NCBI RefSeq assembly: GCF_016919405.1
Contig: NZ_CP070352.1
Coordinates: 1,684,501-1,748,500 of the forward strand
DNA length: 64,000 nucleotides
DNA from: Ensifer sp. PDNC004
GTDB taxonomy: Bacteria > Pseudomonadota > Alphaproteobacteria > Rhizobiales > Rhizobiaceae
Direction: 5' to 3'
Part shown: piece after piece, positions 1-64,000 of the stretch
Layout: the number at the start of each line of letters is the position of its first letter
How positions within the stretch are numbered: position 1 is the stretch's first letter
Notes under the pieces: model-generated
The model's input: the letters and a program-made list of their open reading frames with translations, nothing else
Databases searched by the model: none
Told to the model about the DNA's origin: nothing
Made by a program: the position numbers and the translations under genes

Positions 1-1
1 G

Positions 2-655
2 CGCCTGCTCGATCTGGAACCCGGCGATATCGAGACCGTGACCGATCTTATGGAAGGCTGGGCCTCCCCCGAAGTCTTCCTGGAAAACGCCATCGGCTTC
101 TGCGTGCTTCACGACGGGTCCATCGTCAGCCATTGCGCAACCGACAGCGTCAGCGGCACCCGTTGCGAAGTGGGTGTCGGGACCGAGCCTGGCTATCGGC
201 GCCTGGGGCTCGGCAAGGCGGCGGCGGCTGCGACGATTGCCGAGTGCGTCAAGCGAGGTCGGCCCGATATCGAATGGCACACGCACGCCTCGAACAAGGG
301 GTCGATCGCGATTGCCAACGGCATCGGCCTCATCGAACGCGATCGGCATGTTGCCTATAGCGGAAACTTGCCGGCGGAGAACGTCGGCGATCTCGATCTC
401 GATACTTGCCGGGAATGGGGGCTGCATCTGGAGCGGGCGAGCGATCACATCAACTGGTATCGCTTCCACGCGACCGGAGCCTGGACGCTTGCCGGCGACC
501 GCACCCGGGCGCTTGCCAATCTCCGCCAGCTTGTCGATGGCGGTTGGGAAGGCGAGGCCGAGTGGCTCGAGGGCTACTGGGCCGTGCAATCGCTCGTCGA
601 CGATCCCGAATTCAAGGCGATCGTGGCGAAGCAGCGCGCGGTGAGCGAAGCCTAG
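2..655 (+). CDS. GNAT-family N-acetyltransferase, 5' end cut by the window
   Basis: The reading frame is open to the first base, so the true start lies outside the window; the first GTG seen (38) is probably internal. The protein carries the acetyl-CoA binding motif A of GNAT enzymes, seen as V-x-V-x-x-E-P-G-Y-R-R-L-G-L-G-K, about 60 residues after that GTG, followed by a conserved helix. It should transfer an acetyl group from acetyl-CoA to an unknown amine. After the GNAT core there is a helical tail rich in Trp and Leu that looks like a small repeat domain. It converges on the next gene across a shared terminator. The substrate cannot be told from sequence. Confidence 0.8.
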   Translation, partial: RLLDLEPGDIETVTDLMEGWASPEVFLENAIGFCVLHDGSIVSHCATDSVSGTRCEVGVGTEPGYRRLGLGKAAAAATIAECVKRGRPDIEWHTHASNKGSIAIANGIGLIERDRHVAYSGNLPAENVGDLDLDTCREWGLHLERASDHINWYRFHATGAWTLAGDRTRALANLRQLVDGGWEGEAEWLEGYWAVQSLVDDPEFKAIVAKQRAVSEA

Positions 656-666
656 CCATAAACAGG

Positions 667-698
667 CCGGCCGCGCCCTTGGGGTGCGGCCGGTCTTT
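667..698 (+). terminator. Shared intrinsic terminator
   Basis: An 8-bp GC-only stem (CCGGCCGC / GCGGCCGG) extends by three further pairs to an 11-pair stem with a 5-nt loop and is followed by TCTTT. It lies in the 75-bp gap between two convergent genes, and the minus strand also shows a T-rich run after the stem, so it probably serves both. Confidence 0.75.
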
Positions 699-730
699 CG
701 AAGCGGCCGTGCCGACCGGCCATCCATGCG

Positions 731-1510
731 TCACTTCATCGTATAGACGTCGATGGTGAAGTACTTGTCGTTGATCTTCTTGTAGGTCCCGTCGGCACGG
801 ATTTCGTCGAGGGCCTTGTTCAGCCGCTCGCGCAGGTCGTTGTCCTCCTGGCGCACGGCAATGCCGACGCCTTCGCCGACGAATTTCTTGTCGGTGATGG
901 GCTCGCCGATCAGTTCGCAGCATGCCTTTCCGTCGGCATTCTTCGTCACCCAGTCGAGCAGCGGCAGCATGTCGCCCACCTGCAGGTCGAGGCGGCCGTT
1001 GACCATGTCGAGATTGGCCTCGTCCTGGGTCGGATAAAGCTTGATCTCCGCGTCGGGATAGGTGGCGGTGATGTAGTCGGCCTGGGTCGTGCCCGACTGC
1101 GCGCCGATCACCTTGCCCTTGAGCGCTTCATTGGTGAACTCGGTAAAGCCTGCACCCTTAGGGGCCGCATGCGTCATGGCTGCGAGGTAGTAGGGATTGG
1201 TGAAGGCGACCTGCTTCTTGCGTTCCTCGGTGATGAACATCGAAGCGATGATCAGGTCGTATTTCTTGGCGACCAAACCGGGAATGATGCCGTCCCAGTC
1301 CTGCGCGACGACTTCGCATTCGACCTTCATGCGCTCGCAAAGTGCTAATCCGATGTCGACGTCGAAGCCGCCGATCTTGCCGGCGGGGTCGATGAAGTTG
1401 AAGGGAGGGTAGGCTCCTTCCGTGCCGATCTTGATCTTTTCGGCGGCCTGGGCCGAAACGGCCGTTGCCGCCATCATGGCGAGCACTGCTGCTGCAATCC
1501 GCTTCTTCAT
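731..1510 (-). CDS. Polar amino-acid ABC transporter substrate-binding protein
   Basis: This 259-residue periplasmic protein starts with a clear signal peptide (basic MKKR, hydrophobic core, cleavage near AQA|AEK). It has the type II solute-binding fold of the HisJ/ArgT/GlnH family: the opening I-G-T-E-G-A-Y-P-P-F-N-F, the G-F-D-V-D-I ligand-contact segment and the D-W-D-G-I-I-P-G-L motif. Family knowledge suggests a basic or polar amino acid ligand. A strong ribosome site (AAGGGGA) precedes the ATG. No permease or ATPase gene is adjacent, so it is an orphan binding protein that probably feeds a transporter encoded elsewhere. Ligand assignment is not possible from sequence. Confidence 0.88.
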   Translation of the reverse strand: MKKRIAAAVLAMMAATAVSAQAAEKIKIGTEGAYPPFNFIDPAGKIGGFDVDIGLALCERMKVECEVVAQDWDGIIPGLVAKKYDLIIASMFITEERKKQVAFTNPYYLAAMTHAAPKGAGFTEFTNEALKGKVIGAQSGTTQADYITATYPDAEIKLYPTQDEANLDMVNGRLDLQVGDMLPLLDWVTKNADGKACCELIGEPITDKKFVGEGVGIAVRQEDNDLRERLNKALDEIRADGTYKKINDKYFTIDVYTMK

Positions 1511-1637
1511 TCGCGTTCCCCTTGTTGCGCATCATTCTTGATGCTTCCGGGGAAGACTAAGTCGCGCTTGTCTATAAGCGAAATAGATAGGCGCGATAAT
1601 CGGTATTGTTTTGGTTGATCTGTCTGGCGGCCAGGTC

Positions 1638-2039
1638 CTACTTGTAGCGACCGTGGCGCTGCAGCACTTCGACCTTGTAACCGTCGGGATCGACCACGAA
1701 GAAGAACCGGGCAAGCAGCGCGCCGTCTCGGTTGAAGTCGACGATCTTTCCCGGGTTGAGGCCGGCTTCCGTGAGCCGCTGATGTTCGGCGTCGAGGTCG
1801 TCGACCGACAACGCCAGATGACCATAGCCATCACCGAGCGCATAGGGCTCGCTCCGGTCCTTGTTGACCGTCAGCTCAAGCTCGAATTCGCTTTCCCCGT
1901 TCCTGAGGTAGATCAGCACGAAGGTTTCGAACTCCAGCCGTTCAGCGATTTCGAGCCCGAAGGCCACACGATAGAAATCGATCGATCGTTTCTCGTCGAG
2001 AACACGGATCATCGAATGGATCGCTTTGGCCACGGGCAT
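1638..2039 (-). CDS. Glyoxalase I / lactoylglutathione lyase-like protein
   Basis: A 133-residue vicinal-oxygen-chelate protein with two beta-alpha-beta-beta-beta modules. The four positions that bind metal in glyoxalase I can be aligned as His8, Glu55, His74 (in GHLALSV) and Glu124 (in DPDGYKVEVLQ), so it is probably a metal-dependent lactoylglutathione lyase that detoxifies methylglyoxal; the size matches GloA. The start has AAGGAG seven bases upstream. It is a single-gene unit on the minus strand. A related dioxygenase or resistance function is less likely because all four ligands are kept. Confidence 0.8.
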   Translation of the reverse strand: MPVAKAIHSMIRVLDEKRSIDFYRVAFGLEIAERLEFETFVLIYLRNGESEFELELTVNKDRSEPYALGDGYGHLALSVDDLDAEHQRLTEAGLNPGKIVDFNRDGALLARFFFVVDPDGYKVEVLQRHGRYK

Positions 2040-2110
2040 ATCTCCTTCACGCTTTGATCTCGGCGGCGTAGCAGAGTGTCGCCGATGAGGGAACCCCGCC
2101 GGGCGGGAGA

Positions 2111-3019
2111 TCAGGCTTTTGTCTTTCGCTTCTTCAACTGCTGTTCGCGGAAGAAGATGAAGAGGCCCGAGGCGACGATCAATGCCGCTCCGACGAGCAC
2201 GGTCGGGCGCGGCGTGTCGCCGAAGAAGAACCAGCCGAAGACGACGGCCCAGAAGAGCAGCGTGTACTGCAGCGGGACGACGGTGGCGGCATCGGCGAGC
2301 TTGAGCGACCGATTGACGAGGATATGCGCGAGCATCGCCACGATGCCGAGCGCGCCGAGTTGCAACAGCGCTTCGCCGTCGACCGGCGCCCAGCCGGAGG
2401 GATTGGCGGCAACGCCGACGAGCGAGAAGATGAGCGCGCCGACGATCTGCCAGAAGACCAGCGTCGTGTCAGGCGTGGAGCGGAGCGTGCGACCGAGCAT
2501 GAGGGCAAAGGCGAAGGCGGTGCTGCCGGCAAGCGCAATCAAGGCCGGAAGGCCGAGGCTTTCCTTGGAGGGCTCGAGCGCGATCAAAACGCCGGCAAAG
2601 CCGATGAGGATCGCCGTCCAGCGCCGCCAGCCAACCTTTTCGCCAAGCAGGAACGGCGAGGCCGCCGCCACATAGATCGGCGCGGCCAGCCAGTAGGTCA
2701 TGGTATCGGCGAGCGGCATGTAGGCGACCGCGAAATAAAAGGCGGAGGCGTCGATGGCAAAGAGCAGCGAGCGAAGGGCCTGGAGGCCGGGACGCTCGAC
2801 CTGGAACATAGAGCGCAGGCCGCGCCTGAGAATGAAGGGCGACAGGAACAGAAGCGCCGCAACGCTTCGGATCACCATCAACTGGCTGACGGAGTAGGTC
2901 GCGACCAGCCATTTCCCCATGACGTCGTTCAGCGAAAACATCAGCATGCCGAGCAGCATGATGAGAACACCGGTGCGGGCGGCGTTCGGGGCGGTTATGG
3001 GGGCGGAGATCACGGTCAT
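2111..3019 (-). CDS. EamA/DMT-family transporter
   Basis: The 302-residue form starting at M-T-V-I-S-A-P is preferred because it matches the usual length of the family (about 300 residues, 10 membrane segments); the open frame extends 68 codons further upstream without transporter-like sequence. Two EamA repeats are visible: the first begins G-V-L-I-M-L-L-G-M-L-M-F-S-L-N-D and the second begins near residue 155 with L-P-A-L-I-A-L-A-G-S. The C terminus is basic (K-K-R-K-T-K-A). The family exports metabolites or amino acids across the inner membrane; the substrate is unknown. The ribosome site is weak (AAGG). Confidence 0.82.
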   Translation of the reverse strand: MTVISAPITAPNAARTGVLIMLLGMLMFSLNDVMGKWLVATYSVSQLMVIRSVAALLFLSPFILRRGLRSMFQVERPGLQALRSLLFAIDASAFYFAVAYMPLADTMTYWLAAPIYVAAASPFLLGEKVGWRRWTAILIGFAGVLIALEPSKESLGLPALIALAGSTAFAFALMLGRTLRSTPDTTLVFWQIVGALIFSLVGVAANPSGWAPVDGEALLQLGALGIVAMLAHILVNRSLKLADAATVVPLQYTLLFWAVVFGWFFFGDTPRPTVLVGAALIVASGLFIFFREQQLKKRKTKA

Positions 3020-3475
3020 GTCAGGGCCTTCGATAAGTTGCGCACGCCATGCCACATTCAGCGCGGCCGATCCATTGCCGTGTGCATATGGAACCATAAG
3101 TTTTGCGAATGAATGGGCGGCGGCGTCCGGGGCGGCAGCCGAACCAAGACAGAGCTTGGCAACAACCGTTTGGCGATCCACCATCAAAGCGAGTGGCCGC
3201 CCCCTTGACGTTCCGCCTGACACTGCTAATTAGTCAAACGTTCCCGCCGTCCAGACATCGGATCGCGGGTCGAACACTGGTGCCGGGCCCCTCTGGCGAG
3301 AGTTTTTACGGCGCTCTCGTGATGTCGGTACCGCCAGCAAATTAGCCGGCGGATTAGCTCCCATGAAAACTGATCTCATGCCTCACGCATGTGCCCCTTC
3401 GGCCGTGCGCATTTCTGTTTTGAAACCTCATCTTTTCACCGAATCCGGCGTCGTCCGCGCGAAGGAGGCACGTCG
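3020..3475. other. Intergenic region between divergent genes
   Basis: About 450 bp separate the EamA gene (minus) from the DUF475 gene (plus) and must contain both promoters. A short GAGAG/CTCTC hairpin lies near 3300-3330. I looked for a manganese (yybP-ykoY) riboswitch, which precedes some TerC/Alx-type genes, and did not find its conserved blocks. No small gene is convincing here. Confidence 0.4.
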
Positions 3476-4579
3476 ATGAACCAGCCTCAATCGCATTCGA
3501 GCGCGCTCGGCTATTTCACCTGGGCCTTCATCGTCACGGCGGTCGGCCTTGTGCTCGGCGCCTGGCTCGGCTGGCAGTCGACCGGCACCATCGGTGGCAT
3601 GGCCTCCGTCTTCTTCATCTGTACCGTGCTTGCGGTGCTCGAAATCTCCCTGTCCTTCGATAACGCCATCGTCAATGCCAACAAGCTCAAGGACATGACG
3701 CCCGAGTGGCAGCATCGCTTTCTGACCTGGGGCATTCTCATCGCCGTCTTCGGCATGCGTATCGTCTTCCCGCTCCTGATCGTCGTTATCGCAGCGAAGA
3801 TCGGTCCGATCGAAGCGATCGTTCTGGCGGCAAGCAAGCCCGAAGAATACGCGCGCATCATGAACGACGCGCATCTGCCGATCGCGGCCTTCGGCGGCAC
3901 CTTCCTGATGATGGTCGGTCTCAGCTACTTCTTCGACCATGAGAAGGACGTGCACTGGATCAAGTGGGTCGAAACCAAGATGGCGCGTTTTGCGACCATC
4001 AAGGGCATTGAGATCGCATTCGTCCTCGCTCTCATCCTTGGCTTCTCGACGCTGCTTGAGCCGGCGGACGTGCACACCTTCGTCTATTCGGCGATCTATG
4101 GCCTTCTGACCTTCCTCGTGGTTGAGGTGGTCGGTGGCCTGCTCGATGCGCAGCAGGAAACCATGAGCGCTGCAGCAAAGGGCGGCTTCGGTGCCTTCCT
4201 TTATCTGGAAGTTCTCGATGCCAGCTTCTCGTTCGACGGCGTTATCGGCGCCTTCGCACTGACGCAGAACCTCTTCATCATCGCGATCGGCCTCGGCATC
4301 GGTGCCATGTATGTGCGCTCGATGACGATCATGCTCGTCGAAAAGGGTACGCTCAGCGAATATCGCTACCTGGAACACGGCGCGTTCTACGCGATCCTGA
4401 TCCTCTCGGTGGTCATGTACTTCCAGACGCTCGTCCACATTCCGGAAGTCATCACCGGCCTCGGCGGTGCTGCGCTCATCGGCATCTCGCTCTGGTCGTC
4501 GATCCGCTACAACAAGCGGGAACGCCAGGAAGAACTTGCCGGCGGGCGCGAGGAAGAGCGGGCTCGCGCAGAAGCCTAA
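3476..4579 (+). CDS. DUF475 family TerC-like integral membrane protein
   Basis: The 367-residue product starts at the ATG after AAGGAGG; the frame is open upstream but that part is not protein-like. The protein has about nine hydrophobic segments. Two internally related acidic motifs, E-I-S-L-S-F-D-N-A (Glu56, Asp62, Asn63) and L-E-V-L-D-A-S-F-S-F-D-G (about residues 244-255), resemble the metal-site repeats of TerC/Alx proteins. This suggests a membrane protein for divalent metal export or tellurite-type stress, but no function is established for DUF475. The tail is charged (R-E-E-E-R-A-R-A-E-A). A terminator follows. Confidence 0.85.
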   Translation: MNQPQSHSSALGYFTWAFIVTAVGLVLGAWLGWQSTGTIGGMASVFFICTVLAVLEISLSFDNAIVNANKLKDMTPEWQHRFLTWGILIAVFGMRIVFPLLIVVIAAKIGPIEAIVLAASKPEEYARIMNDAHLPIAAFGGTFLMMVGLSYFFDHEKDVHWIKWVETKMARFATIKGIEIAFVLALILGFSTLLEPADVHTFVYSAIYGLLTFLVVEVVGGLLDAQQETMSAAAKGGFGAFLYLEVLDASFSFDGVIGAFALTQNLFIIAIGLGIGAMYVRSMTIMLVEKGTLSEYRYLEHGAFYAILILSVVMYFQTLVHIPEVITGLGGAALIGISLWSSIRYNKRERQEELAGGREEERARAEA

Positions 4580-4605
4580 GCGGCGAGCTCCTTGCAAATC
4601 AGAAG

Positions 4606-4640
4606 CGGCCCGGCGGAAACGGCGGGCCGTTTTTCTTTCG
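4606..4640 (+). terminator. Intrinsic terminator after the DUF475 gene
   Basis: A CGGCCCG/CGGGCCG stem is followed by TTTTTCTTTC, 26 bp after the stop codon. Confidence 0.8.
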
Positions 4641-4696
4641 GCTCGGTTCGACCGTGCCGCGTTGTCAACTCACGCAGCACACCGGATAAGGAACGT

Positions 4697-4972
4697 ATGC
4701 TGGCTGACGATCTGAAGAATGTGCTCGAGGAACTGTACAGGGCAGGTGCGCATCGCGTGCCGGCCGAAGACATCGATTGGCCGCAGGACCTGCATGCGGC
4801 GGTCTTCCGTGCGCTCAACATGCAATACATGGTCCGCCGGCAGGACGACGCCGGTCATGTCGAGTTCTCACTGACGCGGGCCGGCTACACAGCAATCGAT
4901 GCCGAGGTTCCCTGGTCCCAGATCCTTCGGACCCGATTGCGAGATTTCCTGCCGTTCGGAAAATCTCGCTGA
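4697..4972 (+). CDS. Small conserved-type hypothetical protein (91 aa)
   Basis: A 91-residue soluble protein of unknown function. The start is set by AAGGA shortly upstream of ATG; a longer reading from 4592 runs through the upstream terminator and is unlikely. The composition is ordinary (M-L-A-D-D-L-K-N-V-L-E-E-L-Y at the N terminus; a middle segment F-S-L-T-R-A-G-Y-T-A-I that looks like the wing of a small winged-helix fold). No signal peptide or membrane segment is seen. It is followed within 20 bp by a terminator, so it is a single-gene transcript. Confidence 0.6.
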   Translation: MLADDLKNVLEELYRAGAHRVPAEDIDWPQDLHAAVFRALNMQYMVRRQDDAGHVEFSLTRAGYTAIDAEVPWSQILRTRLRDFLPFGKSR

Positions 4973-4989
4973 CACCCTCAAATGCAAAG

Positions 4990-5023
4990 CGGCCCGGCGA
5001 TCTTTCGATCCCGAGCCGTTTTT
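4990..5023 (+). terminator. Terminator after the 91-aa gene (module copy 1)
   Basis: A long stem (CGGC-CGG-GATC paired with GATC-CCG-GCCG, with small bulges) ends in TTTTT. In the second module copy the inner GATC/GATC pair block is GGTC/GACC, a compensated change that keeps the stem. Confidence 0.7.
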
Positions 5024-5066
5024 CATCCTTGGGAGGATAAGGCGCCCTTTAGAGCGCTGGTATTTG

Positions 5067-5234
5067 TTAGCCGCGGCGCGTATCCGGGAAGTTCGCGGGG
5101 TCGATGCCGAGCGTGCGCAGGTCGCTTGCCTTCGGGCGGCGGTGACCTTCGACAGCGGCGGCGGCAGCGCTAGCAGCGCCGAGAACTGCGAATGCACGAC
5201 CGATGAAACCCTTGTGATAAGTTGTGGTAGCCAT
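5067..5234 (-). CDS. 55-aa protein, duplicate copy 1 (DUF1127-like tail)
   Basis: The product starts M-A-T-T-T-Y-H-K-G and has a short hydrophobic Ala-rich stretch (about residues 15-26) followed by a basic segment E-G-H-R-R-P-K-A-S-D-L-R-T-L-G-I-D. The last part resembles the D-L-R-x-L-G-I/L tail of DUF1127/YjiS-type small rhizobial proteins, but the match is short and I treat the family as tentative. The same protein, residue for residue, is encoded at 6106-6273. A hairpin lies just beyond the stop (5042-5057). No strong ribosome site is visible; only AAGAAG directly precedes the ATG. Confidence 0.65.
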   Translation of the reverse strand: MATTTYHKGFIGRAFAVLGAASAAAAAVEGHRRPKASDLRTLGIDPANFPDTRRG

Positions 5235-5432
5235 CTTCTTGCTCGCTTTCGTTTTCTCTCTTATGAGCAAAAGATGGGGGTTGGTCGGTCTTTTTGCAAT
5301 GCACAATCGGACACGCCAGCTATGCGCCAAGAGCTTGGCCTGGCGGACGCCGCGGCAAACTCCATCATCTCAGTTAGAAACTGGCGCGGTGCCCTCGTCT
5401 AAACGGGCAGTGGCAAAATCACAGGAATGCCG

Positions 5433-5846
5433 ATGGTGATAAAGGCAAAATGGACGGACGCGGATTTCAATAACATGGGGTGGCATGATTGCCGTCTTTA
5501 CGCGATCAAGTTGCTGGACCAAAGGTTCAACCTGTCCTTCGACATCGACTATATGTTCCGCTGGCACCAAACAGGATTCGATATTTCGCCATGCGTCCTG
5601 ACGTTTTTCAATGTCTTCGATCTGAAAATAAATCTCGACTACGACGGAAATCTTCTTTGCTTCATCAGCGACATTAACCGCCTCGAAGCTCGATCGCCGA
5701 ACGGGACGCGCATTTGGCTCTACGGGATAGAGTGCAATGTCGGGAGCATCTCGTTCTCGGCCACCGGTTTCGAACAAACGGTTAAGGCGCCGCCAACCTG
5801 CTCGGAAACTCAAGATCTCAATCGCGGCCATCTGGTCATGGAATAG
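5433..5846 (+). CDS. Hypothetical protein (137 aa) of a widespread uncharacterised type
   Basis: The second ATG (5433) is preferred because CAGGA lies 5 bases before it; the ATG at 5427 is too close to that site. The protein has W-H-D-C-R-L-Y, F-D-I-D-Y-M-F-R-W and S-P-C-V-L-T-F-F-N-V-F-D-L-K-I, a pattern I associate with small all-beta proteins often annotated only as hypothetical and sometimes found beside toxin loci; there is no toxin gene here. It sits between the two copies of the 336-bp module, so it may have been carried between them when the module duplicated. Function unknown. Confidence 0.55.
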   Translation: MVIKAKWTDADFNNMGWHDCRLYAIKLLDQRFNLSFDIDYMFRWHQTGFDISPCVLTFFNVFDLKINLDYDGNLLCFISDINRLEARSPNGTRIWLYGIECNVGSISFSATGFEQTVKAPPTCSETQDLNRGHLVME

Positions 5847-6028
5847 TTGGTGCCGGAGGCGGACTGACAGAAGAGGCGCAGCGGGCGTCGTCAAACTCTC
5901 ACGTTCACAAAGTACGACGGTCCGCGTCTTTCCGTTCCGGCCGTCGGTCGCAGACAGCGCGCGCCATCGATTGGTTAGGGTGCGAGGCCCGCAATTTAGC
6001 GATTGGCGCCTTGTGCTTCAAAACAATA

Positions 6029-6062
6029 CGGCCCGGTGGTCTTCCGACCCCGAGCCGTTTTT
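6029..6062 (+). terminator. Terminator hairpin, module copy 2
   Basis: Same structure as at 4990-5023, ending in TTTTT. Here the inner stem is GGTC/GACC instead of GATC/GATC. It could serve the 137-aa gene, which ends 182 bp upstream. Confidence 0.6.
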
Positions 6063-6105
6063 CGTCCTTGGGAGGATAAGGCGCCCCTCAGGGCGCTGGA
6101 ATTTG

Positions 6106-6273
6106 TTAGCCGCGGCGCGTGTCCGGGAAGTTCGCTGGGTCGATGCCGAGCGTGCGCAGGTCGCTTGCCTTCGGGCGGCGGTGACCTTCGACAGCGGCGG
6201 CGGCAGCGCTAGCAGCGCCGAGAACTGCGAATGCACGACCGATGAAACCCTTGTGATAAGTTGTGGTAGCCAT
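6106..6273 (-). CDS. 55-aa protein, duplicate copy 2
   Basis: The product is identical to that of 5067-5234, although the two reading frames differ at several bases. Identity of the protein despite DNA differences suggests either selection on the peptide or recent gene conversion. Upstream DNA (6274-6364) is also conserved between copies and probably contains the promoter. Function unknown; see copy 1 for the weak DUF1127 resemblance. Confidence 0.65.
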   Translation of the reverse strand: MATTTYHKGFIGRAFAVLGAASAAAAAVEGHRRPKASDLRTLGIDPANFPDTRRG

Positions 6274-6378
6274 CTTCTTGCTCGCTTTCGTTTTCTCTTT
6301 GATGAGCAAAAGATGGGGTCTGGCCGGTCTTATTGCAATGCACAATCGGACAGGCCAGCCATGCAAGGGAAGCAGGCC

Positions 6379-6467
6379 CGGTCGGTTTTCAAACCGGCCG
6401 GACCTGCGGATAGGCCTTGGGAGAAGGCGCTATGTCGATCGGGTCCGAAAGGGTTTCCGGACCCGAT
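6379..6467. terminator. Two strong hairpins beyond tctA
   Basis: A hairpin with arms around GGTTT-TC-AAACC (6379-6402) and one with 10-bp arms ATCGGGTCCG/CGGACCCGAT (6438-6467) lie between the small gene and the end of tctA. Neither has a good T run on the minus strand, so they may stabilise the tct mRNA end rather than act as simple intrinsic terminators. Confidence 0.5.
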
Positions 6468-6479
6468 TGTTATTGGGGC

Positions 6480-7997
6480 TCAGTCTTCGTTGGCGGCGAG
6501 CTGCGAAAGGACTTCGCCGCGGCCACGGGCCCGAAGTATGAGCGGTACGATCAGCGCTGCAGCTGCGATGATCAGGAGGCCTGCGGCAATCGGCGAGGTG
6601 AACAGGACCGAGTAGTCCCCCTGGCTGATCGCGAGCGCGCGGCGCAGCTGCTGTTCCGCGAGCGGGCCCAGGATCAGACCGACAACGACAGGCGCGATCG
6701 GATAGCCGAAGATGCGCATGGCGTAGCCGAGCATGCCGAACGCGAGCAGCATGCCGAGTTCGTAGACCGACGGGTTGGCGCCGATGGTGCCGAGCGTGGC
6801 AAACAGGAGGATGCCAGCATAGAGCCAAGGCTTCGGAACGGTCAGCAGCTTCACCCAAAGACCGATCAACGGCAGGTTCAGGACCAGCAGCATGAAGTTG
6901 GCGATCAGCAGGCTGGCGATCAGGCCCCAGACGAGCTGCGGATTGGTCGCAAACAGCAGCGGTCCGGGCTGGAGCCCATATTGCTGGAAGCCGGCAAGCA
7001 TGATCGCCGCGGTTGCCGTGGTCGGCAGGCCGAGCGTCAGCAGCGGAACGAGCGTACCGGCGGCCGAGGCGTTGTTGGCCGCTTCCGGACCGGCGACGCC
7101 TTCGATCGCGCCATTGCCGAATTCTTCCGGATGCTTCGTCAGGCGCTTTTCGGTGGCGTAGGACAGGAAGGTACCGATTTCGGCGCCGCCAGCCGGCATA
7201 GCGCCGATCGGGAAGCCGATGAGCGTACCGCGCAGCCAAGCCTTCCAGGAACGTGCCCAGTCGGCCGCATTCATCCACACCGAGCCACGGACGGCCTCGA
7301 CCTTGTCGGGCCCCTTGTCGCCCTGTGCCGCGATGTAGAGCGTCTCGCCAATCGCGAACATGGCAACGGCGAGCGTCGTGACCTCGATGCCGTCAAGCAG
7401 TTCGGGAACGCCAAAGGAAAGACGTGCCTGGCCTGTCAGCTGGTCGATGCCGATGACGGAAAGCGCGAGGCCGACAAACAGCGACGTCAGACCACGAAGG
7501 GTGCTGTCGCCGAAGGCCGAGGAAACGGTGACAAAGGCGAGAACCATCAGTGCGAAATATTCGCGCGGACCGAAAACCAGGGCCAGCTTGACGATGTAAG
7601 GCGCGATGAAGGCAAGAGCGAGCGTGGCGATCAGGCCGGCGACGAAGGAGCCGATCGCGGCCGTTGCCAGCGCTGGCCCGCCGCGTCCTGCTCTCGCCAT
7701 CTTGTTGCCTTCGAGCGCAGTCACGATCGAGGCGCTTTCGCCAGGCGTGTTCAATAGGATCGACGTGGTCGAGCCGCCATACATGCCGCCGTAGTAAATG
7801 CCGGCAAACATGATCAGCGAGCCGCCGGGATCGAGACGGTAGGTGACCGGCAGCAGGAGCGCAACCGTCAGGGCCGGGCCGATGCCGGGCAGGACGCCAA
7901 CCGCCGTGCCGAGCGTCACGCCGATCAGCGCGTAGAGCAGGTTCATCGGCTGCGCAGCAACCAGCAATCCCTGCATCAGGAATTCAAAAGTAGCCAT
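6480..7997 (-). CDS. tctA: Tripartite tricarboxylate transporter, large membrane subunit
   Basis: This 505-residue protein is the 12-segment TctA subunit of a TctABC uptake system. Family hallmarks are present: [11 protein letters not shown] near residue 35 and the long conserved block [20 protein letters not shown] followed by [10 protein letters not shown]. The length equals the usual 500-505 residues. It is the last gene of the tctC-tctB-tctA operon and starts 14 bp after tctB. The transporter uses an ion gradient and the periplasmic TctC protein to import citrate-like di- or tricarboxylates; the exact substrate is not known. Confidence 0.93.
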
Positions 7998-8011
7998 GGT
8001 CGTCGGCCCTC

Positions 8012-8503
8012 TTAGAAGAACAGGCGTTCAAGCGGCCCCGCGGGCAGCGACAGAAGCAGGAGCTTGGCGAAGATTACCCACACCACAAAGCAGATCGCAA
8101 TGCCGACGGGGAGCGAGAACCAGAGCTTGCGCTTGCCGAAACCACGTGCGGTCAACGCGAACAGAATGCCGGTGGCGATCGAGAAACCTGCAATGTTTAA
8201 CAGCAGCATCTGGGCGGCAAGACCACCGACGATCCAGACAACCGGAGCGACTTCCTGGCGCTCGCGCTCCGGAAAATCGCCGCGAAACGCTTCGATCGCG
8301 GTCCAGATCGCAAGGCCAAAAAGACAGAAGGCGATCGCATAGGGGACCGTGGTCGGTCCGACCTGGGAGTAGCCGGCAGCGCCGGTCAGGCGCGACACAT
8401 CCCAGAAAATGAGTCCAGCGATAGCGGCGAGAACCACCGCGATGAAGAGCGCCGCCCGATCCGGGCGACGCGTTGCAGTTGAAGGGTGATGCCCCTTGGT
8501 CAT
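8012..8503 (-). CDS. tctB: Tripartite tricarboxylate transporter, small membrane subunit
   Basis: A 163-residue TctB-family protein with four predicted membrane segments (around residues 18-36, 50-67, 90-120 and 135-155). Its ATG overlaps the tctC stop codon as ATGA, which implies translational coupling. TctB partners TctA in the membrane; sequence conservation in this family is low and the call rests mainly on size, topology and position between tctC and tctA. Confidence 0.9.
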
Positions 8504-9444
8504 TTCACCAGTCCAATGTCCTTGAGAACGCCTTCGGTCGCCGCAACGTCCTTGTCGAGCTGGGTGTTGAAGGCGTCACCGGCGAGATAGCTGTCCTGCC
8601 AGCCCTTGGTCTTCAGGACTTCCTGCCAACCGGCGGACTTCGCAAGCTTCTCGATATCGGCGGTTACGGCGGCCTTCTGCTCGTCTGAGAGGCCCGGAGC
8701 AGCAGCGATCATGCGCCAGTTTTCGACTGTCACATCGAGACCGGATTCCTTCAGCGTCGGAGCATCGACGCCGGCAAGACGCTCGGCACTCGAGACGGCG
8801 AGCAGGCGAAGCGTGCCGGCCTTAACCTGCGATTCGAACTCGCCGTAGCCCGAGATACCTGCGGTAACCTGGCTGCCGAGGATAGCAGCGAGTGCTTCAC
8901 CGCCGCCGGAATAGGCGATGTAGTTGATCTTGGTCGGGTCGACGCCGGCCGCTTTGGCGATCAGGCCAACAGCGATGTGGTCGGTACCGCCGGCCGAGCC
9001 GCCAGCCCAGGACACAGCACCCGGATCCTTCTTCAGGGCTTCGACGAGGTCGCCCATGGTCTTGATATCGGACGAGGCCGGAACGACGACAGCTTCGTAT
9101 TCGCCGGTGAGGCGCGCGATCGGCGTAACGTCCTTAAGGGTGACCGGGGACTTGTTGGTGAGGATTGCACCGACCATGACGTAGCCGCCGACGATCAGGG
9201 CGTTGGCGTTGCCCTTCTGCTGGCTGGCGAACTGGGCAAGGCCGATCGTGCCGCCGGCGCCCGGTACGTTCTGGACCTGAACGTTGCCGGAAATGCCTTC
9301 CTGCTGCAGCACCGTCTGAAGCGAACGGGCCGTCTGGTCCCAGCCGCCGCCCGGGTTTGCCGGAGCAATGATCGTGTAGTCAGCGGCAACCGCCGGGAGC
9401 GACATGGCGCCGGCGAGAATCGTTGCGAGGAAAATGTGTTTCAA
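8500..9444 (-). CDS. tctC: Tripartite tricarboxylate transporter substrate-binding protein
   Basis: I place the start at a TTG (9444), with CGGAGGA seven bases upstream, giving 314 residues and a clean signal peptide (K-H-I-F-L-A-T-I-L-A-G-A-M, cleavage near AVA|ADY). The open frame extends 12 codons upstream but lacks signal-peptide features. The mature protein begins with Y-T-I-I-A-P-A-N-P-G-G-G-W-D, the typical TctC/Bug-family ligand loop, and has N-V-P-G-A-G-G and the T-x-K-D-V-T-P-I-A-R-L segment. It captures the carboxylate in the periplasm. It is the first gene of the operon and is usually made in excess over the membrane subunits. Confidence 0.92.
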   Translation of the reverse strand: MKHIFLATILAGAMSLPAVAADYTIIAPANPGGGWDQTARSLQTVLQQEGISGNVQVQNVPGAGGTIGLAQFASQQKGNANALIVGGYVMVGAILTNKSPVTLKDVTPIARLTGEYEAVVVPASSDIKTMGDLVEALKKDPGAVSWAGGSAGGTDHIAVGLIAKAAGVDPTKINYIAYSGGGEALAAILGSQVTAGISGYGEFESQVKAGTLRLLAVSSAERLAGVDAPTLKESGLDVTVENWRMIAAAPGLSDEQKAAVTADIEKLAKSAGWQEVLKTKGWQDSYLAGDAFNTQLDKDVAATEGVLKDIGLVK

Positions 9445-9900
9445 GGTCAGTCCTCCGTGAGGCGCGTTTTCACCGCGCACGTTGTTGCTGTGTGCGAACG
9501 GGAAGACGGCGACGGGCTCTTTCGACCCTTATCGCTTGACCGGATTGGTGGTTTCCTCCCAGTACGCAACCGGCGGCCCGCCTCCACGGGTGCCAGTGAC
9601 CTTAAGGCACCATAGAAAGCTGACATTTAGCTGACATCAAGCCCCGAATGCGAAAATCCTATCGCACCGTTTACGGAATCTTAGGTTCTCGCATGCGCTG
9701 ACAGGCGATGTTGCCGGTCCCCGGCGTTCAAACTGAACAAGTTCCCGATCGGCTTTCGCGGCGGAACCTCGAATCGCGACTGGGATATTGCCGCCAGCCG
9801 GCCCGAGCCTAGGTATGAGGAAGCAACGCCGACAAGGCGAAGACAGGGTTGCGCCGAGCCCGCCTCAAGGCGAGCTCCGGCAGATGGGAGAGTAAATTCG
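9445..9900. other. tctC upstream region
   Basis: About 450 bp separate tctC (minus) from the DUF1801 gene (plus). It holds the direct repeat described at 9618-9637. I see no small gene in the rest. Confidence 0.4.
9618..9637 (-). promoter_or_regulatory. Candidate OmpR/PhoB-type response-regulator box (TctD?)
   Basis: The 9-mer AGCTGACAT occurs twice, with starts 11 bp apart (9618 and 9629). Read toward tctC this gives two TGTCAGCT half-sites on one DNA face, the arrangement bound by OmpR-family regulators. It lies about 175 bp upstream of tctC, and an OmpR-family regulator of the TctD type is encoded at 11555. Assignment to TctD is inference. Confidence 0.5.
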
Positions 9901-10350
9901 ATGGCGAAAGCGACGACAAAGGCGAAAAACGACGACGTGGCGGAAGAGGCCGTTTCCGCCTCCAGTCAGATCGATGCGAGGATCGCCGAACTTGGCGACT
10001 GGCGCGGAGCGACGCTCGCGCAGATCCGCAAGCTGATCAAGGAAGCCGATCCTGACATGGTCGAGGAATGGAAATGGCGGGGTGTTCCGGTCTGGGAACA
10101 TGCCGGCATTATCTGTACCGGCGAGACCTATAAAGCGGTGGTGAAGATGACCTTTGCCAAGGGGGCAGCGCTCGATGACCCGGCCGGTCTCTTCAACGCC
10201 AGCCTTGAAGGCAATGTCCGGCGCGCCATCGACATACATGAAGGCGAGGCGATCGACGAAGAGGCTTTGAAGGCATTGATTTTGGCCGCCGTTGAGCTGA
10301 ATCTCTCAGCGCAGGCCTCACGGTCCGGGCGCCCGCGGAAGACAGTTTAA
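9901..10350 (+). CDS. DUF1801 domain protein
   Basis: The 149-residue cytoplasmic protein has an N-terminal Lys/Ala-rich linker (about 25 residues) and then the DUF1801 core: D-A-R-I-A-E-L-G-D-W-R, L-I-K-E-A-D-P-D-M-V-E-E-W-K-W-R-G-V-P-V-W, and the closing helix R-A-I-D-I-H-E-G-E. The family (YdhG-like) adopts a small beta-alpha fold and has no established biochemical role. GGGAGAG precedes the ATG. It stands alone between the tct operon and the binding-protein gene. Confidence 0.8.
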   Translation: MAKATTKAKNDDVAEEAVSASSQIDARIAELGDWRGATLAQIRKLIKEADPDMVEEWKWRGVPVWEHAGIICTGETYKAVVKMTFAKGAALDDPAGLFNASLEGNVRRAIDIHEGEAIDEEALKALILAAVELNLSAQASRSGRPRKTV

Positions 10351-10409
10351 GGCCGAAGGCTGAAGCGTTTCCGGCTTGGCCAGAGGTGTCGCGCTTCCGT
10401 CCACTGCGG

Positions 10410-11477
10410 TCAATGAAGCCTCAGAACCTCGTTCCATTTGGCAATCAGCCGTGAGCGCTTCACCTGATCGAGGTAGACCATCAGGCCCGGGCTCACAGGG
10501 ACGGGGCGCAACTGGCCGCCAAGCATCTCCTGCATGGTGTTGGCGGTGTTCTCGCCAGCCACTTCGGGGCTGACGGCCGGGATTTGCAGTTCCCGCGCCA
10601 TGATCGTCTGGCCTTCCTTGGACATGAAGAATTCAAGGTAGCGCCGGCCGAGGTCGGGGGAGGCGGCGGCCTGCGGCACGAGGCCGATACGCGACATCAC
10701 TACGGTATAATCCTTCGGCAGAACGATGCCGACATCCGGATGCCGAGCAGCCCAATCGGCCGCATAAGAACCGAGGATGTTGTAGCCGAGCACGAAGCGG
10801 CCGTCGGCGACGCGCTCGAGGATTGCTTCACTGGTCGAGTAGAGCTTGACGCCCGCCGCACCCATGGCCTGGATGACATCCCAGATATCGCCGAACTGTT
10901 CCTGGTCGCGCGACATGAAGAGGAAGCCGACGCCCGACCGCTCGATGTCATAGGTTCCGATCCTGCCGAAGACGGCGGCCCCCTGGCGCTTCAGGTAATC
11001 GATGAATTCCGCGCGCGTCGACGGCGGCTTTTCCTTGGTGAAGCTTGGCTTGTGGTAGACGAAGACGGCGGGCTCGAAGGTCAGCGCATAAGCGGTGTTG
11101 CGCCAGTTGGCCCAGGCCGGCCAGCGGTCGCTCATCGGCAGGTCGCTGCGCTGGGCGTAACCGTCGTTGCTGAGCTTGACTTGCAGGTCCATGGCGGAAG
11201 AAAAGGCGAAGTCCGCCGTCCTCATTCCGGCGTCGGTCTCCTTGATGATGCGGTCGTAGATTTCTCCGGTCAGCATGTCCTCATAGCGCACGGCAACATC
11301 CGGATTGGCCCGCTGGAAACCGATGATCATCGGCTTTGCAAGCGGCTCGTCGAGCGATGAATAGACGACCAGCGTGCGCACGTCCGCTTTGCCGGAAAGA
11401 GCTGGGAATATGATGGGGGCCGCAAGGAGCAGCTGGGGATAAAGGGCGAAAAAAAGAAAAGAAATCAAGAACCGCAT
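10410..11477 (-). CDS. Periplasmic solute-binding protein, Fe3+/PgtC-like, beside TctDE
   Basis: I prefer the start M-R-F-L-I-S-F-L (11477), which gives a signal peptide (cleavage near LLAA|PI); the frame is open 13 codons further up. The mature part is an extracellular solute-binding protein of the AfuA/PgtC group: V-V-Y-S-S-L-D-E-P-L near the N terminus, D-F-A-F-S-S-A-M-D-L, and G-Y-N-I-L-G-S-Y. No permease genes are adjacent. Instead it is divergent from tctD with only a 77-bp gap. PgtC-type proteins act as periplasmic accessory sensors for a histidine kinase in Salmonella, so a role as ligand sensor for TctE is a reasonable inference. Confidence 0.75.
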   Translation of the reverse strand: MRFLISFLFFALYPQLLLAAPIIFPALSGKADVRTLVVYSSLDEPLAKPMIIGFQRANPDVAVRYEDMLTGEIYDRIIKETDAGMRTADFAFSSAMDLQVKLSNDGYAQRSDLPMSDRWPAWANWRNTAYALTFEPAVFVYHKPSFTKEKPPSTRAEFIDYLKRQGAAVFGRIGTYDIERSGVGFLFMSRDQEQFGDIWDVIQAMGAAGVKLYSTSEAILERVADGRFVLGYNILGSYAADWAARHPDVGIVLPKDYTVVMSRIGLVPQAAASPDLGRRYLEFFMSKEGQTIMARELQIPAVSPEVAGENTANTMQEMLGGQLRPVPVSPGLMVYLDQVKRSRLIAKWNEVLRLH

Positions 11478-11554
11478 GAATCCACAATGCCTCAGTGTCG
11501 CACCGTTCACAAGCAAGGCATCGGCGGATAAGGTGGTCGGGGGAGTGATGATAA

Positions 11555-12232
11555 TTGCGTATCTTGCTTGTTGAGGACAACCAGGACCTGGCCGAGGGCC
11601 TGTCGGCGATCTTGCGCGGCAGCGGCTATGCCGTCGATGTCGTCAGTGACGGTGCGTCGGCGCATGCGGTGGCCGCCACCGAAACGTTCGACCTTGTCAT
11701 TCTCGATCTCAATCTGCCGGAGATGGATGGCCTCGATGTGCTAAGGGCGATGCGCGCGCGCCAGAACCGCGCTGCGGTCTTGATCCTGACGGCGAGGGGC
11801 GCACCTGAAGAGCGGATCAAGGGGCTCGACCTCGGCGCCGACGACTACATGATCAAGCCGTTCGACGTCGGCGAACTCGAGGCGCGCGTGCGCGTGCTCT
11901 TGCGCCGGCAGGCGGGCCTCAGGGCCTCGACCGTCAGCTATGGCAATGTGTCGCTCGATCTCAACACGCGCAGCTTCTCGTCCGGCGGCGCGCCGATCGA
12001 GATCCCGGCACGCGAACTCGGCCTTCTCGAGCTTCTGTTCATGCGGGCCGGCAAGGTGGTCGCCAAGGACGCGATCATGCAGTCGCTGACCGGCTTCGAC
12101 GATGATCTGAGCCCGAACGCGATCGAGCAATATGTCAGCCGGCTGCGCAAGCGGCTCGCGCCGCATGGGCTGACCGTGCGCACCGCCCGCGGCATCGGCT
12201 ACTATCTCGACAAGGCGGCCGGGCCGGAATGA
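11555..12232 (+). CDS. tctD: OmpR-family response regulator, TctD-like
   Basis: The 225-residue protein begins at TTG after GGGAG and reads M-R-I-L-L-V-E-D-N-Q-D-L. It has a receiver domain (residues 1-118; acidic pocket E8-D9, phosphoacceptor Asp in L-V-I-L-D-L-N-L-P at about residue 51, Lys in M-I-K-P-F) and a C-terminal winged helix (about 130-222; A-R-E-L-G-L-L-E-L-L, the V-S-R-L-R-K-R-L recognition helix, R-G-I-G-Y-Y-L). The stop overlaps the start of the kinase gene (ATGA). By family and by location near tctCBA it probably activates carboxylate transport. Confidence 0.88.
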   Translation: MRILLVEDNQDLAEGLSAILRGSGYAVDVVSDGASAHAVAATETFDLVILDLNLPEMDGLDVLRAMRARQNRAAVLILTARGAPEERIKGLDLGADDYMIKPFDVGELEARVRVLLRRQAGLRASTVSYGNVSLDLNTRSFSSGGAPIEIPARELGLLELLFMRAGKVVAKDAIMQSLTGFDDDLSPNAIEQYVSRLRKRLAPHGLTVRTARGIGYYLDKAAGPE

Positions 12233-13608
12233 GGACGACGGTCTATTCCCTCCGCCGGCGCCTGCTTGGCTGGCTGTTGATCTCGACGGTGGTCATCGGG
12301 GTCATTGCACTGATGGATACCTACCGCGAGGCGGTGACGACCGCCAACGTCGTCTCCGACCGGGTGCTTGCCGGTTCGGCGCTGGCAATCGCCGAGCGCG
12401 TGGTCGTCGCGGAAGACGGGTCGCTCGAAGTCGACATCCCCTATGTTGCGCTGGAAATGCTGACGTCGGCCGCGCAGGACCGGGTCTTCTATCGGGTCGA
12501 CGGACCGCCCGGCCAGTTCATCACCGGCTACCAGACGTTGCCCTCGCTGGTGGAGGAGCCGGGCGCATCGACCACCTTTGCGGATTCGATCTTCCGCGGT
12601 GAACCGATCCGCATCGCGGCCCTTCGCCGCTCCGCGTCAACCGGCATCAATTCCGTGCCCTTCGTGGTCACGGTCGCCGAAACGACGATCGCGCGCCGAC
12701 ATCTGGCGCAGACGATCCTGGTGCGCTCGGCGCTCCGCCTCGGCATGATGATTGCAGGTGCGGCGGTGATCGTCTGGATCGCGGTTACGTTCTCCTTGCG
12801 GCCGCTCTACAGGCTGGGTGACGCGATCTCGGAGCGCAGTCCGGACGATCTGCATCCGATCGGCGAGCGGGTTCCGAACGAGGTCCAGGGCCTCGTCGAT
12901 ACGGTCAATTCCTTCATGGGGCGTTTGCAGTCGGCGCTCGATGCGCTTCGCAATTTTACCGGCAATGCCAGCCACCAGCTGCGCACGCCGCTCGCCATTA
13001 TCCGTACGCAGCTCGCTCTTGCGCAACGCGCCGGTTCGATCGAGGAGACGCGAAGTGCTGTGAAAAAGGCCGACGAGGCGGTCGCCAATGCCGAGCGCAT
13101 TCTGGGGCAGCTGCTGCTGATGGCGAAGATTGATGCTGCCGGCAAGGACGAGGCCCGCTCACTGGAGCGCGTCGATCTCATCGAACTCGTGCGGGAGATA
13201 ACGGCCGAACACGTGCCGGCGGCCGGGGACGCGTATATCGATCTCGGCTTTGACGGCGAGGGCGAGGCTTTCATCCGCGCCGAGCCGTTGCTTATTGGCG
13301 AGCTCCTCAAGAACCTGATCGGCAATGCGTTGCTTTATGCCGGCCGCGGTGCGGAAGTGACGAGCCGCGTCTTTGCGCGGGACGGGTCGGTGTCGCTGGA
13401 GGTGGAGGATAATGGACCGGGCATTCGGCCGGAACTGCACGAGACGGTGCTCAGGCGTTTCGAGCGCGGCGGCACTGATGCTCCGGGCTCAGGGCTCGGG
13501 CTGCCGATCGTCGAAGAGATTGCCGAGCTTTACGGCGCGACGACCAACCTCAGCGAAGGTGCTGACGGCCGCGGCCTCAAGGTGACCATCCGCTTTCCAG
13601 AGGGCTAA
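12229..13608 (+). CDS. tctE: Sensor histidine kinase, TctE-like
   Basis: The 459-residue inner-membrane kinase has a first membrane segment at about 12-30, a periplasmic sensor region to about 165 (it fits the 2CSK_N-type sensor of TctE kinases), a second segment at about 168-188, a HAMP-like linker, and the H box F-T-G-N-A-S-H-Q-L-R-T-P with His249. The N box (L-L-K-N-L-I-G-N-A-L), G1 (D-N-G-P-G-I) and G2 (G-S-G-L-G-L) motifs follow. All catalytic motifs are intact. It phosphorylates the regulator encoded just upstream. Confidence 0.9.
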   Translation: MRTTVYSLRRRLLGWLLISTVVIGVIALMDTYREAVTTANVVSDRVLAGSALAIAERVVVAEDGSLEVDIPYVALEMLTSAAQDRVFYRVDGPPGQFITGYQTLPSLVEEPGASTTFADSIFRGEPIRIAALRRSASTGINSVPFVVTVAETTIARRHLAQTILVRSALRLGMMIAGAAVIVWIAVTFSLRPLYRLGDAISERSPDDLHPIGERVPNEVQGLVDTVNSFMGRLQSALDALRNFTGNASHQLRTPLAIIRTQLALAQRAGSIEETRSAVKKADEAVANAERILGQLLLMAKIDAAGKDEARSLERVDLIELVREITAEHVPAAGDAYIDLGFDGEGEAFIRAEPLLIGELLKNLIGNALLYAGRGAEVTSRVFARDGSVSLEVEDNGPGIRPELHETVLRRFERGGTDAPGSGLGLPIVEEIAELYGATTNLSEGADGRGLKVTIRFPEG

Positions 13609-13611
13609 GCA

Positions 13612-13980
13612 CGAATAGGCTCTACCCGGCGCCGCCAAATGCGGGCCGGTTGAGCGAAAGCCATCTGCGAGCGGTCAGGCGACACGCTCACGTGGCTGGG
13701 GCAATTCAGTCTTTTTGGGTCTTGCTTAGCGGCCGCGGTGGCCGAAGAAGGAAGCTGTCTCGCGGGTCTGTACCCGCAGCATCGCGTTCCAAAGCTGAAG
13801 AACGAAACGCGGCTGAAACGGGCTCGCAAGCTTGCACTGCGACAACATGGGAAGTCTCCAATAGTTTTGAACGCCTGCGATATAGTGCATCGCCAAGGAT
13901 TTTGCCAGAGCGCGTGCGCCGGGGCAGCCCTGCGCGCCAAGCATATGTGGAAAACGGCTTGAGCCTGGCGATATAGCCTT
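13612..13980. other. Intergenic region between tctE and the ABC permease
   Basis: This 370-bp stretch holds the candidate 40-codon gene at 13726-13848 on the minus strand and otherwise no recognisable feature. Confidence 0.35.
13726..13848 (-). CDS. Possible small protein (40 aa)
   Basis: An ATG with GGAG seven bases upstream opens a 40-codon frame (M-L-S-Q-C-K-L-A-S-P-F-Q-P-R-F-V) ending F-F-G-H-R-G-R. The product is basic and has no signal peptide. It is too short to judge by composition and I know no family for it; support rests on the ribosome site and on its place just beyond the rbs-type operon terminator. Confidence 0.35.
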   Translation of the reverse strand: MLSQCKLASPFQPRFVLQLWNAMLRVQTRETASFFGHRGR

Positions 13981-13984
13981 CTGA

Positions 13985-14022
13985 ACAAAATAAAATGCCG
14001 GGATGACTTTCGTCATCCCGGC
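13985..14022 (-). terminator. Terminator of the ABC transporter operon
   Basis: Perfect 11-bp arms (GCCGGGATGAC/GTCATCCCGGC) around a 4-nt GAAA loop are followed on the minus strand by ATTTTATTTTG, 40 bp after the permease stop codon. Confidence 0.88.
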
Positions 14023-14061
14023 CAGTTGGCTTCACTGGGAGGAGGGTATTCCTTTTGGGAC

Positions 14062-15093
14062 TCAGGCCTTCTTGCGGTTCTTCTGTCGATAGACGTCGAT
14101 GACGACAGCCGCGACGATGATCAGGCCCTTGACGATTTCCTGGTAGTAGGCGTCGACCCGAAGGAAGGTGAAGCCTGAGGTCATGACGCCAAGGATGATG
14201 GTGCCAATGACCGTGCCGGTGACCCGGCCGACGCCACCCGTCAGCGAGGTTCCGCCGATAACGGTCGCGGCGATCGCGTCCAGTTCGTACATAACGCCCA
14301 TGCCGGCCTGTGCGGTCTGGGCACGGGCCGCGGTGACGACACCAGCCAGCCCCGCCAGCATGCCGGCAATGGCATAAACCTTGATCAAATGCGCCTCGAC
14401 ATTGATGCCGGAGACACGGGCTGCCTGCACATTGGCGCCGATCGCATAGGTGAACTTGCCGTAGCGGGTGTAGCGCAGCGCGATGTGGAAGATGAGCGCG
14501 ACGACCAGGAAGACGATGACGGGCCAGATGCCGGTTCCGATGAAGTTGAACTGATCGGTGAGGCCTGAGACCGGCTGGCCCTTGGTGTACCACTTGGAAA
14601 TGCCGCGTGCCGAAACCATCATGCCGAGCGTGGCGATGAAAGGCGGGATCTTGGTGCGGGCAATCAGCTGGCCGTTGATGAAGCCGGCGAGCAGGCCGAT
14701 GCCAATGCCAAGGCCGATCGGGACGATCGCCGGCATGTCGGTGAGCGATGGATAGAGCGCGCGCGGCCAGGTGGAGGCCTGAGCGACGCTTGCCGAAATC
14801 ATCGCCGTCATGCCGACGACGGAGCCTGAGGATAGATCGATGCCGCCGGTGATGATGACCTGGGTCACGCCGACGGCGATGATGCCAATCACGGACACCT
14901 GCAGGATCATGATCGTCAGGCGCTGTGGGTTCATGAGGAAGCTCTGGCCAACAAAGATCCAGCCGAGGATCTCATAGACCAGCGCGATGCCGATCAAGAC
15001 CAGGAAGATGTTAAATTCCGGAGGCAGGCGGCGCTTTGTGCCGGTAAGTGGTGTGCCCGCGCCCTGTGCGGCGATGTTGGTGTCCATTTTCAT
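14062..15093 (-). CDS. iatP: Sugar ABC transporter permease, myo-inositol type
   Basis: The 343-residue inner-membrane protein is a RbsC/IatP-class permease: about ten hydrophobic segments, the motif G-I-D-L-S-S-G-S-V-V-G near residue 88, and the C-terminal loop A-I-A-A-T-V-I-G-G-T-S-L-T-G-G-V-G that contacts the ATPase. It is the third gene of the operon after the binding protein and ATPase. I assign inositol because the binding protein resembles IbpA, because a TIM-barrel inosose-type enzyme lies next to it, and because GGAA-N6-TTCC boxes flank the unit. A ribose-like sugar cannot be excluded. Confidence 0.8.
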   Translation of the reverse strand: MKMDTNIAAQGAGTPLTGTKRRLPPEFNIFLVLIGIALVYEILGWIFVGQSFLMNPQRLTIMILQVSVIGIIAVGVTQVIITGGIDLSSGSVVGMTAMISASVAQASTWPRALYPSLTDMPAIVPIGLGIGIGLLAGFINGQLIARTKIPPFIATLGMMVSARGISKWYTKGQPVSGLTDQFNFIGTGIWPVIVFLVVALIFHIALRYTRYGKFTYAIGANVQAARVSGINVEAHLIKVYAIAGMLAGLAGVVTAARAQTAQAGMGVMYELDAIAATVIGGTSLTGGVGRVTGTVIGTIILGVMTSGFTFLRVDAYYQEIVKGLIIVAAVVIDVYRQKNRKKA

Positions 15094-15121
15094 TCCTCCC
15101 TTTCGTCGGGTGGCTCTTCGC

Positions 15122-16663
15122 TCAGCTCGCGGCGAGCTCCATGACCTTGATCTGGGTTGCTTCCGCCCTGTCGAGGAAGCCGGTGACGCGGCCCTCGTGC
15201 ATGACCATGATGCGGTCGCTCATACCGAGCACCTCGGGCATCTCCGAAGAGATCATGATGACGGCGACCCCGTTGCGCGCTAGTTCGGTGACGAGACGGT
15301 GAATTTCCGCCTTGGCGCCAACATCAATGCCGCGTGTCGGCTCGTCGAGGATCAGGATGCGCGGATTTGTGAGCAGCCAGCGGCCGATCAACACCTTCTG
15401 CTGGTTGCCGCCCGAGAGGTTCTCGATGCGCTCCTGCAGGTTCGGCGTCTTGACACGCAGCTTTCGGCTCATCTCTTCGCAGGCCGCGGTGACCTGTTTT
15501 TCGGTGACGAAGCCGCCCTTGACGAAGCGGTCCTGAAGCACGGCGATCTGCATGTTTTCGAGAATATCGAGGATCAGGAGACAGCCGGTGTCCTTGCGAT
15601 CTTCGGTGAGAAACGCCATGCGGTTCCTGATCGCCTTGTTCGGGCTGTCGATCGAAAGGGGCTTGCCGTCGATCGAAATCGTGCCGGAGCTTGCCGGCGT
15701 TACGCCGAACAGGGTTTCGGCGACGTTCGAGCGTCCGGAGCCGACGAGGCCGGCAATGCCGAGGATTTCGCCGGCGCGCACGTCGAAGGAGACGTCGCGG
15801 AAGACGCCGTCAAGCGCCAGGTTCTTGACCGACAGGACAACGTCGCCGATCGGCACTTCCTCCTTCGGAAACATCTGGGTGATCTCGCGACCAACCATCA
15901 TGCGGATGATGTCGTCGCGGGTAACGTCGCTTGAGGCGTGGGTGCCGATAAACTTGCCGTCGCGGAAAACCGAGAACTCGTCGGCGATCTCGAACAGCTC
16001 GTTCATCTTGTGGGTGATGTAGACGATACCGATGCCCTGTTCGCGCAGGTCGCGAATGATTTCGAAGAGGTGCGCGACTTCGCGCTCGGTCAGGGCAGAC
16101 GTCGGCTCGTCCATGATCAGGACGTCGGATTCGTAGGAGACCGCCTTGGCGATCTCGACCATCTGGCGGTTGGCGACCGAGAGGTGGCGGACCTCGATCT
16201 CCGGATCGATCTTGATCTTCAGGCGATCGAACAGGCGGGCGGTGATGCGCTTCATCTCGCCGTGATCGACGAAGCCAAAGCGGTTCTTCGGTTCCCGGCG
16301 GATCCAGATGTTTTCCGCTACCGTCATGAACGGCATCAGGTTTAGCTCCTGATGGATCATGGCGATGCCGTTTTCGAGCGCATCGAGCGGCGACTTCAGC
16401 CGGATTTCGGCACCTTTAAGCTTCACGTCGCCCTTGTCGGGCGTGTAGATGCCCGCGAGGATCTTCATCAGCGTCGATTTGCCGGCGCCGTTTTCGCCCA
16501 TCAGCGCATGTACCGTGCCGCGCTTCAGCTTGAACTCGACATCGTCGAGCGCGACGACACCAGGGAATTCCTTGCGGATCCCTTCCGCAGAAAGAAGATA
16601 TTCGGCTTTGGGTACCGCGCCGCTGGCGCGCACGGCTGCCATCGTTGTCGGACTGAGCGTCAT
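15122..16663 (-). CDS. iatA: Sugar ABC transporter ATPase with two nucleotide-binding domains, myo-inositol type
   Basis: The 513-residue protein has two fused ABC domains, typical of the RbsA/MglA class. Domain 1 has Walker A G-E-N-G-A-G-K-S (56-63), an atypical signature L-S-V-A-N-R-Q and Walker B L-I-M-D-E-P-T. Domain 2 has a degenerate P-loop (V-G-S-G-R-S-N-V), an intact signature L-S-G-G-N-Q-Q and Walker [10 protein letters not shown]. Such asymmetry is usual for the class. It lies 28 bp from the permease gene and shares its transcript. Confidence 0.88.
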
Positions 16664-16829
16664 GTTCCTTGCCTCCCCGTCGTTTCCGGCTGTCGCGGAA
16701 AGTCCTCATCGCTGGCGGGTGACCAGCTCATTTTACCGCGTACGGCATCCAATGGACGCAGAGATTTGCGGTCGGACCTGCAATTTATAAACGAGAGCGC
16801 GGGGTTTCCCGCGCTCTCGATTGCGGCGA

Positions 16830-17759
16830 TCAGTTCTTCGCCTGGTACTTGTCGAGGTTGTCCTTGGTGACGAGCTCGAAGGGAATGTAGACCTTCTTGT
16901 CCACCGGCTCGCCCTTTGCGAGCTTCAGTGCGGCGTCGACCGAGCCCTTGCCCTGGCCGGCGGCGTTCTGGAACACCGTGACGTCGAGATCGCCGGCGGC
17001 CATGGCTGCCAGAGCGTCCTGCGTTGCGTCGATGCCGCCGATGACGACGCTATCCATCGAACGACCGGCGGCCTTCAGCGCCTGGATCGCGCCGATCGCC
17101 ATTTCGTCGTTGTTGGAGATGACGGCGTCAAACTCAAGGCCGGCCGAAAGCCAGTTCGTCAACAGGTCCGAGCCCTGCGTACGCGACCAGTTGGCGGTCT
17201 GCTCCTCGACGATCTCGATGCCCTTGCACTGGTCGGTGGTAAGCACGTCGTGGATGTCCTTGGTGCGCATGCGGGCCGCCTGGTTGGACAGTTCGCCCAT
17301 CATCACGACGGCCTTGCCCTTGCCGCCGAGCATCTTGCAGATTTCCTGCGTCTGCAGCGTGCCGGATTCCTGCTCGTTCGATGCCACGAAAGCCTGCTTT
17401 TCCGGCAGCGTGTCGACGTTAACCGGTTCGCGGTTGACGTAGACGAGCGGGATGCCCGCATCCGCAGCGATCTTCGACATGGCAGCCGTCGCATCGGTAT
17501 CAACCGGGTTGACGATGATCGCGGTCACGCCAGCGGCGATGAAGTTCTGGATCTGGCTCTGCTGCTTCGACACGTCGTTCTGCGCGTCTTCGATCTGGAG
17601 TTCGACGCCATCGAGCGTCTTGGCGTAGTCGGACATGCCGTTACGCAGGACGGTCAGGAAGTTGTCGTCGAAAAGGGCCATGGATACGCCGATGGTCTCG
17701 GCATGGGCTGCGGTCGACATCATCACGGCCAGCGCTGTGCTGAGCACGAGTTTCTTCAT
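16830..17759 (-). CDS. ibpA: Sugar-binding periplasmic protein, myo-inositol (IbpA) type
   Basis: The start at M-K-K-L-V-L-S-T-A-L (GGAGGAGAA eight bases upstream) gives 309 residues with a signal peptide cleaved near AHA|ETI. It is a type I periplasmic binding protein (Peripla_BP_4): opening I-G-V-S-M-A-L-F-D-D-N-F, D-A-Q-N-D-V-S-K-Q, V-N-P-V-D-T-D-A-T, and hinge segment V-I-G-G-I-D-A-T-Q-D-A-L. The opening and general layout match rhizobial inositol-binding proteins as I remember them. It is first in the operon and has a 229-bp upstream region with an IolR-like box. Confidence 0.82.
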   Translation of the reverse strand: MKKLVLSTALAVMMSTAAHAETIGVSMALFDDNFLTVLRNGMSDYAKTLDGVELQIEDAQNDVSKQQSQIQNFIAAGVTAIIVNPVDTDATAAMSKIAADAGIPLVYVNREPVNVDTLPEKQAFVASNEQESGTLQTQEICKMLGGKGKAVVMMGELSNQAARMRTKDIHDVLTTDQCKGIEIVEEQTANWSRTQGSDLLTNWLSAGLEFDAVISNNDEMAIGAIQALKAAGRSMDSVVIGGIDATQDALAAMAAGDLDVTVFQNAAGQGKGSVDAALKLAKGEPVDKKVYIPFELVTKDNLDKYQAKN

Positions 17760-17903
17760 TGTCTTTCTCCTCCACAATGGTGCCCGGCGCCACCTTCTCC
17801 TGCCGGGGACGCAATGCCGGATTGCGCTCATTCATTTCGAAAGCGGCACTCCCGCTGCGCTTTCGAATAAAACGGAATAAACGAACCAGTAAATTGCGAT
17901 TAC

Positions 17904-17917
17904 GGAATATGTATTCC
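17904..17917. promoter_or_regulatory. IolR-like operator upstream of ibpA
   Basis: GGAATATGTATTCC fits GGAA-N6-TTCC, the motif published for the inositol repressor IolR of S. meliloti. It lies 145 bp upstream of the ibpA start. No iolR gene is in the window. Confidence 0.6.
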
Positions 17918-17988
17918 ATTTTATGCGGACGCCGTCAAGACCTGATGCGGCGCCCATTGTTGATTTGCCTGCCTCGCGCCGGAGATGC

Positions 17989-18801
17989 TCAGATCTGGCT
18001 TTGGATGTAGTCCACGCTCTGCCTGACCGCCGCGGCGGGATCCGCCAATCCATGGACTTCGGCGGCGAAAGGCTCAAAGGAGAGCGGTCCCACATAACCT
18101 GCCGCCCGCAGGCGCCCTATCTGTCCGACATTGTCGAGCAGATCGCTTTGATCGACTAGGACACGGTGCGAATCACGCAGATCCGAAACGGCCACCCGTT
18201 CATCGGTGACGCCCGAAATGTGGATGAGGCCTGTCATCTCGGGATAGACGGCAGGCTCCCCGGCGAGGTGGTGGTGAAACGTGTCGTGTACGAGGCGGAA
18301 GGTCTTCTCACCGTCGACGGCCTTGATTGCCTCAACAGCCTCCGTCTTCGAGCGTAGCGAGCAGATCTCGAAGCCGAGCGGTTCGACGAGACCGATGATC
18401 CCGGCCTTTTCGAGCATCGGCTTCAGCGCCGACAGTGTCTTGCGAAGATTTTCCTGGCGCTCGCCATCGGCCTGGCCGGTGCCATCGTTGACGGGAACAA
18501 GGACAAGGGCCTTGGCGCCGCAGTCGCGCGCATAGGTGATGAGTTCTTCGGCTTCGACCTGACGCGCCTCGTTCCATTCGTTGAAACGTTGAAGGGCATT
18601 GATCGAGATGATCGTGATGCCGTGACGGCCGGCGAGTACGGCGACATCCTTCGCCGGCGTCCCGTCGAGGATTGCGTTGCCGGTCAGATCGTTGCGGATT
18701 TCGACAGAGTTCATGCCGAGCGATCTGGCGAGTTCGAAAAATGCGCCAAGCGGCAGGCTCGGCGTCGTCATGTGATTGAGGGCGAAGGGCAGGGCGGTCA
18801 C
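17989..18801 (-). CDS. Sugar phosphate isomerase/epimerase (IolI/IolE-like TIM barrel)
   Basis: I place the start at GTG 18801, which has GGAGGAGA eight bases upstream and gives 270 residues; the ATG further up lies inside an operator-like palindrome. The protein is an AP_endonuc_2/xylose-isomerase-like barrel: S-V-E-I-R-N-D-L near residue 32, V-E-P-L-G-F, L-V-H-D-T-F-H-H-H and I-S-G-V-T-D supply the His/Asp/Glu metal-site residues. Family members act as inosose isomerases or dehydratases, which fits the inositol transporter downstream. It may be cotranscribed with ibpA or have its own promoter. Confidence 0.75.
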   Translation of the reverse strand: MTALPFALNHMTTPSLPLGAFFELARSLGMNSVEIRNDLTGNAILDGTPAKDVAVLAGRHGITIISINALQRFNEWNEARQVEAEELITYARDCGAKALVLVPVNDGTGQADGERQENLRKTLSALKPMLEKAGIIGLVEPLGFEICSLRSKTEAVEAIKAVDGEKTFRLVHDTFHHHLAGEPAVYPEMTGLIHISGVTDERVAVSDLRDSHRVLVDQSDLLDNVGQIGRLRAAGYVGPLSFEPFAAEVHGLADPAAAVRQSVDYIQSQI

Positions 18802-18831
18802 GGGAATTTCTCCTCCAGTGGGATGGCTATA

Positions 18832-18865
18832 GGTTATAAATGGAACGTTCATTCCATTTATAACC
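18832..18865. promoter_or_regulatory. Long perfect palindrome with IolR-like core
   Basis: Arms GGTTATAAATGGAA and TTCCATTTATAACC (14 bp each, perfect) surround CGTTCA, so the centre is GGAA-N6-TTCC (18842-18855). It sits 31 bp upstream of the TIM-barrel start and is a likely repressor site. Confidence 0.7.
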
Positions 18866-18952
18866 TTGCGGACAATTCACCAACTGTGGGAGCGCAGTCA
18901 AAGCGCGCAACGCGCAAAGGTCTTGCATCCCTGCAGGATTGCCTTTCGTCAA

Positions 18953-18968
18953 TGATGGAATTCCATCA
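18953..18968. promoter_or_regulatory. 16-bp perfect palindrome downstream of the LacI-type gene
   Basis: TGATGGAATTCCATCA is a perfect palindrome 7 bp past the regulator gene and about 150 bp upstream of the TIM-barrel start. It shares GGAA/TTCC with the boxes above but without the 6-bp spacer. It may be a LacI-family operator or chance. Confidence 0.4.
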
Positions 18969-18975
18969 GGATCCG

Positions 18976-20007
18976 CTAGATATTCTCCGGCGTAAAAAGA
19001 TCGAAGGGAAGGAAAGTTTGCCCCGGCGCCCCGGTCGGGCCTTTGTCGATCGCCTGGATCATCAGGTTGATCGTTTCCCGGGCGAGGGCTGCCGTCGGGG
19101 TCGATATCGCCAGTGTCACGGCATCGTCGCCAAGGGCCGCACGGGAATCCGGTGTCAGCTCGTTGACGACCGCGATCAGTTTCCCCTCAAGCCTTTCCTC
19201 GCGGATCGCCGAGATCGCCCCTTCCATACCGCCGCCGCAGACATAAAAGCCGATCAGGTCCGGGTGGCGCTGCAGCAGATTGAGTGTCGCTTCATGGGTG
19301 ATCTCGGCGGTGTCGAGGTTGACCATCGTATCCAGCACTTCGAAATCGGGTGCGTGTTCGCGAAAATAGGAGCGAAAGCCGATCTCCCGCAGCTCGTGGC
19401 CGAGAAAGCGATGGCTGCCGACGAAAGCTGCGACCTTGCCGGGACGTTTGGCGGCCTTGGCGATCATCCACGCGGCTGTGCGGCCGACCTTGTGATTGTT
19501 GAGGCCGACATAACCCTCGCGGACACCGGCGGCAAAATCCGAAAGCAGGGAGAAGACCGGAATGCCGCGTTCCTTGAGTTCCTCAATCGCGGTGGTCACG
19601 GCCGGGTAATCGGGAGCGACAAGCGCGATGGCCTGGTTGCGGGCTGCGGCCGCCCTAAGCTTTTCCGTGATAGCCGATGGCGTGGAGTTCGCGACGAAAT
19701 CGACCTGGGCGAAGACGCGGGCATGCGACAGCGACAGCGCCGCGTTTTCGATTTCCTTCGCCACCGTTTGATAGAAAGCCTGCTCCGGCTTTTGCAGCAC
19801 GAAGCCAAGCCTGTATTGCGGCAGGTCCTCAAAGACGCGCTGCCGGATCAGGCCCACGGCGTGATAGCCGATTGACTTGGCAGCCTCATAGACGCGGCGC
19901 GCGGTCTCTTCCCGCACGGGGTGGCGCCCGTTGAGTACGCGGTCGACGGTGGCGACGCTGACGCCGGCAGTGCGCGCAAGGTCGGCAATGGTCGGACGGT
20001 TGCTCAT
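18976..20007 (-). CDS. LacI-family transcriptional regulator
   Basis: The 343-residue protein has the N-terminal LacI helix-turn-helix (T-I-A-D-L-A-R-T-A-G-V-S-V-A-T-V-D-R-V-L-N, residues 6-26) with the hinge helix, followed by a sugar-binding-protein-like effector domain (about 65-343; Y-R-L-G-F-V-L-Q-K-P, Y-V-G-L-N-N, G-F-Y-V-C-G-G-G). AGGAG precedes the ATG. It is of the subgroup with A-T-V-D-R-V-L rather than the commoner S-T-V-S-R-V-L. It lies in the same direction as the TIM-barrel and transporter genes and is a good candidate for their local regulator; effector unknown. Confidence 0.85.
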   Translation of the reverse strand: MSNRPTIADLARTAGVSVATVDRVLNGRHPVREETARRVYEAAKSIGYHAVGLIRQRVFEDLPQYRLGFVLQKPEQAFYQTVAKEIENAALSLSHARVFAQVDFVANSTPSAITEKLRAAAARNQAIALVAPDYPAVTTAIEELKERGIPVFSLLSDFAAGVREGYVGLNNHKVGRTAAWMIAKAAKRPGKVAAFVGSHRFLGHELREIGFRSYFREHAPDFEVLDTMVNLDTAEITHEATLNLLQRHPDLIGFYVCGGGMEGAISAIREERLEGKLIAVVNELTPDSRAALGDDAVTLAISTPTAALARETINLMIQAIDKGPTGAPGQTFLPFDLFTPENI

Positions 20008-20045
20008 TGCGTCTCCTGATAGGTTTGCATCACGCGTGAAATGCG

Positions 20046-20060
20046 AATGATGACATCATT
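20046..20060. promoter_or_regulatory. Inverted repeat between the LacI-type gene and the desaturase gene
   Basis: AATGATG-A-CATCATT is a perfect 7-bp inverted repeat 39 bp upstream of the regulator start, in the 168-bp divergent promoter region. It could be an autoregulatory operator that also affects the desaturase operon. Confidence 0.4.
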
Positions 20061-20175
20061 TGAGAGAATATATCATTGCTGCATTGAGGCCTGGCAAAAG
20101 TCAACCTATCGTCATTGCACGACATGAGACGTCGCCGGCCGGATCGGATCGGACCGGACCGCGGGAGGAGCGCAA

Positions 20176-21267
20176 ATGACGATGATGCCGACGAAGCGAG
20201 ACTACAGCCTGCTTGGCCGGGATGCCCAGGCGGCCGTCGCCAACGGTCTCTCCGCTGCGGAGTGGTACCACACCGACATTCCGCGCAAGCAGATGAAGGA
20301 GCTGATGAAGCGCGAGGATGGACCGGCCATTCGCGATACCGCGATCTGGCTCGGCTGTCTCGTTCTGTTCGGTGCACTCGGCATCATCTTCTGGGGCACG
20401 TGGTGGGCGGTCCCGTTCTTCCTTGCCTATGGCGTTCTCTACGGTTCGGCCTCCGATAGCCGCTGGCATGAATGCGGCCATGGCACGGCCTTCAAGACGA
20501 TGTGGATGAACGATGCCGTCTACCAGATCGCCTGCTTCATGATCATGCGCAATCCGGTCACCTGGCGTTGGAGCCACACCCGCCACCACACGGATACGGT
20601 GATCGTCGGCCGGGATCCCGAAATTGCCGTCATGCGGCCGCCGGATCTCCTTCGCCTCGTCCTCAATTTCTTCGGCGTGCTCGATGTTTGGCACGCGATG
20701 ATCGATATGGTGCGCAACACGTTCGGCATCATCAGTCCCGAGGAAGCGACGTTCATCCCTGAAATGGAGCAGCCGAAGGCGATCCTGGTCGCGCGCATCT
20801 GGTTTGCCATCTACGCCGCAACGATCGCTGCCTGCTTCTACCTCGGCTCGATCCTGCCGCTGATGCTGATTGGTTTACCGAGGCTCTATGGCGCCTGGCA
20901 CCACGTGCTGACCGGGCTGCTGCAGCACGGCGGTCTTGCCGACAACGTGACCGACCATCGGCTGAACAGCCGCACGGTCTATATGAATCCGGTGAGCCGC
21001 TTCGTCTATTGGAACATGAACTACCATGTGGAACATCACATGTTCCCGATGGTGCCGTATCACGCGCTGCCGAAGCTGCACGCCATGATCAAGCATGATC
21101 TGCCGGAACCGAACCCGTCGATGCTGCACGGCTACCGAGAAATGATCCCGGCCTTTCTGCGGCAGTTGCGGAACGAAGATTACTTCCTGAAGCGCGAGCT
21201 GCCGGCGACGGCAAAGCCCTACCGGGAAGAATTTCACAGCGACGCGATCGTGCACGCTGCCGAATAA
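20176..21267 (+). CDS. Membrane fatty-acid-desaturase-type oxygenase, MocD-like
   Basis: The 363-residue membrane di-iron enzyme begins after GGGAGGAG. The three histidine boxes are intact: W-H-E-C-G-H, W-S-H-T-R-H-H and N-Y-H-V-E-H-H. Hydrophobic pairs lie around residues 57-90 and 205-245. The next two genes encode a Rieske-type ferredoxin and its reductase, which would supply electrons, the arrangement known for MocD-MocE-MocF of rhizopine catabolism (an O-demethylating oxygenase). Alkane or quaternary-amine oxygenases share the fold, so the substrate is open; nearness to an inositol-type transporter favours an inositol derivative. Confidence 0.75.
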   Translation: MTMMPTKRDYSLLGRDAQAAVANGLSAAEWYHTDIPRKQMKELMKREDGPAIRDTAIWLGCLVLFGALGIIFWGTWWAVPFFLAYGVLYGSASDSRWHECGHGTAFKTMWMNDAVYQIACFMIMRNPVTWRWSHTRHHTDTVIVGRDPEIAVMRPPDLLRLVLNFFGVLDVWHAMIDMVRNTFGIISPEEATFIPEMEQPKAILVARIWFAIYAATIAACFYLGSILPLMLIGLPRLYGAWHHVLTGLLQHGGLADNVTDHRLNSRTVYMNPVSRFVYWNMNYHVEHHMFPMVPYHALPKLHAMIKHDLPEPNPSMLHGYREMIPAFLRQLRNEDYFLKRELPATAKPYREEFHSDAIVHAAE

Positions 21268-21297
21268 CCAACGAATGCCAGGAACTGGGAGGAAATC

Positions 21298-21615
21298 ATG
21301 AGCGGAAACTGGGTTGAAGTCTGCGCAGCGGACGAAATCGACGAGGAAGATGTGATCCGTTTCGATCACGACGGGCGCACCTTCGCGGTCTACCGCAGCC
21401 CCGACGACGAATTTTTCGCCACCGACGGGCTCTGCACACACGAGCATATTCATCTCGCCGATGGCCTCGTGATGGACGACATCATCGAATGTCCGAAGCA
21501 CAACGGCCGCTTTAACTACAAGACCGGCCAGGCCAAGGGCGCGCCCGTTTGCGTCAACCTAAAGACCTATCCGGTGAAGGTCGAGGCGGGAAGCGTGTTC
21601 ATTGCGCTGAGCTGA
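21298..21615 (+). CDS. mocE: MocE-family Rieske [2Fe-2S] ferredoxin
   Basis: The 105-residue protein is a stand-alone Rieske ferredoxin. The cluster ligands are C-T-H (about residues 47-49) and C-P-K-H (about 65-68) in the loop C-T-H-E-H ... E-C-P-K-H-N-G-R-F-N. GGGAGGAAA precedes the ATG, and the gene begins 30 bp after the oxygenase gene. It should pass electrons from the reductase encoded next to the membrane oxygenase encoded before it. Confidence 0.85.
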   Translation: MSGNWVEVCAADEIDEEDVIRFDHDGRTFAVYRSPDDEFFATDGLCTHEHIHLADGLVMDDIIECPKHNGRFNYKTGQAKGAPVCVNLKTYPVKVEAGSVFIALS

Positions 21616-21663
21616 AGCCGCTCTCGAGAAATTGGGCTCGCCGCGGCGGGCAGGGAGGTTGAG

Positions 21664-22890
21664 ATGGGTTCCATCGTCATCGTGGGCGCCGGCGAATGTG
21701 GCGCAAGGGCCGCCTTTGCCCTCAGGGAAAAGGGGTACGACGGGAAGGTCACACTGATCGGCACGGAACCGCATCTTCCTTATGAGCGGCCGCCTCTTTC
21801 GAAGGATGGTCTCAAGGCAGGGGGCGCAGCGAAATATGTCGCCGATGCCGAGCGCTACGCGGCAGCAGGCATCGAAGTGCGTACGGATACCTCGGTTGTG
21901 GCCATCGATCGCGCCGAAAAGCGCGTGACGCTCGCAGACGGAAGCAGCATCGCCTATGACCGGCTCTTGTTGACGACCGGTGCGCGTGCTCGAACGATCC
22001 CTGGGATGGATGAAGCGTCGCGCCGCATCCGCACGCTTAGAACCCATCGCGACGCTGAAGAGATCCGCCGTGAACTTTCGCTCGGCCGCAAGCTTGCGAT
22101 CATCGGCGGTGGATTCATCGGTCTGGAGCTCGCGGCAACGGCGCGCGACTTGGGTGCTGCCGTTGTCCTGATCGAAGGGCTGTCGCGCATCCTTTCGCGT
22201 GGCGTGCCGCAGCAGATTGCGGCTGTCGTTGCCGCGCGGCATCGCGCTGAAGGCGTCGACATACGGTGCGAGGCACAGATTGAACGTATCGACGCGGACG
22301 AAAACCGTGCGCGGATCGTTCTTGCCGGCGGCGAGACAGTCGAGGCCGACCTTGTCGTCGTTGGCATCGGTGCGGTCCCGAACACGGAGCTTGCAGCCGA
22401 AGCCGGTCTTTCGATCGAGAACGGCATTGCGGTCGACGCAACGCTGCAAACCAGCGATCCGGATATCTATGCCGCCGGCGATTGCTGCTCTTTCCCGCTC
22501 TGTCACTATGGGGATCGCCGGATACGCCTCGAGGCGTGGCGCAATGCGCAGGATCAGGGAACGCTCGTTGCCGGCAATCTGCTCGGCGCAGGAGAGGCGA
22601 TCACCAGCGTGCCGTGGTTCTGGTCCGACCAGTATGATCTGACGTTGCAGATCGCGGGGCTTGCCGAGGGTGCTGCAACGACCGTCAGGCGCGAACTTAC
22701 CGACGATGCCTTCATTCTTTTTCATCTCGACGATACCGGTCGGCTGCTTGCGGCCTCCGGCATCGGCCCGGGCAATGCGGTGGCACGCGACATTCGGCTT
22801 GCCGAAATGCTGATTGCAGCCGGAAAGCGGCCGGATCCGCAGGCGCTCATCTCGCCCGAAACCAAGCTCAAAGCACTCCTCGCCGCCTAG
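21664..22890 (+). CDS. FAD/NAD(P)-dependent ferredoxin reductase, MocF-like
   Basis: The 408-residue flavoprotein has an N-terminal FAD-binding motif (I-V-I-V-G-A-G-E-C-G-A-R-A-A, residues 4-17), the E-R-P-P-L-S-K block typical of BphA4/putidaredoxin reductases, a second dinucleotide motif I-I-G-G-G-F-I-G-L-E (about residue 145) for NAD(P)H, and the D-I-Y-A-A-G-D-C FAD-ribityl motif. The C-terminal domain (W-F-W-S-D-Q-Y-D) is the reductase-specific dimer-like domain. GGGAGG precedes the start. It completes the three-component oxygenase set. Confidence 0.86.
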   Translation: MGSIVIVGAGECGARAAFALREKGYDGKVTLIGTEPHLPYERPPLSKDGLKAGGAAKYVADAERYAAAGIEVRTDTSVVAIDRAEKRVTLADGSSIAYDRLLLTTGARARTIPGMDEASRRIRTLRTHRDAEEIRRELSLGRKLAIIGGGFIGLELAATARDLGAAVVLIEGLSRILSRGVPQQIAAVVAARHRAEGVDIRCEAQIERIDADENRARIVLAGGETVEADLVVVGIGAVPNTELAAEAGLSIENGIAVDATLQTSDPDIYAAGDCCSFPLCHYGDRRIRLEAWRNAQDQGTLVAGNLLGAGEAITSVPWFWSDQYDLTLQIAGLAEGAATTVRRELTDDAFILFHLDDTGRLLAASGIGPGNAVARDIRLAEMLIAAGKRPDPQALISPETKLKALLAA

Positions 22891-22938
22891 CGTGAGCGGC
22901 AAATCTCGTCCTGTTTCCATGATTTCCGGAGCCTTCTC

Positions 22939-23736
22939 ATGAAAAGCCACCGTCCGACCGTTGCCGATCTCCAGTCGATGAAGGGCAAGCGCCAGCTCAC
23001 CATGCTGCGCGTCGAAACACTGGATGAGGCCGAAGCGGCCGAAACCGCCGGCATCGATCTCGTTTCCGTTCCCCCGACGCTCTTAGGACCGGAGTTTCGC
23101 GAGGTTGCGCCGACCTGCTTTGCCTTTCCGGGCCTCGAATATGGCGGCTACGTCACGGCGGAAGAGTACATGCGTGCAGCCTTCAAGGCGCTAAAGGCCG
23201 GCGGTGACGCGGTCTATTGTGCTGCAGGGCTTTCCACCGTCCGGCGGATGCGAGAGGAGGGCATTCCCGTCTGCGGCCATGTGGGTCTCATCCCCTCGAA
23301 GGCCACCTGGACCGGCGGCTTTCGCGCCGTCGGCAAGACCGCGGCGAGTGCGCTCGAGATCTGGCGGCAGGCCAAGGCGCTTGAGGAAGCCGGCGCCTTC
23401 GCGGCGGAAATCGAGGTCGTTCCGGGAGATGTCGCAGGGGCCATCAGTGCCAGAACGTCGATGCTGATGCTTTCGATGGGAGCGGGGGCCGGCTGCGACG
23501 CCCAATATCTATTTGCCGCCGACGTACTCGGCAGCAATCGCGGCCACGTGCCGCGTCACGCCAAGACCTATCGCAACTTTGCCGCCGAATACGACCGGCT
23601 TCAGCGCGAACGGATTGCCGCGTTCTCGGAGTTTGCCGAGGATGTGCACTCGGGCAGGTACCCACAAGAGGGACACCTTGTCGGAATTGACGGCACTGAA
23701 CTGCGCGCATTTCTGGCCGACATCGAGCGCGCCTAG
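22939..23736 (+). CDS. Diverged ketopantoate hydroxymethyltransferase (PanB)-like enzyme
   Basis: The 265-residue protein aligns over its full length with PanB (PEP-mutase-like TIM barrel): L-T-M-L near residue 20, A-G-I-D-L, I-P-V-C-G-H-V-G-L, A-L-E-E-A-G-A-F-A-A-E-I-E-V-V-P. However the metal-binding aspartates of PanB (the V-G-D-S and A-D-M-P-F sites) are replaced (V-S-V-P-P and F-A-F-P-G), and the V-K-L-E-G lysine is replaced by V-Y-C-A-A. The late V-L-E-x-V-P glutamate is kept. It is probably not a pantothenate enzyme. It starts 48 bp after the reductase gene in the same operon, so a role in the same catabolic path is likely. Confidence 0.7.
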   Translation: MKSHRPTVADLQSMKGKRQLTMLRVETLDEAEAAETAGIDLVSVPPTLLGPEFREVAPTCFAFPGLEYGGYVTAEEYMRAAFKALKAGGDAVYCAAGLSTVRRMREEGIPVCGHVGLIPSKATWTGGFRAVGKTAASALEIWRQAKALEEAGAFAAEIEVVPGDVAGAISARTSMLMLSMGAGAGCDAQYLFAADVLGSNRGHVPRHAKTYRNFAAEYDRLQRERIAAFSEFAEDVHSGRYPQEGHLVGIDGTELRAFLADIERA

Positions 23737-23816
23737 AGCCGTATGACTTGCGCGGGAGAGGGTGCTTGGTATAGTCCACGCGCCAATTCAACTTTCTTTC
23801 CGCGACGGATTACGAT

Positions 23817-24617
23817 TTGAGCGCCCTTCTTCAGGACAGTCTCACCTTTGTCGGCTTGCTGGCAGCGATTTATGCAGCGACGGTGGCGCTGTACTTCATC
23901 CTGGGCTACGGCATCACCTGGCTCAACGACCGTAACCCGGAACGTCGCATCCAGAAGGGGCGGCGCGGCGAGAAGCGCAAGGCCATCGAGATCCGCCAGA
24001 GCATGGCCTCGATCCTCGTCACCTGCACTTCGGTCGCAATCGGCCTTTTCGTACAGTACAAGGGATGGACGCTGTTTTCGCCCTGGGAGTTCAGCTGGTG
24101 GACGGCCGTTCCGCTCTTCGTGCTCTGCATGGTGCTATTCGACGCCTGGTTCTATTTCGCCCACCGGCTGCTGCACACCAAGTTCTTCTATAAGTACCAC
24201 CTCCTGCATCACCGCAGCGTCGCGCCGACGGCCTGGAGCAACGATTCGATTGGCCTGGTGGATACCGCCATGAGCCAGGGCTACTACGCCGTCATCACCT
24301 TCCTGGTGCCGTTCCCGCCGATCATCCTTTTGGCGCACCGCCTTTTCGACCAGATCAACGGCACCTTCGGCCACGCCGGCTTCGAATATTTCGCGTCACG
24401 CACGGCGCGGTATCCTTCGCCGATGCTTTGCACGACCTATCACGACCAGCACCACGCCGAATTCAAGTACAACTACGCGAACTATTTCTCGTTCTGGGAC
24501 CGCGTGATGGGGACGGTCGCGCCGAATTATGATCAGAGGGTGGAGGCGTTTGAAGGGGAGGCGCCGGCGCTGAAATTGCGAAAAGCATCAAATGTGACGG
24601 GAGTGGCCGAGACTTAA
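23817..24617 (+). CDS. Sterol desaturase / fatty acid hydroxylase family membrane protein
   Basis: The 266-residue protein starts at TTG (23817) without a strong ribosome site. It has four hydrophobic segments and the histidine clusters of the family: H-R-L-L-H (about 115-119), H-L-L-H-H-R-S (about 128-134), H-A-G-F-E and Y-H-D-Q-H-H (about 210-215). It is thus a second membrane di-iron oxygenase in the neighbourhood. It begins 80 bp after the PanB-like gene and may be the last member of that transcript. The substrate is unknown. Confidence 0.8.
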   Translation: MSALLQDSLTFVGLLAAIYAATVALYFILGYGITWLNDRNPERRIQKGRRGEKRKAIEIRQSMASILVTCTSVAIGLFVQYKGWTLFSPWEFSWWTAVPLFVLCMVLFDAWFYFAHRLLHTKFFYKYHLLHHRSVAPTAWSNDSIGLVDTAMSQGYYAVITFLVPFPPIILLAHRLFDQINGTFGHAGFEYFASRTARYPSPMLCTTYHDQHHAEFKYNYANYFSFWDRVMGTVAPNYDQRVEAFEGEAPALKLRKASNVTGVAET

Positions 24618-25388
24618 TGGGGCCGGTTGAGGCCGCGGGCGTGGGCGCCCCGCTCCTATTAGTGTAGACCGAAATCAGCGGCTTTGCGGCGCATCTGCCG
24701 GTTCTCGGTGTTGGAGGCGACGCCGGAGTGCACCGACTTTGTTTGTCTCCGAAGGGGCCTCGCTGCCCAAAAACTGGACAAGATATCGTTCGAACAGATA
24801 GGGGAGCGCTGTCACGTTTGCCAACAGCGACGATGGTAGGGCTGGTCCTGATGCTCTCCCGGATAACCCTGGTGAGGTGTTTGCCGGTGGGGAAACCACT
24901 TCGGCGATCCGGCGCGCCAAAGGAGGGTAGGGGGCGCGGCGAGGCCGAAGCCCTGGCACGCCTCGACGCCCGGAGCTAACCCATACATTGCATCCGCGGG
25001 CAGATCGAGAATGTCTTCGCCCGCCGAAAGCGAAGCTGTGTACTTCGCCACAAGCAATGGCGAGGGCTTGCCAAGGCGACCGTCTAAATCCGCATCGCGC
25101 GTCGCTTACAGCAGCCACCCGCCCGCCTTGGCCCATCGGTTGTAGCGATTGTAGACCGTCGTGTACGGGCCGTAACGCTCTGGAAGGTCGCGCCACGGCG
25201 AGTCGTTCGCAAAACGTAGAAAATCGCGTTCAGAACTCGCCGATCATCCGTTCGTGCCACACCGCGTGGTTTGTTGGGAAGCAGCGGCGCGATCAGCGCC
25301 CACTCCCGATCTGTAAGGTCGAACCGTGCGATTCATACTCCTGCCCAGGAGCTTGAATAACGAACCGACCTCAAAGGGAATTCCATTT
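24618..25388. other. Non-coding stretch with insertion-sequence debris
   Basis: This 770-bp region marks the change from the metabolic part to the polysaccharide locus. Apart from the IS5-type remnant at 25120-25336 I cannot recognise a gene; minus-strand open frames from 24675 to 25196 have no protein-like character. Confidence 0.4.
25120..25336 (-). pseudogene. IS5-family transposase N-terminal remnant, frameshifted
   Basis: Reading from an ATG at 25336 gives R-F-D-L-T-D-R-E-W-A-L-I-A-P-L-L-P and ends at F-Y-V-L-R-T; a shift near 25205 is needed to continue into S-P-W-R-D-L-P-E-R-Y-G-P-Y-T-T-V-Y-N-R-Y. Both halves are the N-terminal helix region of IS5-type (IS427-like) transposases. Homology stops around 25120, so only the first fifth or so remains. 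Confidence 0.75.
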
Positions 25389-26009
25389 ATGAGTACAGAA
25401 CCTGGAGCCTACATACATCCGACCGAGGTAAACAAACGGTCCCGTGCGGCGCTAATGGACCAGAAGCCAGCAACGCTTTGGTTCACTGGCCTCTCGGGGG
25501 CTAGAAAATCGACAACTGCCAACCATCTCGAACAACTGTTGCACCATGACTGTCACCATACAGTATTACTTGACGGCGACAATATTCGGCATGGACTGAA
25601 CAGCGACCTCGGATTCACAGAGGAGGACCGTATCGAGAATATCCGCCGCATCGCAGAGGTGGCCAAGCTTATGACTGAGGTCGGCCTGATTGTCCTCGTC
25701 GCGTCAATTTCGCCATTCCGCTCCGCGCGCCAGTTCGCGCGCAACTTGATGGAACCCGGTGAATTTATCGAGATCTTTGTTGATGCTCCCTTGGAGGAGT
25801 GCGTTAAGCGCGATCCTAAAGGTTTGTACAAGCAAGTACTTTCTGGTGAGATTGCACACTTCACCGGCTTCGGATCGGATTATGAACCGCCTGAGCGTCC
25901 GGAATTACATCTACGGACGACAGAAGCGGGGCGAGCTGAACTAGCGGAGGAAATTGTCGCGTTCCTCAAAGGGCGAATCTATGGAGATAAAACGCCCGAG
26001 GAACTCTAG
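25389..26009 (+). CDS. cysC: Adenylylsulfate (APS) kinase-like protein with altered P-loop
   Basis: The 206-residue protein, starting after AAAGGGAA, matches CysC throughout: L-W-F-T-G-L-S-G, L-L-D-G-D-N-I-R-H-G-L-N, E-D-R-I-E-N-I-R-R-I-A-E-V-A, F-I-E-I-F-V-D-A-P-L, R-D-P-K-G-L-Y-K. CysC makes PAPS, the sulfate donor for sulfotransferases. The P-loop reads G-L-S-G-A-R-K-S-T where the family has G-L-S-G-A-G-K-S-T, so a normally invariant glycine is arginine (AGA). Activity is doubtful unless this is a sequencing error. It stands alone at the edge of an IS remnant, with no cysDN nearby. A sulfotransferase-like gene is encoded at 40076. Confidence 0.82.
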   Translation: MSTEPGAYIHPTEVNKRSRAALMDQKPATLWFTGLSGARKSTTANHLEQLLHHDCHHTVLLDGDNIRHGLNSDLGFTEEDRIENIRRIAEVAKLMTEVGLIVLVASISPFRSARQFARNLMEPGEFIEIFVDAPLEECVKRDPKGLYKQVLSGEIAHFTGFGSDYEPPERPELHLRTTEAGRAELAEEIVAFLKGRIYGDKTPEEL

Positions 26010-26313
26010 GAGCTGAATATGCTGGACTGAAGAGAAATATGTGCGATCCTTATCGTTTACCAACCTTCGCCGGTTGAGTTCCAGCGGGTCCTGCACTGTT
26101 TCCGGTTGGGCTCGGAGCCGAGCGGTTCCTGAGTGCAAAGTGAACGAAGTAGATAAACGTAAGATTTCCGCTTTTACTATAGAACTATGTTCTCCACCCG
26201 CCGCAGACAATATTGGTTTCATCGCCGGGGATTGCGTTCGTTCTCCGCGTTGACAGGGCGGTGCGCGTCTGCGTAATACAGCGCCCATCGTTGCGGTCGA
26301 AGAGATTTTCAAT
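26010..26313. other. Region upstream of uxs
   Basis: A 300-bp gap with no protein-like frame. It contains the promoter candidate at 26250-26279. Confidence 0.4.
26250..26279 (+). promoter_or_regulatory. Candidate sigma-70-type promoter for uxs
   Basis: TTGACA (26250-26255) and TAATAC (26274-26279) are separated by 18 bp, 35 bp before the uxs ATG. Confidence 0.5.
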
Positions 26314-27258
26314 ATGACAGAATTGCGGTCTGCGCTGGTCACTGGTGGCGCTGGTTTTCTAGGTACACATGTGTGTGGCCGACTTCTTGCTGAGGGTTTT
26401 GAGGTCGTCTGCCTCGACAATCTGTTGACGGGACGACGGAAGAATTTCCGCCCCTATATCGAGAACCCAAGGTTCACCTTCATCGAGGGTGACGTTCGTG
26501 ACGCTCTGCCGGACCGTGCGTTTGACGAAATTTGGAATCTGGCTTGCCCGGCTTCGCCGCCCCACTATCAGGCGGACCCGATCGGCACCATGATGATCAA
26601 CATCCTGGGGATGAAGAACGTTCTGGACCTGGCGGTCAAACACGGCGGGCGTGTATTCCAGGCTTCCACCAGCGAGATCTATGGCGACCCTGAGGTGCAT
26701 CCGCAAAGCGAATCCTATCGCGGCGCTGTAAGCACGACGGGTCCGCGCGCCTGCTACGATGAGGGCAAGCGCGCGGCTGAGACGCTGTGCTTCGACTACC
26801 ACCGCAACCACGGGGTCGAGATCAAGGTCGTCCGCATTTTTAACACCTATGGTCCGCACATGGACCCGAAGGACGGACGGGTTGTCTCCAATTTCATCGT
26901 CAGCGCGCTTAAAGGCGAGTCGCTGCAGCTTTACGGCGGCGGCACCCAGACTCGCTCGTTCTGCTATGTCGATGATCTGATCAACGGCTTCTTCAGCCTA
27001 ATGCGGTCGGATGCCTCGATCACGGGTCCGGTGAATATCGGTAACCCCGGTGAGTTTACCATCAAGGAACTGGCCGAACTCGTCCTCGAAATGACGGACA
27101 GCAAATCGCCCCTCATCGACAAGCCTTTGCCCAAGGACGACCCGCTCCAGCGACGGCCGAATATCTCGTTGGCGAAGGAAGTTCTCAATTGGGAGCCGAA
27201 GGTGCCGTTGCGTGAAGGCCTCAAGAAGGCCATCGCTTATTTTGCAACCGAAGCGTGA
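26314..27258 (+). CDS. uxs: UDP-glucuronate decarboxylase (UDP-xylose synthase)
   Basis: The 314-residue protein is a short-chain dehydrogenase-type nucleotide-sugar enzyme. NAD motif G-G-A-G-F-L-G (11-17); the UXS signature [13 protein letters not shown] (74-86); S-T-S-E-I-Y-G; catalytic Tyr148 and Lys152 in C-Y-D-E-G-K-R; and R-I-F-N-T-Y-G-P. It decarboxylates UDP-glucuronate, which the ugd product supplies, to UDP-xylose in the cytoplasm. The length is normal. The epimerase gene follows 45 bp later, as in the characterised S. meliloti pair Uxs1-Uxe1. Confidence 0.9.
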
Positions 27259-27303
27259 TCCGTACGATCGGCCGATGATGGCCGGAAGCCAAGGGACGAT
27301 CTT

Positions 27304-28278
27304 ATGACCAATATACTCGTTGTAGGTGGCGCAGGCTATATTGGCAGCCACGCCTGCAAAGCCCTGCATCGTGCGGGCTATACGCCAGTTGTTTATGACA
27401 ATCTGGTCTACGGCCATCGCGATGCCGTGAAATGGGGCCCGTTCGAGGAAGGCGACATTCTGGACGGCGACCGCGTCGATCAGGTGTTGAAGCAGTACAA
27501 GCCGGCTTGCGTCATGCATTTTGCGGCATTTGCCTATGTCGGCGAATCCGTCACGGACCCGGCTAAGTATTACGCCAACAACGTTTCGGGTTCCCTGTCT
27601 CTTCTCGACGCGATGCGTCGCAACGACGTCGGGAGCATCATCTTTTCCTCGACATGCGCGACCTACGGCGAAGTCAGCGAACTGCCGATTTCGGAACAAA
27701 CGCCGCAGAAACCTGTCAACCCCTACGGGTTTACCAAGCTGGCGGTCGAGCACGCGCTTCATGACTACGGGCGCGCGTATGGATTGAAGTGGGCTGCGAT
27801 GCGCTATTTCAACGCCGCCGGCTGCGATCCGGAGGGCGAGATTGGTGAGCGGCACGACCCAGAGACGCACGCAATTCCGCTCGCTGTTCTTGCTGCCATG
27901 GGTAAGGGCGAATTCAGCGTGTTCGGGACGGACTACGATACGGCCGACGGTACAGCGGTTCGCGATTATATACACGTATCGGATCTGGCTGAAGCGCATG
28001 TACTCGCCATCGACTATTTGGCAAAGGGCGGCGCGAGCGCTGCTTTCAATTTGGGGACGGGGCGGGGCACTTCCGTCAAGGAACTACTGACTGCTGTTGG
28101 CGATGCCGTGGGCTCGCCTGTGCCTGCCAAATTCGCGCCGCGAAGAGCGGGCGATCCGCCGATGCTTTACGCATCGGCGAGGCGCGCGCGGGATGTGCTC
28201 GGTTGGCAGCCTCGTTTCACCGAGATTGGTGCCATAGTCAAGACAGCGGCTGACTGGTTCGTGCGCCATCGGTCGTAA
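27304..28278 (+). CDS. UDP-sugar 4-epimerase (UDP-xylose or UDP-glucose 4-epimerase)
   Basis: The 324-residue protein has the GalE features G-G-A-G-Y-I-G-S (8-15), H-F-A-A-F-A-Y-V-G-E-S, S-S-T-C-A-T-Y-G and Tyr141-x-x-x-Lys145, plus R-Y-F-N-A-A-G-C-D and R-D-Y-I-H-V. It interconverts C4 epimers of a UDP-sugar with bound NAD. General annotation would be galE, but immediate linkage to uxs suggests UDP-xylose 4-epimerase (Uxe) making UDP-L-arabinose. UDP-galactose is also needed as the substrate for the glf product, so either role, or both, is possible. Confidence 0.85.
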   Translation: MTNILVVGGAGYIGSHACKALHRAGYTPVVYDNLVYGHRDAVKWGPFEEGDILDGDRVDQVLKQYKPACVMHFAAFAYVGESVTDPAKYYANNVSGSLSLLDAMRRNDVGSIIFSSTCATYGEVSELPISEQTPQKPVNPYGFTKLAVEHALHDYGRAYGLKWAAMRYFNAAGCDPEGEIGERHDPETHAIPLAVLAAMGKGEFSVFGTDYDTADGTAVRDYIHVSDLAEAHVLAIDYLAKGGASAAFNLGTGRGTSVKELLTAVGDAVGSPVPAKFAPRRAGDPPMLYASARRARDVLGWQPRFTEIGAIVKTAADWFVRHRS

Positions 28279-28698
28279 GAACTGTGCGTGCCGACAGTAT
28301 CGCATAGCTGTACTGAAAGGCGACAACTTCGGCGTGCCTGGCGCGGTAAAGCGTTTGTTTGCGGCGCGCATACCACTGATGCGAAATCGTGGAGGTCTTT
28401 TACTGCCCGCAGGTGTATCTAGCCGCGGATATATTTGAGGATGATCTTGCCGAGTCAGCTTTCAGCGGTTGACATTTGCGCTGTTGGTTAATAGGGCGTT
28501 GTCCGTATTACCCACGCTGCAATCGGAGCGTTGAATCGATGCGAGGACTTTGAGATTGAGTGCAACGATTAGTTGCTGTTGACGGCTAGCGTACGGCGAG
28601 AAAGATGCGTTTCGATGTCGATTTTCGCCCCTGTCAAAGTTGATATTAGGCGTTTTTATCGGTGGCGCTTCGGGCGCGAAAGCAATCAGGGAATTATT
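28279..28698. other. Region upstream of ugd
   Basis: About 420 bp with no convincing gene. A TTGACA at 28469 has no well-spaced -10 partner. The break suggests that ugd has its own promoter. Confidence 0.35.
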
Positions 28699-30015
28699 AT
28701 GAGTGTGAAAATTACGATGGTCGGCACCGGCTATGTCGGCCTTGTGAGCGGCGCCTGTTTTGCCGACCTCGGACACGACGTAATTTGCGTAGATAAGGAT
28801 GAGCGCAAGATTCGCATGTTGCTCGAAGGCAAGATGCCGATCTATGAACCTGGCCTGGACGAGTTGGTTCATCGCAACGTCGATGCAGGTCGTCTCCGCT
28901 TCAGCACCGACGTCGCGGCAAGCGTCAAAGACCGCGAAGCCGTATTCATCGCCGTTGGCACACCAACGGAAAACGGCTCCGACCGGGCCGACCTCAAATA
29001 TGTCTACGCTGCTGCCGGAGAGATTGCGCAGGCCGCAAATGGTTTCACCGTTGTGGTGACGAAGTCGACTGTGCCGGTCGGAACCAATGCGCAAGTCTTT
29101 GACATCAGCCAGAAGAACGTCGCTTCCGGTGCGCGAATCGCCGTCGCCTCAAATCCTGAGTTCCTGCGGGAAGGCGCCGCCATCAACGACTTCCTGGAAC
29201 CGGACAGAATTGTCGTGGGCGTCGAGGACGACGAAGCAAAGGCCGTTATGCGGCGGATCTACGCACCGTTGCTTCTGCACGGCAACGTACCGCTGCTGAT
29301 AACGGGCATTCAGACAGCCGAGCTTATCAAATACGCGGCGAACGCTTTTCTGGCGGTAAAGATCAGCTTTATCGACGAAATGGCTAACCTGTGTGAGGCT
29401 GTGGGCGGAAACGTCGAAGAGGTCGCGCGTGGCATCGGTCTGGACAAGCGAATCGGGCCGTCGTTCCTGAACACCGGCCCGGGTTGGGGCGGCTCCTGTT
29501 TCCCGAAGGATACTCGTGCGCTGCTGGCAACCGCCAATGATGCTGGCGTTCCCTCCCGTATCGTGACTTCGGCCGTCGACGCGAACAGCGCTCGCAAGAT
29601 TGCCATGGTCGATCGAATTGCCAAGGCGTGTGGGGGCGAGCTGCGTGGCAAACGCATCGCCGTGCTTGGTCTTACCTTTAAGGGGCAGACTGACGACATG
29701 CGTGAGAGCACCAGTCTTGTGGTGCTGCCGGAGCTTCTGCGGCGCGGTGCGCGACTGACGGCCTATGATCCGTCCAATCCGCATGAAGCACAGCACTACC
29801 TGCCGGAAGTCCAGATGGTGAAGACCGCCGAGGATGCGGCCGAAGGCGCTGACGCGCTCGTTGTGCTGACAGACTGGATGGTCTTCAAGACTTACGATCT
29901 GAAGGAACTGTCGAGCGTGATGGCCTCGCCGAACATGATTGACCTGCGCAACCTTTTCGATGAGGCGGAGGCGACCGCGGGCGGCTTCGTGAAATATTCG
30001 TCGCTCGGCCGCTGA
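28699..30015 (+). CDS. ugd: UDP-glucose 6-dehydrogenase
   Basis: The start after CAGGGAAT gives 438 residues. NAD motif M-V-G-T-G-Y-V-G-L (7-15), V-G-T-P-T (86-90), T-K-S-T-V-P-V-G-T, N-P-E-F-L-R-E-G-A, and the catalytic cysteine Cys267 in G-G-S-C-F-P-K-D are all present, with the C-terminal F-K-G-Q-T-D-D-M-R-E-S domain. The enzyme oxidises UDP-glucose twice to UDP-glucuronate, which is both a capsule precursor and the substrate of Uxs. The S. meliloti homologue is also called rkpK. Confidence 0.94.
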   Translation: MSVKITMVGTGYVGLVSGACFADLGHDVICVDKDERKIRMLLEGKMPIYEPGLDELVHRNVDAGRLRFSTDVAASVKDREAVFIAVGTPTENGSDRADLKYVYAAAGEIAQAANGFTVVVTKSTVPVGTNAQVFDISQKNVASGARIAVASNPEFLREGAAINDFLEPDRIVVGVEDDEAKAVMRRIYAPLLLHGNVPLLITGIQTAELIKYAANAFLAVKISFIDEMANLCEAVGGNVEEVARGIGLDKRIGPSFLNTGPGWGGSCFPKDTRALLATANDAGVPSRIVTSAVDANSARKIAMVDRIAKACGGELRGKRIAVLGLTFKGQTDDMRESTSLVVLPELLRRGARLTAYDPSNPHEAQHYLPEVQMVKTAEDAAEGADALVVLTDWMVFKTYDLKELSSVMASPNMIDLRNLFDEAEATAGGFVKYSSLGR

Positions 30016-30116
30016 TCAGTCTGCGCAGAAGACGAGAAGGAAAACGGTCGGATTTTGGTTGGAGCCGCAAGTCCCCGCCTACTTTGGCGGTGGCCGAGCT
30101 TGTAGGGAAGCTGTAG

Positions 30117-32210
30117 TTGCATCATTGCATTGTAACGCCGGATTTCATTGGCCCCATCAAGAACGGTGGGATCGGCACCCACTGCTACTGGCTGGCACGT
30201 GCGCTCGTGGCCAGTGGAAGGGCCGTCACGGTCCTTTTCACTGGCCCGGTCCAGGTTGAGGACGCGCCGCATTGGCAGAAGCACTACGCCGATCTGGGAA
30301 TAGAGTTCGTTCCTTTCCTTGAGGTGTGGCAGCGCAAATATCCGGTGCGGACGTTTCCGTTGCAGGAACGCAGCCTCAATATCTATCACTATCTTTGCAG
30401 AAGATCGTTCGACGCGATACATTTCCAAGACTGGCAAGGAAATGGCCTCCACACTGTGCGGGCGCGTCATGTCCTTGGGGAGTTTCTGGCCACCAGCTTG
30501 ACCGTGACGCTACACTCTAACACCCGGTGGATCGCGGAAGGCAATGGCCGATGGTACGGCGAGCCTCTCGCAGATGCGATGACTGCCTGGGCCGAGGCCT
30601 ATGTCGCGCAACATGTCGACTTCGTTTTCAGCCCTTCGCAGCATATGCTCGACTGGGTACGTCAGGCCGGATGGAAACTGGCTGGCTCGGCGGACGTCAT
30701 TCCATACACCTTAGGGGCAGTCTCGACGGCTGCGCCTATAGAGGCCGAGCCCGGTGTGCTGGCTTTCTTCGGGCGCTTGGAGACGCGAAAAGGGCTCGAA
30801 GTCTTCCTGAGGGCGCTTGGTCTGTTGTCGGAAAGCGACCGGCAAAAGGTCCGGAAGGTGTATTTCGTCGGCAAGAGTGGCCGGACTGCACTCGGCGAAG
30901 GCGCCAATCTGGTCGAGACCGAAATGCGAAAACTGGGTTTGCCTTTTGAACTCAAAGCGAGCCTAGACAGTGCGGGCGCCGTGAACTTTCTGAAGAAGGT
31001 TAGGGCAAGCGTATTCGCGCCCTCGCTTTCGGACAACTACCCGTTTTCGATTCTGGAGGCCGGTATCGCCGGGCTTCCGGTCTTTGCCTCCCGAGTTGGC
31101 GGTATTCCAGAAATATTGAATGCCTCCAATCTCTACGCCCCGATGCCTCGTGATCTCCGCGACACGCTCCGCGCTGTTTTGAATGGCGAAAGCAGGGGGC
31201 TGAGCCTTCTCTACGAGCCGGAAGCAGCCGCCGAAGGCTGGCGCCAGGCTATGGTTCGCTCCGAGGAACGCGCAGCAGAGCGCGCGCAACGTCCGAGCCA
31301 GCTATCAATTGCCTTGCCGCGGATTTCCATCTGCGTGCCTTATTTCAACTATGGTGCGTATCTCCCAAAGCTGCTTGAGAGCTTGCGCAGGTCGACCTAC
31401 CGCAATTTTGAGATCATCGTCGTCGATGATGGGAGCACGGATGAACGTTCCCGCCAGATTTTCGACGAACTCAAGTCCGCTCCGTCGGAGGGGCTCGAAT
31501 TGATCTTTAACAGGCACGGCAACTCCGGTGTTGGCGCGACTCGGAACTTCGCCGCATCGATGGCGACCGGCGATCTGTTAGTCTTCATGGATGCTGACAA
31601 TCTCGCCAAGCCTGAGATGCTCGCGACTTTCGTTGCGGCAATGGCGCGTTCGCAAGCGGATATCGTCACCTGCCACTTTGATGCCTTCAGACAGGACGAC
31701 GAACCGAGCGGGGAGCAGCATATTCATCACGTTTATGCACCAGCTGGTCCGGCAGTCGAAGTTGGATGGAGCGAGAACGTTTTCGGTGATGCAAATTTTT
31801 GCATTCGCCGAGAGATCTTTGATGCGCTTGGCGGGTTTGGCACCGAGCGGGACTCTTCGTGGGAGGATTGGGAGTTTCTGGCGCGCGCGGCGCTTGCCGA
31901 GTACTCCATCGAAGTCGTACCGCGCTCGCTGTTTTGGTATCGTTATACGGACGAGGGATTCAGCCGGAACACCAGTCCGTATAAGAATCAAAGACGCGTG
32001 CTAAGAGCCTATGAACAGGCGGTCGGCGGTGCGGCTGCGGCCTCTATCAATGTCATGCGTCAGGTCGCGCTTAGGTCGGATGGGGCCGTTGCTACACCTG
32101 CGGGGCGGATTGCGGGCCAGATCGCAGATAGAATCTACACCAAGCTGGGTTCGCCGAAAGGCAAGCTCGCGGTTCGCGCTGAGGCGTTCTTCAAGAAAAT
32201 CCTTAGATAA
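30117..32210 (+). CDS. Two-domain glycosyltransferase (GT4 plus GT2), first of a tandem pair
   Basis: The 697-residue protein starts at TTG after AGGGAAG. Residues 1-390 form a GT-B enzyme of the GT4 type: I-V-T-P-D-F-I-G-P-I-K-N-G-G-I-G-T-H near the start, F-F-G-R-L-E-T-R-K-G-L-E in the middle, and the E-x7-E-like S-I-L-E-A-G-I-A-G-L-P-V-F-A. Residues 400-650 form a GT-A enzyme of family 2: I-S-I-C-V-P-Y-F-N-Y-G, V-D-D-G-S-T-D, the metal-binding D-A-D near 491, and S-W-E-D-W. One polypeptide may therefore add two successive sugars. It is a paralogue of the next gene. No membrane segment is seen. Confidence 0.85.
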   Translation: MHHCIVTPDFIGPIKNGGIGTHCYWLARALVASGRAVTVLFTGPVQVEDAPHWQKHYADLGIEFVPFLEVWQRKYPVRTFPLQERSLNIYHYLCRRSFDAIHFQDWQGNGLHTVRARHVLGEFLATSLTVTLHSNTRWIAEGNGRWYGEPLADAMTAWAEAYVAQHVDFVFSPSQHMLDWVRQAGWKLAGSADVIPYTLGAVSTAAPIEAEPGVLAFFGRLETRKGLEVFLRALGLLSESDRQKVRKVYFVGKSGRTALGEGANLVETEMRKLGLPFELKASLDSAGAVNFLKKVRASVFAPSLSDNYPFSILEAGIAGLPVFASRVGGIPEILNASNLYAPMPRDLRDTLRAVLNGESRGLSLLYEPEAAAEGWRQAMVRSEERAAERAQRPSQLSIALPRISICVPYFNYGAYLPKLLESLRRSTYRNFEIIVVDDGSTDERSRQIFDELKSAPSEGLELIFNRHGNSGVGATRNFAASMATGDLLVFMDADNLAKPEMLATFVAAMARSQADIVTCHFDAFRQDDEPSGEQHIHHVYAPAGPAVEVGWSENVFGDANFCIRREIFDALGGFGTERDSSWEDWEFLARAALAEYSIEVVPRSLFWYRYTDEGFSRNTSPYKNQRRVLRAYEQAVGGAAAASINVMRQVALRSDGAVATPAGRIAGQIADRIYTKLGSPKGKLAVRAEAFFKKILR

Positions 32211-32236
32211 GGTTTGGAAGCTATTTGGAGCACATT

Positions 32237-34366
32237 ATGATACGCGAAAATAGTTTCACGCCGAGGCAAGTTTGCATCGTGACGCCAGATGTGATCGGTC
32301 CCATCAACAATGGTGGTATCGGCACACATGTTTATCATCTTGCTTTGGAGCTGGCGACGGTGCACAAAGTGACGATTGTCTTCACGGGACCAATCGAGCA
32401 CTTCAGCGCCACTCATTGGAGCGAGTTTTACAAGAAAAAATCGATAGAATTTGTTCATCTGAACGAGATGGTCGACGCCGATGTCGTGGCGCATACTGAT
32501 TGGTTCACGCGGCGCTCTTATGTCGTCTACCGCTTTCTGCGGGAACGCGACTTCGACTTCGTTCACTTCCAGGAATGGCAGGCCAATGGATTGCTTTGCA
32601 TCATGGCGAAGCGGTCGACGGAATATTTCCAGAAAACGACACTGACGGTCACGATGCACTCCAGTACGGAGTGGATCCATGAGGGGATGAACAAATGGGT
32701 GGAATGGCCACTGCCCGACGCCAAGCTTGAGTGGTGCGAGCGCTATTGCTGCGAGTTTGCGGACATCCTGATCAGCCCGTCCGATCATATGATCGCATAC
32801 TGCCGGGAGCGCAGATGGCAACTGGCAGACGACCTGCGGACGCTACGCTACTGCTTTGACCAGAAGCGATCGGAAGCACCCTATGAGCCGTTGCCGGGCG
32901 TCTTTGCCTTCTTCGGGCGCCTTGAGACGCGCAAGGGACTGGAGATCTTCCTGGGGGCGCTGGAGGCACTGGACTACGCCGAAAGGCAAAAGATCCGTAA
33001 GCTTATCTTCCTCGGCAAGAATGGCCAATTGACTGCCCGCGGGACAGATGGTGTTGCCGGCATCCGCGAAACATGCGGGAAACTGCACATCTCCTTCGAA
33101 ATTCGCACGGAACTCGACGCACACGCAGCCATAGATCACATTCGCGAGAGCCGGGCGACAGCCGTCATCCCCTCTCTGGTCGACAATTATCCGTTCACGA
33201 TCCTCGAAACGCACATGTTCGGGGTGCCGACCATTGCGGCGAGCAGCGGGGGCATTCCGGAGATGCTCGGCGATGACCGCTTGTTTGAGCCCACGGCGAA
33301 GGCCCTTTCGAGTAAGCTCAAAGAAGTCCTCGGCGGGGTCCTGCCGCAGTCGCAAGGCAAGTATGACCCGAAGGTTGCCGCCCAGACCTGGCAGGCCCTG
33401 CACCAGGAGCCGGTCAAGCTTGGCAAGCGCAAGGCGGCCGAGGTGGCCGTCCGGGAAGAAATGCCGCTCGTCAGCATTTGCGTGCCCTACTTCAACTATG
33501 GGCAATTCCTCGAGCAGACGGTTTTGACCCTGAAGCGCTCCACCTACAAGCGCTTCGAGGCGATCATTATCAACGACGGAAGCACCGACCAAGCTTCGGT
33601 CGACAAGTTTGAGGCGCTGCGCCAGAATCCGCCGGATGACCGCTTCATGTTCATCTCGAAGGAAAACGGCGGTATCGGTGCAGCCAGAAACTTTGCGGCA
33701 AGCCACGCCAAAGGCGAGTTCCTGATATTCTGCGACGCCGACAATTGCTCCACGCCGGAAATGATCGAGGAGTTTTTGATCGGGATCTACATGACCGGTG
33801 GCGACGTGGTCTCTTCGCACTTCAAGGCGTTCGACCAGGACGTTTTCTGGCCCGGGGACGATACGCGGATCCTCTACCGGTACATGCCGATCGGCCCGGC
33901 ACTTGAGGTCGGTATGCTCGCCAATGTCTTCGGCGACGCCAATAGCATCATGCGGAAGTCGGCGTTTGACACTGTTGGCGGTTTCCAAACCGAGCGGCAC
34001 ACCTCCTGGGAAGATTGGGATTTGCTCGCCCGCCTTTGCCTGGCGGGTCATCAGCTCGATGTCTGCCCAAAGGATCTCTTCTGGTATCGCCACACTGACG
34101 CCGGCTTCAGCCGCAACACAAGCGAATATCAGAACAACCTTCGGGTCTTGCGCGCTTATGCGGACTACGGCCCGGTCTACATGCGCCCTATGCTGAAGAA
34201 CGTTTTGATCCCCTACCACTTTGGCTTCGATCGCGAGCACCAGAAGGCGAACCGCTTCATGGCTCAGCTCAACAAGTATTTGATGAAGCCGATTGCCCAA
34301 CCGGTCGGACGCAAGCTTTTTTCGGCCGTGCGCGGCCTCGTCGCTTCCGGGTCGAAGCGCAAGTAA
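32237..34366 (+). CDS. Two-domain glycosyltransferase (GT4 plus GT2), second of a tandem pair
   Basis: The ATG at 32237 (GGAG seven bases upstream) gives 709 residues, 26 bp after the first paralogue. The same architecture is seen: C-I-V-T-P-D-V-I-G-P-I-N-N-G-G-I-G-T-H, F-F-G-R-L-E-T-R-K-G-L-E-I-F, S-L-V-D-N-Y-P-F-T-I-L-E for the GT4 half, and I-C-V-P-Y-F-N-Y-G, N-D-G-S-T-D, D-A-D (about 498), S-W-E-D-W-D for the GT2 half. The two paralogues share motif order and spacing throughout but differ enough to have distinct acceptors. Cytoplasmic; works on the nascent polysaccharide. Confidence 0.85.
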   Translation: MIRENSFTPRQVCIVTPDVIGPINNGGIGTHVYHLALELATVHKVTIVFTGPIEHFSATHWSEFYKKKSIEFVHLNEMVDADVVAHTDWFTRRSYVVYRFLRERDFDFVHFQEWQANGLLCIMAKRSTEYFQKTTLTVTMHSSTEWIHEGMNKWVEWPLPDAKLEWCERYCCEFADILISPSDHMIAYCRERRWQLADDLRTLRYCFDQKRSEAPYEPLPGVFAFFGRLETRKGLEIFLGALEALDYAERQKIRKLIFLGKNGQLTARGTDGVAGIRETCGKLHISFEIRTELDAHAAIDHIRESRATAVIPSLVDNYPFTILETHMFGVPTIAASSGGIPEMLGDDRLFEPTAKALSSKLKEVLGGVLPQSQGKYDPKVAAQTWQALHQEPVKLGKRKAAEVAVREEMPLVSICVPYFNYGQFLEQTVLTLKRSTYKRFEAIIINDGSTDQASVDKFEALRQNPPDDRFMFISKENGGIGAARNFAASHAKGEFLIFCDADNCSTPEMIEEFLIGIYMTGGDVVSSHFKAFDQDVFWPGDDTRILYRYMPIGPALEVGMLANVFGDANSIMRKSAFDTVGGFQTERHTSWEDWDLLARLCLAGHQLDVCPKDLFWYRHTDAGFSRNTSEYQNNLRVLRAYADYGPVYMRPMLKNVLIPYHFGFDREHQKANRFMAQLNKYLMKPIAQPVGRKLFSAVRGLVASGSKRK

Positions 34367-34388
34367 CAGATGAGAAGGTAAAAACGTC

Positions 34389-35516
34389 GTGAAGAAACAC
34401 TATGATTGGTTGATCGTCGGCGCTGGCTACACTGGCGCAATCATTGCCGAACGCTTGGCGACCCAGGCTGGGAAAACGGCTTTGGTGATCGACCGCCGCG
34501 ACCATATCGCCGGCAACGCCTATGATCGACGGAACGATGCCGGTGTGCTCTACCACCAGTACGGTCCTCACATATTTCACACCAACTCGCACGCCGTTGC
34601 CGACTATCTTTCCGCCTTCACCGAATGGCTTCCGTACGAGCACCGGGTTTTGGGCATGGTCGACGGCAGAATCATTCCTATCCCGTTCAACCTGACTTCT
34701 CTGGAAATCCTGTTCCCGAAGGCGGAAGCTGAGCGATTGGCAAAGATCCTGATCGAGGCCTACGGTATCGATCAGAAGGTGCCGATCCTGAAGATGCGGG
34801 AAAACCCGGTGCAGGGCGTTCGCGATCTCGCCGATTTCATCTACAAGAACGTCTTCTATGGCTATACGACAAAGCAATGGGGGCTCGAACCCGAGCAATT
34901 GTCCCCGTCCGTTACGGCCCGTGTTCCCGTGCACATTTCCTATGACGACCGCTACTTTCAGGACAGCTTCCAGAACATGCCCAAGGAGGGCTATACGAAG
35001 ATGTTCGAACGTATTCTGGCGCAGCAGGGAGTCAGCGTTTCGTTGAACACGGATCTCGCGGATCTCGGTAGCGAAGTCAGCTATGATCGGTTGCTTTATA
35101 CGGGAGCGATCGACGAGTATTTCGACTACGTCCTCGGCGAACTCCCGTATCGCTCGCTCGACTTTAACTTTCAGACCTATCGCCAGCAACGGCATCAGGC
35201 CGTTGGTCAGGTCAATTACCCCGTCAGCCATGACTTCACGCGCATTACGGAGATGGGGCATTTGACGCAGGAATGGTCCGACGTTACCACAGTGGCGATC
35301 GAATACCCTGTCGCTCACGTGCCCGGCAAGACGATACCGTACTACCCGATCCCGCGGGACGAGAATCAGGAGTTGCATAATCGTTACGTGGCCCTCGCGG
35401 AAAAGGACGCAGCCAACGTGTTATTTGCCGGTCGACTTGGGGATTATAGGTACTACAACATGGATCAAGCCGTCGGTCGAGCGCTGGCTTTGTTCAACAA
35501 GTCCATCGTCGCTTGA
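34389..35516 (+). CDS. glf: UDP-galactopyranose mutase
   Basis: The 375-residue flavoenzyme starts at GTG (GAAGGT upstream). It has the FAD motif L-I-V-G-A-G-Y-T-G-A (8-17), R-R-D-H-I-A-G-N-A-Y-D, Y-G-P-H-I-F-H-T-N, the W-L-P-Y-E-H-R segment, and the C-terminal G-R-L-G-D-Y-R-Y-Y-N-M-D-Q-A, all diagnostic for Glf. It converts UDP-galactopyranose to UDP-galactofuranose. Its presence implies Galf residues in the polymer, and it is a natural partner for the epimerase at 27304. Confidence 0.94.
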   Translation: MKKHYDWLIVGAGYTGAIIAERLATQAGKTALVIDRRDHIAGNAYDRRNDAGVLYHQYGPHIFHTNSHAVADYLSAFTEWLPYEHRVLGMVDGRIIPIPFNLTSLEILFPKAEAERLAKILIEAYGIDQKVPILKMRENPVQGVRDLADFIYKNVFYGYTTKQWGLEPEQLSPSVTARVPVHISYDDRYFQDSFQNMPKEGYTKMFERILAQQGVSVSLNTDLADLGSEVSYDRLLYTGAIDEYFDYVLGELPYRSLDFNFQTYRQQRHQAVGQVNYPVSHDFTRITEMGHLTQEWSDVTTVAIEYPVAHVPGKTIPYYPIPRDENQELHNRYVALAEKDAANVLFAGRLGDYRYYNMDQAVGRALALFNKSIVA

Positions 35517-35649
35517 GTGTGGTAGCAGTGAGGGTTGGCGCGATAGCGTCCAGCAGACCGCGTTAGGGGGCGCTCAGATGATCGGCGAGAACCTCGAGTT
35601 GATCGTGAGCGTCCGGCGAAGGCATTTTCGCTTGGCCGAGAGGCCGATA

Positions 35650-35841
35650 TTATAGGCCGCGTTTCATCTCGTCTGCCATAATGCGTTCGACCACAGCCGG
35701 ATCGCATTGTTCATCGACGAGAAACTGGCGGATTCCACCATCCCATGTCCGTATGTCGGCGTGAAGATTTTGGAGCTCGTCCACGCCGTTCTCGGTCGGG
35801 CCCTTTGTGCCGTATTCGCTGCCGTCGCGGACATAAAGCAA
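35650..35841 (-). CDS. Possible hypothetical protein (63 aa)
   Basis: A 63-codon frame with protein-like composition (E-L-Q-N-L-H-A-D-I-R-T-W-D-G-G-I-R-Q, C-terminal A-V-V-E-R-I-M-A-D-E-M-K-R). AAGG lies 11 bases before the ATG. I know no family for it. Lying between glf and IS debris it may be a fragment. Confidence 0.3.
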   Translation of the reverse strand: MLYVRDGSEYGTKGPTENGVDELQNLHADIRTWDGGIRQFLVDEQCDPAVVERIMADEMKRGL

Positions 35842-35872
35842 TTCGCCTTCGCTGATATTATCTTATCCCTCC

Positions 35873-36060
35873 GGCGGGAGAGCGCGGTTACTGGCGGAGG
35901 CTTTCGCGCCCGGCGCGGTGGTTTCCGAAGTTGCACGCCGCTTCGAGGATTCGACTGGCCTCATTTACACCTGGCGGCGGCAAGCCTTGGTACAGGAGGC
36001 CGACCCCGCCTTCGTGCCGGCTGAACTGCCCCCCTTTCGACCGGACAGTCGGCATAAGCA
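35873..36060 (+). pseudogene. IS66-family TnpA remnant
   Basis: One frame reads F-A-P-G-A-V-V-S-E-V-A-R-R-F-E-D-S-T-G-L-I-Y-T-W-R-R-Q (split by a frame change before M-V-S-E-V), the helix-turn-helix core of IS66 TnpA. It breaks off where the IS3-type element begins. The IS66 tnpC end on the other side (39190-39742) has the same orientation and may belong to the same original element. Confidence 0.6.
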
Positions 36061-36093
36061 GAAAGGCTCAAGCACAGGCTTGAGGACAGGCTT

Positions 36094-36563
36094 GTGTCTA
36101 ACGAGTATCGACACGTTGAATTGCTGACGGGTGATGTTCGCCGCAGGCGGTGGACAACCGAGCAAAAGCTGACGACCATTGAGCAGAGTTTCGAACCAGG
36201 CGAGACGGTATCTTCGACCGCTCGCCGCCATGGCGTCGCGCCCAATCTGCTTTGCCGGTGGCGCAGGCTCCTGAGCGAGGGAGGTGCTGCCGCCGTGGAT
36301 TCTGACGAGCCGGTGGTCGGCACTTCGGAAGTGAAGAAACTGGAAGACCGCGTCCGCGAGTTGGAGCGCATGCTCGGCCGTAAGACGATGGAGGTCGAAA
36401 TCCTCCGCGAAGCCCCTTCCAAAGCGGACTCAAAAAAAAACGGATATCGCGGCCGATCTTGTTGCCGAAGGACGGTTCGCGATGAAGGCCGTCGCAGACA
36501 CGCTGGGCGTCTCCCGTTCCAACCTTATCGAGCGGCTGAAAGGCAAATCAAAGCCGCGTGGGC
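36094..36563 (+). pseudogene. IS3-family (IS2-like) orfA with truncated orfB
   Basis: OrfA starts at GTG 36094 and reads R-R-R-W-T-T-E-Q-K-L-T-T-I-E-Q-S-F-E, then V-K-K-L-E-D-R-V-R-E-L-E-R-M-L-G leucine-zipper-like region. A run of nine A at 36432-36440 lies where IS3 elements shift frame; in the -1 frame orfB continues as A-A-D-L-V-A-E-G-R-F-A-M-K-A-V-A-D-T-L-G-V and is cut by the IS21 element at 36564. The rest of orfB is not found on the other side. Confidence 0.75.
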
Positions 36564-36675
36564 TGTTGGTTTCCACGCGGAACTGAGCCGGTCAGGCGCA
36601 TAATTTCCATTGAGAATTGAGCCATGTGAACCTTCCCCCAACGCGGAGAGCGACGGGGGCAACGGAGTGATCCAC

Positions 36676-38100
36676 ATGGGACTTTTAAACATCATCCGTC
36701 GGATGGCGCTACGCGAGATGCAGTCGATCCGCGAGATCAGCCGGCGCACCGGGCTGTCGCGTAACACGATCGCAAAGTATTTGAACGCTGGCACGATCGA
36801 GCCGACGTTTACGTACCGGAACGGCCGAGCAAGCTTGATCCATTTGCCGACAAACTGGCGGCCTGGCTGAAGACAGAGGCCGGAAATCGCGCAAGCAGCG
36901 CCGAACACTGAAGCAGGTCCATGCCGACCTGGTGGCTCTCGGCTTTACCGGCTCCTATGGCCGGGTAGCCGCTTTCGCCCGCGAGTGGCGAGCTGATCGG
37001 CAACGTGAGCAACAGACGACGGGCCGTGGCATATTCGTACCGCTGTCATTCCGCCCAGGCGAAGCATTCCAATTCGATTGGAGTGAGGACTATGCCGTGA
37101 TCGGCGGCGAACGCACAAAGCTTCAGGTGGCACACATCAAGCTATCGCACAGTCGGGCTTTCCTGGTCAGAGCCTACCTGCTGCAAACGCACGAGATGCT
37201 CTTTGACGCCCATTGGCACGGCTTCCGTGTGTTCGGCGGCGTCCCTGCTCGCGGCATCTACGATAACATGAAGACAGCAGTCGATCGCGTCGGCCGCGGC
37301 AAGGAGCGACAGGTCAATATCCGGTTCCTCGCGATGACGAACCACTACGTCTTTGCGCCTGAGTTCTGCAATCCCGCTGCGGGTTGGGAGAAGGGCCAAG
37401 TCGAGAAGAAGGTCCAGGATGCCCGACCGCGGCTGTGGCAGCAGATGCCGGACTTTCCCGATCTGCCGGCATTGAATGCCCGGCTGGAGCAGCATTGCCA
37501 GGACCTGTGCAGAGCAAGCGCGTCTCGCCAACATGCCTGATCACCTTCGAGCGTAATCGCTACAGCGTGCCTGCGTCTTTTGCGAACCGGCCCGTCAGCC
37601 TGCGGATTTATCCCGAGCGACTGGTCGTTGCAGCCGAGGGCAATATCCTCTGCGAACATCCGCGGATCATAGAACGCAGCCACGACAAGCCACAACGAAC
37701 GATTTACGACTGGCGGCATTACCTTGCCGTCATCCAGCGCAAGCCCGGTGCTCTGCGCAATGGCGCACCCTTCATGGAATTACCACTGGCCTTTCGACAA
37801 CTGCAGGACCAGATGCTTCGCCGCCCCGGCGGTGATCGCGAGATGGCCGATATCCTTGCTCTCGTTCTTCATCACGACGAACAGGTCGTCCTCCGCGCTG
37901 TGGAACTGGCCCTGGATGCCGGTGTGGCAACCAAGACGCATGTGTTGAACCTGCTGCATCGGCTGATCGACAGCAAAACCAGTGATGGTCCCGATATCGA
38001 CACACCACAGGCGCTGACCTTGCTGCGCGAACCCAGGGCCAACGTCGAACGCTATGACGGGCTGCGTGTCCGGATCATGGGAGGTCGCCATGCGTCATGA
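36676..38100 (+). pseudogene. istA: IS21 transposase IstA, inactivated
   Basis: Three frames are needed. The N-terminal helix-turn-helix (R-E-I-S-R-R-T-G-L-S-R-N-T-I-A-K-Y-L) ends in a frameshift near 36800-36930; the catalytic core (F-Q-F-D-W-S-E-D-Y, G-V-P-A-R-G-I-Y-D-N-M-K-T-A-V) stops at 37540; the C-terminal part resumes as K-R-V-S-P-T-C-L-I-T-F-E-R-N-R-Y-S-V. At the second junction (about 37510) sequence expected between the core and the C-terminal domain, roughly 35 residues by my memory of the family, is missing. The element cannot transpose with its own IstA. Confidence 0.85.
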
Positions 38101-38902
38101 TCCCGCAAATGCCGCCGTCGTTATCATGCTCCGGAGCCTGAAGATGTATGGCATGGCCCAAGCGGTCGCGGACCTGATCGAGCAAGGTGCTCCAGCTTTT
38201 GATGCGGCCGTGCCGATCCTGCACCAGTTGTTGAAAGCCGAAATGGCCGAACGTGAGGTTCGCTCGATCGCCTATCACATGAAGGCTGCGCGCTTCCCTG
38301 CCTACAAGGACATCTCCGGATACGACTTCGCCGCCAGCGAGATCAACGAAGCCACCGTGCGCCAACTGCACCGATGCGAGTTCATGGACGGAGCGCATAA
38401 CATTGTCCTCGTCGGCGGGCCGGGCACAGGCAAAACACACGTCGCGACCGCTCTCGGCGTCCAGGCTATCGAGCATCACCGCCGAAAGGTCCGCTTCTTC
38501 TCGACCATCGAATTGGTCAATGCGCTCGAGCAGGAGAAGGCGAAGGGCAAGACAGGCCAGATCGCCGAGACGCTGGCTCGTCTCGATCTGTTGATCCTGG
38601 ATGAACTCGGATATCTTCCGTTCACCGAGTCAGGCGGAGTGCTGCTCTTCCACCTGCTGAGCAAGCTCTACGAGCGCACCAGCGTCATCAGCACCACCAA
38701 CCTCAGCTTTAGCGAATGGGCCACGGTCTTCGGCGACGCCAAGATGACCACCGCTCTGCTCGATCGCCTGACCCACCGTTGCCATATCCTCGAAACCGGA
38801 AATGACAGCTTCCGCTTCAAGGCCAGCTCGGCCGCCGCGGCGCTAAAGAGAGGAGAAAAAGCCAGCCCATTGACCAAAGCCTGTTCAGAAAACCATACTT
38901 AG
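38090..38902 (+). CDS. istB: IS21 helper ATPase IstB
   Basis: The 270-residue AAA+ ATPase is intact: start ATG 38090 with GGGAGG upstream, overlapping the istA stop. Walker A is G-G-P-G-T-G-K-T-H, Walker [10 protein letters not shown], and the sensor region [10 protein letters not shown] is present. In IS21 it helps IstA select targets. It probably survives only because istA decayed recently. Confidence 0.92.
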
Positions 38903-38956
38903 AGGTGGCTCACTTCTCGGTGGAAAAACCGGCTCAGTTCCGCGTGAAAACCAACA

Positions 38957-39189
38957 AGGGAAAGGTCCGCGACCTGGCGGCAATAGCGACTTCGCACCGT
39001 TCGAGACATTCGTCCGCGCGCTGGGCAAGCCGCCGTTGCGCTGGCTGCGGCAAGCAGGAAGCCAGCCGGGACCAAATCAGAAGCGCAGAGTTTAGTGCTC
39101 ATCATACTGATTCCTTTGTGGAAACCAGCAACGCAGCATCGTTACGACTGCATCCAAAATGAATCAGAGCCAAAATTGGACGCCGGAAC
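38957..39189. other. Unassigned stretch right of the IS21 element
   Basis: About 230 bp with no recognised gene. A minus-strand frame (M-M-S-T-K-L-C-A-S-D-L-V-P-A-G-F) looks like a signal peptide cut by the element but is too short to call. Confidence 0.3.
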
Positions 39190-39742
39190 ACAGGTTGCTG
39201 GTCACATAGCCGGCGGAAGTTCTACGAATTGCACGCGGCGAAGAGCTCGAAGGTCGCCACAGAGACGGTCGAGCGCATGGCGAGGCTCTGGGAAATCGAG
39301 GAAACCGTCCGCGGCCAAAGTCCCGAAGCTCGTGTCGTAGCGCGTCAGGAAAGTTCGGCGGTGATCGTCCGTGACCTCTTCACACCATGGCAGGCGACCC
39401 TGCCGCGGGTGTCGGGAAAATCCAAACTCGCCGAACCTCTCCGGTATGCCATATCGCGTCGCGACGTATTCGAGCGCTTCCTGACCGACGGCCGCATCGA
39501 GCTCGACTCCAACATCGTCGAGCGAGCTATCAGACCCCAGGCCATCACCAGGAAAAATAGCCTCTTCGCTGGTAGCGACGGCGGCGGCAGGACCTGGGCG
39601 ACGATCGCGACGCTCCTGCAGACAGCAAAAGATGAATGCCGTCGATCCGCAAGCCTGGCTTACCCAGACACTTGAGCGCCTCGCAAATGGATGGCCCATC
39701 AGCGATATTGACGCACTCATGCCGTGGAACTACGCCGCCTGA
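39190..39742 (+). pseudogene. IS66 transposase TnpC, C-terminal remnant
   Basis: The frame reads A-T-E-T-V-E-R-M-A-R-L-W-E-I-E-E-T-V-R-G-Q and continues to D-G-R-I-E-L-D-S-N-I-V-E-R-A-I-R-P and R-K-N-S-L-F-A-G-S-D-G-G-G-R-T-W, the end of the IS66 DDE domain. Near 39630 one base shift moves the last part (V-D-P-Q-A-W-L-T-Q-T-L-E-R-L, M-P-W-N-Y-A-A) to another frame. The N-terminal two thirds are missing. Confidence 0.8.
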
Positions 39743-39744
39743 AC

Positions 39745-39912
39745 GGCCCCAGCTTGTCGCTTACCATGAAGGCGGTTAGAGCGGCGATCGTCTCACCCTG
39801 GTTCAATGGGCAGACCGAAGGGCAGATAACCAAGCTCAAGCTGGTAAAACGCCAAATGTACGGACGCGGAAAACTCGATCTTCTTCAAGCCCGGCTGATC
39901 GGTGCAATATGA
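39745..39912 (+). pseudogene. ISL3-family transposase, C-terminal remnant
   Basis: The fragment V-S-P-W-F-N-G-Q-T-E-G-Q-I-T-K-L-K-L-V-K-R-Q-M-Y is typical of the ISL3/IS204 transposase end (W-S-N-G-x-x-E-G-x-x-N-x-x-K). Only about 55 residues are left, followed by a stop. Confidence 0.65.
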
Positions 39913-40075
39913 AAGCAACACGCCAAATCTGCGTCAGAGCCAAAGTTCTGCGCTGATTGACAGACTAGCGCAATATCGTCTTCACCCAAGTAAAAATTAT
40001 CTAACAATTCGAGGTGTTGTTCGTATTCTTCGCTGACCAACGGATAGAGTACTTAGGCTATATTGTCTTCAACTG

Positions 40076-41887
40076 TCATCGAAAGGCTCCTTTCGCATGC
40101 CAGAAATAGTTGACGAAAACCTCGCTGAGCCCCCAAAGCTCATATGTGCTTATGATCGTTTCGTAGGAGAACGGGTCTTTACCGTGAACTGTGAGGCCGC
40201 TATTAAAGGAAACTAATGACGCAACAAGGTGATCGACGCCGGTTTCACGCGAATTTGCTGGCCACGCCACTGGCCTCATGCACCATCGACACTCAGCCGT
40301 TACCCCCAGCATTGCTTGGGCCGTATGCACCCCAAGAATATCAGCAAAACGTCGTTGGTAGTGCATGTAAGCCATACGCTTGCCGTTCCAATAGTGCACT
40401 CGATTTCTCCAGTCGTAGGCGATCGGAAGTGCACTCGCGGTACCGCCTACACCGTTGTGAGGGCCATAGGTGTGGACAACGAATGGAATGTATACATATT
40501 CAGAATTGTCTGGGCGCGCCCATGACAGCGGGTGTTCGTGAATGTGGAAGCAAAAAAACTTCTCCTCGTCCAAGTCTGTCAAAGATTCTACGGCATGCAA
40601 GTCCCACTCGGCCGTTTGCCTCGTCCTTGCAGTGATGCCAATCTCTCGGCTGAAACCGCTTGGATCTCTATCCAATCTGTCCAGATCGGACGCATATGCT
40701 GCCGCGAACGCACTGCTATCCCGTACGAAAACAAAGCACGTCGAAGAGGCATAGAACCCCTTGCCGTGGAAATCTGTCGCCAGTTTTCGTGGATCTTCAT
40801 TTAGAACAAGGTCGGCATCGATGTGCAGAAAGGGATGCCCCGACGCGTGTTCTGCGCAGACCAACCATCGCATGAGATTCTTGAAAAAGAAATCGCCGTC
40901 GTAGCTGCCGATGATCAACGGCTCATAATGTACCCAAAGATTCCGATAGCGTTCTACAAGCCCTTGGAACACTGAACTCTTATCGTGGACGTGGCAATCA
41001 AGCTCCCGCAGTTCTTCTATTACGCCGGAAAAGTGTTCAAACCCATCGATGACGAGAACATCAATACGACAGAACACCCCTTTGTTTCTCTGCGCCGCAG
41101 CCCGCTGCTTGAGCGCCAATTGGTGTTTGACGTACTCTGGAGATCGCGCCCAAACTACGGAGTAGACGTTCATGCTGGTAGCAACGCTGTCCTGCGACAC
41201 GCTCTCATCCAGTGAATATCCAAATCTGTCAAAGTCTTTCGAAAAAGCTGCGGCGATGTAGCTCGCGGTCGGCAGGTTACAAACGTTGCTAGCGTGGACG
41301 CGTTCCCAGGTGATGTTATCGAGTGGGATAATGCGCGTCTCGGCGCCGACATGCGCCATCATAGTGTCGAACCCGACTTGCAGTTGCTCCTGTCGAATTA
41401 CGTAATCAACGTCTTGAAGGTGCACCCAACTGACGGTTTGCCCATCAGGCGGCCAATACGCCCGCACAAACGCATCGAAGTTGTTGGTCGAGGCAAAACG
41501 GTACATTTCCAAATTCCGCCGGACCCACTCTTCTGTCGTTTCTTCGCCGTACCGTTTGTAACTGTCGATGGCGAAATAATAGTTGGACAGCAACCAACTG
41601 ACGGGATGGCGTGTGCCACCGACTATGTAGAGTTCGTCCACCTCTTCTTGCGAGAGGCACCCGGCTTGCACTAATTCCCTAACAGTCGAATGCTTCGTGT
41701 GACAGACCAGCTCACCTGACGCGGAATAGACATCGTGCTCTGGCAGCCACTCGCCTCCATAATGCTGAATAAGAACATTCGCTATCGCTGTGCAGCCCGT
41801 TTTGGGTACGCAGAGAAAAAGCAACTTCAGATCGCGGCAAATGACAGGCACAGGCTCCCCCAAAAATCTAGGAGAATCCCGTAGCAA
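40076..41887 (-). CDS. Sulfotransferase-like / glycosyltransferase-like fusion protein (603 aa)
   Basis: The N-terminal part (about 1-235) has the marks of a PAPS sulfotransferase: L-F-L-C-V-P-K-T-G-C-T-A-I (23-35, the 5'-phosphosulfate loop) and T-R-H-P-V-S-W-L-L-S-N-Y-Y (92-104, the 3'-phosphate motif with Arg and Ser). The C-terminal part (239-603) is a GT-A-like domain with H-I-D-A-D-L-V-L (D-A-D at 357-359) that is a paralogue of the gene at 44452: both share F-F-F-K-N-x-M-R-W, S-T-C-F-V, D-L-D-E-E-K and a late M-H-Y-Q. One protein may thus add and sulfate a sugar. The TTG start has no good ribosome site; a GTG twelve codons in is an alternative. Last gene of a minus-strand operon. Confidence 0.72.
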   Translation of the reverse strand: MLRDSPRFLGEPVPVICRDLKLLFLCVPKTGCTAIANVLIQHYGGEWLPEHDVYSASGELVCHTKHSTVRELVQAGCLSQEEVDELYIVGGTRHPVSWLLSNYYFAIDSYKRYGEETTEEWVRRNLEMYRFASTNNFDAFVRAYWPPDGQTVSWVHLQDVDYVIRQEQLQVGFDTMMAHVGAETRIIPLDNITWERVHASNVCNLPTASYIAAAFSKDFDRFGYSLDESVSQDSVATSMNVYSVVWARSPEYVKHQLALKQRAAAQRNKGVFCRIDVLVIDGFEHFSGVIEELRELDCHVHDKSSVFQGLVERYRNLWVHYEPLIIGSYDGDFFFKNLMRWLVCAEHASGHPFLHIDADLVLNEDPRKLATDFHGKGFYASSTCFVFVRDSSAFAAAYASDLDRLDRDPSGFSREIGITARTRQTAEWDLHAVESLTDLDEEKFFCFHIHEHPLSWARPDNSEYVYIPFVVHTYGPHNGVGGTASALPIAYDWRNRVHYWNGKRMAYMHYQRRFADILGVHTAQAMLGVTAECRWCMRPVAWPANSRETGVDHLVASLVSFNSGLTVHGKDPFSYETIISTYELWGLSEVFVNYFWHAKGAFR

Positions 41888-41962
41888 GGAGAGTAGTGGG
41901 GCGCAAGCACTTGTCGAACAGTTTTGTAGAGACCGGGCCTGGACTGCGATCCGGCCCTGATT

Positions 41963-43438
41963 TCAATGCTCCACCTTGAGAATCGTAAGATCCTTGATAG
42001 CAACTGCCGTAAAATGCCTGGCCGGGACGGAAGGATCGCCCTCAACCCAGGCTTTAAGAACGTAACGTCCACGCGGAATGTTTAGTTTCAGCTGCTCATA
42101 CCGCATGTTTACTGGGACAACTCTACGCACGAACGCCACTAACTGGCCTTGCAGAGTTTCAACCGCGACGTTGACCGACACGTCGCAATTGCGCTCCTCT
42201 TGTTCGGTGAAGACAGTCCCGTAAAGCGCGGAGATCTCGGCCTGGACATCAAATTCGATACTCGCGACACAGGGTTCCCGATGATCGGCATAGACTGGAG
42301 ACCCAAGCACCAGATCTGTCCCTCTTACGGTTCCTGCATCCCAGCTCTCGCCTGGATATCGGTCTATAGAGAACTTGACACGGCCGGGGCGAGCTAGTGA
42401 AAGCGATGATCGGAGCGCATAGTCATCCGCACCTTCACTTTCGTGAAGGAGCTGTTGTTCCTGAAGAAAGCTACGGAAGGATACGTGATCCATGATTTCG
42501 CGACCGAAGAGATAGACGCTCATGAAGTTCGCCGGAATCCAGGAGTGGCGCGGCCCAAGGTTCCTAAGATCAATGTTGCGGCAAACCTGCTGCAATCGCG
42601 GAAGAAACTGACGCGCGAAATCTCGATCCTGAATCAGCGACTTCCTAGCCTTTATTGGGATGTAAACGGTCTCCAATACTTTGCGGAGCGACCACTCTTC
42701 GTCAAGTTCACTGCGCAGGCCAGCTTTAATGAGATGACTTTCAGCCACACGCAATGCGTGTTCTACTTCAAGGCCGAGAGTGCGGCCACCTGACAGTGAG
42801 CCTTCACGAACCCGATAATAGTAGTACGGGCTGGAAAGTGTCGTAATACGCTTAGAGGCAAGGAGCGTCTGCCATCGATAAGGAATATCTTCGCAATTTT
42901 CCTTAATGAACGAGATTCCGTTCTCCTCGATCAGCGATCTCCTGTACAGCTTATCCCAGATCGGAGTAGGGGTTGCGAAGACGTCACGGTTTTCTCGCCA
43001 CGAAAAGGCTTCGGTCGAATTTGCCAAAGAGGGCGGGAGGTGAACCAACCGGACCTCGGTGTCATTCTTCATCGCCTCAAAATAGGTGCCGATAACGATA
43101 TCGGCGTCGAAACGTTTGGCGCGCCGGAAAAGGCCATCAAGCATGCCCTTGTCGAACCAGTCGTCGCTGTCCACATGTTTGATGTATTCGCCCTTGGCGT
43201 ACTTCATGCCTTCATTGCGGGCAGAGCCAAGTCCGCCGTTCGTTTTGTGGTAGAGCGAGAAGCGACTGTCTGCTTGAGAAATCTCAGACGCAATCTGAGG
43301 CCCGTTGTCGGTTGAACCGTCGTTGATCATAATAACTTCGAAGCTGTCAAGAACTTGATCTTGCAGACTTTTTAGGCATTGCTCAAGAAATCCGCCCACA
43401 TTGTAAATTGGTACGATAACTGAAACGCTGGGGGTCAT
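41963..43438 (-). CDS. Family 2 glycosyltransferase with C-terminal accessory domain
   Basis: The 491-residue protein opens with the GT2 fold: V-S-V-I-V-P-I-Y-N-V-G, M-I-N-D-G-S-T-D, the D-S-D-D motif at 90-93, and I-W-D-K-L-Y-R-R-S-L acceptor region. Residues from about 360 on form a separate beta-rich segment (K-F-S-I-D-R-Y-P-G-E-S-W, G-R-Y-V-L-K-A-W-V-E-G-D) like the carbohydrate-binding tail of capsule/O-antigen proteins; this is inference from composition. It lies 75 bp upstream of the fusion gene and 11 bp after the DUF4422 gene in one transcript. Confidence 0.85.
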   Translation of the reverse strand: MTPSVSVIVPIYNVGGFLEQCLKSLQDQVLDSFEVIMINDGSTDNGPQIASEISQADSRFSLYHKTNGGLGSARNEGMKYAKGEYIKHVDSDDWFDKGMLDGLFRRAKRFDADIVIGTYFEAMKNDTEVRLVHLPPSLANSTEAFSWRENRDVFATPTPIWDKLYRRSLIEENGISFIKENCEDIPYRWQTLLASKRITTLSSPYYYYRVREGSLSGGRTLGLEVEHALRVAESHLIKAGLRSELDEEWSLRKVLETVYIPIKARKSLIQDRDFARQFLPRLQQVCRNIDLRNLGPRHSWIPANFMSVYLFGREIMDHVSFRSFLQEQQLLHESEGADDYALRSSLSLARPGRVKFSIDRYPGESWDAGTVRGTDLVLGSPVYADHREPCVASIEFDVQAEISALYGTVFTEQEERNCDVSVNVAVETLQGQLVAFVRRVVPVNMRYEQLKLNIPRGRYVLKAWVEGDPSVPARHFTAVAIKDLTILKVEH

Positions 43439-43449
43439 ATCGTTGAACC

Positions 43450-44283
43450 TTAAGAAACCATATAGTGCTCAGGGAGTTTCCCGAAAAGGCGCTGCTTTTC
43501 CAGAATATTACGCCCCTTTCTTCTTGAGATTTCGACGAAAATGTTGAAAATTCGCTCACCAAGAAAGCCGAAAATCCGCTGATTTCCATATTCTTTCAAA
43601 TATAGAGGGGAGGATAGATCGACGCGCTGCTCTACGTAAAATAGAATACTAAAAAGCCACTCCATGTATTCACGAAATACTTCTGCTCGCATTATGTACA
43701 TATGGCAGAAGTAGCCTTCTTTGCGCTGTATGGTCTCCTCCGCGACTTTTGAGTGTTCAGGATATAGCTTGGCTATCCCTTCAAGCGCCAGCTCGAGATC
43801 TCGGATATGGTGCAACGCATCGTAATGATTGTAAAGCGATGTAGCTTCCCGCCACTCCGGAGGGCGTAAGACGGTCTCTATGACGGGAGTTACGATATCA
43901 CTGCCATGAACTGAGTTATAAATACTATCCTTGTCCCAACCAAAACGCGCGATATTCTCCTCAGAAAAATCGTGGAAACTCTTTTCAGACCAATGCACAG
44001 ATTCTGGATATTGATCCGGGCCAAAGTTGAAAAATCTTCGATAGTGAAAAAAACCAACATACTTTGGTAATCGCGTATTCTTCCAAACCCAATACATGGG
44101 CGTGATCTCCGCGTAAAACGGATTTCGCGCCGAAATATTGTCCTTGGTATCGTCGCCCGAAATAGGAAGTCTATAATGAATTGCGCTTCCACCCTGAATC
44201 GCTTCAAAGTGGGGAAGCTCCGGAAAGACTTTTGCGTTATGGCTTACAATGTAAATCTTCAAGGGGTTTCTCATGAAACTCAT
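43450..44283 (-). CDS. DUF4422 capsular polysaccharide glycosyltransferase
   Basis: The 277-residue protein has the DUF4422 pattern: K-I-Y-I-V-S-H-N, I-Q-G-G-S-A, G-D-D-T-K-D-N-I-S-A-R-N-P-F-Y-A-E-I-T, Y-W-V-W-K-N and H-Y-R-R-F-F. The family is found in capsule and exopolysaccharide loci and is thought to transfer hexoses or galactofuranose. The gene is visibly richer in A+T than the metabolic genes to the left, pointing to transfer. It ends 11 bp before the GT2 gene. Confidence 0.82.
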   Translation of the reverse strand: MSFMRNPLKIYIVSHNAKVFPELPHFEAIQGGSAIHYRLPISGDDTKDNISARNPFYAEITPMYWVWKNTRLPKYVGFFHYRRFFNFGPDQYPESVHWSEKSFHDFSEENIARFGWDKDSIYNSVHGSDIVTPVIETVLRPPEWREATSLYNHYDALHHIRDLELALEGIAKLYPEHSKVAEETIQRKEGYFCHMYIMRAEVFREYMEWLFSILFYVEQRVDLSSPLYLKEYGNQRIFGFLGERIFNIFVEISRRKGRNILEKQRLFGKLPEHYMVS

Positions 44284-44451
44284 AATATGTTTTCGTGCCT
44301 TGCCTTGATAAAGCGGCCCTCTGATATCATAAATAGCGGTTGAAGCAAGGCGATATAAGAGTGTTTAAAGAACGCCGTCTGCAAAAGACGTGGGCCTGCA
44401 TTCCAGTCTACTACGACGCTGGGCCAGTCGGTATTTTCTGAGGCAACACGT

Positions 44452-45552
44452 TCAGTCAGCAAACATCGAAGGGCTATGCCACCGTTCGCGTGAGAAGAGG
44501 AGCCCCATGCCGTACTGCTCACACTCGGTAATGATGTCGCGCATGTCCCAGTGGTTGACTTTCGTCCGATCGGGATTGTGCGATACATCGTGCAGCAGGC
44601 GAATGAATGCCGGGTATTTGGTATCTGGAAGCTCGCCGTTGAGGAAACGGTATACTTTATCCTTAGTCAGTAGATTGCGATAGACGTCATCATGCGCGGT
44701 CAGTTCCCGTAGGAGGCGATGGCATCCAATGACATAGTGCAGTTGTTCCTGGTAATGCATGAAGGCTAACGGATATTCGGAAAAGTAGTGAGTATCGTTG
44801 CTGAAGGAATATCGCACGCCGTCTCGGAACCTATGAAATTCAGACTCTAAATAGCGGCCCAGAGGTGGGTTGCCCCAGGCGTGAGCGATGAACGGCGGAC
44901 TTGCCAGTTCTGGGCGTTTGCCAGCCGGTATGCGATACAGGCCAGCGCTGTGTACCGCAAAGGCCGCGATTTTTTCTTCGTCAAGATCAAGGGTTGAATT
45001 GATCGAGGACAGGCCCCAATGACGGATATCGTGCTTTCGGGAGACGGCTTTGATATGCTCAAGACCAGCGACCGCGTCGGTGTTGAGGAGATCGACTATC
45101 GAAGTGTACGAATTCATGAAATCATCACTAATCTGAACGAAGCACGTGCTGTCCGGATAGTAAAAATCGCACCGAGAGCGCTCGAGGGCGTCCGTCGCAC
45201 CGGAATTGATAACGATATCGCCGTCAACGCTAAGTTTCTTGCCAGTTAAGAATTCATTCAAAACGAACCATCGCATGGTATTCTTGAAGAAAAACCCCCC
45301 GCGTGTATCGTGTGAGAATATCCTTCTTATTCCGACGTATTTTTTTTCCAAATCGGAGAAGAATGGTTCGCAATCTATAATTTCGTACCCGAATCGTCCT
45401 GCGCTTGTTTGCTTGAAAAGCTCATAGCCGTGGAGACAGAGGAGTTTTATTTTAAAGCCGCGCCTGTGATGCACTCGTGCGATATTATCGATCGCAAGTC
45501 TTGCTGATATATATTTTAGATCGTCGGCCCAAACTACAACGCCAATGTCCAA
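44452..45552 (-). CDS. Glycosyltransferase-like protein with DxD motif (366 aa)
   Basis: The protein starts at TTG with GGGAGA upstream. It has I-G-V-V-V-W-A-D near the N terminus, F-F-F-K-N-T-M-R-W (87-95), L-S-V-D-G-D-I-V-I (D-G-D at 110-112, a likely metal site), S-T-C-F-V, L-D-L-D-E-E-K and A-F-M-H-Y-Q. The same series occurs in the C-terminal part of the sulfotransferase fusion at 40076. The fold is probably GT-A like. I know no named family for it. First gene of the minus-strand operon; A+T-rich. Confidence 0.7.
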   Translation of the reverse strand: MDIGVVVWADDLKYISARLAIDNIARVHHRRGFKIKLLCLHGYELFKQTSAGRFGYEIIDCEPFFSDLEKKYVGIRRIFSHDTRGGFFFKNTMRWFVLNEFLTGKKLSVDGDIVINSGATDALERSRCDFYYPDSTCFVQISDDFMNSYTSIVDLLNTDAVAGLEHIKAVSRKHDIRHWGLSSINSTLDLDEEKIAAFAVHSAGLYRIPAGKRPELASPPFIAHAWGNPPLGRYLESEFHRFRDGVRYSFSNDTHYFSEYPLAFMHYQEQLHYVIGCHRLLRELTAHDDVYRNLLTKDKVYRFLNGELPDTKYPAFIRLLHDVSHNPDRTKVNHWDMRDIITECEQYGMGLLFSRERWHSPSMFAD

Positions 45553-45840
45553 GGTAAGTCTCCCGTGGTATGCCTTACGGGACCCCTTCTATATCGATCT
45601 TCGGCACGGGCGCAACTTAGGAATTCCAGCAGCGGGCAGGAGGTCGCGGATAGATATCATCGCGGGGGGGCGCGTGTGATGTAAGCGGCAAGCAGACCCC
45701 GTCTGGAGCAGGGGGTGGCATCGGGCTTGTTCGTGTGCGTTCAGGGAATGAGCGTTGGTATGAATAGCTGTGTCCGAACATAGAACGTTCCATATGATCG
45801 AAGCCGTTGCGGATCGGTTGTAGGGGGCGCCGCGGCTGTT
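45553..45840. other. Upstream region of the glycosyltransferase operon
   Basis: About 290 bp before the first insertion-sequence fragment of graveyard 2. The promoter of the minus-strand operon should lie here, but no clear boxes were found. Confidence 0.3.
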
Positions 45841-46160
45841 TCGACCCTGGTCAGATGAGTTCAAGGCTCAGGCGGTAGCTGCTGGGGCGAGCGTTTCGGC
45901 GGTGGCGAGACGCATCGGCATTGATCCCTCGCAGTTGTTCACGTGGCGGCGCAATGGCCGTCTGAAAGCTGAGGCGGTCGTCGATACGGCTGGAAGCGAC
46001 CGTTCCAATGTGGACATCATCTTCGGGGACGCCGTGATCCGCGTGGATGTCGGTATCGACGAGTCTCACGTCGTTAAGCTGATCCGCGCGGTGCGCTCTG
46101 CACTGCACGAGAGCGATCGGGTCGGGCGTATCTCCCGCTGCGGTGACGTGATGACGAGAA
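45841..46160 (+). pseudogene. IS66 TnpA remnant fused to an IS110-type end
   Basis: The frame reads F-K-A-Q-A-V-A-A-G-A-S-V-S-A-V-A-R-R-I-G-I-D-P and I-R-V-D-V-G-I-D-E-S-H-V-V-K-L-I-R-A-V-R, the start and end of an IS66 TnpA, then passes without a stop into R-V-G-R-I-S-R-C-G-D-V-M-T-R-T-L-L-Y, the C-terminal helix-hairpin region of an IS110-family transposase. The two pieces were joined by deletion. Confidence 0.7.
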
Positions 46161-46194
46161 CTCTGCTCTACGAGGCCGCTCATTCGCTGCGTAG

Positions 46195-46563
46195 TAATGG
46201 CATATCTAGGCTTGGTACCGTCAGAAAGCTCGACGGGCGAACGCGTCAAACGTGGCGGGATCACCAAAGCGGGCAACGTCCGGGCGCGCCGCGCGCTCAT
46301 AGAAGGGGCTTGGACATCTAGAAGGGGCTTGGACATATCGCTACCCGGCGCGTGTGAGCCCGGCGATCCAGGCTCGGCTTGTAGGCCTGCGGAAGGTAGT
46401 CCGGGACATAGCGTGGAAGGGACAGGTTCAGCTTTGCACGCGTTATCGCAGGCTGATCAGTGCCGGCAAAGCAAAGACAGTCGCGGTAGCCGCTATCGCG
46501 CGAAAAATGGCGGCTTTCCTATGGGCGATTGGACAAGAGGTTGCGCCACTCGGGAAGTCTTAG
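46195..46563 (+). pseudogene. IS110-family transposase C-terminal remnant with 19-bp tandem duplication
   Basis: The frame A-Y-L-G-L-V-P-S-E-S-S-T-G-E-R-V-K-R-G-G and A-G-N-V-R-A-R-R-A-L-I-E-G-A-W-T is the transposase_20 end. A direct repeat of GAAGGGGCTTGGACATCTA at about 46301-46338 shifts the frame; after it the frame resumes (V-S-P-A-I-Q-A-R-L-V-G-L-R-K) to the end near 46563. Confidence 0.75.
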
Positions 46564-46874
46564 ACCGATAGTCAGCCCAAAATAGGCGCGCCAAAATCAT
46601 CTGTTTGTTGAACAAGGTTGGAGGCAGGGCCCCGGTGGGGAACCCTCGATACTCCTATGTGGCAGAGACATCCAGGCCCGACACTAGACAGAGGCAGCCC
46701 CAGACGAACATAGGGAAATGAGGTATCCAGCCCGCGAATGAGAGTATGCCGCCGTCGTCGAAACGCCCTGTGTCCTGCTTTGTTCAATAACTCCGAGCGT
46801 TTGCCGTTCGTCGCCAGACGGAAGGGGGAAGCCATGCTCGGCTGACTTGCAAACGAACATAAGAGGAGGAGTCA
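46564..46874. other. Unassigned stretch in graveyard 2
   Basis: About 310 bp without a protein-like frame or recognisable insertion-sequence end. Confidence 0.3.
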
Positions 46875-47060
46875 TATGACGAAGCATCCGATTGAAGTGA
46901 AAACGTCTGTCGAGCGCCGGCGGCGCTGGTCCCGCGACGACAACGAACGACCTCGTTGCTGCCTGCCTTGAGCCGGGCGCGGTGCTCTCCGAGATTGCCC
47001 GCGCGGCCGAGATCCACGTCAGTCAGCTCTTCCGTGGGCGCAAGGAGGTTTGCCGCGTTG
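46875..47060 (+). pseudogene. IS66 TnpA remnant, frameshifted
   Basis: After GGAGGAG an ATG opens K-H-P-I-E-V-K-T-S-V-E-R-R-R-R-W-S-R-D-D, then a shift near 46945 is needed for A-A-C-L-E-P-G-A-V-L-S-E-I-A-R-A-A-E-I-H-V-S-Q-L-F. This is the N-terminal half of an IS66 TnpA of a different subtype from the one at 45841. Confidence 0.65.
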
Positions 47061-47404
47061 AGGAGCCGTCGATGCAGAGGGTGTCAGTACCGGAACAATA
47101 CTCCCCACTAGTGCCGTTTGAATCTTCCCCATATGTGGAACCGCCCAGTTAGCACGGTGTTTTTTTCGCGCGCCCTCCCGCTGGCGGTGCGGTCATATGT
47201 CCGGCCTGTTAACGCGGTCTATGACCGCTGGCCACGATGAGATCCGCGACGCCGATCGCCTTATCAGTTTGTCGCCCTCGATGGCGCACTGGGAAAGACG
47301 GTCTGATCGGCGTCGGGATTTAACACATTGGGTTCATCACGCATTTGGCAACTTGCCACTTGATCCGGCTGCAAAAAGCCGGAACCTCTCCTTCTATGTT
47401 CTCA
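47061..47404. other. Unassigned stretch in graveyard 2
   Basis: About 340 bp between two transposase fragments; no gene recognised. Confidence 0.3.
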
Positions 47405-47665
47405 CTACATCGCCAGCATCTCGTACGAACCGCCCTTGACGAGAAGCGCCCAGATTGTTCGAGCGATCATATTTGCTAAGGCGACAGCTGCAACTTTGTA
47501 AGGCTTTCGTGCCATCAGCGAGACGATCCAAGAGGGGAGCGTCACTCCCCTGCGTGCTTGCTTCAGGATCGATGTCGCACCGACGATCAGGAGCGTTCGC
47601 AACTGTTTGTTCCCGCGTTTCGATATACGGCCCAGCTGACCTTGCCCCGTTGAAATAATCCATTT
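47405..47665 (-). pseudogene. IS110-family transposase C-terminal remnant
   Basis: Read on the minus strand the frame gives Q-L-G-R-I-S-K-R-G-N-K-Q-L-R-T-L-L-I-V-G-A and M-A-R-K-P-Y-K-V-A-A-V-A-L-A-N, the end of an IS110-family transposase. Its upstream part is replaced by the left end of the IS3 element. Confidence 0.75.
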
Positions 47666-47700
47666 TGAAGTAAGCCCTGGCCGATTGAGAGGACCAGGGA

Positions 47701-47967
47701 ATGAAGCGCAGTCGTTTCACAGACGAACAGATCATCGGGATTCTGAAGGAGCACGAGGCGGGTACGCCGGTCCTGGAGCTTTGCCGCAAGCACGGCGTCA
47801 GCGATGCCAGCATCTATAAGTGGAAAGCCACGTTCGGCGGCATGGAGGTGTCGGAAGCCAAGCGGCTGAAGACGCTGGAGGAGGAGAACACGAGGCTGAA
47901 GCGGCTTTTGGCAGACGCGATGCTCGACAATGCCGCCTTGAAAGACCTTTTGGGAAAGAGGTGGTGA
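47701..47967 (+). CDS. IS3-family transposase OrfA
   Basis: An 88-residue helix-turn-helix protein: M-K-R-S-R-F-T-D-E-Q-I-I-G-I-L-K-E-H-E-A-G, C-R-K-H-G-V-S-D-A-S-I-Y-K-W-K, then a leucine-zipper-like tail. It is complete and of the IS407/IS1222-type. OrfB follows in another frame with overlapping codons. Confidence 0.9.
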   Translation: MKRSRFTDEQIIGILKEHEAGTPVLELCRKHGVSDASIYKWKATFGGMEVSEAKRLKTLEEENTRLKRLLADAMLDNAALKDLLGKRW

Positions 47968-48612
47968 CGCCCGCAGCAAAGCGGAGAGCTGTCGCGCATC
48001 TGGTGAACTACCATCGGATGAGCGAACGGCGGGTGTGTAAAGCCATCGGCTTTTGCCGAATGACGATCCGTTACGAAACCAGACGCGACGACGATCATGG
48101 CCTTCGCGAGCAAATGAAGGCGTTGGCACATGAACGCCGCCGCTTCGGATATCGATTCCTTCATGTGCTGCTCAGGCGCGAGGGACACCTTGTGAACCTC
48201 AAGAAGCTCTTTCGGCTCTATCGGGAGGATAAGCTGACGGTGCGCAAGCGTGGCGGCCGGAATCGAGCGATCGGCACCCGAGCACCGATGCTGATCCCGA
48301 TGGCAGCCAATGACCGTTGGTCGCTGGATTTCATATCGGATCAACGCACCGATTTACGCAGGTTCCGGATTCTAACGGTCGTCGACGATTGCACCAGGGA
48401 ATGCCTGGCTCTCGTCGCCGACACGTCGCTCTCCGGCCTACGGGTGGCCCGCGAGCTGGATCGGATCATCGAGGAACGTGGCAAGCCCAGGATGATCGTC
48501 AGCGACGACGGCAGCGAATTCACCAGCAAGGCGATTTTGCAAATGGACGGATGTGAGGGCGACGAACAGCCCACTGCTTTCGGCGTTGACGGAACGGCAA
48601 TAGCGATTTTTC

Positions 48613-49176
48613 TCAGAACTTCTGCTTTGCCCGCTTCGGCATAAAATAGGTTCGTATATTGGCGAGTGCTTCGGCGACCTCAGCAGCATCCTGGCGGGTC
48701 GCTTTCCGTTTTGTCTCGCCGAGCTTGCGGATGGGCGCGATGATGTCGCCAGTGACGGCATGAACTCGAAGAACCGGCTGCCAAAGCCTCGGCGCGTATC
48801 CTGTTCCCAACAAAAAGCAGAGGTCCCAATCGAAGGGATCAAAGGTTTGATCATCGAGCCTGGTGAACCTGGGCCGGTAGTCTTTCGGCGTTTCGGCGAG
48901 GCTTGCCGATATCCGGTTGTATTCCGCAACGATGGTTTGCACGGCCCGATGCTCGGTTGTTTCCATCGGCAGGTTCAGGGCCTCCGGGCCAGTCAGCTCC
49001 GGGATCCACTGACGTGGGTCGATAAACTTCGGGCCGATGATGAGAGCCGTGAGATAGCCATCGAGACCGCTCATCGACCAGATCGGCGACACCGGACGAC
49101 GTGCCCTGATGAAGGCTTCGAACGCCTCGTCATCGAGCTTCGGTCGTGCCGTTGTCTGTTGGTTGTTCTGTGTCAT
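48613..49176 (-). CDS. UPF0149 (YecA-like) family protein inside the IS66 element
   Basis: Starting at M-T-Q-N-N-Q-Q-T-T (its ATG overlaps the tnpC stop as ATGA) the protein has 187 residues. It shows the UPF0149 features M-S-G-L-D-G-Y-L-T-A-L-I-I-G-P and Y-R-P-R-F. Such genes often ride at the end of IS66 elements; their role is unknown. It is intact although tnpC is not. The usual C-terminal metal-binding SEC-C motif of YecA is absent. Confidence 0.78.
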   Translation of the reverse strand: MTQNNQQTTARPKLDDEAFEAFIRARRPVSPIWSMSGLDGYLTALIIGPKFIDPRQWIPELTGPEALNLPMETTEHRAVQTIVAEYNRISASLAETPKDYRPRFTRLDDQTFDPFDWDLCFLLGTGYAPRLWQPVLRVHAVTGDIIAPIRKLGETKRKATRQDAAEVAEALANIRTYFMPKRAKQKF

Positions 49177-50728
49177 GCCGCCCGTTGCTCCTGACCTGCA
49201 ATGCTCTCGCGGTCGGCCTTCCAGGCCCATGAAAAGAGTGTGTCCATCTGCTTCGCGGTCACCTTGCCGGAGATGATGCGTTCCAGCACATCGTCAAGCC
49301 AGACCTCGGGGTCCACACTATTGAGCTTTGCTGTGTTGACGAGCGATGCCAGGACCGCAAAGGTCTTGCCACCGCGTTCATTGCCCACGAACAACGAATT
49401 CTTCCTCGTCAGAGCCACCGATTTCATCGAACGCTCGACCACATTGGAGTCCACTTCGATCCGGCCATCCTCCAGGAAGGCTGCCAGTCCGCTCCAGTGA
49501 TTGAGCGTGTAGGAGACAGCCTTGCCCAACGCCGATTTTGACGACACCTCTTGGCTCAGTTCCGTGAGTTGGGCCTTCAGTTCGCTTATGACGGGCGCTG
49601 CCTCGCGACGCCGTACCGTGAGCTGGGTATCGGCACTTTCACCGCGCAGTCTCGCTTCGATACGATAGATCTCGGCAATTCTGGCCAGGATCGACAGCGC
49701 CTCCGAAGAACCAGTCAGCTTGACGACTTCGACGAACTTGCGTCGGGCATAGGCAAGGCAGAAGGCCAGTCGCATCGGGGCGACATTGCTCTTCCCACGG
49801 CGCTTGGCCAGAGTTTTATAGGCTTGGTAGCCATCGACCTGAAGTACGCCGGCAAACGACAACAATTGCCCCTCGATCTCGCGAGCGCTGCGGCTTTCGG
49901 AAAAGTATAGGCGACCGCGGGCGGCGCCGGACCATTCCACGGGCGGTCATCGACCGCCTAGGCCACAACTGACAGACCTTGGTTCGTTTGCGCCCTGGAT
50001 CAAGCCGCGGCAGCGGGGTCTCATCGCATAATACCCTCGGCTGGGAGCGGATAAAGGCTAGCAGCGCATAATAGAGAAGCTCAAGCCACCAGGCGACCCG
50101 CGTCACCCAAGCCCCGAGCGTGCCGCGATCGATGATCACGCCGCAGGAGGCAAGCATCTGCGCCTGGCGATGCAGCGGCAAATGCCAGGCGAACTTCGAA
50201 ACGGCGACATGGGCGGCAAATGCCGCCATCCATTACGCGCGCCGGCGCCGAAGCCTGGACCATGACGCTCTCGCAGGCCCGGCATGCATAGCGCGGCCGA
50301 ATTGTCCGTTTCACCCGGACAACCGCAGGCACGATGTCGAGCGCCTCGCTGACATCCGTGCCGATACAATGAGGTTCGAACGAGCAGCACGGACAAATCT
50401 TGCTCTCCGGCTCGATGAGCTCTTCATACCGTGGGAGATGATTGGGCAAACGACCGATGTTGCGCGACGGCGATCGCCGCTCCTGCTTTGTCACCTCGGC
50501 GACGGGTGCAACGTGGTCATCGGCCGCCGCGGGAATGTCGCTGAGATCGCCAAGCTCAAGCATCGCCTGCGCCGGGTCGAGAGCCGTCATCTTCTCCGAT
50601 TTCGGCCCAAAGAGCTGTTGCTCCAGGAAGGCAATGCGCGCCTTGAGGTCGGCATTCTCTGCATCGAGCGAGAGAATGATCCGGCTCAATTGCGCGGCAT
50701 CCTGAGGTAAAGGGTCGGGTCGAAGCGG
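49173..50728 (-). pseudogene. IS66 transposase TnpC, frameshifted
   Basis: Three frames cover the protein. The N-terminal part (coiled coil L-S-L-D-A-E-N-A-D-L-K-A-R-I-A-F-L-E, zinc-type C-P-C-C) runs to about 50225; the middle part (R-Q-A-Q-M-L-A-S-C-G, L-C-D-E-T-P-L-P-R-L-D-P-G) to about 49945; the C-terminal part (V-D-G-Y-Q-A-Y-K-T-L, I-E-V-D-S-N-V-V-E-R-S-M-K) ends at 49173. Two frameshifts therefore inactivate the transposase. Its N-terminal part is also read through from tnpB without a stop. Confidence 0.82.
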
Positions 50729-51136
50729 CGTGGCAGACCCTAGCACATGATCCTGAATCGTCAAGCAAATCCAATAGGATAAGCCCGCTTTCTTTGGCCG
50801 CTTTACGGTGTTTCTCTTGACCCGCGTCCAGTCAATACCGGCCAGCAAAAGTGAGAACTCCTGGCTACTCATCTGCATCGCGCCATCGCGGATCGGTGGC
50901 CAAACGAACTTGCCTGCCTCCAGCCATTTCGTCGCCAGGATCATGCCTGATCCGTCCCAATAAATGCAGCGCAGGCGATCGCACCGCTTGGCGCGGAACA
51001 CAAACACGTCACCACAATAGGGATCGGCCGCAAGGGCTGATGCCACCAGCGCAACAAGGCCATTTATGCCGCGCCGGAAGTCGACAGGCTGCGTCGCGAC
51101 CATGATCTTCACGCCATTCGGCGAAAGTCCGATCAC
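50729..51136 (-). CDS. IS66 accessory protein TnpB
   Basis: The protein begins [23 protein letters not shown] and contains F-V-F-R-A-K-R-C-D-R-L-R-C-I-Y-W-D-G, the TnpB signature. The normal product is about 117 residues, ending near K-R-P-K-K-A-G; here no stop codon follows and the frame runs on into tnpC (to 50081), suggesting loss of the tnpB stop. Its start overlaps the tnpA stop. Confidence 0.8.
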
Positions 51137-51603
51137 CGGCGTGCTCGCAACGCCGCCACGATCGCCTGCGCCAACTCGGGCGCCACCGAGCCGATCACGG
51201 TCATGCGCGCGCCGGCAATCTCGATCTCAATACGACCCGTGGCGTAGTGGGGGACATCCGACGGCGAGTTCTCGGAAGACGTTCGATCGCCAACCACCGT
51301 CACCGGCACGAACATTGCCTGCTGCGCGCAGGTACTGGCAGAGCGACGAGAGGTCAACCCAGATTCCCGACGCCAGACGTTCAGCAAGCCGCGATTGGCG
51401 CCCCAGCGCCTGGCAACGGCCGAGATGTTCACGTCGGGCTCTGCGCTTTCCGCAAGGATCCGCGCCTTCTCCTCGTCAGTCCAATTCCGCCGCTGGCGTC
51501 GACCGGTGATCACCTCGATCCGACGATACCTTCCCTCATGCCTGGCCTCATGCATGCCTTCATCCATGACTTCAAGCATGGCATCAGCGCGATCTCCAAC
51601 CAT
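51133..51603 (-). CDS. IS66 accessory protein TnpA
   Basis: The 156-residue helix-turn-helix protein reads [20 protein letters not shown] and [20 protein letters not shown], then the typical end [12 protein letters not shown]. The start could also be the ATG eight codons in. Complete. Confidence 0.82.
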
Positions 51604-52182
51604 CCTGTTCCGCTGCTATCGGTGAAGGAGCTTATCTCGCGGCCTCGATCACAAAAGGAAAGGTGGGCTGTTCGGAGCGCTCACGGACGGATCGGAGCAA
51701 GGTGGATTGGCACTACACCGCGCCGGGCAAGCCGATCCAGAACGCCTTCATCAAAAGCTTCAATGGGCGGCTGCGCGACGAGTTCCTGAATGAGACGCTC
51801 TTCACGTCACTGGCCCACGCTCGATCAGCGCTTTCAAACTGGCGCAGCGACTACAACGATCACCGACCGCACTCCGGCCTCGGCTGGCTGACACCTGTCG
51901 AGTTCGTTCAGACCAACAACCCGCGACGTGATTCGGTGCTGCGCAGCCGAAATGGCTCCGCACCGCAACCCGCCGCTACCGCCCCAAAGACAGCAACCAA
52001 AAAAACCCGCAGCGAACTCAAAACTGGATAAAACTTGGGGGCAAGGTCATTCCAACACAACGATTCTGGTACACAGATGTCTTCGAGTGGGGGGGCGGCG
52101 TCCACCCCATCGCTTACGACTTTCGTTGGATTGGCAAACGTGGGGCGGCACTTCAATCCAAGATGGAAAGCCGCGCAAAGTG

Positions 52183-53016
52183 TTAGTTCAGCTTGCCTCG
52201 AAGGAAGCGCTCCAAGCTAAACCCAATCACCAGCAATGCAAGGATAACTCCAATTAGGTAGCGCTTGTCCAAAAGCCCCTCGTGGTAGGTTTCGTAATAG
52301 CCCGATCGCACCCACTCAACACAATGGGCGAGAGGATTGAAGTAGATTATTTCGGATACTATAGGTGGCATTTGGCTTGGCAAAAAAAGCGCCCCAGAAC
52401 TGATATACAGACCAACAGCTGTCAGCACACAAGCCTGCAGCCAGTTTGTAACGAGTCGCGAAATAATCGCGTTGGGTAGGCAGAAAGCGAGGCTGAACAA
52501 CATTGTCATGCCAATCCCGCTGAGTGTTTTGATTGGGTTTTTCGGAACAATGTCGGCTCCGAACGCGAAAAGTGCCAAAGCTAATACGGTGATCACGATC
52601 AATGAGTTTACTATTTCAAGTAAGGCGCGAGAAATGACTAAGTCAATTGGATTTACCCGAGGGAATACTAATAGTGGGCGGTTGTCGTCGATCGCTAGAA
52701 TGTTTGAGCGTACGGGGTAGAGAAACAGCATAAAGGGTAAGATGCCAGATGCGTAAAAGACCATCTTATCCGTCCCCAGAAGTGCTGATCGCCCCATCGC
52801 ACTGTAGAAAGCAGCAAGTGTTAAAAGGTGAAATAGCGGCATACCGATAACACGTAGGTAGCTCCAAGCCGAGCCCATCATTCGAGCTCTGACATCGCGC
52901 AAGATGAGTGCTCCCAGAATACCCGCGTAGGAACGCGCATTTGCCTGAAAGGTTGCGAACTTAATGCGAACCGTATGCCGAAAATGAACCCGTGGCCGAC
53001 TCTCAACGCTTTTCAT
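52183..53016 (-). CDS. kpsM: Capsule/polysaccharide ABC transporter permease (KpsM/Wzm-like)
   Basis: The 277-residue protein has the ABC-2 polysaccharide exporter pattern: an N-terminal amphipathic region (L-R-D-V-R-A-R-M-M-G-S-A-W-S-Y-L), six hydrophobic segments, and a late F-N-P-L-A-H-C-V-E-W-V-R-S-G-Y-Y, typical of KpsM. It would export a lipid-linked capsular polysaccharide with the KpsT-like ATPase at 54065. Its start overlaps the preceding unknown gene by 14 bp, so the two are coupled. The gene is A+T-rich compared with the left half of the window. Confidence 0.88.
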   Translation of the reverse strand: MKSVESRPRVHFRHTVRIKFATFQANARSYAGILGALILRDVRARMMGSAWSYLRVIGMPLFHLLTLAAFYSAMGRSALLGTDKMVFYASGILPFMLFLYPVRSNILAIDDNRPLLVFPRVNPIDLVISRALLEIVNSLIVITVLALALFAFGADIVPKNPIKTLSGIGMTMLFSLAFCLPNAIISRLVTNWLQACVLTAVGLYISSGALFLPSQMPPIVSEIIYFNPLAHCVEWVRSGYYETYHEGLLDKRYLIGVILALLVIGFSLERFLRGKLN

Positions 53017-54058
53017 GGCTATCCGCCTTGTCTATCGATCGCTCAATGTAGTCATACAGTCGGACGTCGTTTCTTAGTAGCTTTCGTACAGTGGCGGAGC
53101 GCCGCAACGCCGCTTCAAGCTCGGACGCCGCCGCAAGGGTCAAAATAGAGACGTCACTCAAATTCAATGTTGGCATCACTGGCGAGAGCGCGCGTTTGAA
53201 AAGTTCGAAGCGTGACCCGATACCTACCACCGAGAATGCGGAAAGATTGCCCAATGCGATAGGCACATGCCGCGGTTCTGGTTCCTCGTTCGGATCGCAC
53301 GCTAAGCCTCGGGTTACCGGATCGCGGATTGCAGTTCGTTGTGCCTGGCTGAGGTCTGCAAATACGGTACTTATATCGTTCGTGGAGAATTCTCTCAGGT
53401 TCTCTACGCACTCAAGCAACGACGAGTAATGCGGTGGCAGGGCTTTGACACCGTTGGCGCCGTGCTTTGAATCCAATATTGTTTTGACGACCAACAATCT
53501 GTTTGCGAGTTCTGTGAATGGTTCGACGATGAGAGCTGCGACGCAGTAGTCAAGCGCTATAAGCTTGCGGTAGTGTGTCGCAAGAGCTAGCCTTCCTTCG
53601 GAAAAAATTGACCCAATTGCGTCATTTCCGAGCAGCGCAAGCGCAGAGTCTATACCAAGCTCGTCTATTGATAGATAGCTGACTAAGAATTGATCGCCTA
53701 GCTTGCGCTTGAAAAGACGCGAAGGCACAGGCAGGTTGTTGTAAATCAGAAGTTTTCCAGTTTTGTATTCCGTGCTTTCTGATCGCCGGTAAATAATCCT
53801 CTGATTTGCTAGCTCTGTAATCTTGAGATCATAACTGGACGAAAAGCCTGGGACGTTTCGGTCATCGAAGCGAAAGCCCACCAGTCCCGTTTCGTGGAGT
53901 CTAGCGTCTACGAGATCCGGCCTATATACGTTGGCTTCGAGTACAACGGCGTTTATGCCATTAGTTTCGATACGAAACTTTGGGACAACTGTAGGATTGT
54001 CAGGCGTCAGCCATCCGTCCACGAAATCCGGTGTCGCGTAATCAATGTGAAAATACAT
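53003..54058 (-). CDS. Unknown protein encoded between kpsT and kpsM (351 aa)
   Basis: The protein has no signal peptide or membrane segment. The first 100 residues look beta-rich (Y-F-H-I-D-Y-A-T-P-D-F-V-D-G-W, V-V-L-E-A-N-V-Y-R-P-D-L-V-D-A, G-L-V-G-F-R-F-D-D); the rest is mostly helical, with a late S-V-V-G-I-G-S-R-F-E-L-F-K-R-A-L segment that resembles a small nucleotide- or phosphate-handling module. I recognise no family. It lies 6 bp after kpsT and overlaps kpsM by 14 bp, so it is probably part of the export machine or of polymer modification linked to export. Confidence 0.75.
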   Translation of the reverse strand: MYFHIDYATPDFVDGWLTPDNPTVVPKFRIETNGINAVVLEANVYRPDLVDARLHETGLVGFRFDDRNVPGFSSSYDLKITELANQRIIYRRSESTEYKTGKLLIYNNLPVPSRLFKRKLGDQFLVSYLSIDELGIDSALALLGNDAIGSIFSEGRLALATHYRKLIALDYCVAALIVEPFTELANRLLVVKTILDSKHGANGVKALPPHYSSLLECVENLREFSTNDISTVFADLSQAQRTAIRDPVTRGLACDPNEEPEPRHVPIALGNLSAFSVVGIGSRFELFKRALSPVMPTLNLSDVSILTLAAASELEAALRRSATVRKLLRNDVRLYDYIERSIDKADSHEKR

Positions 54059-54064
54059 ATTCGG

Positions 54065-54721
54065 CTACCTGTTGAGAATGCGGTAAAACTCAATCGCTTC
54101 ACCCACATCATCGTACAGGCTCAGCCTCCCGTTCTCTAAGACAAGACAACGATCGCAGTAGTCGCGGATCGTTGCCATGTCATGTGAGATCATTATGAGA
54201 TCTGAAGTTTTCCTCCGCTTATCAAACTCGTTCCTGCAACGCTTTTGAAATCGAGCGTCGCCGACCGCGAGGACCTCATCAATAAGATAGCACTCAAAAT
54301 CGATAGACATTGATAAACCAAACGCGATCCGCTGCATCATGCCGGAGGAGTACGTCCGGACTGGTGCATCCATATAGGCTCCTATCTCGGAAAAGTCTTG
54401 GACAAAGTCGATTACTTCACGCGGTGAGTGATTGTAGATGCGTGAAACAAAGGCGACGTTTTCTCGACCGGTCATCTCGGGGTGCAGGCTGCCGGCAAAC
54501 CCGAGGGGCCAGGAAACGTTGCAGTGCCGGCGAACGCGTCCGGCGTTTGGAAGCTCGGTGCCTGATATCAGCCGCATAAGCGTCGATTTACCGGCGCCGT
54601 TGATGCCAAGGATGCCGTAACTGTAGCCGCGCTCGAATGACAGGTTGACGTGATCGAGGATGATCTTGGTCGTTGCCGGCGTCTTGTAAAACTTGAAGAC
54701 GTTATGAAATGTTACCATCAA
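54065..54721 (-). CDS. kpsT: Capsule/polysaccharide ABC transporter ATPase (KpsT/Wzt-like)
   Basis: The 218-residue ATPase has Walker A G-I-N-G-A-G-K-S (39-46), signature Y-S-S-G-M-M-Q-R, Walker B C-Y-L-I-D-E-V-L-A-V-G-D and the H-loop M-I-S-H-D-M. The length and W-P-L-G-F-A-G-S-L-H-P-E-M-T-G-R-E-N motif are typical of KpsT. It lacks the C-terminal carbohydrate-binding domain of Wzt, so export is not tied to a specific terminal cap recognised by this protein. First gene of the kpsT-unknown-kpsM unit. Confidence 0.92.
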   Translation of the reverse strand: MMVTFHNVFKFYKTPATTKIILDHVNLSFERGYSYGILGINGAGKSTLMRLISGTELPNAGRVRRHCNVSWPLGFAGSLHPEMTGRENVAFVSRIYNHSPREVIDFVQDFSEIGAYMDAPVRTYSSGMMQRIAFGLSMSIDFECYLIDEVLAVGDARFQKRCRNEFDKRRKTSDLIMISHDMATIRDYCDRCLVLENGRLSLYDDVGEAIEFYRILNR

Positions 54722-54947
54722 GGTCGCGGTACCTCGTTAACGTCACGCAGCTTGCAAAAGAGATGCATACGTGGCGTTATTCGGCAAATTTGTCAATTTT
54801 GGTTCGGCGTTGACGTGGCTGTGGCGTCGTGAGAAAAGCGCAGGGTCACCTGGCGCGGTTAGTTCGCATTTTGAACAAACTGTGTGCTATAGGGGCGAAG
54901 CAGTGACATGCTGACTTGGCCGCGAGGAAGTTCGTACGCTTGGGACT

Positions 54948-56246
54948 ATGACGACAGAGGTTGAAGAGCAGAGTATCGCTGCGCCAAGAATGGCGTCGGA
55001 CCGGCATGGCGACGTGGTGGCGGTCGACGAAAGCGGAGCCGTGCTTGCGCAACGCATCTCGCACGCGCTCCTTCAGGCCGCTACGGCAGCTCGTCAAGAG
55101 CGCACGATTACCGGCGGCCGCGGCGGCTTTGGCGCGCGCGAAGGCAATCGCCAGTTCAGGCGTCTGCTGACCGGGATATGGATCACGGTCTTCGCAATCC
55201 CGTCGTTCTTGTCAATCCTTTACTTCGCCTTTGTGGCTGCTGATCAGTACCAGGTTGAAAGCCGGTTTGCGGTCCGGGCGACAAAATCGCAGGTCGGCGA
55301 CCTGATCACGTCAGTCACCGGGGCCTCGGCTGGCGCTTCAAAAGCGGAAACCGCTATCGTCTCGAAATATATCACCAGTGAAGCGATGACGCGCGACCTC
55401 GATCAACGCGTTAACCTTCGAAATTTGTATGCCGCACCCCAGGCCGATTATCTCTCCCGTTTCGACCCAAGCGAGCCGATCGAGGATCTGCTTTCCTATT
55501 GGAAGTGGAAAGTCGACGTGGCGGAGGAGTCGAGCACTGGCATCATAACGATGAAGGTGCGCGCCTTCACACCGGCTGACGCGATGGCGATTTCGAACGC
55601 GGTGCTTGAGAGAACTGTGTCATTGGTCAACGGTCTGTCCGAGCAGAACCGGCGCAGCCTTCTTGAGGTATCCGAACAGCGGTTGGATCGGGCGCGTCAG
55701 AAGCTTCTTGGCATCGTTCAGAGGATGGCAGGTCTGCGCGACGCAAGCGGGGTTCTTGATGGAGATCAGCAAGGCCAAGCTCAGCTGAAACTCGTCACGC
55801 AGCTGGAGCTGAACCTTTCGAAGTTGGTCGCCACGCGGGAATCATTCAGCAACCTTGCGTCCAACTCGGTCAAAATGCGTACGCTGATTCGCCAGATAGA
55901 GAGTTTGGAAAAGGAGATCGAGCGCCAGCGTGCCAAGCTCACGGATGTTGGACGTTCTGGCTCTGGGGGCGCTCTCTCTGGTGTGCTTGGCGATTTTGAA
56001 GCGCTCCAGGTCGAGCAGCAGATAGCCCGCAACGAATACATCACTGCAGCCGCGTCCTATGAGGATGCTCGAATTTCCGCCATGCGAGAAGAAATGTATT
56101 TGAGCGTATTCATGCGACCAACCGAGCCGGAAAGCGCAACCTATCCTAAGCGTTTCCTCTATGCGTTGATCGCGGTTGCCCTGGCCGCATTGGCCAGCTT
56201 CGCGCTCGTGACGACTGCCAAGGCCGTCCGGGACAACCGGGCGTAA
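54948..56246 (+). CDS. kpsE: KpsE-like polysaccharide export inner-membrane protein, first copy
   Basis: The 432-residue protein is divergent from kpsT. It has a 70-residue cytoplasmic lead, a membrane segment at about 73-95 (I-T-V-F-A-I-P-S-F-L-S-I-L-Y-F-A-F), the Y-Q-V-E-S-R-F-A-V-R start of the PCP-3 periplasmic domain, a long coiled-coil region (about 220-340), the P-T-E-P-E-S-A-T-Y-P motif and a second segment at about 402-422. It is longer than the usual KpsE (about 380). KpsE links the ABC exporter to the outer-membrane channel. Confidence 0.86.
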   Translation: MTTEVEEQSIAAPRMASDRHGDVVAVDESGAVLAQRISHALLQAATAARQERTITGGRGGFGAREGNRQFRRLLTGIWITVFAIPSFLSILYFAFVAADQYQVESRFAVRATKSQVGDLITSVTGASAGASKAETAIVSKYITSEAMTRDLDQRVNLRNLYAAPQADYLSRFDPSEPIEDLLSYWKWKVDVAEESSTGIITMKVRAFTPADAMAISNAVLERTVSLVNGLSEQNRRSLLEVSEQRLDRARQKLLGIVQRMAGLRDASGVLDGDQQGQAQLKLVTQLELNLSKLVATRESFSNLASNSVKMRTLIRQIESLEKEIERQRAKLTDVGRSGSGGALSGVLGDFEALQVEQQIARNEYITAAASYEDARISAMREEMYLSVFMRPTEPESATYPKRFLYALIAVALAALASFALVTTAKAVRDNRA

Positions 56247-56256
56247 GGCGAGGGAT

Positions 56257-57543
56257 TTGGCTGTGTTGAAGCGACTGATGAACAGTGGTGGGCCTCGGAA
56301 GCCCGCGCCCTCCAGCGGCGATCTGATAACACAGCAGCAGCTCCAGCAGGAAATGACTGAGCTGATGAAGGACAAGCCTTCGTTGTTTGCACCAACGAGC
56401 GCGCCGGCAGTGATGTTGGAAAACCTGCAGGGTCTCTACCAGCACTCGACTCGACTGATGGTTACTTTCGCAGCCTGTGTGCTCGTGCCAACGCTGCTGA
56501 CCGTCGGATACCTGGCATTTTACGCATCCGACCAATATGAAACGGAGATGAGCTTCACCGTTCAGCAGGGGACGAAGTCGCAGCGTTCAGTAACGGGGGT
56601 GATGGCGCTGGCGGCGCAGATCAGCGGCTTTTCAAGCACAAGCCAGGAAACCTTCATGGTGCTTGAGTATCTGCGCAGCGCCGCGGTGGTTCACGATATC
56701 GGTGGCGCGGCATTTCTTGAGCCGATCTTCGCAAGAAACGATATCGATTACCTTGCACGAATGGACCAGAAGCTGCCGATCGAAGACATCGTCGAGTTCT
56801 GGCGCGACAAAGTCATCCCTGAACTCGATGCGCGATCGGGCATCATCAACCTCAAGATCCGGGCGTTCTCCGCGGAGGACTCCGAGCTTGTGGCCAAGAA
56901 GCTGCTGACCTTGACCGAAAAGCTGGTGAACGGCATCAGTCTGCGCAGCCGCAACGACACCTTGCAGCGGGTCGAGCAGGACGTAAAACGCAGCGCGAAC
57001 ATCCTCGCCGAGACGAGACTCAAGCTATTGAGCTTCCGAAATACGGAGCAATCGATCGACCCGGTGCAGGATGCGGAACAGATCAGCATCATGATTACCG
57101 ATCTGACACTCAAGCGGATCGAAATCGAGACTGAACTCGAGACGATGACCAAGCAGTCATCTGGGAATTCGCCCGCAATTCGGGTAAAGAAAGACCAGCT
57201 CGATGCGTTCAACCAGCAGATCACGAAGCTGGAAGCACGCCTCACTGGTTCGGTGGGCGCTAAGGACACCGTTTCAAGCAAACTGATAGAATACGAAACG
57301 CTGCAAACCGAACTCGCTTATCGCGAGAAGCTGTACAGCATTACACTGTCCGGCTATGAGCAGGCGCGGGAAGAGGTAGAGAAACAGCAGATATTCGTAA
57401 TTCCGATCGTATCGCCGTCTGTCGCCGAAAGCTCGACCTACCCGAATTTCACCGAGACCACGGTATCCATTTTCATGCTTTGCGCCGCGTTGTGGTCGGT
57501 TCTTGCGCTGACGATCGCCGCCGTCCGGGATCATTCGCTCTAG
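56257..57543 (+). CDS. KpsE-like polysaccharide export inner-membrane protein, second copy
   Basis: The 428-residue protein follows the first copy by 10 bp and has the same plan: cytoplasmic lead, membrane segment at about 66-90 (L-M-V-T-F-A-A-C-V-L-V-P-T-L-L-T-V), Y-E-T-E-M-S-F-T-V-Q, coiled-coil region (about 230-370) and C-terminal segment (about 398-420). The start may be TTG 56257 or GTG 56263. Two KpsE-type proteins in tandem could form a hetero-oligomer or serve two polymers. Confidence 0.84.
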   Translation: MAVLKRLMNSGGPRKPAPSSGDLITQQQLQQEMTELMKDKPSLFAPTSAPAVMLENLQGLYQHSTRLMVTFAACVLVPTLLTVGYLAFYASDQYETEMSFTVQQGTKSQRSVTGVMALAAQISGFSSTSQETFMVLEYLRSAAVVHDIGGAAFLEPIFARNDIDYLARMDQKLPIEDIVEFWRDKVIPELDARSGIINLKIRAFSAEDSELVAKKLLTLTEKLVNGISLRSRNDTLQRVEQDVKRSANILAETRLKLLSFRNTEQSIDPVQDAEQISIMITDLTLKRIEIETELETMTKQSSGNSPAIRVKKDQLDAFNQQITKLEARLTGSVGAKDTVSSKLIEYETLQTELAYREKLYSITLSGYEQAREEVEKQQIFVIPIVSPSVAESSTYPNFTETTVSIFMLCAALWSVLALTIAAVRDHSL

Positions 57544-57550
57544 GGAACTC

Positions 57551-57580
57551 TAGCCGCCATTGTGGGCGATAGCGGCGTTG
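57551..57580. terminator. Weak bidirectional terminator between kpsE-2 and rfbA
   Basis: GCCGC...GCGGC arms with two further pairs lie in the 47-bp gap between the convergent genes; a GTTGTCTT follows on the plus strand. Confidence 0.4.
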
Positions 57581-57590
57581 TCTTGCGGGC

Positions 57591-58454
57591 TTAAGACCTC
57601 AGTCGGTCGAGCAGGTACTTGCCGTAGCTTGTATTCTTGAAGCTGGCGGCCCTGCGCTCCATCTGTTCGGCAGAAATGTACCCAAGCGAATAGGCGATCT
57701 CTTCGAGGCAGGCGATCTTGAAGCCTTGCCGGCGCTCCAGCGTCGCGACGAATTCCGCGGCGTCGAGCAGGCTGTCGGGCGTGCCAGTGTCCAGCCATGC
57801 GAATCCCCGGCCGAGCAACTGGACGTTCAACGCCCCACGCTCGAGATATCTGCTGTTCACATCGGAGATTTCGATCTCCCCGCGCGCGGACGGCTTGAGT
57901 TCGCGCACGATATCCAGGACGTCGTTGTCGTAAAAGTAGAGCCCGGTCACCGCCCAGTTGGACTTCGGCTGCGCTGGCTTTTCCTCGATGGAGAGTGCCC
58001 GCATGGCCCCGTCAAACTCGACTACGCCATAACGCTGCGGATCCGTCACATGGTAGGCAAAGATCGTGGCGCCGGCGCATTCGCCCGCATTCGCAAAGAT
58101 CTCGCCGATGGAGTGCCCATAGAAGATGTTGTCGCCGAGGATCAACCAGGACTGGTCTTTTCCGACAAACTTGGCACCTATGAGATAGGCCTGCGCGATT
58201 CCGCCCGGTTGAGGTTGCTCGGCGTAGGATAGATTCAGGCCCCATTCTGAGCCGTCGCCCAGGAGCCGCTGGAACAGGGGAAGATCGCTTGGGGTCGAGA
58301 TGATGAGAATATCTCGCACTCCGATCAGCATGAGCGTCGACAACGGATAATAGATCATCGGCTTGTCGTAGATTGGCAGCAGCTGCTTCGAAACAGCCTG
58401 TGTCATCGGATGCAACCGCGTTCCGTTACCTCCGGCAAGTATAATGCCCTTCAT
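57591..58454 (-). CDS. rfbA: Glucose-1-phosphate thymidylyltransferase
   Basis: The start at M-K-G-I-I-L-A-G-G gives 287 residues, the usual RmlA size; the frame is open 7 codons upstream. Nucleotide-binding G-G-N-G-T-R-L (9-15), [16 protein letters not shown] and [11 protein letters not shown] are diagnostic. The enzyme makes dTDP-glucose from dTTP and glucose-1-phosphate, the first step to dTDP-L-rhamnose. Last gene of the rfbC-rfbB-rfbD-rfbA operon. Confidence 0.95.
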
Positions 58455-58475
58455 CGTCACGCCTCGGAATGTCAA

Positions 58476-59381
58476 CTAGGTGTTGGAAAGGATGCGGTCG
58501 ACAACGCCGCAGACAGAGGCTTGCCAAGGCGGCAAGCGAACACCATGTGCTTGGAAAAGCTTGGAGCAGTCAAGCATCGATTTTGAAGGGCGGATGGCCG
58601 GCGTCGGAAACAGCTCGGTCGGGATCGGTTCCACGCGCGCGTTGGGGCCGCCGCTTGCAGCGGAACATTCGAAGATGCGTCGGGCAAACCCGGCCCAGCT
58701 CGTGTACCCCGAAGCCGTTGCGTGGAATGTACCGCGATAGGCGAGGGAATCCGATTCGATAAGGTTCCGGGTCACGACGAGGATCGCGTCGGCCAGATCC
58801 AATGTCGACGTTGGTGTGCCGATCTGATCATCGACGACCGAAATCGCCGGCTTGTCACGGGCGATCGTCAGCATCGTTTTCACGAAGTTCCGGCCGTAAG
58901 GGCTGTAGAGCCAGGCTGTCCGCAAAATTGCGTGATTGCGGGTCGCGCCGCGAACGCCCATCTCACCTTCGCGTTTCGTCAGGCCGTAGACGTTGAGTGG
59001 CGCAGTTTCATCGGTTTCCACATAGCCGGTTGGTTTCGTCCCGTCGAAGACATAGTCGGTTGAAAGATGAACGATCGGGACTCCAATCCGATCTGTGATC
59101 TCCGCAAGAATGCCTGGCGCCCGACCGTTGACGAACCGAGCAAGCTCCACTTCATTTTCGGCCCGGTCAACCTGAGTGTAAGCTGCCGCGGCGAGCACGG
59201 CATCGGGGCTGGCGCTGCGAACCGCGTCTTCGATGCTGTCGGGATCCGACAGGTCGAGTTCCGGCCGTCCTATCGTAACGACCTCGAGATCGGCCCGTGG
59301 GTCGGCTCGCTCCACCAGGCTACGCGCCACTTGTCCGTTCCGCCCGATAACGACCAATCTCTTCTTTCGAGCGTTCTGCAT
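58476..59381 (-). CDS. rfbD: dTDP-4-dehydrorhamnose reductase
   Basis: The 301-residue protein begins with V-I-G-R-N-G-Q-V-A-R-S-L (NAD motif) and has A-A-A-Y-T-Q-V-D-R-A-E, S-T-D-Y-V-F-D-G and the catalytic Y-G-L-T-K-R-E-G-E. It reduces dTDP-4-keto-L-rhamnose to dTDP-L-rhamnose, the last step of the pathway. It starts directly after rfbB. Confidence 0.94.
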   Translation of the reverse strand: MQNARKKRLVVIGRNGQVARSLVERADPRADLEVVTIGRPELDLSDPDSIEDAVRSASPDAVLAAAAYTQVDRAENEVELARFVNGRAPGILAEITDRIGVPIVHLSTDYVFDGTKPTGYVETDETAPLNVYGLTKREGEMGVRGATRNHAILRTAWLYSPYGRNFVKTMLTIARDKPAISVVDDQIGTPTSTLDLADAILVVTRNLIESDSLAYRGTFHATASGYTSWAGFARRIFECSAASGGPNARVEPIPTELFPTPAIRPSKSMLDCSKLFQAHGVRLPPWQASVCGVVDRILSNT

Positions 59382-59382
59382 G

Positions 59383-60438
59383 TCAAGGACCGGCGTGCTC
59401 GAGTTGCCCGAGCCGTCGGCCGTCGTAGGTCTGGCGTAATGGCCCCCACCACCATTCGCTTTCCAGATACCATCGGATTGTCCTGTCGATCCCGCTCTCG
59501 AACGACGTTGCAGCCCGCCAACCCAGTTCCTCCTCCAGTTTGGTTGAGTCCACGGAGTAGCGGAAGTCGTGGCCCGGGCGGTCGTTCACGAAGGTGATAA
59601 GTGTTTCGCGGGATTTCTCTTGGGGAAACAGGTGGTCGAGCCTCAAGCAAATCTCCTTCACGACATCGATATTGCGGCGCTCGTTCCTCCCTCCGACATT
59701 ATAGGTCTCGCCAACGCGTCCTCGCGCGGCGATGATCGCCAAGGCACCGACGTGATCTTCGACGAAGAGCCAATCCCGGACATTTTCTCCTTTACCATAA
59801 ACTGGCAGCGGCTTACCATCAATTGCGCTCAATATTGTAAGCGGGATCAGCTTCTCAGGGAATTGGAAGGGGCCGTAGTTGTTCGAGCAGTTCGAGACGA
59901 TGACGGGCAATCCATAGGTTCTGTGCCAGGCCTTCGCTAGGTGATCCGAGGCGGCCTTTGTTGCGGAATACGGCGAACTTGGGTCATAGCTCGTCTGTTC
60001 AGTGAAGGCTCCTTCCGCTCCAAGAGACCCGTAAACCTCATCGGTCGAGACATGAAGGAAACGGAAGCGCGCGCCTGCAGGGGCGGAAAGGGATTCCCAA
60101 TATCCGCGTGCGCACTCGAGCATGTTAAACGTTCCGAGCACGTTGGTATCGAGAAAGTCTCTCGCGCTGGTGATGGATCGATCCACGTGGCTTTCTGCCG
60201 CCAGATGCATCACAGTATCCGGGCGGAAGCTTTCGAATACGTGGGCGATCGCCGGGCGGTCGCAGATGTCCGCTTTCACGAACTGGTGGTTTCCACGATC
60301 CGAAATCGCGGCAAGCGAGGTCAACGTGCCGGCATATGTAAGTTTGTCGACAGTCATGACTTCGTTGCCCTGAAGAACGAGTTGGCGAACCAGCGCAGAC
60401 CCAATGAAACCTGCACCACCGGTCACGAGTATCTTCAT
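59383..60438 (-). CDS. rfbB: dTDP-glucose 4,6-dehydratase
   Basis: The start [14 protein letters not shown] gives 351 residues; 19 extra codons upstream are not family-like. [11 protein letters not shown], the S-T-D-E-V-Y-G catalytic block and Y-S-A-T-K-A-A-S-D are all present. It converts dTDP-glucose to the 4-keto-6-deoxy intermediate. Confidence 0.95.
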
Positions 60439-60478
60439 AGTATTCCCAATGTATCCTTGGCGACGGGCCCAGCGTCGG

Positions 60479-61051
60479 CTAGCCGCTTGCTTCATCTTCC
60501 ATGAGGTCGCCGACTAGATCGTCAAAAAGTGGGCGTACTTTGTCCTTTGCGGATAGCACAGCCTCATCGGCGCTGACGGGCCAGGAGATTCGTAATTTGG
60601 GGTCATTCCATCGAACACCGCCTTCGTGTGCGGCGCTATAATATTGAGTGACCTTGTAGACAACCCGCGTATCGGGGACCAGCGTGCAGAAACCGTGCGC
60701 AAAGCCGGGTGGCACCCAGAGCTGGTGGCCATTGGCTTCTGACAATTCGACCGCCACATGCTGGCCGAAGTTGCGAGAACTCGGCCGGATATCGACGGCT
60801 ATGTCCAGAATCGCGCCGGCAACGCAGCGGACCAGCTTCCCCTGGCTCTGGGGGCCGCGCTGAAAATGAAGCCCACGTACCGTACCCCGTTCTTTCGACA
60901 GGGACTGGTTGTCCTGGATGAAGGACCACTTTCCGATTTCCTGCTCGAAAAGGTTCTGGCGAAACGTTTCGGCAAAATAACCGCGCTCATCTGCGAGGCG
61001 TTGAGGCAGAATTAGGACGACGTCCCCTATCGCAGTCGGTTCAAAGCGCAT
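60479..61051 (-). CDS. rfbC: dTDP-4-dehydrorhamnose 3,5-epimerase
   Basis: The 190-residue cupin-type epimerase has the family blocks [25 protein letters not shown] and G-F-A-H-G-F, including the catalytic His of R-G-L-H. GGAG lies seven bases before the ATG. First gene of the rhamnose operon. Confidence 0.94.
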
Positions 61052-62531
61052 GCGGGTACTCCATACGAATCCATCCCCAGAACGATAGCCGAAGTCCGTC
61101 CGTTAGGGAATGCTATCGCCGGCCTGTGATCAGGAAAACAGTCACTTAGCGACAGCAGCTAGGCCTGCGCTGGTTCCATTTAATACTGCGCCGCGGCGAG
61201 CGCAGAAGGCCTCTTCAGAAATCGCCGAGTGCGTCGCGTGGCACTGCTGACCGGTCATTCGGGCGGGTGCCCGTGAAAGTTCTCGATCCATCGCAACGGG
61301 GCCGTGATGCTCCGTGATCTCGAGATCTTCAGTGCTGCCAGCTCGGCCATGGCACCTCAGCATAAAGACGTCCTACGCTCCCGAGTTGTCGACGCAGGTC
61401 TTCGCTGTATGCGGCATCGCTTGTTCGTCTCAGCATATCGCAAGCCAAGTTGGCACTGCACAGAGAATGAAGTGCCAAAGAGAACCCCGTCCTGCAGCAA
61501 GAATTTTCGCCGCGTATGCAGGTCGGTCCAAATGTCCGGAGGCGCAGGGCCCCACCCGGTCGGCAAGGAGCGATAGGCTGACAGCCGGTAGCCGGCGACA
61601 GACGGACAGAAGAAGTTCCAACGCTCCGAACACATCCGGCGGCAGGTGGCTTTCGTTGGCAAGATCGTCTGCCAGGACCTAAATCGACCCATCAGTCAGA
61701 AACTCCGCTTGAAGGAGGTTTCCGAAGTCGACTTTCTCGAGAAGACGGCCGAGGGTGGAGAGGTGGTCCGGAAATCAAAGGTCATCATCTCCAACCTGCG
61801 CCACGAACGGGCTTCGTTCCTCCCGCAAGGCGACGTCGAGATGGGCTTCTCCATGCCGCTCACCCTTTTCGAACGGAAAGATCGCAGGCAAAGCCGACAA
61901 CAACTATCAAACCGCGTCGCCGATCACCAACTCAGCGGTCACCGGCTGACCGCCGTCCGACCGACAAAAATGGGTTTCGCCTGGAAACCAATTCTGCCAC
62001 GACGGCCACACGCTTCACCATTTGGCGTGGCAACGACAAAGCCGTTCACTTCGGGCAGGCGCGAGTAGTTCTCACAAACCGAGGTGGCGCGTTTTTGCCA
62101 GGGCGTCGACCTAGTTTGCGGGAGAGGAAACTGCGACGTATACGTCAGCGCCCTATGCCTACAGATCGCAAAAGATATGCTTGCCCCAACGTGCGAAACC
62201 GACCAGACCGATAGAAGTCATCTTTCACTTCACCTTTTGAGAGTGCTGTCCGAGGAACAGATTACGCATTTCGCCATAGCTCGGCGCCAGTTGTCCCAAC
62301 TTGACACCTTCGGCGGATAGCCAGAAATAGCTGGATACGTGCCCGGCCTAACTAGACCGATGCGCCGACCATAAGCTACATCTGTCGTCGGGGCAGGCAC
62401 AGTTGCCTTGAGGACCCATGAAAGACCTCTCTGAAGGGATAGGATTTCAGAGTGAACGGTTTCGTTGAACGCTGGCGTCGAGAGCCGCATGTCGGTTTGA
62501 ATCGTCGACTGTACGCACAAGATCAATTGCC
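61052..62531. other. Gene-poor 1.5-kb region
   Basis: No frame in this stretch has a recognisable domain. A plus-strand frame at 61646-62068 changes character partway and its neighbour frame reads on as A-G-K-A-D-N-N-Y-Q-T-A-S-P, so it may be a decayed gene. The region probably includes the rfbC promoter and unrecognised mobile-element debris. Confidence 0.4.
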
Positions 62532-63695
62532 ATGACCCTTGGCCGTAGCCAGCTGGAACGCTGGATCGAAGGCCGACTGCCCCGGCCGGTCGTGACTGGA
62601 GTAACGGGTGCGCGGCGTTTCCCGCGACGACCGATAAAACGCATCGTACTGTTGGGTAGGTTACCGAATCCAACCTATGACTATTACTTCGCCGGACGGC
62701 TTGCGGCAGATGGGATGCCGCCCTACGACGTAGTGGATATTCGTGAAGGCGAGCCGACGTCGATCGATCCCGAGGGCGCATTCCTGATCGTCTGTCGATA
62801 TGCCACGCGCCCCGTGCTGGCATGGATCGAGCGCAACGCCGGTCAACTGGCCGGCGTTGTCCTCTTCATCGATGATGATATCCCCGCGGTCGTCACTGGA
62901 CGCGATGCAACGCTAGGCTATCGCCTGTTCCTCTCGTTCCGAGCATTATGGCCGCTGCGGCGGTTGAACCCTCAACTTGATGCTGTTTGGACATCGACCG
63001 CGCCGTTGGCGGGTACGTTGGCGACGAGGAATGTGTCGGTTCTGCCTCCGGCGCCTGCGAGGTATCTATGGCAGCGCAACCCAAACGTTTCTCCCGTTAT
63101 GGCCGCCGACCGCTCTTCCGGCATACTAATCGCATTTCATGCGACTGCTGTTCATCGCGAAGAGCACCGCTTCCTTCGTCCCATCATCCGAGCCGTCTTG
63201 GACCAGAGGCCGCAAGTCCGCTTTGAAGTCTTTGCCGATGAAAAGGCTGCCGTTCTCTGGAAAGGGATCGACCGCGTGTCCATTCGCAAGCCGTTGCCGT
63301 GGGCGGCCTATCTAGCGGATGGACAAGCTCGTACGATCGATATCATGCTGGTTCCACTATCGCCTTCAAGGGAAAATGATAGTCGCGCGCCAACGAAGCG
63401 GATCGATGTGGCGCGATATGGGGCGGCAGGCATATTCTCTGCCAGCTTTGCCTATGGCGAACCAGATGATAGCAATGAGCTGCGTCTCCCCTACGACCCG
63501 GAGGCATGGAGGAATTCAATTCTAGTTTTGATTGACGACGAGGCTATGAGGCAGAGGGCAGCGGCCATCACTAGCGCTCTAGCAGCTGAAATGGGGGGGC
63601 GCGCGGAATCGGGTATTCCTGATCTGTTTCCGGATCTAAGTAGAGGGGGCAGATCTGCCCTGCATCCTGTAAATGGAGTTCGCGGCAGAGGATAG
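62532..63695 (+). CDS. Probable GT-B-type glycosyltransferase
   Basis: The 387-residue protein shows a Rossmann-like start (K-R-I-V-L-L-G-R-L-P-N-P-T-Y-D-Y-Y), F-I-D-D-D-I-P-A-V in the middle, I-A-F-H-A-T-A-V-H-R-E-E-H in the linker, and a late D-I-M-L-V-P-L-S-P-S-R-E-N-D-S-R-A-P-T-K-R, the pattern of the nucleotide-sugar site in GT-B enzymes where a lysine and acidic residues bind the donor. No ribosome site is obvious before the ATG, so the start is uncertain. It fits the polysaccharide context. Confidence 0.6.
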   Translation: MTLGRSQLERWIEGRLPRPVVTGVTGARRFPRRPIKRIVLLGRLPNPTYDYYFAGRLAADGMPPYDVVDIREGEPTSIDPEGAFLIVCRYATRPVLAWIERNAGQLAGVVLFIDDDIPAVVTGRDATLGYRLFLSFRALWPLRRLNPQLDAVWTSTAPLAGTLATRNVSVLPPAPARYLWQRNPNVSPVMAADRSSGILIAFHATAVHREEHRFLRPIIRAVLDQRPQVRFEVFADEKAAVLWKGIDRVSIRKPLPWAAYLADGQARTIDIMLVPLSPSRENDSRAPTKRIDVARYGAAGIFSASFAYGEPDDSNELRLPYDPEAWRNSILVLIDDEAMRQRAAAITSALAAEMGGRAESGIPDLFPDLSRGGRSALHPVNGVRGRG

Positions 63696-63852
63696 TCAGG
63701 GGCCCCGCGGAATACCGTCGGAACCTCGGAATTGCAGCATAAGCAGTCCAAGAATTCGTCCGCACCTCCCGCATTGCCTCAAGCAAAATGTTGCCGATAG
63801 TGTTGATACTCCCGATGGGACGGCCATGGTTCGCTGTACCGGCTTGGGGGGG

Positions 63853-64000
63853 ATGGATAACACGGAACTGGTTGAGGCGATCATCGAACGATATCGATCG
63901 AGCTGTCGGGCGGACAAGCAAAGGATCCTAGATGAGTTCGTCGCAGTTACCGGAGATCACCGCAAATATGCTGGCCGATATGGTCCCGTGGTTCGGGATG
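63853..64000 (+). CDS. Transposase N-terminal fragment, running off the right edge
   Basis: The frame reads M-D-N-T-E-L-V-E-A-I-I-E-R-Y and R-A-D-K-Q-R-I-L-D-E-F-V-A-V-T-G-D-H-R-K-Y-A, the start of an integrase-catalytic transposase of the ISNCY/IS481-like type (family form K-x-R-I-L-D-E-F-x-A-x-T-G-x-H-R-K-H-A). An ATG nine codons upstream is an alternative start. Confidence 0.6.
   Translation, partial: MDNTELVEAIIERYRSSCRADKQRILDEFVAVTGDHRKYAGRYGPVVRD

Follow-up and report, generated by a model that had tools for sequence, protein, structure and literature searches.

Heparan sulfate (HS) 2-O- and 6-O-sulfotransferases are single catalytic units, and to our knowledge the way in which bacteria place sulfate on particular capsule residues is poorly known. 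Among rhizobia, KpsS of Mesorhizobium loti is a polysaccharide sulfotransferase according to PMC11625862, which also describes the role of the lysine found in PAPS loops of this kind (K17 in the protein presented here). Mimivirus L142, as portrayed in PMC10117803, holds an N-acetyltransferase and a putative glycosyltransferase (GT) in one protein and acetylates an amino sugar. Multi-domain sulfotransferases were also present among the PDB matches of our analysis, from the curacin pathway, an olefin synthase and N-deacetylase-N-sulfotransferase 1. A tailoring enzyme that shares one protein with a GT is therefore already known from L142, and so are multi-domain sulfotransferases.

We analysed a stretch of 64,000 nt from the soil-dwelling rhizobial bacterium Ensifer sp. 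PDNC004 (contig NZ_CP070352.1, positions 1,684,501 to 1,748,500; hereafter, the window), which carries a gene whose product joins a sulfotransferase-like domain to a GT-like domain (Table 1). The original prediction of one protein uniting these two domains named no strand; it was confirmed, with both domains in a single continuous minus-strand frame that a whole-genome search found to be stop-free throughout. On the plus strand at this locus, frame 1 has several stops. The longest open frame extends over 40076-41887 and encodes 603 aa from its first TTG, and the catalogued protein (P0001) begins at a GTG that is residue 13 of this frame, yielding the 591-aa form by which we number residues. 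A GGAG lies 3 nt 5' of the GTG, a spacing that is rather close, so that the exact start of the gene is uncertain. Before the internal Met227, the best ribosome-site-like stretch is an AGGA 16 nt away, a distance that argues against separate translation of the GT-like half.

The N-terminal half matches Sulfotransfer_2 (PF03567) over residues 3-150 (27 bits against a cut-off of 22; E = 6.2e-6), and this was the sole Pfam match of the whole fusion protein, with none in NCBIfam. Only positions 4-140 of the 252 in the profile are covered; judging by where the match stops, at position 140, the C-terminal part of the sulfotransferase domain is divergent. The two motifs first noted in this half, P-K-T-G-C-T and R-x-P-x-x-W-L-x-S-N, are both present, backed by the PF03567 match and by the modelled fold. 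K17 of the loop is common to 3/4 aligned stand-alone sulfotransferase relatives, R81 to 4/4 and S89 to 3/4. H54, invariant in 5/5 aligned sulfotransferases (alignment A6), is a candidate for the catalytic base (a His or Glu in this family), a role proposed by analogy with the placement in HS2ST/HS6ST. A stand-alone PF03567 protein from another locus (L004:1441-2205, minus strand) scores over the family cut-off without either the PAPS-loop lysine or the helix serine; read by eye, its gene adjoins a polysaccharide-flippase-like gene.

When the first 226 residues were modelled alone, the 50 PDB entries in the VIA-align listing were all sulfotransferases, with an HS 6-O-sulfotransferase structure as the top match. 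Six weak PDB profile matches (E 0.54-0.92), made through the R81...S89 stretch, were also all to sulfotransferases. The half was thus modelled as a P-loop sulfotransferase, and a different fold, named beforehand as the outcome that would count against this assignment, did not occur. In the full-length model the sulfotransferase half is unreliable, and our structural statements about it rest on the separate model; the two halves were modelled separately because joint alignments of all rows misplaced the sulfotransferase tails.

The C-terminal half models as a GT-A fold whose nearest structures are enzymes of the retaining families GT24 and GT8, at 7-12% identity in structural alignments and with high model confidence only in part of the domain. 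In Pfam, the GT8 family (PF01501) was not matched, nor was any other family at E up to 10, in a search whose HMMER filters discard the majority of matches with E beyond roughly 0.1. On sequence grounds, the half belongs to an unnamed family outside the searched copies of Pfam and NCBIfam, for which nine sequences were found, the genome's own two included. All eight aligned GT-domain sequences share R328-W329, D345, D347, S370-T371, E429-E430, H497 and Q499. GT8 enzymes use a His as third metal ligand, and on this basis H497 may have the same role. The DxD domain had been read as a paralogue of the gene at 44452, and this holds for a real but old paralogue (84/295 columns identical, 28%; E = 2e-28), itself 68% identical to a relative in Ensifer sp. 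2YAB10 (P0004). Both domain assignments are therefore supported, by PF03567 and the sulfotransferase fold on one side and by the GT-A fold and DxD on the other.

Table 1. Features of the fusion gene, its surroundings and a related fusion. Coordinates are positions in the window unless a locus is given.
Feature	Coordinates	Strand	Basis or remark
Fusion protein CDS, 591 aa	40076..41851	-	GTG start
Sulfotransferase domain, residues 1-213, to conserved FGYS	41213..41851	-	
PAPS 5'-phosphosulfate loop PKTGCT (P16-K17-T18-G19-C20-T21)	41789..41806	-	sequence
H54, candidate catalytic base	41690..41692	-	alignment A6
3'-phosphate site RHPVSWLLS, R81...S89	41585..41611	-	sequence and alignment A6
Linker, residues 214-226, 13 codons after FGYS	41174..41212	-	no homopolymer of at least 3
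GT-A-like domain, residues 227-591	40076..41173	-	begins at Met aligned with the paralogue's start
DxD motif D345-A-D347	40811..40819	-	both Asp invariant in 8/8 aligned GT-domain sequences
H497 of MHYQ, candidate third metal ligand	40361..40363	-	invariant in 8/8 rows
GT2-family glycosyltransferase, 5' of fusion gene	41963..43438	-	PF00535, E 6e-33
DUF4422 protein	43450..44283	-	PF14393, E 4.8e-57
Stand-alone paralogue of GT-like half (P0003), 366 aa	44452..45552	-	
Stretch matching rhizobial-plasmid IS66 transposases, at 3' end of fusion gene	39193..39765	+	86-88% identity
APS kinase in capsule cluster	25326..26009	+	Walker A = GLSGARKS
NAD-dependent epimerase/dehydratase, GalE, nucleotide-sugar dehydrogenase, two GT4+GT2 double GTs, UDP-galactopyranose mutase	26314..35516	+	
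Capsule export: KpsM-type permease and ABC ATPase (-), two KpsE-type proteins (+)	52183..57543	-/+	
GT-like + SAM methyltransferase protein	L007:6411-8801	+	

The capsule setting proposed for the gene is supported by the KpsM-/KpsE-type export genes, the nucleotide-sugar genes and the other GTs in the window, with the KpsM and KpsE matches scoring under the NCBIfam cut-offs. Genes of rfbA-like and dehydratase type for sugar nucleotides lie on the KpsM/KpsE side of the window, and one PF05159 capsule-synthesis match occurs on another contig. The two KpsE-type proteins are encoded in tandem (54948-57543), and a 351-aa protein whose gene (53003-54058) separates those of the capsule ABC permease and the ATPase has no match in Pfam or NCBIfam at the thresholds applied. 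Two tandem genes on the other side (30117-32210 and 32225-34366) encode GT4-type + GT2 proteins whose GT2 parts are 51% identical in alignment, and the GT2 protein encoded 5' of the fusion gene has a long C-terminal part past residue 147 without a Pfam match.

About 14 kb from the fusion gene, the cluster contains an APS kinase in which R replaces the last Gly of Walker A, and which may be weak, impaired or dead. The contig also encodes, some 33 kb beyond the window, a 629-aa protein having an APS kinase domain with a normal P-loop; we read it as CysN/C and the next gene as cysQ. Given this CysN/C-type protein, PAPS can probably be made. Apart from the fusion protein, nothing in its genome matches PF03567 at E <= 0.001.

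Across the protein set, GTDB contigs, phylum and relative genomes and plasmids, the same fusion was not found outside its own genome. In the search of 5.8 billion proteins, in which scoring was confined to the 7995 candidates with the most words in common, only the fusion itself and P0002 scored, and the fusion was carried by one contig only. The single-sequence fusion query gave 14 pattern matches in GTDB contigs, none confirmed as a relative, and tblastn of the protein against plasmids gave no match. In the phylum and relative genome searches, where scoring is limited to the top candidates from a permissive first screen of each genome, the full-length query matched 4/398 phylum genomes (its own and three others) and 2/101 relatives (its own and one other); all four foreign matches involve the sulfotransferase half only, in stand-alone frames. 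The sulfotransferase half used as a query matched 2/385 class genomes (its own and one from the earlier matches) and, in the protein set, nothing at E <= 0.01 among 90 candidates. As the original prediction had it, no described enzyme with the order sulfotransferase-then-GT was found, here among the titles and abstract openings listed by our searches of the open-licence literature.

The GT-like domain, searched with query alignment A2, was detected in 1/16 genus genomes (its own, and absent from the 15 others), 2/394 family genomes (its own and G612) and 2/397 order genomes (its own and G1250). The same query retrieved four proteins from the protein set (P0003-P0006, the window's own included), one confirmed relative (L007) among 42 pattern matches in GTDB contigs, and none among 49 in viral contigs; P0003 had no match in plasmids. 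At the DNA level, the 5.5-kb block of four genes spanning 40076-45552 had no match among 72,556 plasmid records, which together with the adjoining IS66-like sequence suggests that the block is probably strain-specific and acquired. Another part of the window, 5.6 kb long, shows 92.1-92.7% identity with six Ensifer adhaerens records (1.68-1.79 Mb) and 83% with a seventh (2.78 Mb); by this measure E. adhaerens is a near relative of the host.

On balance, we favour the reading that the fusion is a capsule-synthesis enzyme with two active sites, combining hexose transfer with sulfation of the same or a neighbouring residue. The C-terminal GT-A domain would hold a divalent metal through its DxD and extend the growing chain by a hexose taken from a UDP-sugar. 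In the N-terminal half, the PAPS sulfotransferase, acting through K17, R81/S89 and probably H54 as the base, would sulfate a hydroxyl on that residue or on its neighbour, and the joining of the halves would keep sulfation beside the freshly made linkage. The analysis itself gives the sequence family of the N-terminal half, both predicted folds, the conserved motifs, the capsule setting and a gene for making PAPS. That both halves are active, which sugar is donated and to what acceptor, in what order the steps follow and whether there is channelling are parts of the scheme that we infer, and we hypothesize that the very residue added by the GT half is the one that is sulfated. Sugar addition and sulfation "in one step", as initially proposed, had to be given up: the halves have separate folds and separate active sites, so that these are two reactions.

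Several features of the junction invite the view that the fusion is natural but incidental, arising when neighbouring sulfotransferase and GT genes of an operon lost the stop between them, with halves that work on different capsule residues. The first Met of the GT half coincides exactly with the paralogue's start, FGYS stands at or near the ends of 3/4 aligned stand-alone sulfotransferase relatives (L003, L005 and L006), and only 13 residues separate the halves. Read in the +1 frame, the internal ATG runs into a TGA (ATGA), giving the look of two coupled genes before a fusion, and no homologue carrying the fusion was found. However, an A after ATG is also common by chance, and the joining of a GT-like relative to another tailoring enzyme elsewhere suggests that there is a reason for joining; we consider an incidental fusion rather unlikely. 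The same junction bears on whether two genes are united in this one sequence by a private mutation or by an error of sequencing or assembly. Such an artefact would agree with the occurrence of the fusion on a single contig and with the stop found near the junction in either alternative frame, but DFDRFGYS, where the sulfotransferase ends, shares its frame with the GT start, and no homopolymer of at least 3 occurs in the 13 codons that separate them, so that a common sequencing slip is unlikely there. The sulfotransferase and GT halves are alike in GC content (0.53 and 0.52). The genome moreover consists of 3 contigs at 99.99% completeness, and we regard an artefact as quite improbable. The concern raised at the outset, that two genes had been fused by error, is thus answered in part: the missing homopolymer and the in-frame sulfotransferase end speak against it, whereas an independent copy was not found.

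It is also improbable, if slightly less so, that the gene is decaying, with one or both halves inactive, in an island battered by insertion sequences. IS66-type and other transposase sequences do lie on both sides of the fusion gene, the APS kinase carries the altered GLSGARKS, the fusion gene and the 44452 gene have non-ATG starts, and the block is the one that lacks a plasmid match; yet the frame is open at full length with its PAPS-site and DxD motifs intact, and a CysN/C-type protein whose P-loop is normal is encoded on the same contig. Lastly, the sulfotransferase half might target another surface glycan (LPS or glycolipid) in place of the capsule repeat, as rhizobial NodH and KpsS sulfate other glycans according to PMC11625862. 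Since the gene sits within the capsule cluster and its product continues into a GT-like domain, we find this the least credible of the readings.

For the two-active-site enzyme that we favour, the strongest indirect support for coupling comes from P0002 and L007 (Verrucomicrobia MAG), in each of which a methyltransferase is linked to a domain distantly related to the GT-like one. These two proteins are 70% identical over 776 residues, and their arrangement was therefore kept as a fusion. Pairing of the GT-like domain with a tailoring enzyme has thus probably taken place twice and been kept in one case. The GT-like part of the L007 and P0002 proteins has no Pfam match. A bolder reading, which we hold to be possible but doubtful, is that a nameless GT-A family has on more than one occasion become fused to tailoring enzymes (a PAPS sulfotransferase in the present protein, a SAM methyltransferase in Verrucomicrobia), with sulfation accompanying chain growth at each residue and not applied to the finished polymer.

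PF03567 was matched in 45/299 phylum genomes (the fusion's own included), and we examined its long frames, comprising all 13 foreign listed frames of at least 371 aa. In five of them (L053, L055, L056, L057 and L059) the match lies in the second half and the first part is, by eye, another sulfotransferase; in L053, the one of the five that was scanned, Pfam names nothing in the first part. L060 apparently has two sulfotransferase parts, scoring below cut-offs, L058 combines TPR with a sulfotransferase, and L054, L061, L062 and L063 seem, on visual reading, to be normal genes preceded by a frame that is not translated. Two further genomes from the class of the host each encode a sulfotransferase with an extra C-terminal part (L051:2320-4335, plus strand; L052:1223-3853, minus strand), which looks GT-A-like by eye only and gave no meaningful Pfam match, no NCBIfam match, no notable PDB sequence and no GT-profile match. 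If these parts are GTs, the same order arose more than once, with unrelated GTs. From the 13 foreign frames, the multi-domain make-up of a sulfotransferase is not unique in itself.

If both parts work, the fusion would represent a new pairing, that of a sulfate-adding and a sugar-adding enzyme in one protein of a capsule cluster. Were the sulfotransferase fixed to a GT that makes its own acceptor, sulfation could be co-synthetic, and were the family indeed welded repeatedly to tailoring enzymes, the sulfated (or methylated) residue would be the product of one protein. True coupling would offer a handle for making defined sulfated polysaccharides, and the GT-like half, from a family beyond the searched Pfam and NCBIfam copies, supplies clear invariant residues to test.

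Among the systems compared, P0002 and L007 share a GT-like part with the fusion (32-33% identity in the best segment) but carry their partner, a methyltransferase, at the C-terminus, whereas the sulfotransferase of the fusion is N-terminal. KpsS of M. loti is, like the fusion, a rhizobial sulfotransferase, a likeness drawn from its description (PMC11625862). Mimivirus L142, also likened by description only, places a tailoring domain before a putative GT domain, as the fusion does, but acetylates an amino sugar (PMC10117803), where the tailoring domain of the fusion is a sulfotransferase. The retaining GT8/GT24 enzymes LgtC, glycogenin, xyloside xylosyltransferase and UGGT resemble the GT half in its GT-A fold, but the half has no Pfam match. 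With the HS 2-O- and 6-O-sulfotransferases of PF03567, the N-terminal half has in common the PAPS loop, the 3'-phosphate site and the fold; the fusion differs from them in the GT-A-like domain that follows the sulfotransferase.
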